NCBI GenBank assembly: GCA_947034885.2
Contig: OZ019759.1
Span: 9,426,501-9,490,500 of the forward strand
From: Thuidium tamariscinum
Lineage: Eukaryota; Streptophyta; Bryopsida; Hypnales; Thuidiaceae
Direction of reading: 5' to 3'
DNA length: 64,000 bases
A program made the position numbers and the translations under genes. The notes under the pieces were generated by a model. That model ran no database searches, was not told the DNA's origin, and saw only the letters and a program-made list of their open reading frames with translations. Shown here one piece after another: positions 1-64,000 of this stretch; the stretch's first letter is position 1; the number at the start of each line of letters is the position of its first letter.

Positions 1-150
1 ACCGAATAATGATGCGGTAATCCTCTTGACCCAACACTGAGTCATTTGGAGTTGGTGTCTTTTGCTTCACAGTAATAAACCCCTGTGCGTATAGAAGTGC
101 ATAAATCTCACCAATGGGGGCTTCAATTCTCATTGAATAATCGGGCATTC
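1..150 (-). CDS. Partial reading frame, unidentified, runs off the window start
   Basis: On the minus strand an ATG near 150 opens a frame of about 50 codons (begins MPDYSMRIEAPIGEI) that stays open to base 1, so its C-terminus lies outside the window. The composition looks protein-like (mixed hydrophobic and charged residues, no low complexity). I recognise no family. It lies outside the CACTA element that starts near 1,810 and could be a host exon or part of an unrelated repeat. Confidence 0.3.
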
Positions 151-276
151 AACCATTTGGCTTGCAAAGCGCCAAAAGTGTTGTACACGCGGTCTAACAA
201 AAAACACCTTTATCACACCCAAACGTGATAACATGACATGGAATATCGTCCCATGAGACTCCAGACATTACTATTA

Positions 277-1420
277 GTTGCGGTTTCCGGTTTCTAGGCT
301 TTTTAATCCCAAAACCCCCAAGTTATTACTTTTTTCCGGAACACAACTTTGTGTGTATATTCCATTCCGGATCCGTTACTTTCCGGATCCCTTCCTTCCG
401 TTCCAGATCACACCTCTATCTAGATCCGTCTCTCAACTCTTTCCGGATTCCCTTTCCAGATTTGGATTATACCTTTTCCTAGATTCGTCTCAATCCGGAT
501 TCCGGTTTAGTTACTCAATTAATGGTTTTCGATGCCCCTGTTTTGTCCTCAGGGGATCCTCTCTTGATCTTTAGAAGGGTAGGGACTTACCACTCATAAA
601 CCTCACACTCTCTCCTCTCAAACAGAATAAACAAAACATACAAAGACACCCAAATACTTTAGATGTCGCAGTAGAGGCAGATCTGGATCCTCACAACTTT
701 CCGGATGGATCTTGGCCGATCCGGTCAACAGGTCACTCAGGACTACGTTCACTCCCCCTTACTACAACAACAGATCCAAAGACAACTAAGTCCAAAAGGA
801 TGTACTTCCTAGTTCCGTGGATCGATTCAGTGGTTGGCAGACCTTCTGGTGGATGGAAACTTTTTGCTGGCGGTCGCTTAACTCCGCACAGATCCACCCC
901 TGTGGTTCCGGAACCTCCTCCTACGCCGTTCTTGGGCTCACACCGGATCACCGTTCCGGCAATTTAAAGGCACCATGCGCAAACTCACATTTCAAATCTA
1001 AGTTCTAGGAAGCTTATCACTCAGTTCAGATCTCAGTTGCCTAAGCATCCGGATTCCTCCTCACCTGTCCTTCTCATCTCTCAACACTCCTAGCAAAACA
1101 CACCAGCACATTTGGAACACCAAATTAGACCAAAGTGTCCGTTTGATGGCTTAGATTAGAGAAAGGAATGAAAATACAATTAAATATGTAATAGGAGGGA
1201 ATGGCAGGCCAATTAACTTGCTTGCCCCTTAAAAACTCAAATCAAAACTAAAGTCAAAGTCTAAAAACAGAAAACAGAATGCCAAAAAGGCAAGAGAAAA
1301 TCCGGAACTACCAATCAGAGCCCAACCAGGATATCTGGAAAGGTCCTGGCTAGTTGTTCCTAAAATTCCGGATCAGGACCCCCATGCAGGAAATCCATCC
1401 GGAAACATCCGTCCAAAAAT
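277..1420. repeat. CCGGA-word-rich segment
   Basis: The words TCCGG/CCGGA/TTCCGGAT recur at least a dozen times between about 285 and 1,400, often beside GATCC. Spacing is irregular, so this is not a clean tandem array. No long reading frame, RNA gene or terminal repeat was recognised. It may be a decayed minisatellite or a regulatory part of an unidentified repeat. Confidence 0.35.
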
Positions 1421-1443
1421 TCAAAAACTCTAACTATCCTACT

Positions 1444-1644
1444 CTACTTGTGGGGCCTCTTCGACAAAGTAGCCCCCGATGGGACTGAGAGCCTCCGAGC
1501 TGCTGTCTTGGTGGGAGGAGTGTTCTTGGTTGCGGATCGAGTTTGTCTTTTTATCACCAGCCTGGGTGGAGTGGGTGGGGTCGCACTCTTATCCTCCTCC
1601 GTCGTCTCATCTGGGCCGGCCTCGTCTTCATCCGACTTCTCCAT
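1444..1644 (-). CDS. Small basic/acidic reading frame, hypothetical
   Basis: A 66-codon minus-strand frame starting MEKSDEDEAGPDE has an acidic start and a basic, Pro/Thr/Arg-rich rest (RLVIKRQTRSATK). It could be a fragment of a nuclear protein or a gag-like tail, but nothing diagnostic is present, and a frame of this length can occur by chance in GC-richer DNA. It sits just outside the CACTA end at 1,810. Confidence 0.2.
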   Translation of the reverse strand: MEKSDEDEAGPDETTEEDKSATPPTPPRLVIKRQTRSATKNTPPTKTAARRLSVPSGATLSKRPHK

Positions 1645-2197
1645 CCCTCCTTTAAATCCGCTCTGCCCTTCCTCCTAATTGTGAATGATCACGGCATGCT
1701 TCTCTTCCTTTTCGAAATCATTTAGCTGGTGAATGACCGAGGTGTTATGGTTTAGGGTGCCTTCTACACTTCTAACCTAAAAATTCATAGGAATTTCATA
1801 GTTTCTCCACACTATAAGAAACCTCTGTTTTTGGTGGTATTTTTTTTGAACGGTGCTTATTCAACGGAACAAGTAGACGTCAAAGAGAAAAAGGCCTTGT
1901 ACGTTGAAATTTAGCATGATGTTCATTTCAACAAGCTAAGTCGTACTGAAAACATAAACCTAACTTTTGATGACATCGCTATTGCTACAAACATCCAAAT
2001 GTACATTGGCTTGTTTTGTTGTTAAATTGAAGGAGGAACGCAAGATATACTTGAGCAATGGTATGAAACATGAAACTTAATTAGACTTGTTAGATGAAAC
2101 GACATTGACATTATTGGAAATGGTTTTGACGGAAAATCTTGTAAACATTATGTGCTTCCATTGTACACTGAAGTTCACATGTACGGATTCGGACTAT

Positions 2198-2200
2198 GTA
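2198..2200. repeat. Target-site duplication GTA, left copy
   Basis: GTA directly precedes the CACTACAAGAGA end and is repeated at 6,239-6,241 after the opposite end. CACTA elements make 3-bp duplications. Confidence 0.85.
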
Positions 2201-2654
2201 CACTACAAGAGAAAGGAGTGTTTTAAGTGGGAATTTAAGTCAAAAAATGCATATTGAAAGGTCACGTACTTTAAGTAAAATTTGCTTAAAATCATGTGTC
2301 TAGGACTTGCATTATTATACCTTACTTAAATGTCAATTCCATGAATTTTGCATGTCTTTTAAGCATTCTTAAAAGACAACATTACCTAATAAACAAAATC
2401 TTCTCTAGGAGACATTCTACTTTGTAAGAATTTACACATTTTAAGAACCAAATCAACAAGAAATTTTATTTCTTAGAAGAAGCCCAAATGTACATATGAT
2501 AAAGTCTAAATTTATTAAAAGTCCAAATCTATGAAAAACTCTAAAATCTATGAACAAATCTAAAATCTATGAACAAATCTAAATCTACACACAAAACTGA
2601 AATCTGAAGAAAAAAATCAGAAATCTAAGAAAAAATTTAAATCTATGAAAAACT

Positions 2655-3767
2655 CTACATCTGTGCTCGTGGCCTTCAGATGAAGCTGAATGAGCTGCTT
2701 CTTGCGCTCATAAAAGACCTTAGACTTGGCTTTACGCTTCTCCTCCAATTCCTACAAATCATTTGACAGCACTTTGAGTAATCTCAAATACAAAATCTTC
2801 AGGACTTCAGACAACTACCCGCTAGGAAGAGATCTCACCCGAAATAGAAATAAAACCAGATGTATCCATCGCAGGTACAAAGAAAATCTAATCTTAAGAA
2901 TGCTGTGAAACATGAAAGTCACTTTTTTGACCAATGAGGTCGAATAGAACCAAGAGAGGAATCCACACCTTGATAGTGTCGTAATGGTGCCATCCAACCT
3001 CCTCGGATAAGCGACCCAACAAGCAGAACTTGTGTCCAGGTTGCAACCTCAAGACCCTGCATACAGTAAGGTAAAGAGGTTCTTAATGAAAGAGATTTGG
3101 GGTTCAGGGCTTAGCAAGGACATACAACTCAGCTTCCAATTCACATCATCATCTTCTGTCTAGAAAAAAATGTCCGGTCACAATACAACCTGCATTGAGC
3201 TTAGTAGATAAAGAGAATGAGGACATACTTGAGAGCATCAGGAATCACCATCCTCTTAATCTTGTCATAAGGTGCAGGTACGCCCTCGAACGCCTTCAAG
3301 CGCTCAAGTGCAGCAGCTCCTCTCTTCGTCTTGTGTGGGATCATTCTGCAAAAAGGAACTTGCATTCAAGTTTGTTCTGTAATCCATTTAAGTTTCAACT
3401 CGGCAGGACACAATAAGCACCGCATGCTTCTTATTAATCGGTAACTAATAAGGGGTCAAAAAAGTTCAGGGTTAGTCATCTAAAATTCAATTCAGGTCTC
3501 TCGATGACCCCAGATGCTAGCACCTAAAACCCTAAACGAGAGATGCTGTACGAACAATATAATAGAAATTCATCCAAACAGGTTGGTATTATATAAGGAG
3601 AGTGTCTTACCCACGAATGGTCCTCCAAAGAATGCGAGCAGGTGCACGGAAGTGGATCGGACCCTTGCTAGGTTTGGTGTTCATTCTTTTCCTCAAAAAC
3701 CGCAAATATTTCATTTTCTGTCGGACAAGTCTGCTGAAAGGCAAATCTCCTCACATCGGACTACCAC
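2655..3767 (-). pseudogene. RPL13A: Captured fragment of ribosomal protein uL13 (RPL13A), four exons with introns
   Basis: Minus-strand exons at 3,767-3,611, 3,345-3,229, 3,056-2,969 and from 2,751 down to about 2,655 translate to the eukaryotic large-subunit protein uL13. Recognisable stretches are [76 protein letters not shown] and ELEEKRKAKSKVFYERKKQL. Splice junctions are GT-AG and the codon phase is kept across all three introns, so genomic DNA, not cDNA, was copied. The first exon or exons (about 40 residues) are missing, and the frame leaves the family sequence after about LHLKA, losing roughly the last 15-20 residues. Truncation at both ends and position inside CACTA termini show a transduplicate, not the working host gene. 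The exons contain no stop codons, so the capture is fairly recent or tolerated. Confidence 0.9.
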
Positions 3768-3934
3768 CTGTTGTATTAAAAATCAGCACAGCACATCACA
3801 TCACATCATTCAATTAGAACTTCAGTAACTTAAAACATAGCACAAACTTATACACACGTCAATAACAAGCCACAAAAGTGTAATCCAGGTACAGCAAAAT
3901 ACCTAAAACCCCTCAATTGACCTAATCGACATCC

Positions 3935-4543
3935 TCAATCGCTGTAAGCAGCATAAAACTCCATGTGATCCTTACGATCCAAATTGACAGCAGGCAAGGG
4001 TAAGGGCACCACCACTTGCAGAGGTTCAGGGTTCAAGCAAACCAACGCCGAAGATTCGTGCTCCTTTACACTTCCGGAAGCGTGTGCACCTTCGACTTTC
4101 ACTCTTGATGGATCGAAACGCATCGGAAGGGGCTTATCACGCTACATCGGGAGGGGCTTATCACACGTCTTGCAAATCTCTGAAGAAACCTCAAATGGGT
4201 TGAGGAACTGTCTGCACGCTTCGAAGTCCGACAAGTACCTGGGTTCCTTCTCCTGCTTCACAATGACGGGTGCCTTCTTCTCGGGAGGCATTATTGTCTC
4301 TTTCAAGACAGGTATTGAATCCTCCATCGAATTCTCAGCAGGAAACTCCTCGTAGCAGATGAGTGCAGTAGCTGGAATGGGATCGTCCGATTGATGGAAA
4401 CATGATGCATCGGTTTGCGTCTCCTTGCTCACGGCAATCGTCTTCGTCATAATCTCGTCTCGCACCCATTGCCCTGTTGAGTTTCGTCGTAACTCTCGTC
4501 GACCACCCACACTCGGAAGCTCCGATTGACACTGCAACCACAT
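3935..4543 (-). pseudogene. Second captured exon-like frame in the Pack-CACTA, unidentified
   Basis: A minus-strand frame follows a good 3' splice site (TTGCAG near 4,530) and runs about 130 codons. It includes the words KETQTDASCFHQ and YLSDFEACRQFLNPFEV. A TAG follows at about 4,142, then the same general type of sequence continues to about 3,935 (DPSRVKVEGAHASGSVKEH). A short imperfect duplication (GGGGCTTATCAC twice, about 4,129-4,162) lies at the junction. I do not recognise the parent gene. It is upstream of, and co-oriented with, the uL13 exons, so the element could make a chimeric transcript. Confidence 0.4.
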
Positions 4544-4579
4544 CAGAATTAGAACCCAATGATGTTTTCTGCAATGATT

Positions 4580-6226
4580 ACCGCTGTCTAATAGAAGCTC
4601 TCAATTTTACATACCCACAGTTCAAACCCTAAAAATAGCCCGATCACATCTCGCTCTTGGAAGAAGCTCCTACAACCTTGGCCTCATCTCCAAATTCAAG
4701 CACGAATCAGAATTCCAAGATGCTTCAATCCTCCAACATGTTCTTTCTGTCACATATCGTCTTGCATCTTGAGTCTAAGAGTTTTGATATCAATGAATTC
4801 AATAGCGCTCTGATAAAAGCCTCAAGAATGAAACTAGCAGTAGTAAAATGCTATTAATTTAAGCACCATTCTCAACAATACGGATTCAATATAAACCATA
4901 TCCAGTTTTGATAAGTGTTGGCAAACGAATACTACGATGGGGGTACTCATGCAAAAACTCATTCAAGAATCAAAGCTGCTTCAATCCTCTGACATTTTTA
5001 AACTCCTTAGTAATCAGAACCCATTGCCATGGCGACATGGATGTGCAATTGCCCCTGATGGAGCTTGTAACCGAAGAGCAGAGAGGGTGATTGGAGGGAA
5101 AACCAGGAATTGTTTTCATATGTACCTCACATACTGGTCAAAGGTGCATCTACTCCTGCAAAGAAAGAAAGATGACAATGCATACAACAAGAGGCTCTTG
5201 GTCAGAGCTAGCAAACCCTGCCTGAGGTACAGTGACCCCAAGTCCAGCACTGCAAGCTCCATAGTTGCAAACCCCGCTCTGGCAACAGCGTTGATGCCCT
5301 TCTCCTTCACAAGAAATTACATCATAAGGATGCACATCCGCAATGTGAAGTCGAAGTGAAAAATTTGATGCTGAATCGAGATTAGTGATTATGTGTGTGG
5401 TCAATTGCAAACTGCGGCTGGGTTTAGAGAACTCAAGGTCATTCTTAAGGTCAGCTGCGAATTGCAACCTCAAGCAATTAGGTGGGCTTCAAATCGCTCC
5501 AGCAATGCAACAGAAACGTCCAACACCTCCTTGCGTTCCAGCAACACCCTCTTATTGGCAACAAACGCACCTTTCAAAGAAAACCAGCAAACACCATATC
5601 AGTATCAATTGAAATTTTACCCAACAATCGATGTGAATACTAAGAATTAAAACATAGCGCGTGCTAAATTCACTCAAATGAAATACTTAAAAGGCATGAG
5701 AGAACAGAGCGATTCTCACCAACGAAAAGTGCAATTAACCTCAATAGAGAGCATAGAAAGCGTGAATCATGCGCGATACTGCACCGAAACTTGAAAGGAG
5801 AAGCTTGATTTGTAGAATCACAAGAGCGAGATCTCCAACCATCACACATAACCTCAATGACCATACGCTGCCGCAGCCGCAAATGTAGCTTAGAAGCCTC
5901 GGCAGGTCGCCGAGAAGAAGGAGAAAGAATCGTCGCATGCACAGAAATCTATTAAAACAAAGATCTCATATGTTACGAAAAGGAAGATCTCATATGGCAA
6001 ATGTTCCTTTTGTGAGGTATTACTGTAGCATCACCGTAAGATATGTAGAGAACCACTCACTGGAAGTGCTTGTTCAGTCAGGGACGATTGATAAAACTGG
6101 GTTCCCTTGATCAACCAGCAATCCGCTACTCAATGTACCTTTCTCTACTTCACAACATGGCCTTTTAGGAATACTAAGGTCTTTTCAGCAATTTCTTACT
6201 TATTTTCTCTACTCAAAATACCCACA
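4580..6226. other. Pack-CACTA right portion, no recognised gene
   Basis: Short minus-strand exon-like frames occur at about 5,150-5,473 and 5,480-5,600 (for example VANKRVLLERKEVLDVSV) and near 5,740-5,940, but none has a recognisable domain or a convincing chain of splice sites. They may come from further captured genes. The last 300 bases are AT-rich and non-coding up to the inverted end. Confidence 0.35.
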
Positions 6227-6238
6227 TCTCTTGTAGTG

Positions 6239-6241
6239 GTA
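6239..6241. repeat. Target-site duplication GTA, right copy
   Basis: GTA directly follows the inverted CACTA end that closes at 6,238 and matches the left copy. Confidence 0.85.
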
Positions 6242-6974
6242 GTTGGTTTGTACTTATATGTACAAACAATTAGGTTCAATTAGAAATTCTGACCTCTTCA
6301 TACATACATACATCATCTATGTACAAAACCATGTCCGTGTTCTTTCATTTCATTTATTGGAAAATCAAAAGTACTTCACTTTCTGATCAAGAACTTCACT
6401 CACATTTTTTTCCTTTATATTTCACATTTTTGGTAATTTTGGTTGTCGTTTTAGTTAAAAATATATAATATATACATTTATATAAATTAATATTTTTGTA
6501 AATATATATATTCAAAAAAAAATATGAATAAAAAAATTGTTATTTATGTAAATATTTATATTCATTTTTTTTTATATTTTATATTTATTTTTAATTTTGT
6601 GAGAAACTAAAAAAAAATTGATATTCTGTTCATTTATAAAGATGCCCATATACCGACGTACATTCCATAGAGTGTAAACATTTAGAACTACGTTTCATGG
6701 TGTTCTGTAAACTGTAAACAGTTGCAACACTTGAACACTTCAACTCCACTTTGTATCGCACTTTAATGTTGACAAACTGTATTTCAAGGACATCTGCGCA
6801 AGTGTGCATTTACAACACCTGCTATAATGTCTCACGTTCTAAGAACTTCACTTCTCTATATCCTCGTTCACTTACACCCTACACAATTAAGTAACATGTA
6901 CAATCATTTTCACCATCTTCAAACTAAATATCACTGTGACATTCATGAAATTGTAGTTACATGCCTGATGTAGT
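6242..6974. other. CACTA element, non-coding 3' portion
   Basis: Very AT-rich DNA (about 6,380-6,620 has long A/T runs), then a stretch in which short words such as GTAAACAGT and GAACACTTC recur. This lies downstream of the TNP2 remnant. No coding sequence is seen. Confidence 0.5.
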
Positions 6975-9900
6975 TCATTGGTATGTGTCGGCTTCTTCAA
7001 CTGCTATTGCTTCCCTTGATGTCCTAATGTGCGTACCATCTGCAACCTCTGCACCTCGAATCGGTTCACACTGCAACGGCACAGCATGCAAACCTATGAA
7101 ATTTGCATCATTGCCCACTTCTAAGACATTCGGAATGCTCGTGGCGAACAATGGTTCCCGACGTCTACCACGAACATCTATACGACACACCACCTTCCAT
7201 CTGCGCTTGTGTATATCGTCAGAGAAAAACACCTGCTGACAATGTAAAGGAAATGCAAACAAATTTGCATGTACTTTTCCATCCATATGGTTGAAGTTTG
7301 CAAGCGTGAAACCATACTTGTCACGTACTATATTCGACAAACGTGCATCTCGGGATGCTCGAACCCAATCACAAACCAGAACTGTAGTGCAATGGTTTTG
7401 GTAATCCAATTCAAGTATCTCTTCAATGTACCCCACATAATCTTCTATGCATTCTGTTGGCCTTCCATTTGTGGTACCCCACTGCAACTCTTGAGTGAAT
7501 GATGCCACAACGCATGAATCCCTTGTTACTAGGGCTGTTTCTGAACTTCTTACACGGAAATGTACTCCAAAACAATACATCTGACGGTGTGAGCTTGCAT
7601 ACCGCTCAGGTGGTTCTGTATATTGCAAGACATCGGCATCCATGTCTTCACCTTCATTACAAGCGTCCAAAACTTTTTTCCGAAACCAGTCAGCAAAAGA
7701 AGGTAGCTCATTCAATTCAACTGGGTACCGCACTGTTCTTGAGATATTACGATCTCTTCTACTGATTTGAAACAACTCATGCTCTTCCCATCGTTGTGTT
7801 TTCGCTACTGAATATTTTTTGTACACAACAAGCGCTGAAGGTCAACATTTTTTCTGGTACAACATCTATAAAACAGATATAAGTGGAATTCTTCAATACT
7901 ATTTTAAGCTATGTTGAACGACAAGATGTTATAGCAAGCACTTGTTCTTGCAACGTAGAAATGTCTCTCACGTTCTAAGTCTGCTTATAATACGTTCAAT
8001 GTGCACCATGAACTGAAGACATACAACTTATTAAAAAAAATGCTAATAGAACGCGAGTTCTGTTCTTGGTAACACTTTCACTTATCACAATGTCTACATG
8101 ATACTCATGGGCTCAATGCAATTCACTTAAACTCAGAGACAGTCAAACTTACTCGCGCCAAGGTTGTAAACAAGCTGCATTGTCTAATACAAATGTGTGT
8201 GCATAACCTCGCATTTCTTGTGACATTTTCCTCTTCCTCGATTCATGAGATGGTAAAATCTCATCATTCATTATAGCGTCTTCCATGGCATCCTAGACGC
8301 GCTGTGTAGACCCTCTGTACTGCTTCTTGTATTCCGTACAGAACCCTAGCGTGTCCTCCATTCGATATCCTTCAGCTATCCTGCCCTCCGGGTGCGCATA
8401 TGTCCGTACATAATCTTTTAAGGTCTTCATATACCTCTCTATTGGATACATCCATCGACAATGTACGGACCACATATAAGTAACTGTTGCACTAGATGTA
8501 TTGGAAGATGTGTCATGACATTCAAGAATGTCGGTGCAAACTCTTTCTCTATCATACATGTTGCCATTATGACATCATTCATCATGTCGTTTTCATCACA
8601 TGATCTTATTTGTTTGGCACACAATCGTTGGAATACACGACTCATCTTTATAATGGCCAAACATACATTCTCGTCAAGTACATTCCGAACAGCAACGAGG
8701 AGCACCTGCAAAAAAAAACCAAAAAATCGTACTACAATTTAGATTCGATTTTCATGATGCAACACAACCATCCACAAACATCGCCTTTGCTGGATTTCAA
8801 CAATACAACCATCTATTCATGCATTTCACAACATTAACAAAAGTGCTAGAGCTAATAACTTCAAGAATATGGGCTTCTGTGGATGTAAACAACTAATACA
8901 GCATGTACAGAACCATTTGCTTACTACAATTTCAAACTTACCTTCCTAATGTCTAAATTTGACTCATAGAACTTTTTTTTCCACATTCACCTGTTGCATT
9001 AGAGCATGGTAGTCATATGTCTTCATATACTGCAGTTTTCCATCAACAATACGTTTATGAATTGACCCCACATAATTGGTTGGTGTGCGGATACTTGATA
9101 TAATCCCAACAAACTCCTTGCGCTCCTCTTTAGTCAAGACATATGGTGCACGTGGCATGTAGAAATCCGCGATTGGACGTTCCGCTTCTTGGAGCCACAA
9201 CTCGTTCCATATGCCTAAATTCTCAACATCCTGTCTACTTCCACTGGGTGTCGTTGATGGCCAAAAGTGTCTTCACCATGTTTTCACATAGATTTCGCTC
9301 ACAGTGCATAACATCCAGCACATGGCGAATCAATAGATACTACAAAATGAGGTTTTGAAGATGAATGCCATTCAGACACGACATACAAGCTTCTGCTATG
9401 TTTCCACAGTGTTTCATCCATTCTATTGTGAACTGAGTACAAACAATGTCACTACCGTTTGCTGATGAACATCGATGCAGCTCTAAGTAGTATTACTTTT
9501 CATAAAACCAATGCGTTCGATGCTGCAACATTACGGATACAAGATCAACCTAGATTGTTTCAAGTAAGCTACATACCTGCTAGTACGGAAGTTCAAACAA
9601 TACACTCAAACGCTTCACCCCGATCCAATGCACGGGATCATATTTACCGTTTTCTTTTCCACCCAAATCAAGGTACGCTTGACGCCACGCTACATACCAA
9701 ATTACATCAAGGCCAGACATAATTGTCGATGTTGGACGCTCTTCAACAGCGGCACAACGCCATTGAACCTTTTATTTTGACGATACAAGTGGAATCGTGG
9801 TAAATATCGGCGAATGCCTCTATAAACAATTTTGGATCCTTTGTTCTTCTACCCGGTAATACATCTCCTGTCCTTGCCATACGTGCATCCGTCACTAGTC

Positions 9901-11371
9901 CACATGGTGGACATCCTTTGTAACCCTTCGAACATAAACCTGATATAAGACCGTACGCTGGAAAATCTAATATGGTCCACAGCACGAGTCCACGAAGGAT
10001 GAAATTGCGATTCCCATCCGCACGTGAAAAATCTTTAGCGCAAATACCTGTCCACAATTCATGGAATTCCCGTAACAGCGGCCGAATAAATACATCTAGA
10101 TTCTTTGATGACAGAGATTGCTTTCCAGATATCAATATGCACAATGAAATGAAGAATTTCTTTGTAACAAACCAAGGCTCAAAATTATAGATGAGTACCA
10201 GAACTGGCCACGTTGACCAGTTTGTGTTGCTCAATTTGAATGGATTCACACCATCTAATGTTAGCGCAAACCACATATTCCTCTTCTCAGCACCAAAGTC
10301 ACCAAAAATGGGATCTGTGTCTACATGTTTCCAAGCGAGACTGTCAACAACTGAGCACATCACGCCATCTTCACTGACATGCTTTGTATACCTTATTAGC
10401 GTACCTGCAATTTCAGATGACCTCCACATGCACTTCAAACGTGGAATGAGCGGAAAGTGTCTTATAACTTTTGCCGGTGTGGCTTCACTGCCCTTAATCC
10501 AGCGTGATTTGTGGCACTTTGGACACGCATCCAATATGGCCAAGTCCTCTTCAAAAAGAACACACCCGTCTGGACACGCGTGCACACTATTGTAAGTCAA
10601 TCCCAATTTCCTGATACTCCGTCTTGCAATGTAATGTGTTGAAGGAAATTTGTTGTTCGCAGGTAGCAAGTCCATTGACAAATACCGAAGCAATTCATCA
10701 GTGAAGTGATTGCTCACTTGGAAAACTGAACACATGTTCATGATAACGATAGTTGCAGCAACCACACTACATTTTGAGCCATCATACAAGGGAGTTGTTT
10801 CTTGTTCATACAACTCTTCCAATCCATCCACTATGTCACTATCGCCATCATCATTGTCTGCCAATTGAACATCACCACCAACTTCGACGTGCAAAGCATC
10901 TCCTCGGTCAAATGCCTCCATTACTTGACGGTGCACTTCATGATGTTCATCAAGAGGAGCTCCACCAGTAGTGTTCCTTTCAATTCCCTCGTCAGCAGCT
11001 CCCATCCGTATGTCTTCATTGTCACTGTCATGTACATTGTAACCTTCATTGTGGACATCGTTGTCATTTGCTAAATCTTCCACCCATAGTCCACGAACAA
11101 GATAGCCGTTGATGGGATCTCCACCTATCATAGACTTCGTTAGGGAGGGATCTCTTCCAACAGCCGTATGATGCCTACGTATAACTTCAATACTTTTCTT
11201 TCGTCCCCCGTGGCAATCTCGACAAGGGCATCTGAATGATTTGACATCATGCTCTGTTGCAACTCGCAGTTCCGTTTGCAATATCAAATCACCTACTGGA
11301 ATGTGTCGTAATGCACCTCCATCTATTGTAAAACGAATGTGTGCTTGATGTTGCGAACCGTTGCCTGCCAT
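6975..11371 (-). pseudogene. CACTA TNP2 transposase remnant (transposase-associated domain, TNP2, DUF4218, DUF4216)
   Basis: Reading leftward from ATG 11,371, the first block (to about 9,743, 542 codons) has the N-terminal zinc-type transposase-associated motif (FRCPCRDC...) and TNP2 blocks with the CxxC/CPKC pattern (ILDACPKCHKSRW) and YKGCPPCGL. After a frame change come LDVIWYVAWRQAYLDLGG and then LLIRHVLDVMHCERNLCENM near 9,300, the TNP2 'DVMH-EKN' signature. MKTYDYHALMQQ (about 9,010), IHLVQQLLICGPY and WMYPIERYMKTLKDYVR (8,440-8,480) are DUF4218. The frame from 7,826 to 6,975 is DUF4216 (LVCDWVRAS, DIHKRRWKVVCRID). Frame changes near 9,740 and 8,460 and stops between the blocks show an inactive gene, although introns explain some of the gaps. 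The product would cut the CACTA ends. Confidence 0.85.
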
Positions 11372-14300
11372 GTTCTACGAAAAGTGCGTTCTGTCAGGAC
11401 TACCAAGGTTCATGTAGACATCATTACGTTTCGTGCACTACATTCGGCACATGGTTCTAGAATATGTTGAAATAAATTTCAGTACGTCATGTATTGTACA
11501 CGTAACAAAATGTTTTGTGATTACACATGCTAAAAGAGAGAAACACCCATTTCCGTTGCTGTACCTATTCCAGGACCCTAGAGTGTCACAAAATCTGTCC
11601 ACAAGTGTTCATTCCAGTGTTTGACACATGTTTAACTCTAATTTGCTGACGCTGTTGTAAGACACATGTATAATTCTCATTCATGGACAACTCATTTCTA
11701 CCGAGTTCTTTTTAGGGTACACCTATAGGACAGTTTCAATGGTCTAGGGAGGCAACTGTTTGAAATTCTGTAGAAATTACACAATGATTCAAAGAACTTT
11801 ATTTATTTTTTCATTATTTTCTCTCGCTAATACAAGGAGAATATGAGTTTTAGAAAAAGATGCCTCCAACCATGCTAAATTCTTTATTTGGATGGTTCTG
11901 AGTGTTTCGCACTATACCACTAATTCTTATCAACTAATCCCTTTGTTGAATTCGGGAGTACCACACCTCCTGTCCTTTAAAAAGGAACTTAAATGACATT
12001 GAAGGCTTCTGTATGGAGCTAATTCAGAAAGGGAGGCCTCACTAGAATGTACAGAATCGAAACATGGGATTTCCTCTTAGTCTTCCATTATGTTTGCACA
12101 GAATCCATGGAAGGTTGGCCGCCCTTTTCAAGTCAACAATGCTTTCACCTTCAGTATTTCATAACTAATTACAAGGACATTAGCAAAATATGAAACTACT
12201 TGGATTGTCAAAAAATTCCATTTTTCTTCCAAGCAAGATTATCTCGTAATATTTCCTGCACATTTCTCTAGTGGAAATGGAGTTCCAGTGGTTACATGCT
12301 TCATTATAGGACCCTTCAGCTTGCTAGTCATACTCCTAGCAGTTCATAGAAACTTTCAGTATGAACCAATTCCTTCTATGTATATTGAATATATAACTCA
12401 CATGCTCTCATTCAAACAACCACAGTCCATGTGTTTTTTTAGATTTCTGAATAGAAATTCCAAACACTAGCACTTCTAGTTTTGAACATGTTTTCAAAGA
12501 TGAAGGGAACACATAGATTCGTTGAACACGTTCTATCACCATGACATTAGTAAACCCGGATATAGCATATACAACTGACAGTCCCATTTCCACTGCCACC
12601 ATAGTCCACAGTATTCAACTATTCATTGATGCAACTATTCATACAATGACTTGCAAATCGGCAAAGCCTACAAAGCAAATCTAGAGGTCTACTTCCACTT
12701 GGTTTCCGTAAGCCTGGTCAGGGTCTCCAACACAGAATACTACACTATTGGCTATCACAGATACATGAAAATCAAAAGACCAAGGTTCACAGTGGGACGT
12801 TCTGTCCCTCATTCGAAGCTTCAGTATGGAAGCCTTCAGGAATTTCTGAACGAACTGAACTCAACAAATTCCTGAATTCCGAATTCTTTGTTGTACACCA
12901 ACCTCACAACTCAAGTGTTGTTCTATAGTAATCCACTATAGTTAAATGAATGAAACGCACCTAAGAAAGTAGCCACTAATCTACAGTAGAACAATGCAGT
13001 GAAGCTTCTTCAAGCAAACCTAAACGCTTGCACCGAAGGCAATCAGAGGCTGCAATATTCCAAGCATGCACTAACTCTAAATTTCCTCATACTCACTAAA
13101 CAATTGGCACGCATTCTAATTGCCAGTACTATGTGCAATAGGAACTCATCATTTCTTCACACAGTAAATTCTGCTTGGAAAGCATGTCCGTTTAGCACAA
13201 GTCTCGCCCAAAATGTGTTGTCACTATGATATAGCACAGTGAACTTAGTGAAGCATAGGGTTCTTCAATGAGATAGGAGTTCAACTAAACCACTACCCTC
13301 TTTGGCACACATAGGCTGCCAAGGACTTAGACAATATGACTAATTCATGTTATTGTTGTTCATTACGGATTGAACTATAGGGGTTCAAGTCCGAATGTAC
13401 TGAACATGCTCGTCATCCATAAGAATCACCGACACAAACACAAAGTTCTTAGATTTGTGAAACACGACTGACAGCTATGGAAGAGTACGAGTTATAGAGG
13501 AAGTCCACAAAGGGCGAAACTGCACTTACCGAGATCTGATTTCTAGATTTTGTTGCTGCAGTATTCACAAGTATTCCAATTCAACAGGAACCGGATTCGC
13601 TGTGAGGCAAATAGTATAACCGACGTCCACTACCAAAGTCACTGGACACTATGAAGGTCGTCATCAATGGAATGACCTTTGAGACCTAGTGCTCTGCAAA
13701 ATCTGCAGTCAGTTTCACATGGTATTTTATTTCAATACTCCAAGTGTATTGTGCTCCTGTGTTGCTTGTGAACAGGCCTGCAATTGCTAGAAAATATGCC
13801 ATAGTAGAAATTGCGGCAAATGTTCTATGCAAAACAGACTTCTCTACCAAATTAGAAGAACTTAGGAAGGTTGCACTATGTTTTGCTACTGCATTTCAAT
13901 TTGAAGAAAGAAAGACCACGGCCCTTGAAGACACTATGTTAGCTTCAGTGAACAATGCAGGTCTACGTTCCGTGATAATGAATTCATTCCAAGAGCAGTC
14001 TGCCTTATAGATTAATTGACATTCTACTATTTCCACTACCAACAAGAGTTTCGGCCAGTTTTCTAGGAAGAATCTGCGCTACATGATACGACAAAGAAGA
14101 AGAATGTGCCACTCCTGCACAGAGGACAACATGTCAGCGTATTCAACGCATACCTCAACGAAAAATAAGCTCAAGAGGTTGGTCAGTGCACGTCAAATAT
14201 ATCACGTATTGGACAAATGGTACTGACGTCTAAAGATTTCACCCATTCTATACACATTCGGACTATCATAGCATGCGTGATCTTCGTATCAAAATTGCTT

Positions 14301-17300
14301 CACGAAAACAACATGAAGTTGAGTGTTTGAAATTGAAGTCGACGGAACCACCTATTAAAACCTATACTGTCACAGAAGTAAGGAGACACTCCTGCTACAC
14401 ACACTCCAGCTTTCAGAAGCGTGGAGTATATGCATATCAGACTCGCCTTAGCTTGCCACAGAATCAGCTACTTTTATAATTGCATACCGATATATAGTAG
14501 CCTTCACATTATCCCCTACTGCACTTCCCAAATGTCATCTTCTTCCTAACTCCAATACAGTCACTTTTGTCGATCGATTTTCATGTGAAATTCAGAACTT
14601 CTTTCATACATACCTCTAACACTCTCATCATACAGGGGTTCTGAAGTGTAGAACGTGGCAACCTCAGTAGTTAGAACCTACAACTGAATTTCGGACTGCC
14701 ATCACGCAATGTCATGGAAGAACATGTCCGAGGTTCCACTCCTTAGTCGGGACTATCTTTACATTGTGACAGCAATTACTGTAGAAAGGTAGAACTGTGT
14801 TCATCGTGGTAGGGTGCCATGACTTCTATTAGTGCGAAGCATGTACACATACATGAAGGACAAGCCGTAAGTAGTACTAAATAGCATGTCATAGGTCTAT
14901 TTACCCGAGGATTATGCCATCCACCTTAGTTTCTACGTAAGTGGCAAAGCTGGATAGTTGTAAGAGGAACTCGTTGCTGATGACTGTAAATCAATGTCAG
15001 TAGGATACATTGCGCCAAAGGTTTGCAGATATAGCCAGTTGTCATATTCTTCTTCCTAATTGTCGAAGGGAAAGACGTTATGGTAAAACCATGACATGCA
15101 ATATACATGGTTGTAGTAAACATCTGTGACAGAGTTGGGCGTGAAGTCTTGAGACCATACAAACCCTAACTTGTACCAAGACATGTGTTCCACATAATGA
15201 GAGAGTAGGCTTTGCAAGTACCGTTCATGCGCAGCCTCAAAAGTGTCGAAGTCACAGAGCGCCATCTAGTTGACCTCGTCCTCAGCTTTTTGGCTTTGCG
15301 CATCCCAATTTGATGAAGAATCCATTACGTTTTCTTGCAGGCGCACTGCGAGAGTGTGCAACTCTCGAAGTTTTGGTAAAATGGAATGCAACCTTCAACA
15401 CTTCTACAATACACGAGTACAAAAGAAGTACCACCGTCTCTACAATCACAAGACAGGGTGCAAGTATGGGTCAATCAATTGTGCATCTATACAGGAGAAG
15501 CAAGTTTATATAACGCAAGAGAGACACAGACGTTATCCGACAGCAGAAGGGGCTATCCGAATGCCGCAAATGTGGAGCTTCCCAAAAATGACTCTTCCTT
15601 GCAAATGTGCAGTTTCCGCTTAAGTGAATGGAATTAGGGTTTGAGTTAGCACTCACCAGTGTAATCCTACTTGTGAAGAGGTCAACATTGCCAACGGCAC
15701 TCTCAGAGTGGCAGCCCACTTTCACTAGCACAAGACGAAACACTGAGTATCGGAGTGCAAAGAAGCAGTCAAAAATGAATGCACATGCTACATTGTGCCC
15801 TTTGAAAACGTCTGAAACAAATAGAGTTTGCCTAAATTCAAACATCTGTGGAGCATAAGCACATGCGCCTACTGACTTTGGGTTGATGAGAGCAGGGAGA
15901 TATGGAACAGAGGAAGTTGTCCTGCACTGACCGAGACGTCCTATGGAGCAGGCAACGATAATGAAGTGGGCAATCCGTGTCAGTGACTACTCTGATGTAA
16001 GTTGTTGTCCACGTGTCAGACGGTGGAGGGAACAATGGCTTTTTGAAAATCTCAGTGAAGCGTGAATGAAATTCTTTTGCAAACCCTAACTCTCGCGAGT
16101 GTTTGGTTGTCGCTGCATTTGAAGTACTGCAATATGGTACATCAAGCAAGATTGCAATTAGCGGCTTCAGAACTGCAGCTCACCGATAGTCGCGAAAGAC
16201 CTTCTTCCGCTAAATTTGCTGCGAATGAGACGGACGTGCATATCTTTCGCAACTTTTTGTCCTTGGCGGCAAAGGAAGTGCACTTGACCCCTCCAAAGAA
16301 GAAGCAGTGCAGCTCCAAATTTGCCGTCGCTCGATGTAGAATGCGATTGCGGTCCGCAAGAGATCAGTCGCTCAGTGAGAGTGCAGTGGGGACTTCCAGG
16401 ACGCCCACAATCGTGGACTTGATTCCTACTGTACGTCGTCCATGTTTGGTACGTATTACGCCTTCAATGTCCTACAGTCTTTACCTTGTCCACGTTGCAG
16501 CTTTATCCACTAATTAGGTTTGCTGCATGCACATGCCAAGATACAGTTGAAGATGTTTTGCACTGATGCTGAACTTGTAGGGTTGGCAGCTTCTGAAACC
16601 TAATGCCGTCATGGCCATTGGCTTCCAATGACATAGGTCAGTTGCACGGTAATGCATGTTTGAGTCGCGGTTGTGCACCCACACGGCAGCTATTAGAGGA
16701 ACTTTTTCTGATCACAATTTCCTAGGCTTTCATTCCACTTGTCTGAATTGTTAGTTGTGACATCTCGTCAGACACGAAGCGTTTTCAAAGCAAACACTGA
16801 GTCCTGATTTCGAAGCATTCTAGAGTACGCAATTCTTGTGTTGTGCATTAAGTCCGTAGCATTGTTGTAGTTCCAATTTCTTCGAGCAAAGTGTCATACT
16901 TAGAAGTATACAATGGACTTCTTGTACTGTTGGTTGCTGTGAATTACTGCAGTGCACCCCAACGTACAATGAAGTAATGTTCTACAGACATTATGAGCAA
17001 TCTTTACATTGTGGAGATAGAAATTTCATTAGCAGTAGGAATAGAGTCTTACATGTCATGAACTTGATTTTCATTTTCTTTCAGTGCTAGTCGTTCTATT
17101 TTTTGGTAGGGCCTGAGAAATTCCCGATTCAGGAGTGCCTACAATAGTTGTATCTTAGTCTTCATGATTCACTGAATGGATTCCATTGTGGGCACTCTGT
17201 ACAGTATGGCTAAGTTGTAGCCAACGTTAGTGACATGAACTTCATGTGCTGTAAATTCTATGCAATTCATTTCATGAGTTTTAGTGCACAACATTTGTAG

Positions 17301-17395
17301 AAAAGACCTGACAAGTTGTACCTTCTCTTGTTTTGTAACAGGCAACGCAGAGAAAAGGAGAATTATTTGTCTTCTGGCCGAGACCGTGTTTCAAG
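11372..17395. other. CACTA interior between divergent genes, no recognised gene
   Basis: Six kilobases separate the start of the leftward TNP2 gene from the rightward TNPA-like gene. Only short frames of under 155 codons occur (for example 13,744-14,010 and 16,062-16,517), and none has a recognisable domain. Composition is even, and words such as GAACTTC and GTAGAAC recur, which is usual for the regulatory interior of large CACTA elements. Promoters for both genes are expected here but cannot be placed. Confidence 0.5.
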
Positions 17396-20245
17396 ATGAC
17401 GGGAAGTGCAGGGAAACAGCAGTGGCGTAGACTATCACCGTCAAGGAACGGTGGGACAGCGAACAGAGAAGCTCGGCTCTTGAGTCAGTTGTGCATGCGT
17501 GCTGAAACAGAGAGGCGAAGTAAGCAATATGAAGATCGCCCATCTACAGGTATAGTGGCAGCTACAGGCAAAGTGTAGGACCGATTTCTTCCTTTGAAGA
17601 AAAAGAAGGTTGCCTTGTCTGACCCTAGGGGTCGTGCACCGTCCTACAACGAGGAAGATTCAAGGTAAGCCTTCATGAACAAGAACAGTCAATGGCACTA
17701 CGGCAGTGCTTTGTGCTGTACATTTTGGTTGCGTTGCATGTTTTAGGTCGTGTTTAAAAAAATGTTTCCTGAGAGGGAGGACGTTTCTTATGACAAAGAA
17801 GTTTGATGTGTAACTCAATTAGGACACATAATGAGCATGGAAGTGTGGAGCAATTGCACAACGAAAAGTCTGTTTGAAGTGCAATGCTTTGTCTTCTTAT
17901 GAATGGTAATGGAAGGTTCTATTCAGTGAGAGCATGTTGCTTAGTGCTTGAGATTCAGAACTTGAGCGTGCAGTGTTGTATTAAGTGAAGTTTGGTTAAC
18001 GGCTTCCTATGCCCTTGTTGTTTTCTCTTGTCTCACTTGTTTGCAGGCCGTCTCCAGTGTTATTTAGTGTTCCAAGGTCGATTTTAGTATTGAATTTCAT
18101 AGTACCTTATAGCTGAGTATGATGTTGTCTCTGCAATAGCACTACTATGTTGTGCTCAGAGTAAACCCCGGACTATAGCAGCTTAGACTTTGAGAAGGAA
18201 GGCGTTGATTAGTGGAGCATGCAGTCCTTTAGTAAACGATCTTGCGAACGTGAAGCCCTGTCATGTTGACTGTCCATATAGCCGTCTTGCTACAAGAGAG
18301 GTTGTTAGCCAAGAGGGACTTGTTCTGTCGTTGTGAGAAAAGAGCATGCCCTGACCATGTCCTGTTTGGGACTTGAATCTTTTTTTGGCAATTCTGACGA
18401 TGGCACAGATGGAGAGGACGACGTTTTGGAAGACGTTTCTGCAGACAATGGCAGTGGGTCGGACCATGCACACTGAGTTCGAGAAGCTCGATCTAGAGCT
18501 ATCAAGAAGCCGGTGACATTAGACGTGAACGGCTTACCGTGGGGAAGCATGAACGAGTGTTTGGTAGATGACATCAAGAAGTATGCAAAAGCTTGGATCC
18601 AAGCGCAAACTGGGAGTCTCAGCCGACTGTGCTGAGATCGCAACTCTTCAAGCGGCTTTATAAAGGTATATAGAATCTGCCCAAGAAATTCAACGACCCT
18701 TTCATTTTGTTACTGTTGAATTTGTATGCAACATTGCAGAATAACAAACATGAACTCGTTTATCTATTTGGTTGGACTTTTAAGACTAAGTTTTATATAG
18801 TTTTGCTACTTCTCTCAGATGCTTGCATTGCTATTTGTAATCTTGTATGTTATGAGGTAGTGCTACTCTGCTTCTAACAAAGCATGAACCTGAGCTGGAC
18901 GTATATAATTTGATATTCTACATGTACATTGGGACAGTTGGGTCATCGGTAGTAACGGAGGCCGCTCCTGACATTCATGTGTTTTGTTTGTTTTTGTGCA
19001 TGTAGATTGGGACATGTTGGGCCAATGTTACAAGCTCATCGAGAAGTGGATGAAGCCCATCATCACCAAAGTTCTTATCACAACACGTTGGAGATTAAAT
19101 ACCTTGATAGACGGTGCTAGTCCTAAACCAACAAATGTCACTCAAGAGCAGTGGAATATTCTCGTCAGAAGACGTAACACTGAGGACTCCCAAGTAATGT
19201 CAGAGCACATGCGTTCAATCTCACAGGGGAAGGGATCCAAGGTCGCTTAGTTGAAAGCCATTGAGCGTGAAGCTATAGTGAAGTTGGTAAAAATCTCAGT
19301 GACTCATCATCCACATCGAGTTTAATGTGAGTCGTTGCTATGTAACTGTAACGACAATGTCATCGACAAGCTACAATGGCATTATTTTCTTCACAGTTCC
19401 CTTGGCACAAAGTTGTGAGTAACCTGTAGGCATGGTCAGTCCTATTTACTTTATGAATTAGGGAGTTTACAGGCATTGTACAAGGAAGTCTGCTTAGCTG
19501 TTCTGTTTATCCATGAAACACATTGATGCATTGTTTTGGATTGCGTGGATGCTTCTTTCACTTTCTATAGACTTTACTACACAGCCGCAAGCCATATCAA
19601 ACCGAAATCACAGATGAAGTGGCCAGAGAGTACACTCGACAACAACTTGAAAAAAGAAAATCATGTCTTCAGAAGGGCGCTGATATGGATGACGTCCGCA
19701 GTCGTGTCGTGGAGATGGAGGATAATGTCTCACGACTTGAAGAAAGAGTAGGTGATTTGCAAAAGCGAATGGAGGATATGCTCAAGGCATTCATGACGTC
19801 CCTTAGTAGTAGTCCTCTGATAATTCTGGACAAGAGCACTCCCGCACCACATGTTGCGGAGCTTTCAAATCAGGCAGATGTAGTTCACGGCCGTACCAGG
19901 TCATCCGTGCCAGCCACGGCTGAATTTGCAGAACACTGTGTAGGTGAAAGTTTGTCCCCAACCGGACTGCAAGTCCATGACACTGATGGCCCAAGCCGCA
20001 AAGAAGTGCCGACGTCAGATGGATAGGTTGAGGACTTCCTCAAAGGCTTGTTACAAGAGCAAGACGACGTTTTGGGTTTACCAGAGGGTGTGAAATCTGT
20101 GGACACTATCTTAGTAAGCAGGCGCAGCGACGACATGCACACCATGGGTGCCACCAATGTCATTTCGGGACATCAGGCACGTGAATCAGAGGCCCCGAAG
20201 GTAAGGAAATGCTACCAAAATCATAGCAAGGATATGGTAGTGTAA
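17396..20245 (+). pseudogene. TNPA-like CACTA second gene (Transposase_24 / Ptta-En/Spm type), decayed
   Basis: Exon-like blocks run rightward. 17,396-17,664 starts MTGSAGKQQWRR and ends at a donor (AG|GTAAGC). 18,365-18,660 includes PVTLDVNGLPWGSMNE, typical of the region before Transposase_24. 19,005-19,250 begins after a GTAG acceptor with DWDMLGQCYKLIEKW and holds TNVTQEQWNILVRRRN with SEHMRSISQGKGSKVA, the Transposase_24 core. 19,600-20,245 is a coiled coil (VRSRVVEMEDNVSRLEERV). In-frame stops lie at 17,576, about 18,473, 19,248 and 20,024, and a frame change near 18,610. TNPA-type proteins bind the subterminal repeats of CACTA elements. Orientation is opposite to the TNP2 remnant. Confidence 0.65.
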
Positions 20246-22813
20246 GTGTTGGCGTGTGATACGCATGTATTCCATTTACAAAGTGTGGAATGGAGGTCTT
20301 GAAGCTACTAACTCTGTAGTAAAATCCAGTCACATAATGAAGGATCACCAGCTTTGACAGAGTGCATGTACCGAAGCTGCATTATTGTGCTCAGAGTTTC
20401 AATTGATGCGAGCAAGATGAAGTCAAAGTGAGTGTTCATTTATTATTGTCATATGTGGCAGGAGGATGCAACAGTGGAGTCTACTTCATGTCTGAGGCAA
20501 AGTGCGGTGGTCGTGCAACCAACAAAGGCGGTATGTCATAGTGGACCATCGAAAGGAACCACCAAAGGAGTACCTGGAAACGCATCAGTGCCTCCGAAGT
20601 CAGCATCAGTAGCAACCAAGGTATATTCAAATCAACGCAAGTGAAACAGTGAAGCCATTTTGTTTGTCGGAGTACGGTTTCAGAGAACCAGATTTTGTGT
20701 TATCAGAATATCAGGGAGAAGAATTGTTCTTTTATGGAGTACATGTGTAAAGAAGAACTTGACAAAATTTACCAGCACTGAATGAGTGAACGTGCTCCAC
20801 TTGTAGGGAGGGAATGCAAAGAAGAAGTGAAGCTTTTAGTCTTCATCCAAGCGCTTCGAGAAGGGAAGGTGAGCTTCTATTTAGTAGTGTTTCGAAAAGG
20901 CTTCTCAGAGGCATGACTTCACGTAAGGTTTCTTGTGCATCATCCTCATGTGAACTAAAAATTTCCATATTGCCATGAAGCAGGAATCATCTGTCCTTCT
21001 GAGGGACCTTGTATTCAGAAGCAGACTGGAGTAATGAAAGCGTGCATACAGAGCGCATAATAGTATAGCAGGCTAGTAGATTAAAGTAGGCCCGCAACTA
21101 GGGCGTGCATGGCGGATTGGCAACATGATGGAGGTCATAGTGTATGGGAAGTGCTGAACGTGCCTAAACCTCAGTAGTTGTGGTGACAGCACTTCATAGT
21201 GTGTAAATAGCCTAAAGTCTTGTATAGTTATGAGTTGGAGCGCTGGTTACAACACCAGACATTTCTCTTTTTCAAATGACTAGGAATAGGAAGCGGTAAA
21301 GTATAGTGGCTTTATAGTGTGATTTAGAAAAAAAAACGCACAATCAAATCGTCTCTGATCATTTTGTGGATGAAAAAATTTATGAATAGAATTGGGACCG
21401 TCTTGTGCAAAACATGTATCCAAATGCAACTGCGAGGAAAAAGTGGAGGTCATACAAAACAGTATTCTTGAATTCGAATTCAATGTGCGCTGTTGTCACA
21501 CACATTTCTGAAGTCGTTGTATGACATTGTGATATTCGTCGAAGCAAACAAGGCTGCCATTAATTTCCACTCTCTGTTATTGTCTACAGATGTGAATGAT
21601 TCCATGCTACATTGAACATGGTCATATTGTGAACATGACGTCAGGAACACAGCCAGTTAGTCCTGCTAACGTTTAGAAATTGTTTGTTGTAGGTGGCTTG
21701 ACAACGTCTTGTTCGCCAAAAAAATGTGTGCAACATAGGATTCGTTGTTTAAAAGCAGACGTCAACTGCTGAAGGGAAAAGTGCCAGCACACAGCGCTAG
21801 CACATTCTTGACATCACTAACGTCCATGAGCGGTGTGGAAGGACCTCTACGACCGTGTTCAAAACATTTATGCATCGTTTGTGAAAATGAAGTTTCAACT
21901 ACAAGTCTCTATACTAAGAAACATTGACTTGAGAGCACGCCGTGTTGTTGTTGACAACTCCGTAAGCGTCCCCAACATGTATAGTGCAACTAGCACTATC
22001 GAACCATTACGTGCGGTCGACTGTTGAAGCCCCGACCTCAGCATATTCGAAGTATAGGACGAACTAGGCATGGACCTAAGATTGATTGTTCTACACGTCC
22101 ACGGATACATATAAGTGAACTTTTTGTTTTAGAAGTGTCCATTTACAAGCACAAGAGTGAGTACAATTGTTATAACGCGTGACAGTAGTTTGTTTCCAAT
22201 AGCATGCAGCCCATGTCAGTGAAAAACTTCATGGCAACTAGTTGAATGAAAGAAGGTTTGCATGTTGTTCGAAAGACCACAGAGAAGTTGGAGCCTTTGT
22301 TATGGAGAATGGTAGATTTTCATAAAAACAGTGATGCCAACGGGGAGCATAACCAAAATGACGGACTCTTCAATAGTTTTGCGAACTGAAATTGCCAGAA
22401 AAGGCTTTTCTTGACGGACTCTCCCAATGTCACGCGAGGCAGATGTATGAAGTACAGCTTTACCAGAAGTGCCAATCGCTAGAAGCCACATGTCACATTA
22501 TGTTTTGTCAAATGGAAATATTAAAATAAGAAGTGGGGGCACAATAAGAAAAGAAAAAAAAAGACTGAACAGCCTGGCTGCGCCACGTGGCTTAGAAGGG
22601 TCAGCTTCCGAACACCCAAAGAACAGGACGTTCCTGCAAGTGTTCTCATAGAAACGGCTGTAGCACGACGTGTTTCGGTGAAAGAAGGTGTGTTTTTCTC
22701 ATGTTCATCCAAAGGGATTTTGGGTGACATCATTGTCCACATGCATCCATGTTTTTCTGAATGCACCATACTGTTTCTTCACTTGTCATTCACAACGAAG
22801 GATTCTTATAGTG
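20246..22813. other. CACTA right-hand non-coding portion
   Basis: No reading frame with a recognisable domain. A short exon-like piece (about 20,465-20,640, STSCLRQSAVVVQPTKAV) may continue the TNPA-like gene. The segment ends in the inverted CACTATAAGAATCC terminus at 22,813. Confidence 0.4.
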
Positions 22814-23375
22814 TTCACAAATTCTAATTTCTTTTTAAGATTCATGATTTCCAATTCGTACTATAGTGAAAATGAGTTGTTTGAAGAAAGAACTGCCTTT
22901 GAATATGCGAACATTTTATAACCCTAAATCCTTCAACTACGTTCCCCGTACTTCCTAAATCCTTCAAGTACATTCCACATATCTACAAAACCCTTCAATC
23001 ATGTTTCCCGAACCTACAAGCTCCGATATTCCAAAGCTACACAAGCGGCGCATTGCTCCCGAGCTTGCCAACCGATCCTAAACTTGGGATCTAAAGCAGT
23101 AGGTTCGGCATACACGAACTTGCCTGCGAACCTCGGTAGTTAGGGTTGGGGGTCATTTCTCCTCGACATGCGGGGAGACTTCACTTGCGCGTTGCATCGG
23201 AGGTTAATTGGGTTGCGTTGTTTTTCGTTTTTTGTCGTCGCTTCTTCTTGTGTGTGTTCTTTGTGAGGTTTAGTGTTCTTCGTCATGTTGTGTGTTCTTT
23301 GTTGTTTCTTGTCGTGTGTTTGTATTTTGCTCGGAGTGTATTGTGTGCATTTGTGTCAAGGCAGTTGTGATTGTA
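22814..23375. other. Sequence between the CACTA end and the giant MULE
   Basis: Imperfect repeats of CTTCAA(C/G)TACNTTCC occur at 22,930-23,010. A T/G-rich stretch follows (about 23,210-23,350). No convincing coding frame is present. This is the DNA into which the MULE inserted. Confidence 0.4.
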
Positions 23376-23384
23376 ATTGCTTGC
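23376..23384. repeat. MULE target-site duplication ATTGCTTGC, left copy
   Basis: Nine bases directly before the left TIR are identical to 45,228-45,236. The next base differs (T here, G there), so the duplication is 9 bp, or 10 bp with one mismatch. Confidence 0.88.
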
Positions 23385-23385
23385 T

Positions 23386-26350
23386 AGGGTTGACGAATTG
23401 CCACGTCCGGAGCAAAATCACGTCCAAAATCTAGATGTCTAGACGTCCAGATGCAGTGGACGCAGTGGCTACTGGACGGCGAACGCCGTCCGGTGGTCGC
23501 GTAGACGAGTAGTTGGGCGGACGGACGAGCAAACGGCCGAGATGGAGAAGATGGGTGGACGGGCAAACAAACTAAGAATGTGTTATCTGAGACTCTGAGT
23601 GTCCGTGGGATTTTAAAATTATATTACAAGTCCTTTGTGACTAACCACACTACTACAATAATCTCTAAAATCAAGGTTAGTATCATTACTGATGCATGGC
23701 ACATTGGGAAAAGAATCCTTGTTACTAACCACACTAAGCCCCAAAATTGGAGTTTGTACGGTTAGTAACATATTCATATTGCGAAAAAACAATCTTTTGT
23801 GACAAAGCACACTAATCCCAAAAATTGAGGTTAGTAATATTACTAATGCATGGTACATTAGGAAAAAAATCCTTTGTCACTAAGCACACTAAGCCCCAAA
23901 GTTGAAGTTAGTATCGTTAGTGACATATTCATATTAAGAAAAAAAATCCTTTGTCAATAATTGCACTAATCCAATTTGGAACCGAAATCCATTAAGTTTC
24001 GGTCCTAAATCCTAAAAAAAGGAAAAGTGTGTTGAGGTTTACTTGAAGTCTATTTCAAGTACACATCCATACACTTTTACTTTCTTTATTGAACATACTA
24101 TTTTTAAAATTTCTTTTGCTTTTAATTCAATGAGAGGATTAAAAATGCACTTGAGGTGTGCTTGTGTGGCACTTTTATATTTTTCATTGAACACATTATT
24201 TTTAAATTTTATTTTACTTTACATTCAATGAGAAGATTAAAAATGTGCTTAAGGTGCGCTTGAGGTCTACTTCAAGTACACTGGAAGCACACTTTTACTT
24301 TTTTTTTTAAAACATGATTTTGAATATTCATTTTGCTTCAAATTGAATGAGAGGATTCAAAATGTGCTTAAGGTGTGCTTTAGATCTATCTCAAGTACAC
24401 CTCAAATACACATGAAGTTTGACTACTTGCTTATATTTGACAACTCGTTTGATTGACTGCTCGGCCGTCCATCCGTTTGAACTTTGCCTTGTAAAATGTA
24501 GTTGGTTTGTGAGTTCAACCGCGTTGACGTTGTGTGGCGGACAGGTGGCACTCCACTTTATCTTGTCCGTCCGATTGTCCAATCGTCTGCCCGTCCGCTC
24601 CATCTCGACCGTCCGCCCGCCCATCCGCGTGCTCGCCCAACCGCCACTTCACCCGTCTGCCCGTCCGCCACTTCGCCCGTCCTCCCGCTCGCCAAAACGC
24701 TTGACCCTTTGTTGAGTTTGTTTACTATGTATTCAATGTTTTAGAATTTTGAAAGTCCTCGAGTGCAAGAACATTGGATTTTGAAAAAGACCAGTTCACT
24801 TCCATTCTTGAACTGACAGCTATTGAATGGTGGAAGTATCCAATGTAGTATGAATGCACAAAATGGTAATTTAAGTTATTTCTCTACACATTTACATTCT
24901 AAACCCTAAACCTTAAACCCTAAACCCTATCCAAACTTCAAATTGTATATTACTTACCAAAAACATTGGTGCAATGCAATCCTTTTTTTTGGGCGATATG
25001 GTGCCAGAAAGCACCATTTCAAAAAAAAATCGTTTTTTCGCCAAAAAAGTATCCAAAAAAGTAACCTTTTTTCGCTAGAAATTTACCATTTTTATGAAAA
25101 CCGTGGATGAAATTGCCAAATTTAGATGATAAAGTGTATGAATATAACTATAAAGTATTTTTTAGTGCAAAAGTTGGATGAATGTAGAAATACAATGCTT
25201 CACCAAATTTTAAGTAATCGCCATGTTGGCACTTTCTCAAAAAGCAAAAAAAAAGGGCTGGTGCAATGTGTACAATATATTTGATTTTCAATTATTTTTA
25301 AATGTCATTATTAAAATGTAGTACATATATAGACCTCACTAACTCATTTATTTTGTTTTTTGAATGTTTTGTGGGATTTAGGGCATTAATTTTTGTTTGG
25401 CTTTGAAGTATTCTACATTACTACTACCTATACAAAAGTGAAACATTCAAATATGATTTAAAGATTGAAGTGTTTCTTTTGGTTTTGTACTTATATTGTA
25501 AAATGCATTGATAATTCAAAACACCAAAGTATACATCCTACAAGAAAGAAAGAAATGATTTCTATTGTATCATTTTATTATTCTATTAGAAGATGTTGTT
25601 GAAAACAATTGAAACACTTTAATGTAATTTAATATGATATACTATAATAGGTCAAGGTTAAATATTACATTCATATAACAAAATATAAATGAAGTTTTTA
25701 TTGTATATTCTTTCACCTATATGTACATCGTAAGTTATAAGCCATCAACAATATATTGCATTTCAAAAATATTGGTGTTTAGAGAGTAAAAAAGGAGATT
25801 GACCTTCAAATGTAATAACTAATGTTAATCATGTACAATAATCAATCAATATTTATTAGACCTCATACATATACATTTGTAATGTCTTTCTACATTAAAA
25901 ACGATGTCATGATATTATTCTATTATAATATGGAATTGTCAAATATATATTTAGTAATTTGAAAGATTTTTCTAAATGTAGGTTTAGGCCTTAGGCCTAA
26001 GGGTGCATGCCTAATTGAAAGAATCAATATTGTTGTACTATAATTGTACAAGCTATTTCATTAGATGTTAGATGAGATCATGAGATGGTGTTGTATTAGA
26101 GAAAATGAAAAATAGGGTATGACCTATGTCCTCATAAGTTCCTAAAGTATTACAAAAGTCAAATATAGAATTTGTGTAGTATTAATGTTTGAAGGACCAT
26201 TTGTCCCTTGGAGAGACACCTTGGATTTTGAGAAGGTACCAACAGGGTTGCTAGCGTGTGAGCCTGGGAGCGTGAGCCTGGGAGCGGGAACTTTTTTTTT
26301 CCAAAAAAGTGGATGAGGATCTGTAACCGTGGATTTACCTATGACCGTGG
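23386..26350 (+). repeat. Left terminal inverted repeat of the giant MULE
   Basis: The outer part is AGGGTTGA plus GACG/CGTCC-rich DNA. Next come degenerate tandem units of roughly 125 bp built around TTAGTGTGGTTAGTGACAAA and CATGCATTAGTAAT (23,620-23,990), then repeats around TTCAAGTACAC (24,040-24,420), then a GC-rich block of CGTCCGCC-like words (24,560-24,700), then long AT-rich DNA. The match to the right arm is near-exact to the GGTACC at about 26,240 and continues weakly to about 26,350 (ACCTATGACCGTGG here, its inverse near 40,800). Open frames within it are mirrored in the other arm and follow the repeats, so I do not count them as genes. Confidence 0.88.
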
Positions 26351-26943
26351 TTTTGAATAGTGTATACTGCTTTTGGAGGGTTATTTGGAATTTTGGATAT
26401 TTCCTCCCGCAGAAACCTTAAGTCCGTCAAAAGAGCTTGTAATAATGAATTTGTGTTGGATTTAAAGTTCTTTGTTCAACACCAAATTTATTATGTCTTT
26501 GGTTCAAGTTGGTTTAGGGTTCTTCAATTTATATTTAGTGAAAATATATTGTATTTCAAGGAAGATAAAGTGTATATTTTACTTGCCATTTTTATTCATA
26601 CATAACCATTTGGAAGGGACTATATGTTCAGCTTCCCATTTTTTTCATTGAGATCCATTTGGAGGGGAGTATATGTTAACTTCCCATTTTTTTCATTGAG
26701 ACCCATTTGTAGGTGATGATCTATTTCCTTGATATTCAATTGAATAGAAAATTCCAAATAACAAGATTCAAGAGAAAAATAAAAAACAATTTATAGCCAT
26801 AAAAAAAACTGTATATAGCAATAGAAGCAAACACTATATAGCGATGAGAGCAAACAATATATAGCCATAAAGCACACAAATCCAATCATAATAAAAATCA
26901 AAACATACTAGTTTGACTCATGAAATATGTCAATTCCATGAGT
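26351..26943. other. MULE interior next to left TIR, no gene
   Basis: AT-rich DNA with a direct duplication of CCATTTGGAGGGGA-type sequence (about 26,609-26,710) and a run of short repeats around AGCAATAGAAGCAAAC / TATATAGCCATAA (26,790-26,880). It probably contains the 3' end and polyadenylation region of the cargo gene. Confidence 0.45.
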
Positions 26944-29900
26944 CTAATTTGCAGTAGACTCTGTCGCAGAATCCATGTCACTAGAAGACTCTGAAGTCTC
27001 TCTATCCTCAGACGCTGATCCATCTATGAATTGTAAGACATTTAGAGCGTAAGAAGGTTTGCGTTTTTTGGATTTAGAAGTACCAAACTCAGCAAACGCT
27101 GATGCTAGTTGCTTTGCATAGATTGGAAGATCGAACGGCTTCTCCGGGCTTGAGATGAGTCTTTGTCTCTTCTTCACTTCGTCCTCCATGATTACTCCGT
27201 CGTTGCTACATATGCACCAAATGCATTGTTAGATAAATGAAACATTCCAACTACAATGAAAATAGAAAATGGATATATAAAAAAACTTGCTTACAGGGTT
27301 TAGGGCGCCGAACGAACTTCCGAGGCACAATCACAACAGTATCTTGATCTTGTGATAAAACCACAGGTGCTGCCTCTGAACTTGGAGCCACGATCACTGG
27401 AGCATCTACCTTCTTCATTGGCAAGAGGATGTGCTGAAAAATCCTCTTGTCTTCTTCCAACGCAACAATATGACGCCCCGTTGCACGGCATGCAGTAATA
27501 GATGCACCTGCCACAAACCAAAAGGTGAATCATTTTTGTAATCATTGACTACATAAAGTAGAGATGGTTTCAAGACATTCAAGAAATCAAAACTCACCTG
27601 TAGATGCAGTACAATCAAGTACTATGTCTCCTTCATCAGTGGTGCCTTCGATGATGAACTGAATCAAGCGGGCGTCCTTCTCTCGAGCTCCACGCCAAGC
27701 CATTCGATCCATGTCATTCATCAACATGGTGTCCTCCATTGTGTAATTCATGAGCAGGTCATCGCGACGGAGGTCTACCTTGGCTTTCAGCATGGTTTGA
27801 GAACGCTTGAACTGGAAATTTGATTTCCCTCGATCTCCTAGATGCTTGACAAACAGTGTAATGCCAAACTTCAAAGTCTGCAAGCACAAGCAAAATTGAC
27901 ATGAGAATAAGTAACAAAAAAAGTAACTAATTCATCTTCTAATGAATATTTTCAAACATTAAGAAAGTAATACCGTTTGATCTGGTTGAACTGCTGATGT
28001 AAGGTGCATGCAATTCATGCCCATGCACTCTTTCATCTTCCTGATGTTTGGGTACTCTTGAAGAAGTCCTGCAATGGTTTCCAAGGAGTCTTGGCCCCAA
28101 GAATGGAACACAACAATGCAGCCGTCTTCCTGCAAATGCTTGTCTGCAAATGCAAAAGCTTGAAAGATGGTAAAATACTCCTTATCTGCGTTCCAATAAG
28201 GAATGTGCTTGGAGCCCCCAATGTTTGGTACAGGCAAGTTCTCCTGGCAGTCAAATATCATAAGATCAACTCCTGGATGCCGATTCACAACCCCACCATA
28301 AACTCTTGCTTTTCCTACCACCATCTACAAGTACATTTCTTCAATATATGAGAATTTGATGAATAGAAGTACAAAATAATACTCTTTTAGTGATCCAATT
28401 GAACTGCACAATACAGTGACAATGACAAAGATTACCTTCCGTAGAAACTCCATGACCTCGGTGTAACAATTTGATCCCCGTACACCTTCATTGTCTACCA
28501 CTTCTCCAATGGAGACACCCAATAGTAACTCCTCGGAGGTGACATCATCATCATCACCAAGGGCAATGACTTGGGTCCCTTGAGTGATGACTTCTTCCGT
28601 GAAGTCAGGAAGTACCGCCTTCCTCTTCAATCCTCCCTGAGATGCACCTTGCATCTGAGAACCTTCATCCAATGTTGATGAGGTTGGAGCGCCACTGCCA
28701 TCTACTACTTTCTTCCCTTTTGCCCGTTCCTTCTCCTCGTCCTTCTTCTCCCTCTCCTTCTCCTTCTCTTCTAACTTTGCAAGATGCTCGGCTTCTTTCT
28801 TCTCCTTGGTCTCCAGAGCCAATTGAATGCGAGCAACTTTTCTTCTGTCATTAGTCTCCCTCCTTGCAATGGCCTTTTGCCTCTGCTTCTCAGTGAGGCC
28901 AACAAACTCATCAACCTCCATGGTCACGGTGCCTATTCCCTCCAAAGAATTCCGCAGCTCTACCTCAGAAGGATGTGTATAAGAAATAGGGCAATCAAGG
29001 TACCACCCCCCACCACTTAGATGAGCCGTGGTGAATGTGCGAATTTGATTCGCCGTGAACATGCAATTCGATGAGTTGCGGTCAAGAAATCCAAATAGAA
29101 ATGGAGGAAGGTCTGCTTTCTCAATGGCACCTTTTGCTTCTAGCTCATACTTGAAGTACCTGCCATGAGCAATAATGTGGTAAGTAATAGAAGCTTGGAA
29201 GACAAACAATAATATAGATACAATCCACAAGCAAAACAAAAAGAAACCACATTTGAACCTAAAAAAAAATCTCATTTAAAAAGTCATTATTTCAATTCCA
29301 GTGATGGAAATTGGGGGGTCCCAGAGGTACCTCTTGGACATCCGGCGGATCCGACGGATGTCCAAGAGGTACCTCTAGGACCCCCAAAATATTGAACATC
29401 ACGGAAAAAAACAACTAAGTAGCACAAAAAAGTTGAAATTCAGTGAGTTGTGCAATAAGTAGGAATGTAGACAGTTAATTATAAGGAAGAACTCACCGAA
29501 AGAGAACCCTACGCAGAGCATGATTGGCCCCCTCAAAAGTGTGGAAGTTGTCACTTTTCTTGAAGTAGTTAGCTCCTCTCAACTGTGCCAAGAAACCTTG
29601 ATTCCAAGTCTTCCTCCTCCATCCTTCCAAATAGTCCACTAACGTCTTGGGCTTTGAGGGAAGCTTCATGTTGATAGGAATGTTGTCTTCGCTTACCACC
29701 GCCTCAAAGTATTCGAGTGCAGCATCCTCAATCTGTTGTAATTGATAAACAAATTATAAACCATTCTAAGCAAACAATACTGGTTCAATTTCAATACTCA
29801 AACATTTATAAAAATGCCTTTCTCAAATCGAATTTCAAGAATGCAGCATGTGATGATAAGAAGTGCTTACCCCAGCATACCAGACACATCGGTTTAGAAA

Positions 29901-32900
29901 TGGACCAAGTAGTAATTCAGATACTGGTTTGGGTGGGAAACGCCTTAACTCCCGTGAAAGGATGGAAGAATTCCACCACTTCAAGAACTTGATTTTATGA
30001 GCCGGAGTCGTATTGCATGTTGCAACCATCTGCAACTTCTCCAAGGTCATCTCAGGAATCTCATTTGAGATCCAATGCTTCTCCACCTACACCAGAGAAA
30101 AAAAATTAGATTTGTATGGGATTTTGAAGTGACATTTCTCATTTTATTATGAAATGGAGAAATTACTTACTTCTTCCAAAAATCCAGGCGTATTAGTTGG
30201 ATTTGCCACCGCTAACAATTTGGACATCTTCGAGTTCAACTTTCCAGTCTTCTCTTTTGCCCCATCTCTCATTGCTTGTGCAAGACCTTCCGCAGTGTTC
30301 TTGCCCTCTGGAGTGACCTCATTGTATTTGCGAGCAGCTGCGTCAGCGGCTTGAGATATTTCTTGCTGAGAAAACCAAGTTCCCAAATGACTTGAAATCA
30401 GTACCTCAAAAATTAATAGAAAACATTAGTCAAATGAAAATTAAGAAACATGGGAAAGGAATATCTCACCCGGAAAATAAAGGAAGTGAAGACCTCTTGT
30501 GGCATAGAATACCAAGTCTTCTTGGTTTTCGGTAGTCCACACCACTTCAACTCTGACAGCCTCAACATCTCATTGAACCGTTCAATAGGTAACAACCCAT
30601 ACTTCTGAACCTGGTATATGTTGTGAATCATATTCGTCTTCACATGAGAGCCTTCCGTTGATCTGTCATACAAAACAAGTTTCTCAATGTCGTGTTCATC
30701 ATGAATCCATATTTTGAGATTTCTACTAAATGATGAATTCAAAGCACAGAAATTGAGGGTTTAGGATATTCCATACTTGTTAATGTCATGCATGACATGC
30801 ATGGTAAGCTCGATTCTGCCCTTTGTCTCCAAGACAATTGAATCCACACAATAATACCATTTCCTGTCATTGGAGTGCCTCCTGGAAATGTAGTTCATCC
30901 ATGAGATGAGACGGTGGTTACCGTCACAAACATAGAACTTCAGGTTCCTTAAGAACCTCAACTCCGGCTTCGACTCCAAATGGGCAATGAATGTACTGTT
31001 TTTTTCTTTCCAAAATGGATCCCACTTGTCCATCTCTTCTTCTGTGAACTCGGAGCTCTCCCCAGCTTCGTTTGTTGTAGTCACATAAAAAACTGCTGCA
31101 CCCTCATAGTAACCAACTGCAAACTCGTGCTCGAGCAATTCCAAATCAGAAGAAAAGGTAGGTCTCACCATCGGCATAGACACCATTCGACACAAAGGAA
31201 TTTGAAGCCGGAATAAGTGATCCGGCTTCATTCTTAGGCTTGCTATTGTGTTCACTGAATCCCCTTTTTGGAACTGTCGCAAATCATCCTCCAACAAGTC
31301 CTTGTCCTCTTCTGCTATGAAGTCATACAACACATCTTGCTCCAACACATCTTGTCCCTCCTTAGAATCCTTGGGTACACTTGAAATCTCTTGTTGAATT
31401 GTCTCTTCCGTGTTTGGAGTCTCAAGAATAGTGTCTTCTTGAGAAAGGTTGACTGGTGACACATCCATCTGCAAAATCAAAAAAGAAATCAATGTCTACA
31501 AATCTAAATATGAGGAGTCAAAATCTAAGTCAATTCAAGATCCAATGGAAACCTATATTCTTTGAAAGTACACATAAAGAAAAATTTAGTAATTTATAAA
31601 ATTTCAATAGGGTTGTATACAAAATATGTATGGTTTAAAATAAAGCTAAATCCACTTAGTCTATCTCTATATCCCCTTCTGAGTCTGAGCTCAAGTGAAT
31701 GAACACTGGCTCTTGTGGACCTATAGGACCACTACAAGCACACATACAAAACTCTTGTAGTGGTGGACCATCTACTGTGATAGAGGTTCGTGACTCTGAG
31801 CTATACTCAGTGTCAGAGCTCTCTAGAGACGTGAATCTTCCTCTCTTATACAGAATCTCTAATTGCCTTGCAAAATGTCTTTTACTGCGAGCCTTGATGT
31901 CACTCACTCAACTCGTCACTGAACTCTCAAAGGCATCTGCTGCTTGCGATGCTGCATCCATGATGTCATCAAAACTTACCAAGTCTTCACGTGGAGCTTG
32001 TGTGTCCTCTTCGGAGTCACTTGAAACATCAACATTTCGATTCACTCGTGCAGGGAATTGGGATGGACCCGCTCCATGAGTCACCAAAGCACTGTCAACT
32101 GGTGCTAAAGGTGAAGAGGCCCCTTCTTCACGTCCTTCCTGTTTTCAAAATCACAGTCCCAAAAAAATTAATTTACTTAGCAAATACATAAAGATAGAGC
32201 AAATTGGAAGTCATTCATGGACACACTAGAAAGTATAGAAGCCCATTACTGAGAGATAGATGATCTCAGGGTTTTATAGCACTAAAGACAAGACTCCCAT
32301 CATTCCAAAGACAAGACTCCCATCATCTTGGACTTTGATTCATTCTACATTCTTTATGTGCACCATGAAATTTAGTCTAGTTAGCCATATACTTTGGAAC
32401 AATAACAATAAAAATAAATGAAAGACTTCAAGCGAAGGCATTTTTAATCAATAACATTCAAAATTCATTAACATACTACAATTCCGAAATCTATAAAATC
32501 GAAAATTTTTAGTAAATGAAGAATCTTTGAATTCCGCTGATTCGTTGAAATCTTTGTAAAATTAACCAAAATTTCATTTCTTCAAAAAAAAATATATATT
32601 TTATTAAATTTTGGAATCTGGTACTTGAGACCGTGAGGTCCCCAATATCGGGGCCCGGTGACCGTCGGATACTAGGCCACGATCTTGGGGACCTCACGGT
32701 CTCCAGTATCAGACGCCTGTAAAGGCTTAACTAAATTAAAAAAAAAAATTTCATTTTTTTTTTCTTAAAAAATATCTAAAAAATACAGCATATATATATA
32801 TTTCAAAATATTAATTTCGATTTAAAATTAATGAAAAATAAATAAAAGTATTTGAGTTATCCATTTAAATCATTGTAAAATGAAGAAAAACAAAATTTAA

Positions 32901-33816
32901 AAAATTTAAAAAAATTTAAAAAAAAATTATAGCCGTCAGATGATGGAGATCATGGGGTCCCCATGATCGTGGCCTGGTGATCGGCAGATCCGACGGTCAC
33001 CAGGCCATGATCATGGGGACCCCAGGATCACCATCATCTGACGGCTGGAGATCCTTCTCCCGCATGCAGTACATGAAAAACAGAGTTCAATACTCTTAAC
33101 GTATCTAGATTTTCAGATCTATAGATCATAACCGAACTTCCAAAATCCCAATTTCAAACTTACAAATGATCGTGATAAAAAGCTCTGCAACTCGCATTTC
33201 ACGTCCAAAACTTTTGTAAATATGAGCTAGTTATCAAAATGAGATTGTGCATCGACAAAACTCCTGCCTGCCTGAGATCATCATCGAAATCCTAGCATGA
33301 CCTGGTTTCATGAATTAAATTTTGAAAAAAGAAACAAAAAATCCTCGCAGGGTTGCATTCTTCGGGGGTCGAGACTTTGGCAGTCCGAGGTAGCTCAGAT
33401 CCGAGCTACCTTGGACTGCCGAAGTCTGGACCCCCGAAGTAAGCAACCCTGCGGGGATTTTTTTAAAATTCTTGATGACAGAACAACGACAACAATCCCT
33501 GAACCTGGTTCGGGGTGATCCCGTGTACATCGACGCAACTACTGGATTCTCTAGTCCAACCTGTTGAGGAAGTCTGGGACTTTGCAACCAAAAACTGAAG
33601 AACTCCGAACAGAAAACTAAAGACGCCGACCTTGTATCCTATCGTAGGAAGACCAGGAAATCAGAGGATTCCTTCGGCATGACCGAGCACTTGCGCAGGT
33701 GAGAAACAAAATGAATTGAGTTTAACCTTGGAGCTCTTCCGTAGTTTCCTTCTTGCAGCTGGAGCTGGTGGCGTCGATGAGCCCTCCCGCGCCCGGCTTC
33801 GAGTAGTTCGCGTCAT
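26944..33816 (-). CDS. ParB/sulfiredoxin-like plus amino-methyltransferase-like protein, MULE cargo, 12 exons
   Basis: Predicted exons (minus strand): 33,816-33,727; 32,138-31,980; 31,468-30,777; 30,662-30,470; 30,404-30,171; 30,086-29,871; 29,732-29,497; 29,159-28,436; 28,324-27,974; 27,877-27,598; 27,507-27,295; 27,194-26,944. All introns are GT-AG and phases agree, giving 3,639 nt or 1,212 residues with no stop. Residues 1-85 are basic then acidic. About 170-330 hold a ParB/Srx-like segment with DGNHRLISW (265-273). About 600-780 is a long charged coiled coil (EKKEAEHLAKLEEKEKE). About 850-1,130 resembles beta-order N4/N6 amino-methyltransferases: VDLMIFDCQEN takes the place of the DPPY motif and comes before DIVLDCTASTG (motif I), followed by GRHIVALEEDKRIF (motif II). 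The tail is acidic and Ser-rich. The altered DPPY and F-x-G-x-G residues leave catalysis in doubt. It could modify or bind DNA; the function is inferred. The last acceptor (GGAG|TA) is the weakest junction. Confidence 0.72.
29301..29402. repeat. Hairpin 1, GATCCGACGG family, in a cargo-gene intron
   Basis: The arm GGGGGGTCCCAGAGGTACC...GGACATCCG pairs with CGGATGTCC...GGTACCTCTAGGACCCCC around a short loop holding CGGATCCGA. The outer bases GTGATG/CATCAC extend the stem. It lies between exons 7 and 8 of the ParB-like/methyltransferase-like gene. Confidence 0.8.
32618..32714. repeat. Hairpin 2, GATCCGACGG family, in cargo-gene intron 1
   Basis: GAGACCGTGAGGTCCCCAA pairs with TTGGGGACCTCACGGTCTC, with TCTGGTACT/AGTATCAGA continuing the stem outside. 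The centre carries CCGTCGGAT, the reverse complement of the ATCCGACGG core. Confidence 0.8.
32931..33045. repeat. Hairpin 3, GATCCGACGG family, in cargo-gene intron 1
   Basis: About 50-bp arms start AGCCGTCAGATGATGG and end CCATCATCTGACGGCT, nearly perfectly paired, around a centre holding CAGATCCGACGG. Confidence 0.85.
33341..33464. repeat. Hairpin 4, related GATCCGA core, in cargo-gene intron 1
   Basis: AATCCTCGCAGGGTTGC pairs with GCAACCCTGCGGGGATT, and GGTAGCTC pairs with GAGCTACC around the loop AGATCC. The whole stem is about 50 bp with a few mismatches. Confidence 0.82.
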
Positions 33817-34880
33817 CCTTGTGTCCTGAGCAGAAGCAGAAGAATCTCAAACATGCGCAAGGAAGTGAAAATGAGAGCACAGGTCCTCCGACGCTCAGAA
33901 TCCAGCATCGAAGTGGATTAGTTGCTCGAGGTCAGGAGCCTTGTAAGCGAAAGCCTTGCATGCCAAGCAGGCACCAAAATGGCAACATTCCCTGTCAGGA
34001 TAAGAAATCCGAAACATTCTCTCCAAATGCAAGGTGGATACGCGCCGCGGGTGATCCGCAAAGGCAAGGATCCCATGTCGATTTGTATTCTCTGCTCCTG
34101 GTCTCTCCGCGTGCCGCAAGCCTCCCGAGATTTTAGTTTTCTAAATCTGCATATTCTCAACGTACCTCCCGAGGCACTTTTTGATAGACTGAAGCAGCCG
34201 CATGATAATGTGATATTACGAGGTGATAATACGGAGGTGCCGTGACGTGGCCTGTCACTGCTGACGTGGCACGCAGTAACAGGGCAGGACCCATATGAGT
34301 CCAGTTTTCGTCCTCCTTGTGCCACGTCAGAACGGACGCGTGGCAGTTTCTTATTCGTCATGAGGTAATCCAGTTTTCAAATTAAATTTTTTTATGGCAT
34401 TGTCAATGCAGATGATGGAATATCAAAATCAACTTTTAAGTAGAATTTAATTAATGCATAATCATTCTTCATTTTTTGGTCAAGAAAAGTTTTCCTATTG
34501 ATGTTAATGATTTTTTTTGTGCCTCTAACAGCTATATGTTTAGTGGTGAATGATTAAATTTTAGTTATTCTTTAATCTAGTTGTTCCATTGTCGGTTATT
34601 TATCCTCTTTGTCTTGGATTAAGGTTGGTATAGGTTTGGATACTTTTGAATACGTCAATACTATAGCCAAGCTCAAAATGAAAAGAAAATCGTATATGGT
34701 AGTCTATTAAGAGCATCTTGAAATATTGAATCTTACAGATCCTCAACGAAAAGGCTAAGCTTTGTACACTGAATTCTTAGCTCTCGACATAAGATATCTC
34801 TCCCATAAGTAGTGAAAGTGTATACATTACACCTTTCAAATTCCTATTCCGCCTTCAATAATCTAATTGAGATGCGTACA
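33817..34880. other. Region upstream of the cargo gene, no recognised gene
   Basis: Antisense frames (for example 33,918-34,361) have no recognisable domain and overlap the likely 5' region of the cargo gene. Several GACGTGGC / CCACGTCA boxes (34,240-34,340) resemble ACGT-core bZIP sites, a possible promoter feature. The rest (34,370-34,880) is AT-rich without signal. Confidence 0.35.
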
Positions 34881-35438
34881 TCAAAATTCTGGAAGATATA
34901 AAATACCGTGACACTCTCCCAGAAGTTGCGGAGATAATAAAATTGAAGAGGCAACACTAAAGCAAAGGAATTTTCTAGCGGATCTTACAGTTCTGTAACT
35001 CTGTGCTGTTCCACCTGCCTCAATATTGGTATTGACTTCGTACGTCTCCTGGACTGCTTCACCGTCGTGGATCTGGTCCTCCTCCTCCCCACCAATGCTC
35101 TCTCCTTCGAAGCGAAGGGATCTCTGAAGATCTTCTGCTGCGTGTGCTAACTTAGATGGCCCTCTTCTCCCTCTTATCATTCTAGATCGTCTTAAAGCCC
35201 GAGAGGATGAGAAATAGAATGCAGTTCGCTTCCTCTTTCTTCTTCTATGATTCGAACTACCCAAGAAATCTCTACTATTCTCTACAAGCATGAAGTCAGA
35301 AGCTAGAACATCACAACTCCCGCACTCTCCCGCACTCTCCCGCACTTCCACAAGCAATTGATAAGAATGTGTTTGGAGCCAAGGTTCCTCCTTCTTATGG
35401 TGTAAGTAGAAGGTTAGGGTTAGCCGCTTTTTCCTCAT
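34881..35438 (-). CDS. Hypothetical 185-residue basic/acidic protein in the MULE
   Basis: A single-exon minus-strand frame from ATG 35,438 starts MRKKRLTLTFYLHHKKEE, has an Arg/Lys-rich middle (SNHRRRKRKRTAF, RRSRMIRGRRG) and then an acidic stretch (ESIGGEEEDQIHDGE). No family recognised. A short tandem CCCGCACTCT repeat (about 35,322-35,345) lies inside it. It is divergent from the transposase that starts at 36,057. The basic patch suggests a nuclear or nucleic-acid-binding role, but the frame may be fortuitous. Confidence 0.35.
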   Translation of the reverse strand: MRKKRLTLTFYLHHKKEEPWLQTHSYQLLVEVRESAGECGSCDVLASDFMLVENSRDFLGSSNHRRRKRKRTAFYFSSSRALRRSRMIRGRRGPSKLAHAAEDLQRSLRFEGESIGGEEEDQIHDGEAVQETYEVNTNIEAGGTAQSYRTVRSARKFLCFSVASSILLSPQLLGECHGILYLPEF

Positions 35439-36056
35439 CTGGAGTAATGACGCGCGTGGGAGTATAGTGTTACATGGGTTGAATGATGTACTATGAACGG
35501 CGCCGGCAAAAACTTATTGGAGGATCTGGACTTGACAGTTTTGTCATTGTTAGTTTCTTCACCCTGAAGCCTTAATTTCTGCAATTCAAAAAAGTGAGTT
35601 TGCCGTCTACTGAAATGACCGCTAACATGTCAGATTCTACAGTAATAATGGGCTATGACAGCCGCCTCCACACAGAGAATTAAATTTCAATAGAGAAGGA
35701 CTTGTAGTCTTTACATTGGTGGCTCTGTTTTAATTTCTTAAGATTATACAATATTGAAGGATTCTGTGGAATAGAGGTGTTTGCTTTTTCAAACTTATAT
35801 GTCAGAAGTACTTTTAAATTAATTATATTACAGAAGTAATTATTTCAATGTTCTAGGCCTTATAAGAAGGTTGCTAATAAATGAAGAATGTAAAGCACAG
35901 TGGTGGCTAAAATTGGATGAAATAGAAATAGATAAGATTTTATATCTCTAGATATGACAAAGTTCAAATGTAGTCATGCTTGTGTTCATTTCAACCTCAT
36001 GTGGTAAAAATGATTCATAGTCTTCTCTTTCTCACAACCCTCTTTTGGATTTCAGG
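35439..36056. promoter_or_regulatory. Presumed 5' region of the MULE transposase
   Basis: AT-rich DNA without a good frame. It ends with TTGGATTTCAG just before the transposase ATG, a good 3' splice site, so a 5'-UTR intron probably lies here. No TATA element can be assigned with confidence. Confidence 0.35.
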
Positions 36057-39000
36057 ATGGCTTACATTAGAGTAGATGGCCGTGAAGTTCCTTTGGTTTT
36101 TCCAGTAGTAGATGGTAAACCCGCTAGAGTGGCCTCCCACCTTCTCCATGTTCGATTCAAATTTATAGAGACCTCCATATATGTTGAAGAGGAAAAAATG
36201 CTAGATTCGGGTGAAGTCCAGGAGTCCATCCCTGTTGTTGTGTCCGTAGAGGACGGAATACGTTGTTGGTACCTCGGTCCAGGAAACTATAGAGCGTATG
36301 GGCTTCCACTGTCTATGTTCAGTGCGTCCTTGGAAATCCTTAGTCGTCAGTCAGATAATTCTACAGTGAATATGCCATGTACCAAATCGGGCATTGCACT
36401 TAGTCCACCTCCGGAAGCTTCGCCAATTCTTGAGAAGCATAAAGCACTTCGTGCGGTGAAAGTAGAGAGATTAGATCCAATCATTGAGTTGTCTTTAGAT
36501 TCTGATGGAGAAACTCCTCATTCTGGTTTTGAGAATCCTGCTAGTTCTGTTCTGCTTGCACCATGCAAGATGGAAACAATTGAGTCACTATCCGCAATCC
36601 CTTCAAGTAGTCCTTCAAAATCGGCATCGACAGTCCCCCATTTCAATCCACATATAGCGAGCATAGAGAGCATAGTGGATTGTTTGAAGAGACTAGGTAC
36701 CATGCGTCGCTCTCGGAATGAGTTGTCAATAATGGATCTGGGCAGTTTCAAGCACATGCAAGTTCCATTTCTTCCCGCCGTCTTTGATGGAGATGTCATC
36801 TTCGAATTGCCACCATGCCGCTCATCTTCTTCTTCATCAGGGGCCCGCAATTTGGAGGGGATGGATAAGCGATACGACAGACATCCGTGGTGTAAAGTGA
36901 TGACTACAAACATTCACAACTCCGACAACCTGAAATTCCGTAAGTCATTCTGTGCTGGACATCTTTCTTGTGAGAATGCAAATTGTGATTATCTGAAGAG
37001 AACTTCAAAGAAAAATGAGACAGAGTGGACTGGATATACTATATTCCCTTTTACTCCGGGAGAGTGTACACCTATAGACTCAACTCTAGTATGCAAGGTT
37101 TGCAAAACTTCACCTATATGTCTTAGCGCATGCCCAGCTAGGATATATTACGTATGCAGTAATAAGCCAGAAGTGAGTAGAGCAGCTATTCACTTTGGAG
37201 AGCACAGGTACCCTGTTGCTAAGGGCATGTACAGAGATTCTACTGAAAAGATTTGCGGACTTATAGCGGAGCAAGTGGCAAAGACACCCTTGGCTACAAA
37301 CTCTGCTATTGCTCTTTCAGCTAGTAAAGACTTCTTAACAAACTACTTGTTTCACAATGGAGTGGGCAAGAAGGAGATGTTGAAGGAGGAGGAAATGGAA
37401 GAGGTTATGGATCGCTTCCAGTACCTGAGTAGTCCAAGTATCCGCAACGTTATCTCTTCTTTCCGTTCAAACAATCGTGGAGGAGTAATTGACAACATTA
37501 TGACCATGAAGAAAGAGTCGAAGTTCGAATTCATACACGACAGCGTCTTTCCAGGACAAGGGAAAGAAAAGGTCTACATTTTTAAAATGCTTACAGAGGG
37601 GCCTGGGAGTGGAGTAGACCTTGTGAAGCGCATGCAAGGAGGAAGTGATCTGCAGAATGCTTGGTTGATGTTTGACCACGTGAAGCGCGTGAAGGAGTGG
37701 ACCACAATGGCTTGCCACGTGTATGATACGGAGTACAAGAAGGTGATGACCGTAGCTATTTGTGATATGCAATCTGAAGACACCGAGGTTCAAGTACAAT
37801 TTTGGCGAAGTTTAAACGCGGTAATGCTTCAACATGGGGTGCCTAATCCGAATTTCAAGGGATTTATGGCAGATAGTGCCATGGCCAATTGGAATGCAGT
37901 TCGCATTGTGTATGGTAGCGGTTCTGCCAATGTTGCAATGGAGAATCGTGAAAGAACATGTTTGTTGCATTGGAGTACCTCTCTCCATAGACATACACAG
38001 AAGTACATCAAAGAGGCATTCCAACAACAACATATTTCGTTATGCAAGCAATACAAAGATTCGAAGAATATGGACCAAGCAGAGACACGTTACTTGGCAA
38101 TACGTTCATAGTGGCTATCATCAGGAGCTGCAACTGAAGATGCACTTCATGACTTAGATCATTGGCTGGCTTTTTGGCATTTTCGATATCGGCAGTGGGG
38201 AGGCTTCATGGACATGGTGCGTTGAATTTTTGATGTCAAGTTATGTAATTCTTATAGATGAAATGAAAAATTCTCTAATAGAAAGTTCAGTTTAATGTAC
38301 GATAAGAATGAAGTGGTAGTGAATACATCCAATTTTTTTGGGGTTTTTTTTCAGATTTTTTCAATTTTTCCTTCCCATATCTGAAAACGAGGGGGTCCAA
38401 GTAATATTGTAATTACATCACTTGGATCCGACGGATATATTAATGGTTTTAAGTGGACCCCCCAAATTTGAGATTTACATTAAGAATTTCTGGATGAAAT
38501 GAAAAAATTGAAAGGCATTTAATCTCTTGGACTAACAATCTGGATTAATGATATATTCTTCATTATGTAGTTTTCCATATATTAACCCTATTGATGAAGT
38601 CATTGCTAGTCGTATACAATGTTAGAATGTATATTGAATACATACAAGTAGATACATGCAAAGAAGCTTGATTTTTTTGAAGTATACAAGACTAACTTCT
38701 TTTGAGTTCTCTGGCTTTCCTAGAAATTGAGTTTGGAGGAGATGCTGGACTTACCATCATGTAACCTATCTGAAACGGTACATAACAAGTGGCTGCAAAT
38801 GTCGGGAAATCGAGGGAACAACTTATTTGATGCAACATGTGATGATAGTATCCGTGCTTAGATGCAAATGACAAATTACAGAGCATACTTGAAAGGCCAT
38901 GCATCGGGCTCAAGTCCCTCAAAAGGAGAGTTGAAGCTCAGAGCTGCTAAGAGGAGTGGAGATCCCAAAAAAATTGCAGATGCGTTGAATGCTTTGCCGA

Positions 39001-40112
39001 GATCAGAAGGTGTGGGAACAAGAATACCGCACTTAGAAGGAGAAGAAATATTTGGGAGCATGAAGAGGAAGTTAGATGTCCCCATTGGTGATGCAGGTGA
39101 TTCACATAGACCGGACAAAATGAATTTCTCTCAACCTCGTGTTAGAACAAGGTCTACGACAACTTCTTCACCTTCTTTGCAGGACAAGACTAAAGAATCT
39201 GAGGCGAATACTTCAACATATGTTCCAATTGCATTTGAGAGTGATTGCGACACATCCAAATGGCATATTGCAAGAATCAACCACAAATCAAATGCAAGAT
39301 GTCAAGCTCAACAGAAGACCTCAAACATCAAGTGCACAGCTAAAATTTCAAGGGGAAAGAAGGGAACTCTAGCGCCAACCTACCGCGGAAAAAAAGAAGA
39401 ATATGGTAGTAAACGAGAAGTGATAGTTGACTTTTGGTTTTGCTGGGATGACATTGAACGTTGTGTGAAGGGTTCTAAACGGAAGTGGGTTATTGATTGG
39501 CCCGAGATACCAGAGGTTTGGCCTATTCTCACTGGAACAAACCTCAATCGTGAAGAGACATTGTTGTTGCAGCATGCTGGATTTCACCTACAAGCACGGC
39601 CAGTATTGTCACCACGTCGATTGTTCACCATGTCAAAGATTTTCACCACTGCTTTGTATGACCACCCTTCACCGAAGAACCCTGACGCATATCCAACAGT
39701 GAGGAATAACCGTACCATTCGAAGGGTTGCAAATGCACCAACCACCGAACAACGGAATAAGTGGGAAAGTGCGGGCAATGTCAGAGGCCAAATTCTAGAG
39801 GTGACTTTGCTCCCTTTTCCAGGACTTGGTGCAATTGTAGTACTCGAGACAGGGTCAGATTCTAACAGGAATGCATATTGAGTTACAATAGGAATGTTTC
39901 CAACGTGTACATGTCCAGACTTTGTGAATATGGCTGTTTCAGCTATTGGTGGTCAACAACAATACGTGAACTACAAGCACTTGTACTATTTGTACAAGTA
40001 CTTTTGCAAGATGGATGTCCACGAAGACAAATTCATTCATGCACCAAGTTGTAGCTTCAATGAATTGAAGGTACTTCTAGTTCGAGCAGGAATTATTGCA
40101 ATTCCAGAATAG
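36057..40112 (+). pseudogene. MULE transposase with GCM/WRKY-like zinc domain and SWIM finger, two exons, three premature stops
   Basis: Exon 1 is 36,057-38,216 and exon 2 is 38,724-40,112 (GT-AG, phase 0), together about 1,182 codons. Residues about 285-400 hold a Cys/His zinc domain (FCAGHLSCENANCDYL, CKVCKTSPICLSACPAR, HFGEHRYPV) like the WRKY-GCM1 finger of some MULEs. The RNase-H-like core follows: VAICDMQSED (about 565), GFMADSAMANW (about 601) and CLLHW (about 634), matching the MULE D...D...CxxH pattern. WLAFWHFRYRQWGGF ends exon 1. Exon 2 carries LSETVHNKWLQMSG and, near residue 1,113, CTCPDF...NYKHLYYLY, a SWIM finger (CxC...CxH) whose third Cys is Tyr. In-frame stops are at 38,109 (TAG), 38,859 (TAG) and 39,879 (TGA); the frame is otherwise kept. 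The protein would cut the TIRs; this copy should be inactive. Confidence 0.85.
38388..38464. repeat. Hairpin 5, weaker, GGATCCGACGG core, in the MULE transposase intron
   Basis: GGGGGTCCA pairs with TGGACCCCC at the base. The inner stem is degenerate but contains CTTGGATCCGACGGATAT. It lies between the two transposase exons (intron 38,217-38,723). Confidence 0.55.
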
Positions 40113-40744
40113 GTATGGCTAGATATGTTTATGTTTTTCAATTTCATTTATAAATATATATTATAATTGCTGTTTGAAGTTCATTTCCTCATATTACAAA
40201 AGTATTAGAAAGTGTTGATGCAACTATGCTTGTATGTGAGCGAAGAGTATTCATGAACCCTGAAAATGAGGAAGAGTGACAAGACTCAAATTCCAGGGTT
40301 TATATTCATATGTCCCATAACAATTGCCATTCTACAACATGCTACTATAAGAGTTGTCTTCTTCGATGGTCATATATGGCAAAGGACCGTGCGGGGGAAT
40401 AGCCTTTCTTCGTCATCATGTGGAGAATTATATTCCCCTCGGTTCTTTGACATTTTGTTGAAAATACCAACTGAAGCATGTGTAGATAAAGCACGTATAC
40501 AATAGTACAGGTATGGTATTTAAATTTGAAAAATGATGACGTAGGGGCAATCATGAGACTAAGAAGGACACAAAATTAGCTTTATATTTTGGCATAAAGT
40601 ATCACTAGGATATAGCTTCAATATAAGTGTTTGACAATTTTTAGAGTGTCGAGAAACTAAATCCTAAAATACGTATGATAAACTTTGAAGGCCTCTGTCT
40701 TCATCAAATTAAACTGTAAACAAAAAAAAAAAATTCACAGAAAT
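40113..40744. other. MULE interior 3' of the transposase, no gene
   Basis: An 79-codon frame at 40,266-40,505 has no recognisable domain. The rest is AT-rich. It probably includes the transposase 3' UTR. Confidence 0.4.
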
Positions 40745-40985
40745 GATTGTCATAGGTGACACGGTCATAGGTCACGATCATTGGTGACGCGGTAATAGGT
40801 CACACGGTCATAGGTCTTAAATTGAAGAACAAATGGAAAAAGAATTAGAATTTTGAAAAAAAAAATGAAAAAAAGTAATTTTACCCAAAAAATTTGAAAA
40901 TATCTGGTTTGGAGGCTTCCCGCTCACAGGCTCCACGCTCACGGCTCACAGGCTCGCCGCTCCACGCTCGCACGCTAGCGTCGTT

Positions 40986-41913
40986 GAAGGTACCAATAGT
41001 CTCATTTTTTAATTTTTTGTCATGATATTCAAAAACTCTTTTTGAAGATAGAAAAGTTGATTGTCTTTATAGGAATAAATTTTTTCCTCAATTGATGGGC
41101 AAGAATACAAAGTATGTCTACAAACAAAAGTTCTTCTCAAAATTAGGGAGAGTGGACAACAAAAAGGAATTTAAAAAAACATCATTTTTATTTTTATTTT
41201 TATTTATTTTTTCTCGCACATTAAATTTTTGTCTATATAGAAAGCTTATATTCATTTTATTTGGACAAGTGATGTAAAAGTTATGGACAATCTTCTTTAT
41301 TAAGCATTATAAAGTACGGGTGAGATTCAAAGAGAAAAAGTTTAAAGAAAAAAATTAATTGTGATTTTCAAAAACATAACTAATTAGAACTATTAGGTTT
41401 GGTAGGATAGGAAAATCTAAATTATTTAACATATTTAACATGGAATAAGAGCTTATTAATATGAAATAGGTGAGATTTTTCTAGCAAAAAAAATAAACTA
41501 TGTAGAATTTCATTTCTTGAAAAAAATCTAGAAAATTGCATTTACAAATGACTCATACAAATGTGGTTTTTTTCCAAAAACATACTTACAATGTCCAATA
41601 AAGAAGATTGTCCATAACTTTTACATCACTTGTCCAAATAAAATGAATATAAGCTTTCTATATAGACAAAAAATTTAATGTGCGAGAAAAAATAAATAAA
41701 AATAAAAATAAAAATGATGGTATTTTAAATTCCTTTTTGTTGTCCACTCTCCCTAATTTTGAGAAGAACTTTTGTTTGTAGACATACTTTGTATTCTTGC
41801 CCATCAATTGAGGAAAAAATTTATTCCTATAAAGACAATCAACTTTTCTATCTTCAAAAAGAGTTTCTAAATATCATGACAAAAAATTAAAAAATGAGAC
41901 TATTGGTACCTTC
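40986..41913. repeat. Fold-back (inverted duplication) inside the right MULE TIR
   Basis: Arms 40,986-41,301 and 41,597-41,913 are about 316 bp and nearly perfect inverse copies, both ending GAAGGTACCAATAG outward, around a 295-bp loop. The left MULE arm lacks this sequence. The shared boundary word means it may have arisen by snap-back template switching or as a fold-back/MITE-like insertion. It carries no gene. Confidence 0.85.
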
Positions 41914-44430
41914 TCAAAATCCAAGGTGTCTCTCCAAGGGACAAATGGTCCTTCAAACATTAATACTACACAAATTCTATATTTGACTTTTGTAATACTT
42001 TAGGAACTTATGAGGACATAGGTCATACCCTATTTTTCATTTTCTCTAATACAACACCATCTCATGATCTCATCTAACATCTAATGAAATAGCTTGTACA
42101 ATTATAGTACAACAATATTGATTCTTTCAATTAGGCATGCACCCTTAGGCCTAAGGCCTAAACCTACATTTAGAAAAATCTTTCAAATTACTAAATATAT
42201 ATTTGACAATTCCATATTATAATAGAATAATATCATGACATCGTTTTTAATGTAGAAAGACATTACAAATGTATATGTATGAGGTCTAATAAATATTGAT
42301 TGATTATTGTACATGATTAACATTAGTTATTACATTTGAAGGTCAATCTCCTTTTTTACTCTCTAAACACCAATATTTTTGAAATGCAATATATTGTTGA
42401 TGGCTTATAACTTACGATGTACATATAGGTGAAAGAATATACAATAAAAACTTCATTTATATTTTGTTATATGAATGTAATATTTAACCTTGACCTATTA
42501 TAGTATATCATATTAAATTACATTAAAGTGTTTCAATTGTTTTCAACAACATCTTCTAATAGAATAATAAAATGATACAATAGAAATCATTTCTTTCTTT
42601 CTTGTAGGATGTATACTTTGGTGTTTTGAATTATCAATGCATTTTACAATATAAGTACAAAACCAAAAGAAACACTTCAATCTTTAAATCATATTTGAAT
42701 GTTTCACTTTTGTATAGGTAGTAGTAATGTAGAATACTTCAAAGCCAAACAAAAATTAATGCCCTAAATCCCACAAAACATTCAAAAAACAAAATAAATG
42801 AGTTAGTGAGGTCTATATATGTACTACATTTTAATAATGACATTTAAAAATAATTGAAAATCAAATATATTGTACACATTGCACCAGCCCTTTTTTTTTG
42901 CTTTTTGAGAAAGTGCCAACATGGCGATTACTTAAAATTTGGTGAAGCATTGTATTTCTACATTCATCCAACTTTTGCACTAAAAAATACTTTATAGTTA
43001 TATTCATACACTTTATCATCTAAATTTGGCAATTTCATCCACGGTTTTCATAAAAATGGTAAATTTCTAGCGAAAAAAGGTTACTTTTTTGGATACTTTT
43101 TTGGCGAAAAAACGATTTTTTTTGAAATGGTGCTTTCTGGCACCATATCGCCCAAAAAAAAGGATTGCATTGCACCAATGTTTTTGGTAAGTAATATACA
43201 ATTTGAAGTTTGGATAGGGTTTAGGGTTTAAGGTTTAGGGTTTAGAATGTAAATATGTAGAGAAATAACTTAAATTACCATTTTGTGCATTCATACTACA
43301 TTGGATACTTCCACCATTCAATAGCTGTCAGTTCAAGAATGGAAGTGAACTGGTCTTTCTCAAAATCCAATGTTCTTGCACTCGAGGACTTTCAAAATTC
43401 TAAAACATTGAATACATAGTAAACGAACTCAACAAAGGGTCAAGCGTTTTGGCGAGCGGGCGGACGGGCGAAGTGGCAGACGGGCAGACGGGTGAAGTGG
43501 CGGGCGAGCGGGCGTGCGAACGCGCGGGCGGACGATCGAGATGGAGCGGACGGGCAGACGATTGGACAATCGGACGGACAAGATAAAGTGGAGTGCCACC
43601 TGTCCGCCACACAACGTCAACGCGGTTGAACTCACAAACCAACTACATTTTACAAGGCAAAGTTCAAACGGATGGACGGCCGAGCAGTCAATCAAACGAG
43701 CTGTCAAATATAAGCAAGTAGTCAAACTTCATGTGTATTTGAGGTGTACTTGAGATAGATCTAAAGCACACCTTAAGCACATTTTGAATCCTCTCATTCA
43801 ATTTGAAGCAAAATGAATATTCAAAATCATGTTTTAAAAAAAAAAGTAAAAGTGTGCTTCCAGTGTACTTGAAGTAGACCTCAAGCGCACCTTAAGCACA
43901 TTTTTAATCTTCTCATTGAATGTAAAGTAAAATAAAATTTAAAAATAATGTGTTCAATGAAAAATATAAAAGTGCCACACAAGCACACCTCAAGTGCATT
44001 TTTAATCCTCTCATTGAATTAAAAGCAAAAGAAATTTTAAAAATAGTATGTTCAATAAAGAAAGTAAAAGTGTATGGATGTGTACTTGAAATAGACTTCA
44101 AGTAAACCTCAACACACTTTTCCTTTTTTTAGGATTTAGGACCGAAACTTAATGGGTTTCGGTTCCAAATTGGATTAGTGCAATTAGTGACAAAGGATTT
44201 TTTTTCCCACTGTGCCATGTATTAGTAATAGTATTAACCTTGATTCTTGGGATTAGTGTGTTTTGTCACAAAGGATTGTTTTTCTTCAATATGAATATGT
44301 TACTAACCATATTAACTCGAATTTCGGGGCTTAGTGTGGTTAGTGACAAAGGATTTTTTTTCCTAGTGTGCCATGCATCAGTAATGATACTGACCTTGAT
44401 TTTAGAGATTACTGTGGTTAGTTACAAAGG

Positions 44431-45037
44431 AAATTGGATCTTTTCCACTATTTATTTTAGATTATGTGATTCTCTTCTAAGTGCTACACTTGGGGCCTGA
44501 AATTAATCTTGAATTTGTTTCAAGATCAACAAATTCAATCAATATACAAATTTTTTTTGCTGTACACTTGATGAAATCCTTGTCTATTTGTACATCTATC
44601 CATCTTTTGAATTGAAAACATGTTTCAATCTTATCTATACAAATTTTCATCTAAATCTCGTGCATTCATCTATATTTGGAAGGAAAATGAAAAATTTATT
44701 GCATAAGAAATTAAGAAGGTTCCTTTGATATGGCGAGTAGTAGCCTATCTTTTAGAAATTGTAAACTCTGGCACCATCATTCCCAAAGAAAAAATCGGGG
44801 TGAACTAGACCCCTCACTCTACTACTTGAAGTCTCCAACTCTCTAAATAAGTCTAGGGATGTATGTAAAACAAAAGCCCCTTCTTTCGTGCTTATCAAAT
44901 TACCGCACCGCACTACCTATCTAATTTGGGGCCTCTCATTGCAAATCCGAATTCAGAATTTCTAACTTAAATTATTTACAATAATAAAAAATTTTAGCAT
45001 CTTCGTGAATGGCCAAGCAAGGATCACAACCAAATAA
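44431..45037. mobile_element. 607-bp insertion in the right MULE TIR, unclassified
   Basis: The left arm is continuous where the right arm is split by 607 bp. The pentamer AAAGG flanks the insert (44,426-44,430 and 45,038-45,042), consistent with a 5-bp target duplication. The insert begins AAATTGGATC and ends CCAAATAA, and has no gene and no clear terminal repeat. It could be a small non-autonomous DNA element. Confidence 0.5.
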
Positions 45038-45227
45038 AAAGGACTTGTAATATAATTTTAAAATCCCACGCATACTCGGAGTCTTGGACAACACATTCTT
45101 AATCCATCCGCCCGTTCGCTCGCCCGCTTATCCCTTCGACCACTGGATGTACAAAACTACAAATGTCAAATGACGTCCGAGGACCCCCGGACGCTGCCGT
45201 GGGACGTCCGGGCGTCCTATCAACCCT

Positions 45228-45236
45228 ATTGCTTGC
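45228..45236. repeat. MULE target-site duplication ATTGCTTGC, right copy
   Basis: Nine bases directly after the right TIR are identical to the left copy. Confidence 0.88.
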
Positions 45237-47932
45237 GATCGTGAGGGCGAAGGTTGTGCAACTTCTGAAGATGGAGGTGTCTGTAATGCGGCAACCAGGT
45301 TACGGTTTAGAGGCGGCAGTTTAGTTTGATGAAGTTTTAGCTCATTTGCGCCTGTATGCTCCAAAGTTGGTGTAGCGGCGTAGTACTGTAGGGTCTTCGG
45401 CTTCAACTATCAGCATGTTCTCTTGCGGTAAGCGGTTTCAATTTCACTTGTTTCTTCAATTTTGCTGACTGGGTGTGCATGCAATTGGCTTGTAAATCGG
45501 AGTGCTGTGGGTGAAGAGTTCATCTCCGATGAATTTCTATGTACATTAGGTCTTTTGCATGCTCTGTTTTTGAAAGCGTGGTGATTGATTTCCTTGCATG
45601 ATGACTTGTTCTATGTCCTCATGTGCTTTACAATTCTCTTGAGCCGCTATGGAGTCCGGGCCTTCATTGCTTTTGGTTTAGTTTGGTGTATGTTCATTTT
45701 AGAGTTGTTGTAAATGTTTTGTGAATGATTCTTGTGAATGTTATTCTTGTTTTACAGTTGCTAATTTTTTGTTAGACCCGATTTCCTAGAGGTTCATCAC
45801 GACTCTACTGAAGCAATTCTATTCATATAAGTCTCTCGTTGTGAAGTTTTCTTATCTGTTCCTTGCTTTCTTATAAAAGACTTATAAATTCAATATGCAA
45901 TTCATAGAATATAGTCAGGGTTTTCTAAGGGAGTTTTGAATGCATGAATATCCATGGAAATTAAGAGTTTCTATTTTGGGACTGACAAGGCAGCATTGAA
46001 AACCTATGATTCACACTAGGGTTTAGGGTTTAGGGTCCAAGTGAAAGAAACTGGCACCCTAAATCTCCTAGTACAATTAGGGTTTAGGATTTAGGCCAAA
46101 TCAATTCCCTGGTGATGGTCGAAATTAGGATTTTGGGTTTTCAACACATCTAAACCACCCCAAATGAACGATTTTGAGCACATATTTTATTAGTTTTTGA
46201 CAGCCAGTATTGGATGTTATCCTCAAATCAAGGATAACCACCCAGTAGTCTTTCAGAAGTTGTTATGTAAGACCTAAATTTGGGTTATGTGGTTTAAAAA
46301 TTAAATAACCCTCCTCAAACTAATGTTTCTTACCACATAATTTCTTAATCTAGACCATCTAAAAATGGAGGCTATCCTCGAGTCTAGGATAACCACCAAG
46401 TAGTCATTGAATTCTCTACAGACACACCATTCAATCCATCATAATGTTCATCACTCGATATTCATTCTCATATTCCATAGAGTTATCTTCATATCGATGA
46501 TAGTGGATAACCTCTGCTTATGCAGCGTACACTTATCCGGTGGTTGATAAATGAGGTCTTTAACCAATACTTATCCAGATTAGCCCCCAAATCAAAATGC
46601 TATCGATGGTATCGACTTTAACCAAGTACTCATTCACACTCACGAACGAGTTATCATTGAGTCAATGATAATAATATTAACCCTCCAGTCCTTGACAATC
46701 ACCGCCGAGTCATCTTGAAATGATTATTAATAGTACTTTGAAATTAATATACGTTCCTTATCTTTGATCCAAAAAAAACCATTTCGACAGTAAGAAACTC
46801 AAACTATGAAACACAGGATCTAATACAGAAGTCAAGAATTATTAAACTCAAAGGTGATGAGACCATGTTCGGTGTATGAAGTCTACAGACTATTGTTTCA
46901 TAGAGAAATAAATCGTCCGTATTAATGATTTGAATAACACATTGTTAAACAAGTAACATTAGAACACGTAGTAAATGAATATAATCAAGTCAACAAAACA
47001 ATGACTAATACTCGTTTGTCTATATTTTTGCAGCTCATTACGATGGGAAGTGAAGACAACTACAATTACTCAAAGACCTCCATTCACCTTTAGCCATTTA
47101 TAAATCCCATGAACGGTGGGCCTTTCATTTCTGAAATGGAAGAAAGCTATGGGTAGCTTTGGAAGTTCAAAGACCACGTAGGGTTGAAGTACACTAGACC
47201 CCATACACTTTTGGCAAAACCAGAATGTACATAGTTCAAAAACAGTACTCAAAAGTACTAAAATGTATTAATCAAATGAACACAACAAGCGTGCCATCTC
47301 CCGATCTTGATCGTGCGGTTTTGGGTTGACCGATCTAGATCAACCAGTAAGCAACCAGTCAACTGGCAGGTGTTTTAATGTGGCTCATCTGGATTATACC
47401 AGATTAGGAGGGGACTTAGTGGGCGGGTAGTGGACAGCAGTCACCTGGTCAGGTGTGTTAATTTGATGATCTGGATCATACCAGATTAGAAGTGGATTTA
47501 GTGAGGCGTAGTGGGGGCGTAGTGGACAGACCATGTTGCTGCCGGGATTCCTGGCTTCAATACTATTTAAATAAGGTTGAGGCTATTTGAATCACCGAAT
47601 TTGAATTAAAGTTGAGGATCCCATGACATTAGTTCCCGCCCGGCATGGACACTTTCATTGTAACTCTAAACCATCCGTAATATGGAATTGCATAATAGTT
47701 TTGAAGGCAACCCTTATGGAAATTCCGGTATTAGTTGTTTTTTGGATAAATAATGGACGAAGAACTATTTTAAACACCCATCTAGTATAAAAAGAAGGCA
47801 TAATTAGAAGAAAAAATTAGTGATAATGCTTCTTAAGATTCTTTTGCATGTATATATTTCTTATGAATTGCCAAATTTTATAGAACAAAATATTATTGAC
47901 TAGAATATGACTTCAATTAGTTTGTCTTTTAA
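45237..47932. other. MULE right flank, no confident gene
   Basis: 45,240-45,430 has balanced composition and a possible donor (GCGGTAAGC), so it may be a 5' exon. TTTAGGG-type runs occur at 46,018-46,095. Near 46,205-46,400 the hairpin words TATCCT...AGGATAACCACC occur twice. A minus-strand frame at 47,070-47,252 is not recognised. 47,355-47,545 holds two degenerate copies of a roughly 100-bp unit containing ATACCAGATTAG. Confidence 0.4.
47355..47545. repeat. Two-copy degenerate tandem repeat, about 100 bp
   Basis: Two adjacent copies carry GGCAGGTGTTTTAAT / GGTCAGGTGTGTTAAT, then ATCTGGATxATACCAGATTAG and a GTAGTGGACAG tail. No function evident. Confidence 0.5.
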
Positions 47933-48803
47933 GTGTTAGATTATATAAATCTAACACACCAACCATTCACCAATTTTTTATTATTTTTACGTGTTAGATC
48001 ATATCGATCTAACACACGGTCAACCATTCACGAATTCCAAATTTTTTGTGTGTGTTAGATCATATCAATCTAACACACAAAAACCATTCACCAATTATAC
48101 ATTTTTTTTTCGTGTTAGATCATATTGATCTAACACACCAACTATTCTCCAATTATACTTTTTTTTTAAAGTGTTAGATTATATTCATCTAACACACCAA
48201 CCATTCACCAATTTTTTATTATTTTTATGTGTTAGATTATATTCATCTAACACACCAACCATTCACCAATTTTTTATAATTTTTACATGTTAGATCATAT
48301 CAAACTAACACATGGTCAACCATGATTCACGAATTCCAAATTTTTTGTGTGTGTTAGATCATATCGATCTAACACACACAAACCATTCACCAATTATACA
48401 TTTTTTTTTGTGTTAGATCATATTGATCTAACACACCAATTATTCTCCAATTCTAATTTTATTTAAGTGTTTCATCATATGAATCTAACACATGAACCTT
48501 TCATCAATTCCAATTTTTTTTTCGTGTGAGATCATGTCAAACTAACACACGGTCAACCATTCACGAATTCCAAATTTTTTTTTTGTGTTAGATCATATCG
48601 ATCTAACACACACAAACCATTCACCAATTATACATTTTTTTTCGTATTAGATCATATTGATCTAACAGACCAATTATTCTTAATTCTAATTTTATTTAAG
48701 TATTTCATCATATGAATTTAACACATGAACCTTTCATCAATTCCAATTTTTTTTTAATGTGGGAGATCATATCAGTCTAACATACGAACCATTTCCCAAT
48801 TCC
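47933..48803. repeat. Array of about 15 palindromic minisatellite units with higher-order order
   Basis: Each 55-65-bp unit contains a palindrome of the form GTGTTAGAT-CATATCG-ATCTAACAC, followed by ACCATTCACCAATT-like sequence and a T-run. Unit types follow one another in a repeated order: one with GGTCAACC...CGAATTCC, one with ACAAACC...TTATAC, one with ATTATTCT, one with GAACCTTTCATC. This gives a higher-order period of about four units. A telomere-type TTTAGGG patch follows at about 48,808. Confidence 0.88.
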
Positions 48804-49639
48804 ATTTGTTTAGGGTTTAAGGTTTAGGGTGTAGGGTTTAGGGTCCCTCACTCTAACTTTCAAATAGAATTTAGGATTCATTGTGAAGATTAATTTTTTA
48901 ATCCCATTTATTAATCCAAATTTGATGACCAATTTTTTTGCATTTGTCTTTTAATTTGTATAATATGTCATCAACGTTTTGCCTTTAGGATGTACATTTG
49001 GAAACACAATATACAAGTTTATCTATTTCGTGCATCCATTGATTCTTTACCACATATACCTTAGGCTTTCCAAAATTGTACATAGTGCAATACCATTTGT
49101 TTGAGAATAACTAACAATTGATTTAAAGGTTTAGGGTAACATAGAGGGAGGTTATATATTATCATGTGTTGTGCATTCTTAATAGTCTTTAATATTTATA
49201 GTTGAAGACCAATGTACCAAAGACTAGATCAAATTTCCAACACCTAATCTTCAAATTCTAATAATTCCTTTCAATTTATTATACTTTATCAAATGGAGGT
49301 AACTACTTCAAATTTCCAATACTTAATTGAATTCTAGCACATGGAGTTAAATATAATTTTTTTTAATATACATTTATATTATTCTAATTTTACTCCTTAT
49401 ATTCACTTGTGTTACAAAATAGGTGATTTTTATTCACATTTCAACATTGAACATACAAACTAAAAATTTCCATGTTGAGCTAATGTACTACAATTCAATA
49501 TCATACTATAAAAAGTATTAAATATTCACAACTACTAAGATCAACTCAGTAATAAGTATATTATAAAAAGTATTAAATATTCAAAACTATTAAAATCAAA
49601 TCAAAATAAGTATATACATTATGGTGTCACTTACCAATT
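48804..49639. other. AT-rich spacer with a short TTTAGGG patch
   Basis: GTTTAGGGTTTAAGGTTTAG-type sequence lies at 48,808-48,842, then AT-rich DNA without a reading frame. A near-duplicate of TATAAAAAGTATTAAATATTC occurs at about 49,505 and 49,560. Confidence 0.45.
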
Positions 49640-49687
49640 AGTAGTAATCATGTTTCACTCTTCATCAATTGAAACATGATTACTACT
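49640..49687. repeat. Perfect 18-bp stem hairpin
   Basis: AGTAGTAATCATGTTTCA is followed after 12 bases by its exact reverse complement. It lies about 550 bp upstream of the coiled-coil/RING-like frame. It could be a tiny MITE remnant or a transcript hairpin. Confidence 0.75.
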
Positions 49688-50237
49688 GAACGTATCAAAT
49701 CGGTGATCATCAGTTGCCTTTTTTGGGGGAACTGTTCTGTGACCGGTGACCACCGGTTGAACACCTGCAGCCACTTCCGTTTGGCGGTAGTCGTCTTGCA
49801 CCTTTGCGAGACGACTACCGTTTGCTTCATTTTTTCCTTCCTCCTGCACTCACTTGAAGCTGTGATTTTGGAATTCTGTTTGGGCGCAATTGTCGCGTTA
49901 GGATTGGCATTGTGAGATAATGTGCATTGCGTACGCGAGTCCCTCAGTGTTCGGGGAATTGGATTTGGGATTTCCATGAGGGTTGAGAGATTGCGATGAG
50001 TGTTTACCAGATTCTTTTTAATTTGTGGGGGATTCATTTGAGTGTATAGTTGATTTTGTTGAACACGATTGGATTTTGGTTTAGGCTTTGCGTTTCAATG
50101 CGGCGCGACCAAAGGCTCAGGTGTAGCAATGTAGATAGTTCAGGAGGTACCTGAGCTTTGAAGGGGAACATTCTCAGTTGTGTGGGAGTTCCACTTACTC
50201 TTCATTGTTGCTACCAGTAGTTTCAGTTCGAGAGTGA

Positions 50238-52046
50238 TGGAAACTTCTAGTGGAATGCATTCGGGTAAGGGGAACCTTGCGAAGAGGATGGATTCTACGG
50301 GTAAGGGAAAGTTGAGTGCGTCGAAGTCCCGAGAGAGTGGGCGTAAGAGTAGGCCACTTGCTCCTCGAAGCACTGGTGGACAGAAGAGTGACATTGCCCT
50401 CCCAGGCGCCGAGGAGGATGAGCATAGTGACGAAGAACGAGATGATGGCTCTGACGAAGAAGAACAGATCACACAAGTGAGCAACATGGAGGGCAAGCGG
50501 AAGAGATCTGTGGCGAAATTAAAGAAGGGGAAGGTTTACCAGACAGTTGAGGATGTAGACATTGAGATCTCGAACTTGAAGCCACCACCACGGAAGCTGA
50601 CTCGGGAAGATTTTGCCGTGGAGTACCAACTTTGCAATGAATCTACTCAGAATCCTCATTGCTACAGAAAGGGTTCACTACCAACCAAGTTGGTGAGGAA
50701 ATACTTTGGGGATCCGTTGGGTGAAGGTGGACGAAATGGGTTTTCCTGGCAGCAATGTGAACATGCCGATTTGAGGGTAAGGATTGAAGAGTTGCACCCA
50801 ATTCTGTATCAACATGGTGCTAGTGAGGTACCTGGCTTGCTGAAGGTGCACTTCGCTGAGGGAGTGGCAATGGAGTACGAGAAGGGATGGAAGGAGGTGA
50901 ATTGGTGTTTGTTTGGGGAGGAAACGAACAAGAGGCAACAAAATTGACATGAGCAAGACTTGAAGAAGCTCCAAGAATTCAAGAGTGCTTTGCAGGATTC
51001 TTCAAAGCCCCTTCAAATGCGAGGGCGGCAATGGAGATCGATCAAAGTCAAGCTAGGCCAAGAAGGCGTGAAGGTGGAGGCAAGCCGGAAAGGAGTGGAA
51101 GGACGTGGGGGGAGTAGGAAAACTTACCCAACGAAAGAAGTGCCAGTTTCATCACGATCCAAGCTTGGGGAGACAGGTGGGGGTTCTGGGTTGTCTGCAG
51201 ATTGCGAGGGTGGTGACTTCCGATGAGGAGGAGGAACGTTGTCCAAGGCAGGTTCAGCAGAGCGACTATCGGAGGTCGAGTCACTAATGAGCGTCGTTCA
51301 TATGGAAGGGGAAGTGTTGAAGATTGAAGTCAAAGAGGCTGAATCCAATTTTGAGAAGTGCCAGTGGAGGAGGAGGGAGAAAGAGTGCCTTGTAGGCACT
51401 TTCCAAGGTCAGATGGAGGTGAAATTGAAGTTAATTGAGGAGATGAAGGGCACTGGAGCAGATGTAGCCCAGGAATTGATCAAATTGGAGATGGTCCAAG
51501 AGCAATTGGCATTTGAAGAGCGAAACGTAGCTGAAGCCAAGTTTGACCTTGAACTAGCAGAGACGGCCTTGTCCATTGTGCAACATAGGATTGAGTGTCA
51601 CCGATTGGAATTTGATGCCTTACTGGCTCAGTCCTGGTCATTGAAGAGAGGCAAGGTTGGAACTTCTTTTTTACCAAGGCCAATGGTATATGCCTCTAGT
51701 GAAGAAAACACCTTGAATTTGACTAGCTTTGGTAGTGACAGTACGTTTATTGGGGTCATAGTTTGTTGCCTATGCTCCCTCCCATTCCCGCATTGTGACA
51801 TTGTGATTTCTTCATGTCGCCATATGTATCACCCTTTTTGTGCGTCTGTTCTCTTCAGTAGTAGCCAGAGATGTGTGGCTAGGGGGTGTAAATCGTTATC
51901 ACATCCTGAATGGCATCGGAGTTTTGGCTGGGGGGAACCGAGTCCGGACCTTGTACAGAGGGCTTTGATGCTTGGACTTGCCGAGGAGAGGAAGAGAATT
52001 CTTCAGGATCGATCAGATGCAGCCAAAGCTAAATGTCCACTGGCTG
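50238..52046 (+). CDS. Coiled-coil / RING-like zinc protein, possibly broken or the first part of the SET gene
   Basis: ATG 50,238 opens METSSGMHSGKGN..., with an acidic stretch (AEEDEHSDEERDDGSDEEE) and a conserved-looking block (PTKLVRKYFG, GFSWQQCEHADLRVRIEEL). A TGA at 50,945 interrupts the frame, which continues (HEQDLKKLQEF) to about 51,030. After a frame change or unseen intron, 51,239-52,046 encodes a long coiled coil (EAESNFEKCQWRRREKE to EFDALLAQSWSL) and a RING-like cluster CCLCSLPFPHC...SCRHMYHPFC...CVARGC, then PEWHRSFGWGEPSPD. It ends at a good donor (GGCTG|GTAAGT). The next plausible exon is at 53,531, so it may be fused to the acidic/SET protein. RING clusters often mark ubiquitin ligases, but that role is not shown here. 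Confidence 0.55.
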
Positions 52047-52351
52047 GTAAGTTCACTTTTCTTTTTGCAAATCTCAATCTCCAAGCAATGCATACCTTTC
52101 CTCCTTTGTTATTCATGTTTCACTAAGTCTTAACAGCACAATTCATGTTTGCGGTAGGGTTTTGGGTTTAGGGTAATATTTTTTTGAATGGATTTACTTG
52201 TATTACTGTACCCTTTAGTAGTGGTTGAATGCAATGTTTGAATAGTCCGTATGTAATGTACAAGTTAATAGAAACCCAAAGAACTCTGTAGGGCATCTAA
52301 AGCAATAATCTTAACTACTTCAATTTCCTTTATTCTGTTGGAAACGTACTC

Positions 52352-52980
52352 AGTGGCCTGGTTCTTATTAGAATGTTTTTAAAGCATTCTTAGTTTCGTA
52401 TTCATAGAGTACAAGGATTTCGATACTTTATGAATGTGTAGTGTTCTATTAAGTTAGTGGCTTAGTTCGTATTAGAATGCACTTAGAGTATTATTAGTTT
52501 TGTATTCACAGAGTCCTAGGATTTGGATACTTTCTAAACGTGTATTTTTGTATTGCGTTTGTGGCCTGGTTTGGATTAGAAAGTACTTAGAGTTTTATGA
52601 GTTTCCTAGTCACAGAGTAGTCGGATTTTGATACTTTTCCAATGTGTAGTATTGTATTGAGTTTGTATCCTAGTTCATATTGGAATGCACTTAGAGTATT
52701 ATTAGTTCTGTATTCACAGAGTACTCGGATTTGGATACTTTCTAAACGTGTAGTATTGTATTGAGTTAGTAGCCTGGTTCGTATTGGAATGCACTTAGAG
52801 TATTATTAGTTCTGTATTCATAGAGTACTCGAATTTGGATACTTTCTAAACGTGTAGTATTGTATTGAGTTAGTAGCCTGGTTCGTATTGGAATGCACTT
52901 AGAGTATTATTAGTTTTGTATTCACAGAGTACTAGAATTTCGATACTCTATAAATGTGTATTATTGTATTGAGTTTGTAT
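52352..52980. repeat. Tandem minisatellite, about 104-bp unit, about 6 copies, in a probable intron
   Basis: Units contain AGCCTGGTTCGTATTGGAAT, then GCACTTAGAGTATTATTAGT, then CACAGAGTACTCGGATTTGG and ACTTTCTAAACGTGTAG. Two neighbouring copies begin at 52,771 and 52,875, a spacing of 104 bp. The central copies are nearly identical and the outer ones degenerate. It lies between the donor at 52,047 and the next coding segment at 53,531. Confidence 0.85.
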
Positions 52981-53530
52981 TAAACATACTTATGAGATTA
53001 ATTATTCCAAATACTTGATTTGTATCAAACATACATGAGTATTAGCAGTCAATTTTTTTTCTTTAGTCTTTCAAAGTACTCTTCCTGGTGCTCATACTTT
53101 TTACACAAATTTTCATTTCTTTGTCTGTACAAATTGTGATAGTTAAGAAAACAACATTGTGAAGATGGTAGTTGTAGTATATAATTCATATTGGAATGTA
53201 CCTCGTGTACGATGCCTTCAGTACTATTGACTGAAATGTATTCGGTGTAATACTTTCATTTCTTCATTTCTTCTTAAGTGAGTTCAATGGCTTGATTTGT
53301 ATTACAATGTACATAAAGTATCATAACTTTCTGATGATGCAACTGTACTACACCAATATATTTTGAATGGATGGAGTTCTTTTGAATTTGTGTTGTAATT
53401 AATGCTTCATTGTGTACATGTACATGTTATTTTCTTTTGAGGTAGAGGTTAGGGCTCAGTGATTCTACATCTTTGATAAAGCTTAGGATTTGTAGTTCAG
53501 CTGAAGGCAATTCGTTGTTGTTGATTGTAG
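52981..53530. other. AT-rich probable intron remainder
   Basis: No coding signal. It ends with TTGATTGTAG, a plausible 3' splice site whose phase fits the donor at 52,047. Confidence 0.4.
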
Positions 53531-56301
53531 CTTCAGGCCAGGTGTTTGCTTGTCCCGCAATCTCTCCAGCGAGTTTTACAGAGGGAGCAACTAGCCAAGC
53601 TGTTTGCTCACCGAAGGCTACTGATTGGGGACGTCCTTCACTATCAAAAAAAGAAGAAGACATTTTTGCACGACAGGCCATTAACACAAATGAGAAGAAG
53701 AAGCCGAGGTGAGGTGGATAGTCCGGTTGTAAAAGCAAAATCAAGAAAGAAGAAAAAAATTATAAAGGCAGCCTTGAATAAGAATGACATGGATGAAGAG
53801 CCTGAATTCAGTTCAGAAACAGAGTCAAGTGATGATGGGCTCGCGAGGAAGGTCCTAAACCTGCCCGACAGCTCTGGTACCACTATTTCCACTCACGTTG
53901 ACGATTTGAGAATTAAAGGCCATGTGGGTGAAGTTGATACATCTGGTGGGAATGGCAACTTCTTGAAATCACCTCCAGGTACTGTTTTGGACACAGTCCT
54001 CTTCACTCCCCCTAAAATTCAATTGTCAAGGCTAGTACGTGGACTACGGGATGACGAGACATTCCAAGGAGAGGCTTTAGAGGCAAATCCACTCTGTGAA
54101 ATTGGGGGTGTTATCCAGAAGGAAAACGAGGCAGTACATGGAACTGTAAGAGAAGGGGTGCACTTATTACATGGCCTGGATGCAGACCATGCAAATGTTG
54201 TTGACGGGGAGCCTACAGGGTCACAGGCTGAGACCAAGGGAGTGTTGCCTGAGGCAACCTTGGCATCGAATCAGAAAGGCTCAAATTGTGAGCTAGATGA
54301 ACATGTGACTGCAGAGGTAGGGGAGGAGATGGGAGCTGTAGAAGAAGTAATTCTTGGGGAGGGCAAGTGCAACTCTGTGGGAGATGTTAAAGACACAACT
54401 GGTTCTCATGAGGGCAATGTGAAGAATGGGAGTTCTGATGAGGGAGATGTTGGGGCGGGGATGGCTACTGATGAGGGAGATGATGGGAAGGGTACTCTTT
54501 CTGATGCAGTGAAGGTTGGGGAGGAGATGGTTGTGGATGAGGGAGATGTTAGGGAGGGTAATGTTTCTGCTGAGGACAAATCAACGGAGCAGATGGCTTC
54601 CAACAAAAAAGACTGCAGTGAAATAAAAGGTGAAGTTTGCGAAGATGGTGAAATGGGGCAGAGTAGTGACGACGGACTTGGGGATGTGGTTGTTCGGCAT
54701 GACGAGCTTGCAGAATCAAAGGCAGAAAAGGAGAAGCTCGTGGAAGTGGAGCCACAAGCTGACTGCGATGAATCAGAACAGCAGTTTGAGGAAAAGGCCC
54801 CGAAGGCAGCCGCAGTGAAGAAATCAAAAAGAAAGACAAAGAAAAAGAAACCGGGGAAGAAGAATTTCACAGAAGTAGATGTCAAGGAAGCCCAACCGTC
54901 TCTAGAGAACCCAAATAGTTCAGAGCACAATGATTTTACTCAGTCAAACAAGATAGCAGATGAGGGGGTAAATGGAGGGGTAAATGGGGGGGAGATGGAG
55001 GTGGTGATGAAGAAGCCCCTGTTACAGATCTCGCCCCAATCTCTTCACCTCCAAGCAGGAGGAATACCAGGTCTCAGCAAGGGAACTTGACATTGTCTAC
55101 ATAGGTAAACAAAGTTTTGTCAAAGAAGCGTCAGCGCTCCGAGTGTTTTGTTTACGTTTTTGGATATGCAGTTGGGGTCAGAATTTGAATGAGCTCGATT
55201 TTAGGTCTGCAAGCAAAGCATTGTAATTTGCCTTCACAGTGGAGGTTTCTGAAATTGAGAATATTTATTTATCATCACAAATTTCTTGTTTCAGTAGTTT
55301 TTATGTACTAATGTGGGTTGTTCTTAATGTGTTCATGTAGGGGGACTTATACAATATTGAGGACTTGTCTTGGGGCTTGGAGGCGCATCCAATACCTATA
55401 GCTCCCCATGATTCACCAATGCGTTCTTTCAAGTATATGGCTATTAGTGTGGTGCACGAGAGTGCCCAAGTGGATACCTCTATTGTTGGATTAGAAAATG
55501 GGGAATTCTGTGTTTGTGGCAGAGATGATTGCTTGACTGCCGTGGTTCCTTGTCAGTGTACAAAGTCAACTGGGGGTGAATTTGCATACAGCCCTAGTGG
55601 GTTGTTAAAGGACCGTTTTTTCCAAAACAGTGGTCACATGTGTTGGACTTTCATTAGGGAATGTAATTTCAGATGTGGATGCCACAGTAAATGTGGTAAT
55701 CGTGTTGTTCAGCAGGGCATGAAGTACTCAGTTGAAGTTTTCCATACTGCGCAGATGGGATGGGGGATTCGAGCTGCTGAATCTATCCCCAAAGGTGCGT
55801 ATCTATTTGAGATGGTTGGGGAGATATTGACTAATGCAGAGATGCTCATTAGGAACCTTGTAGTCGATGGTGGTCCATCATACGGCTTGCAACTTGATGC
55901 GGATTGGTCCACAGAGAAGAAAGCGAATGACAACACAGCATTGTGCTTGGATGCTACTCACTTTGGAAATGTCGCCAGATTTCTCAATCATAGGTTTCAC
56001 ATCTACTACAACCTATTTAGTTTGTTTGTTTTTTGCTTAAGCACGTAGGTCTTCTAATTGGTAGTGCACAATGTTGTGCAGATGTGGAGATGCAAACCTG
56101 ATTGACATGCCTGTTAAGATTGAGAGCGGTGGGAAGAGCTTCTACCACGTTGCTTTTTTCTCAAATCGTAAGATTGAAGCCCAGGAGGGGCTAACATGGG
56201 ACTATGGTATTGATTTCAGCAATTGTGATCCAAAATTGCCTTCCTTTGCTTGTAAATGTGGAAGTGTCATGTGTAGGGATAAATTTTCAAAGGTTAATTG
56301 A
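53531..56301 (+). CDS. SUVR1/2/4-type SET-domain histone lysine methyltransferase with acidic N-terminal region
   Basis: 53,700-55,020 encodes a long acidic, Lys-patched region (VVKAKSRKKKKIIKAA; many GDV/EGD-like repeats; KKSKRKTKKKKPGKKNF). Exon 55,341-55,993 has DLYNIEDLSWGLE, then a nine-Cys pre-SET (CVCGRDDC, VPCQC, ECNFRCGCHSKCGNRVVQ), then SET motifs GWGIRAAESIPKGAYLFEMVGEIL, LDADW, ALCLDAT and GNVARFLNH. An 88-bp intron splits the NHRC motif. Exon 56,082-56,301 gives RCGDANLID, AFFSNRKIEAQEGLTWDYGIDF and a post-SET CKCGSVMCRD. Catalytic NH-x-C, the LTWDY Tyr and all zinc Cys are present, so the module looks active; the family methylates histone H3 Lys9. Upstream, the frame changes near 53,700 and again near 55,030, where frame c (SKQEEYQVSARELDIVYI) splices in phase to the SET exon. 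These may be frameshifts or unrecognised small introns. Confidence 0.8.
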
Positions 56302-57209
56302 CAACGTTAGAATCCAAGTGGAAGCCAGCTCATGATGGGCAAGATTATATAAGTGATTTGTATTTCAAAATCGGAATGTGAACCACTAATATAGTTCTGT
56401 GTGAAATGTGCTTCCAGTTGGCTTCTAATGTTTTCACTCGCCTTTTGCAGACTTAATTTTAGAAGCAGAAGTGTTGAGGTGGTTGGACCTCAGTAGTCAT
56501 GTGTATATAGTTGCAACAATCTGTACTTGTAGAACTTTTTAGAATACATTTCCTTGAAGTTGGAAAACTTTATATTTTAAGTACTTGCAATTTACTATTC
56601 AAACTTGAAAACATTTGTATTGTAATGCAATTTTGACAGAGTAGTGTTTAGGTTAATTGGTGTTTCTATCAATGCCTACAGTTGAAAGGAATGTTGGTTT
56701 TCAGCAAACCAAAGTGGCACTAGAATAGACTTGTGGAATAAAATAGACTTGTGGAGGTGTTAGTTTGTATATTATGCAATAGGTTGCAGAGGTTTTATTA
56801 TTTAAATTCAATGACTTCTAATGTAAGTGAATTTTTTTCATCTAGCGCTTTTTTTGAAGATTCTTTGTTAACTCGTTAACATGTTAGTAGTGTGTATTTT
56901 GAAGACTTTACTTTACAAATATTGAATCATTTAAAGGATTTTGATATGTTTAGCCTCATAAAATATCATTTTTAAATAAACTAATGGTCTTGAAAAACAA
57001 ATTGAATATAAGCTTTATAAATTAAACAACTTCAAAAAATCACAGTAATGAGGCCAAACATAACTAAAGCTTCAAAAGCAAGAATCCAACGTTATCAATT
57101 AAAACTGCAGTATCTAAAAATACTAAGTAATTGAAAAATACAAAAATACTGAAATCCTATACTAATTAAAGTACTTCTACTAACCAAAATTCTTAAATTA
57201 TTGTGCAAT
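56302..57209. other. Convergent intergenic region, no gene
   Basis: AT-rich DNA between the SET gene (+) and the next gene (-). Both 3' ends are expected here. No terminal repeats or RNA gene recognised. Confidence 0.5.
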
Positions 57210-59324
57210 TCAAGAATTGATACTACCTAAAATACTAAATCGTAGTACAATTAAGATACTTTTAGTATCCGGAAATACTAAATAGTAGTACAATTCAGGT
57301 ACTTTTAGTATCCAAAAATACTGTAGGGAACACATAAATCCTGAAGAAAAAACTATAGTCCTACTCAGCATTGAATGCCCACCATTCTCGTAATGCATCT
57401 TCACACATTCTTCAGCAGACATCTTGTACACAGGAGTGCCTTTCACTCTATGTGAGGCAAGAATCATAGGGAATTTACAAGCCCGAACAAGATGAGCATC
57501 GACATGTGCATCCACTGCCTTGTCACAAAACACGTATGTCTTGTCTCCACGTCCAAACTTTTTGTAGTACTTGCCCTTGATAACAACATCCCTGGAATTA
57601 AAGGTCCCACCCCAAGGACAGATAAGTGATTCTTGCAAGACAAACTTTGTCCTCTGACATTGTAGAATGTAAAACTGCACACCATCTTCATTGTCTTCCT
57701 CTGCTGGGATCATGAAGTTGTCTCCAACTTCAACCATGTCACCAATTTCTGTACATACTCCATCATGTAGCCAATTCTCCACTTCATCCACCTCCTCAAC
57801 CTGTTCTGGATTTGTAGTAATGCTAACTGGTACTAGTCTTTGCACCTGCCATGGTTGCACATGTGAGGACTTGTCACAATTATCCCAGTCACAATCGACA
57901 CATGGAATGCAAAAACAAGATAATGCACGAGTTTTGAGAAGAATAGGCTCCACCATGGAAAATCCCATGATAGAGTATAGACTCTTTGAACCAGGAATAG
58001 TGTTGCACTTCAAGCTGTTGTTGTTGTGATTCACTTCCTTCTCTCCAATGTGCCAAAATACTCTGGAAAGAGAAGATGTCTTGGATTGAGTATAGGAACT
58101 GACAACGCGCTCTATGTACTTTTCCTCCAAGAATCGCACTACTTGACTAGCATTTTGCAATGGCCGTAAAGGGTTTTGAATTTGTTTAGCTGCTAGCGCT
58201 CTCTTTACAACTGCCCCTGCACCATCCCACTCCCCTTTGCCATGAGCTGATTCAAGAAAATTCCAACGCATCATACACCCCCCTGTGAGCATGGGGTACC
58301 GTGCTACAAAGTACATTGCTGTAGCACACTTGAACTGTGCGCTGCAACCATCACTGAAGACCCAATGCTCCTCAGGAGAGAACCCTGAATCAACCAACCA
58401 ATCCCAATGTAAAAGCAAACAATGTTGGACAAATGCTGAATTATGGTCCTTATCATTAGAAATATAAAAGTGAGTTTGCTTGAAGATCTCATCTCCCTCC
58501 CTCCACATGGTGATGTGAACCAATATAGTGATAGAGGTACTAAAGTAGTACAAACTTTGAACTTTGTTTTGAATGGCAAAAGAGTAATTCTCCGCGTAGT
58601 CAATGTGTGAAACAACAACTCCCTCCGGAACATTGGCCATCATTAGTTGGCATTGCTCATCCTGCCACCTTGCTCTGAAATTGTGTGTTATGAAAGTTGT
58701 CACAGTCTTCTCCATGTATGACAACAAAACATGAGCAGTAGTCTCCTTGAACACTTCCTTCAAGCGTTTCTTTGGCTTGCCTGTGTTGGCATCCACCCCT
58801 ACCTGGTAGTACTCAAAGCACTTCCACTTCAAGGTAAATGAAGATGTACTACATAACTCCAATTCACAGAAGGTTAGTAGGTGGAATCCATAGTGAGGAC
58901 AATCTCCCATGAGGCATTCTAGCCTATGCCAAAGGTCGAACTCCCCCTTTGGACAAACACATGCTTCCCACATCAAAGTAATTCGCTTGAAAACATGTTC
59001 ATGTGCATGGTAGCCTCCCTCTCCATTGCCTAGACAAAGCACACATTGACAAGCACAATTTATACTTGCATGCAATCCACGGAGTTTGTTTCTAAGGTTA
59101 CTCAAGGCAACCTTCACAAAATCCATCAGGACATGGTAAATATAGCAACAAGTATTTCTCTCCTTGAGTTTTCTCACCCACCACGGTTTCAGCCTTTCGA
59201 AAGCTCTCTGGTGCACAGTACATTCAGGATGTACCTCTTTGAAGCACAAGAAGAAACAAGTCTGCCAAAAAAATTGCACTACCAAGAAGTGAAAACTTTG
59301 TAAGCCTTTTTGAACTAATAACAC
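57210..59324 (-). CDS. RNase-H-like putative transposase with BAH-like tail, intact frame
   Basis: One open frame of about 700 codons. The first part is RAFERLKPWWVRKLKERNTCCYIYH and a Cys/His cluster (CACQCVLCLGN). The core has IDYAENYSFAIQNKVQ, an ISNDKDHNSAFVQHC block, VFSDGCSAQFKCATAMYF and SAHGKGEWDGAGAVVKRAL, the D...SDG..QFK...HGKG-DG-KR set of a family widespread in invertebrate and plant transposon-related genes. A Cys-rich patch (CFCIPCVDCDWDNC) follows, then a BAH-like segment (VQFYILQCQRTKFVLQE, KGKYYKKFGRGD). Coding probably begins at the splice site TTTTTTTGGCAG near 59,262; upstream exons were not found in the next 3 kb, so the N-terminus is incomplete. The last 50 or so residues are AT-rich and may read past the true end. 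No internal stops in 700 codons suggests a recent or selected copy. Activity is inferred, not shown. Confidence 0.68.
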   Translation of the reverse strand: MLLVQKGLQSFHFLVVQFFWQTCFFLCFKEVHPECTVHQRAFERLKPWWVRKLKERNTCCYIYHVLMDFVKVALSNLRNKLRGLHASINCACQCVLCLGNGEGGYHAHEHVFKRITLMWEACVCPKGEFDLWHRLECLMGDCPHYGFHLLTFCELELCSTSSFTLKWKCFEYYQVGVDANTGKPKKRLKEVFKETTAHVLLSYMEKTVTTFITHNFRARWQDEQCQLMMANVPEGVVVSHIDYAENYSFAIQNKVQSLYYFSTSITILVHITMWREGDEIFKQTHFYISNDKDHNSAFVQHCLLLHWDWLVDSGFSPEEHWVFSDGCSAQFKCATAMYFVARYPMLTGGCMMRWNFLESAHGKGEWDGAGAVVKRALAAKQIQNPLRPLQNASQVVRFLEEKYIERVVSSYTQSKTSSLSRVFWHIGEKEVNHNNNSLKCNTIPGSKSLYSIMGFSMVEPILLKTRALSCFCIPCVDCDWDNCDKSSHVQPWQVQRLVPVSITTNPEQVEEVDEVENWLHDGVCTEIGDMVEVGDNFMIPAEEDNEDGVQFYILQCQRTKFVLQESLICPWGGTFNSRDVVIKGKYYKKFGRGDKTYVFCDKAVDAHVDAHLVRACKFPMILASHRVKGTPVYKMSAEECVKMHYENGGHSMLSRTIVFSSGFMCSLQYFWILKVPELYYYLVFPDTKSILIVLRFSILGSINS
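57215..57325. repeat. Short repeats of a TACTAAAT/GTACAATTCAGGTACTTTT unit
   Basis: Two to three copies of ATACTAAATxGTAGTACAATT followed by AxxTACTTTTAGTATCC lie at the 3' end of the transposase-like gene. The inverted words AAGTAC/GTACTT could form small stems. Confidence 0.5.
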
Positions 59325-60424
59325 TTAAAATATTATTATTATTGAAATAATAATACAGTTTATAGAGACTTACTATAAGTACCTTGTTAAGCTAGACATT
59401 TAGAATTTCTAACTGCACTAAGTATGACCTCCGATTTACAAATAGTCCACACCTTCCTGAAATAGACACTTAGACTTTTAAGGTCTATTTAAAACAACCA
59501 AAAACCTACATCAGTAAAAAGAGCAATGAAACGTTCATTAGTTTTGATGTTGTTCTAGAACTCTACAATGGTTACTAAAAAACAAGTAGCCACATTTAAT
59601 TAGACACCTTGTAGCAGTGTTCATAATAAACATACTTGTTAAAATAAACTAATTTGATCATATTTTCACCAAATAATATAATGAGTATCATCTTCAACAA
59701 TCCATTTTGAATTTTTAACTATACTAATTACGCCCTCAAAACTAATGTAGTACAACATGTATTAAAAACATTTCATGAAACCTACAATGGTTTTAAAACT
59801 TTGGACGTGGTATTGGAGAAAGGTATTTTTGTACTATTAGATACCCGAGTAGTACTAAAATTGTTCTCAAAAAACTCTAATTGTATTAAATACAAGAGAA
59901 ACATACTTTGCATAGATACTAAAGTACTGATTAGTATAGTGCAATAAGTGGGGACAGAGATACCCGAATACCTATTAGTACTTTTTGATCAAATAATACT
60001 TTTTCAAGGTCAGTGATTGTACCTTACTTTTGCTACAGAATACTAAGACTACTTTGTTCATTCAGAAGTGTACATTTATGAAAATCACTAAGTATTCTAT
60101 AACATCATATTCATTAATTTGGTAGATGGAGGACCTACCAAAATAATATTATCCATTTGGAAGTCCAGAAAATCATTTAGAGTTGTATGAAATTTAGGTC
60201 GAATGGATGACATCCATTAGTTTTAAATTGTAATTTCTATTAAAATGATAGTATGAAATAGGCGAAACAAGAAAACCCCGATCAGAAATTGGTCTCTTCC
60301 CAAAGGTACAGAGTTTATTATGAACTTTTATTCAATAAATGCTGTTCTAACCCTATTTATATATAAATCTCTTGATTTGGTAGTCACCCTATTGAGTTAG
60401 GGTATATTGCGAGAAGTGCTATAA

Positions 60425-60525
60425 GAGACTAATAGTTGTCTGATTTGAGGTCCGGGTTCGATTCCCGTTGACCTCCATCTCATTAAGCCGTGGGGCGCTA
60501 TCCTGCTATTGAGCTAGACAGAAGG
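60425..60525. other. tRNA-like promoter boxes, not a complete tRNA gene
   Basis: GGTTCGATTCC at 60,455-60,465 is a perfect RNA-polymerase-III B box with a plausible T-arm (GGTCCGGGTTCGATTCCCG). On the opposite strand, TAGCTCAATAGCAGGATAGC (about 60,500-60,519) resembles an A box. No acceptor stem pairs upstream (the 3' part GACCTCC has no GGAGGTC partner). Likely a tRNA fragment or SINE-like scrap. Confidence 0.35.
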
Positions 60526-61316
60526 TGTACTTAGAATCCACACAAATCTTTTTGTAAGTATTTGAATTTCAGGTGAATATGCTTAAGCTTGATAAATCTG
60601 TTCTAAAAATATAAATAACAATAAAAATGATGAGACAAGAATTGAATAGTTTACAAAGATGAAATGCTAAATTTCGAATTTATAAATGGATGTGAGTGAA
60701 AATGTATTTGGAATCTATATTAGTAGTATAGGGAATACCTATCAACATTATTTTGACAACAAATAAAACAAATACCTCAAAATTCAGAAAAGTTTCCTTC
60801 ATATGAAAAAATGCAAAGGCCACAAAAGAAATTTCTTTCAAGGTCCAAACTTCATATCAGTGGAACCTATAGTGTTCAAGGTTACGCGTACTATATCCAA
60901 AACTATTATATGAGCTTCTGAGAAACAATTACAACAAAATGAAGTTCAGTCTAGGACTTTGCATATCAAAATAACATTCACCTAAAATCATATAACATCC
61001 TCATTTCTTCACTAATAAATCTCCATCTTATAAATGATTAGAAATGATATAAAGAAATCCGACAATTCTTACAATTCACTAAATTCTACAAAGAACTAGA
61101 CTAATGAGCCTCACCAGCCAGTAGAATTTGACTATGAAAAAAATTCAAATAATGTGACCTTCATGAAATTGGCATATGTAACTATTAGGAATCCATAGAG
61201 CCAAACTGAATTTTGTACATTTAGTACAAAGCTACAACAACTGTAAAGAAATCACAAAATCTGCTGACATAGTGGTCGTCAATAATCTAATGATAGGAAA
61301 AGTTAGTTTAACACGT

Positions 61317-61969
61317 TTAGGTGGAGCCGACCTAAATCACAGAGATGAACACATTCTAATCAAGAGGAATGAATTGAACAGAACCGACACTTTTTCTATT
61401 CTCAAAATAAAACTCCCCTCAACTAATTCTTGAAGACAAATGGGAGTCGACTTCAAAATAATGAAGGACTATTACTGAACCTGCAATTTAGGTTGACTCA
61501 ACCTAAATTGCATCCAACTTTGAACAAAAGTGAAAAAAAGTTGCCATCTCGGTGAACTAAACCAAAAGTGAACTCTTTAAATAGATTAGAGAATGAGCAT
61601 ACTAATCCATGAACTAGCTCCAGAAACGACTTCCTCAAAAAAAATATTATCAAATGCTGAATTAAGAGAAAAGTACTTGGAAGTATAAGATAATATATAA
61701 TGACAAAACATTGTCCTGAAAAAGAAACGACTCTAATAGAATTTAAGTAGGTAAATCAAAGTAGACTACAAAGTGCCTTGTCCATTAAAAAAACCCTCCT
61801 TAATCTACAGAAAATAAACTCTAATTAAAATGACATACGGTTTAAAAGAATTTCCTTCTTAGGTCGACTCGACCTAAATTGATTCCTTCTCTAAATAAGG
61901 GAGCGTATACAAACTGCAAACTTGGTGAACTCAACCTAAGATGCAAGTTAGGTCGACTCAACCTAAACT
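61317..61969. repeat. Cluster of five related palindromes (AGGTCGACTCGACCT type)
   Basis: 61,317-61,338 (imperfect), 61,483-61,511 (perfect 29-nt palindrome, half-site GCAATTTAGGTTGA), 61,859-61,877 (TTAGGTCGA-C-TCGACCTAA), 61,921-61,940 and 61,948-61,969. A looser half-site GGTGAACTAAACC is at about 61,553. They are palindromes with an odd centre base, spaced irregularly over 650 bp, upstream of the minus-strand gene that ends near 57.2 kb and downstream of the one at 62.3-64 kb. Confidence 0.75.
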
Positions 61970-62345
61970 GCTTCCCCAAATTACAAAATCATGTATAGAA
62001 AGTACAATATGCATTCCTGAAAACAATTTTCTCAACAAATGATAGAATTCCAATTACAGAAAATGATTGACCTAATCTGCAGTACTTGGAAATAGAAATT
62101 GTACAAATGCATATAATAAAAAACATTCATTTTATTAGAAGTACATAGAAAACTCAAAACAGACTACTGATTGCCTTCCGCAATGGAGAAACAGAAATCG
62201 GTTTTCCATATGAAGATAATTTACAATAGAGACAAATCAATTACAAATCCAATCCAAACCAACTGCTACAATAACAATATTCCACTACCTATATGATGTA
62301 ACTTCAACATTCACATGTGAAGTCGGTCTAGAAGACAATTACCAC

Positions 62346-64000
62346 TCAATTATATGATTCAAGGCTCCTGTTTATCACTTCAATTTGAGTAGCTGGAATC
62401 TTCAACAAGCATTGGCGGGTATCTTTCTTGATTTGGGACTTCCATGCAGTCATTAAAGAATTTGTATGCTCCCAAATTGGTGGATCATTGATATCCACCT
62501 TCCAGCGTAAACCTCTTGCACTATCCCAACCAGTATAGTTGTCACGGACATCTTGGTCTCTTGACGTCGGACGAAAGTACTGAATGAGCACACAATTTGG
62601 GTGCTCCGGGTTGCAATTCGGATCAGACAATGCCCTTCCAATCCATATTGGTCGTGTGTCACCGTCTGCGGGACAGACAACTACAAAATAACCTTCGTAA
62701 AGATCACGACCAACCCTGAAAGATGGTTGTGGACGACCTCGTAGAGGCCCAACATAGGCGTCATCTTCCCCAAACTCCTCACGATCCTCACCATCTTCTT
62801 CAAATTAATCAGCTTCAATGGCTTGAACTCGGGTACTTGGCCAAAAACCGTCCTTCAAAACCAAAGAGGCATTCAGTGGTTCCTGCAAAGCAATCTTCAC
62901 ATTACGCCAATAGTGTACCAAATGCTCGTAACGTCTTCGACACTCTCCTGTGACATCCGCATTACACAAATTCTCCCAATGCTCTACAAAGCCACCTAGT
63001 CCTTTTTCAATGTCTTCTATTCCTCTCATTGGTTTAGGAGTAACAGGTGATGGTACTCCTCGAGGCCATAAACTTCTACCCTCAGCATCCTCCTTCTACA
63101 ATTTGATACCTCCAGCACCATCTCCTAACCATTCAAGATTGGTGCAAAGCAATTTGTACTTCATGACCGGAACGCCATTTGAATCTAAATAAAACTTAAC
63201 TTGTTGTGGCTTTGTATGTCCGACAAGTGCCTCATCACCATCAACAAATGCACCAGCTATGAACCCCTTGAAGTCAGGAACCTCTTCAATGAGGTGAGGA
63301 ATAGTTGGAATGGACTCTACGTCCATGAACGACTTCATGAGCGCAGGAACAGTTGGAAAGTTTTCCTTCTTCAATAGCATGCTCCATCTCCCAAACAATG
63401 CATCAATGTCATCATATGTATGCCCAACGATCATGAAGTTCACATATATTTCTCTGAAAATTTTGTTGGCCACAAGGAGAGACCAAAAACAAAAAACATA
63501 TCGGTTCTTGTTATCACCAGTAGCATTGTCCATTTGCACATTCAAAATTGGCAGCAATGGTGATCCAAAAACAAAGGTTTGTGGTGGTGGTGGTAGAGAT
63601 GCTTCACACATTTCGGCGCCCTTCAATACCTTCTGAAATAAATTCGTGGACCCGGACCCCACAAACAACATCCTTGAAGAAGACTTCGGCGGTTCCTCCA
63701 AATCTCGTAACAACCTCGCCATTGAGCCAATAGTGTAATTGGAATCATGAAGAAAAATATCTAGGCCATAATGGGCATAACGAACATCACCGTGACCATG
63801 AGCAATCATGCCTGTCACAGAAATTGGTAGCTTCATTATGCCATCAGTCTCCTTGCTCTTGTGTGAAAACATAGGACAAGCCGTCTTAGCATGGTCCATC
63901 TTGTCATGCATGATTGTAAGGCACTCATGAGGGTAATTGTGAGAGTGGTAGCGATTAGCATAGTAGAGCTCTCTATGAACGAGAGCAATTGCTAAATGCT
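62346..64000 (-). pseudogene. DUF7869-type RNase-H-like putative transposase, runs off the window, two in-frame stops
   Basis: A single frame is open from base 64,000 leftward (HLAIALVHRELYYANRYHSH...), so the N-terminus is outside the window. Core blocks are IMHDKMDHAKTACPMF, GMIAHGHGDVRYAHYGLDIF, ILNVQMDNATGDNKNRYVF and MIVGHTYDDIDALFGRWSMLL. The DN..g.NKN, GHT..DID..F pattern is the signature I associate with DUF7869, a transposon-related RNase-H fold. Further on, YFVVVCPADGDTRPIWIGRAL looks like a BAH-like fold, shared in kind with the neighbouring gene. Stops TAG (63,096-63,098) and TAA (62,805-62,807) interrupt an otherwise continuous frame to the end at 62,346. No intron is needed. Probably a recently inactivated copy. 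Confidence 0.68.

What the first reader, a model, noticed from the sequence alone, without database searches (positions are those of the whole stretch)
26944..33816. Intact 12-exon ParB-like plus methyltransferase-like gene carried by the MULE
Eleven introns with correct phase give about 1,212 uninterrupted codons, while the transposase of the same element is broken. A ParB/Srx-like domain with a DNA amino-methyltransferase-like domain recalls phage and plasmid proteins, and is unexpected as plant transposon cargo. It could mark, bind or protect element DNA. This is the best candidate here for an undescribed system.
Basis: partly seen in the sequence, partly recalled or inferred. Interest (0 to 1): 0.92.

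Follow-up and report, generated by a model that had tools for sequence, protein, structure and literature searches.

The report
Transposon-borne ParB-like/methyltransferase-like accessory gene
A large plant-type jumping gene carries, next to its own broken transposase, a long many-exon gene for a protein with a DNA-methylase-derived end and a possible ParB-like start; a similar transposon passenger is already reported in algae, and here the methylase end seems to lack its usual catalytic signatures.

Summary
The gene is real: on the minus strand, 11 of 12 proposed exons score best as coding in the proposed frame, and one 1,237-aa frame can be spliced. Two junctions are soft: the strong exon-2 donor follows an in-frame TGA, so the safe gene is E3-E12 (1,134 aa, own ATG), and exon 12 needs a GC donor. 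The C-terminus is a diverged N4/N6 DNA-methyltransferase domain (27.5 bits alone, cut-off 26.7; 22.2 in the whole protein) with no [DNST]PP[YFW] or FxGxG. ParB rests on a DGNHR motif and sub-threshold matches: unproven. The element is complete: 23385-45228, 8-bp TSD, inner repeats 99.2% identical. Its transposase has three in-frame stops, but 3 versus 0 stops is not significant (P=0.25). The idea is not new: the 21.5-kb Ectocarpus Sola1-1 carries a 1,104-aa ParB-like plus N4/N6-MTase gene opposite its transposase, with green and red algal precedents (PMC12477816). New member of a known kind; probably a DNA-binding accessory protein with doubtful catalysis.

The parts
23377..23384 (.). target-site duplication, left (TTGCTTGC)
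   Evidence: on the + strand this 8-mer occurs 3 times in the window, two of them exactly at the element tips
23385..26245 (+). left terminal inverted repeat, tip TAGGGTTGA, with 78-, 98- and 119-bp tandem repeats inside
   Evidence: inner 2,279 aligned columns 99.2% identical to the right arm; middle 88.2%; outermost part 46.3% in that alignment
41900..45228 (-). right terminal inverted repeat, tip TCAACCCTA
45229..45236 (.). target-site duplication, right (TTGCTTGC)
36057..40112 (+). transposase-like gene, two exons (36057-38216 and 38724-40112), in-frame stops at codons 685, 766, 1106, SWIM-like C-terminus (below cut-off)
33727..33816 (-). E1 (uncertain; may belong to a separate upstream frame)
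31920..32138 (-). E2 (coding signal continues to 31659 past an in-frame TGA at 31908-31910)
30777..31468 (-). E3, starts with ATG; holds DGNHR, the ParB/Srx-like motif (residue 285 of the 1,237-aa model)
30470..30662 (-). E4
30171..30404 (-). E5
29871..30086 (-). E6
29497..29732 (-). E7
28436..29159 (-). E8, includes a Lys/Glu-rich linker
27974..28324 (-). E9, methyltransferase-like domain, region where motif IV is expected (DCQE or HIPYW instead of [DNS]PP[YFW])
27598..27877 (-). E10, methyltransferase-like domain up to motif I
27291..27507 (-). E11, methyltransferase-like domain after motif I (DCTASTG spans the E10/E11 joint); GC donor
26944..27205 (-). E12, acidic C-terminus, stop TAG
29314..29385 (.). 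intronic palindrome (intron 7), core ATCCGACGG
32617..32713 (.). intronic palindrome (intron 1), core ATCCGACGG on the minus strand
32931..33046 (.). intronic palindrome (intron 1), core ATCCGACGG
33336..33463 (.). intronic palindrome (intron 1), core ATCCGAGC
38392..38461 (.). possible decayed palindrome in the transposase intron: core ATCCGACGG and GGGGTCC ends kept, but it folds no better than shuffles

Best explanation
An accessory gene of a 21.8-kb terminal-inverted-repeat transposon, transcribed divergently from the transposase. The protein (about 1,134 aa, E3-E12) is most likely a nuclear DNA-binding factor that acts on its own element: a ParB-like N-terminal module would recognise or load on repeated sites of the element, and a C-terminal domain descended from a prokaryotic N4/N6 DNA methylase would bind DNA or SAM, with catalysis weakened or lost. 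The expected effect is to keep the element expressed or transposition-competent, in the manner of the VANC anti-silencing proteins of VANDAL elements. Shown here: the element, the gene structure, the methylase ancestry of the C-terminus, and the altered motifs. Inferred: ParB function, DNA binding, the target sites, and any effect on silencing.
For: Element complete with 8-bp TSD and 9-bp mirror-image tips. Eleven of 12 exons score as coding in frame. N6_N4_Mtase on E9-E11; best PDB relatives DpnA (E=0.0043) and CcrM (E=0.024); PHROG methyltransferases down to 6.3e-8, one of them (phrog_498, 2.1e-5) spanning residues 47-232 of the 248-aa piece; NCBIfam CcrM 3.5e-5, far below its cut-off; an unverified faecal phage record 46.6% identical over 58 aa; hhalign probability 96% over 58 columns. 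[quoted passage not shown] Precedent for a transposon protein binding repeated motifs of its own element and causing methylation loss: VANC (PMC5735166, passages seen). No [DNST]PP[YFW] and no FxGxG in the 1,237 aa, while of five prokaryotic relatives inspected 5 have DPP[YF] and 4 have FxGxG, the fifth AMGSG.
Against: No expression data, no other copy, no dN/dS. ParB is not established by any threshold-passing match. Motif IV placement is ambiguous (DCQE or HIPYW), and one apparently normal phage relative also departs from FxGxG (AMGSG), so loss of catalysis is likely but not certain. The VANC comparison is by analogy; no VANC homology was tested.
Confidence: 0.45

Rival explanations
1. An active N6-adenine or N4-cytosine DNA methylase that is targeted by the ParB-like domain and marks the element's own DNA, as proposed for the algal proteins.
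For: Domain ancestry; proposal in PMC12477816; phage ParB-N6_N4 MTase fusions are frequent (PMC12704722, passages seen).
Against: No [DNST]PP[YFW] and no FxGxG in 1,237 aa; motif I reads DCTASTG. Most profile matches cover the motif-I side only; phrog_498 (47-232) is the exception.
Confidence: 0.2
2. Decaying cargo: the gene was carried by the element but is no longer selected, like the transposase beside it.
For: Transposase has three stops; an in-frame TGA sits at the strong exon-2 donor and two non-standard junctions are needed for the full model; both catalytic motifs are altered; 3 versus 0 stops is not a significant difference.
Against: E3-E12 has no internal stop or frameshift; the model frame is best of six in every exon from E2 to E12.
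Confidence: 0.25
3. A host gene captured by the element (Pack-MULE-like), with a host function unrelated to transposition.
For: Plant elements do capture genes (Pack-MULE, recalled; mentioned in the passages).
Against: The same domain pair on the opposite strand of a transposon is reported in algae, which speaks for a recurrent transposon gene.
Confidence: 0.1

Closest known systems
ParB-like plus N4/N6-MTase accessory protein of Sola1-1_Ec32 (Ectocarpus) and the green and red algal relatives mentioned there (PMC12477816, citing Iyer 2011 and Petroll 2025)
   Same: Giant TIR transposon of about 21.5 kb; protein of about 1,100 aa; methylase-derived domain with claimed ParB-like domain; gene on the strand opposite the transposase
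   Different: Transposon type differs (8-bp TSD and SWIM-like transposase here, Sola-1 there); motifs degenerate here (theirs could not be inspected); no direct sequence comparison was possible
VANC anti-silencing proteins of VANDAL elements (Arabidopsis, PMC5735166, passages; that VANDALs are MULEs is recalled)
   Same: Accessory gene of a plant transposon; element carries tandem repeats and repeated short motifs in introns and non-coding parts
   Different: No methylase or ParB domain is mentioned for VANC in the passages seen; homology not tested; no function shown here
Phage ParB-CTPase fold fused to N6_N4 methyltransferase (PMC12704722, passages)
   Different: ParB half not confirmed here; motifs lost; intron-rich eukaryotic gene in a DNA transposon
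DNA methylases DpnA and CcrM
   Same: Motif I region aligns
   Different: FxGxG reads TASTG and [DNS]PP[YFW] is absent

Membership tests
Transposon ParB-MTase accessory proteins (algal class) | Gene lies inside a DNA transposon with TIRs and TSD | tested here: met
Transposon ParB-MTase accessory proteins (algal class) | Strand opposite to the transposase | tested here: met
Transposon ParB-MTase accessory proteins (algal class) | N4/N6 DNA methyltransferase domain | tested here: met
   domain piece alone 27.5 bits, cut-off 26.7 (54 residues aligned); whole protein 22.2, below it
Transposon ParB-MTase accessory proteins (algal class) | ParB-like domain | tested here: inconclusive
   DGNHR motif; DUF1015 E=0.016, 14.6 bits against 25.8; AF2 pLDDT 33.7
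Transposon ParB-MTase accessory proteins (algal class) | Sequence homology to the algal proteins | not testable with these tools
   no eukaryotic collection held; (viral and prokaryotic collections) found no relatives
Catalytic N6/N4 DNA methyltransferase | Motif IV [DNS]PP[YFW] | tested here: not met
   none in 1,237 aa; 5 of 5 prokaryotic relatives inspected have it
Catalytic N6/N4 DNA methyltransferase | Motif I FxGxG | tested here: not met
   reads TASTG; 4 of 5 prokaryotic relatives have FxGxG, the fifth AMGSG
ParB/Srx fold | Profile or structural match over threshold | tested here: inconclusive
Mutator-like element (MULE) | 8- to 11-bp TSD and long TIRs | tested here: met
   (the 8-11 bp range is recalled; 8-bp TSDs also occur in other superfamilies)
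Mutator-like element (MULE) | MULE transposase profile | tested here: inconclusive
   no Pfam transposase match; SWIM 10.8 bits against 19.6
VANC-like anti-silencing protein | Binds its own element and causes loss of DNA methylation | not testable with these tools
   no methylome or binding data

The most novel reading that the evidence does not exclude
A self-contained plant-transposon targeting system: the ParB-like protein loads at palindromic sites inside its own element. The hairpins centred on ATCCGACGG, which in this window lie only in introns of the element's two genes, would be its parS-like sites, and the methylase domain, now without catalytic motifs, would be a DNA- or SAM-sensing clamp that keeps the element from being silenced.
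Probability: 0.06. Interest if true: 0.85.

Novelty: new member of a known kind. Interest (0 to 1): 0.5.

Why it matters
The cases that I saw in print are in brown, green and red algae. A copy in an element with plant-type neighbours and a different transposon type suggests that this accessory gene has been picked up or kept by several transposon superfamilies. If the protein works without methylase catalysis, the published idea that these proteins methylate their own element needs testing; the altered motifs give a direct test.

Tried and rejected
ParB by structure: E3 folded alone gave pLDDT 33.7, so no fold search was run. ParB by sequence: no ParB match in PDB, phages, PHROGs or NCBIfam. 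A ParB reference profile could not be obtained: none of the records fetched and scanned held a ParB fusion (Pfam scan of 3 proteins; PF02195 and DUF1015 in 0 of 3 records, where the controls rang in 10 and 3 of 14 genomes); a further phage locus was fetched and not used. Relatives of the gene: none in viral contigs (transposase) or genome contigs; these single-query scans reach close relatives only. No second copy in the window (tblastn). No host genome is held, so copies, dN/dS and species could not be examined; 'plant' is inferred from the neighbouring CACTA and SET genes and splice style, not shown.

The PPY site was placed in two ways: DCQE by eye, supported only by a 1.5-bit DpnA alignment of the following residues; HIPYW by MAFFT, with hhalign global placing the site a few residues further on. 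None is canonical, so the conclusion does not depend on the choice. The 16-sequence set was pre-selected for the PPY motif and is not used as a count; its 11-row profile contains one probable wrong-frame row (L018). The LPPF in E8 (residues 644-647) was rejected as motif IV because it lies about 430 residues from motif I. A first transposase reading was in the wrong frame and was corrected; the Fisher test used 1,185 codons where the corrected model has 1,182.

Alternative codes: TAG as Gln was considered for the transposase stops and rejected, since TGA also interrupts the frame and both genes end in TAG. Papers: 10 of 10 searches used. PMC12477816 was seen as outline, passages and part 1 of section 5; PMC12704722 and PMC5735166 as passages. 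Petroll 2025, Iyer 2016, Iyer 2011 and Iyer 2014 were not held and are known only through citation or recall.

Full report
Observation. On the minus strand between 33816 and 26944 twelve exons can be joined into one open frame of 1,237 aa. A codon score trained on 3,317 codons from other ORFs of the window (the transposase among them) puts the model frame first of six for 11 of 12 exons; E1 (90 nt) is the exception. The eleven introns score between -89.8 and +1.2 in their best frame. So the gene is more than a chance chain of ORFs. Two joints are uncertain. The strong donor after exon 2 follows an in-frame TGA, and coding signal goes on beyond it for 83 codons in the same frame; fusion to exon 3 needs a weak donor. 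Exon 3 begins with ATG directly after a good acceptor, so the safe gene is E3-E12, 1,134 aa. Exon 12 is reached through a GC-AG intron; the adjacent GT donor would end the protein at 1,153 aa.

Element. The gene lies in a TIR element from 23385 to 45228 (21,844 bp). Both ends read TAGGGTTGA inward and are flanked by TTGCTTGC. The inner 2,279 aligned columns of the arms are 99.2% identical, the middle part 88.2%, and the outermost 250 bp only 46.3% in that alignment. The arms hold 78-, 98- and 119-bp tandem repeats. The transposase-like gene runs the other way (36057-40112, two exons). It has stops at codons 685, 766 and 1106 and no frameshift. No Pfam transposase family matched it; its last piece resembles a SWIM finger below cut-off. 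The MULE label is therefore plausible, not proven.

Broken versus intact. Three stops in 1,185 codons against none in 1,134 gives Fisher P=0.25, and 0.35 if the exon-2 TGA is counted.

Methyltransferase end. The piece from residue 869 to 1116 matches Pfam N6_N4_Mtase at 27.5 bits when scanned alone (cut-off 26.7; 54 residues aligned) but 22.2 bits within the whole protein. PDB, NCBIfam and PHROG searches point the same way. A faecal phage record encodes a methylase 46.6% identical over 58 aa, and hhalign gives 96% probability over the same stretch. Most of these matches cover motif I and its surroundings; phrog_498 spans 47-232 of the piece and NCBIfam CcrM 146-235. The whole protein has no [DNST]PP[YFW] and no FxGxG. 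Motif I reads DCTASTG; the motif IV position reads DCQE or HIPYW depending on alignment. Of five prokaryotic relatives inspected, 5 carry DPP[YF] and 4 carry FxGxG, the fifth having AMGSG. Catalysis is doubtful, not excluded.

ParB-like end. E3 contains DGNHR in the setting FYVCDGNHRLISWM. It resembles the conserved arginine box of ParB/Srx proteins (recalled), and the only profile match is DUF1015, below cut-off (E=0.038, 0.016). DUF1015 (printed DU1015) is named among fusion partners of the ParB-CTPase fold in PMC12704722. Other searches gave no ParB match and the structure model was unusable. This part is a lead, not a result.

Prior art. [quoted passage not shown] PMC12704722 reports phage ParB-N6_N4 fusions. 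The present gene matches this class in size, element size, orientation and methylase ancestry; direct homology could not be tested because no eukaryotic collection is held. In my ten literature searches (CC-licensed PMC only) I saw no report for a land plant; four older or related papers were not held, so absence is not claimed.

Mechanism. The most economical reading is a self-acting DNA-binding accessory protein, with VANC of VANDAL elements as functional analogue (PMC5735166: VANC binds a short motif that occurs as tandem repeats in introns and upstream regions of its element and causes methylation loss). Rivals are an active methylase, decaying cargo and a captured host gene.

Intronic palindromes. 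A scan of the window found four near-perfect palindromes, and all four lie in introns 1 and 7 of this gene. They fold at -40 to -65.6 kcal/mol as DNA, z -8.6 to -16.6. ATCCGACGG occurs four times in 64 kb (0.13 expected; 0 of 100 shuffles reach four): three at centres of these palindromes and one in a similar stretch of the transposase intron, which folds no better than shuffles (z -0.94, 33 of 200 as good). They may be foldback insertions that share ancestry; that they are binding sites is speculation.

Noticed in passing
29314-29385, 32617-32713, 32931-33046, 33336-33463, 38392-38461: Family of 70-130 bp hairpins with unlike arms but a shared centre (ATCCGACGG in four of five) and GGGGTCC in at least one arm of four of five; all lie in introns of the element's two genes; the fifth is decayed. 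Origin unknown.
   Followed up: partly
31659-31907, minus: Coding-like frame of 83 codons continuing exon 2 past an in-frame TGA to TAA; possibly a separate small acidic protein encoded upstream of the ParB-MT gene; no Pfam match.
   Followed up: partly
40986-41913: Inverted repeat with arms of about 245 bp (98%) abutting the inner end of the right TIR; looks like a nested foldback or MITE.
   Followed up: no
44440-45038: About 0.6 kb present in the right arm and absent from the left arm of the TIR.
   Followed up: no
9746-11374, minus: CACTA-type transposase (Transposase_21, E 1.1e-41).
   Followed up: no
55341-56045, plus: Pre-SET and SET domain gene, likely a histone methyltransferase.
   Followed up: no
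63099-63998, minus: DUF7869 protein (E 4.5e-40), frame runs to the window end.
   Followed up: no
47927-48802 and 52352-52979: Tandem arrays with 58-bp and 104-bp units.
   Followed up: no
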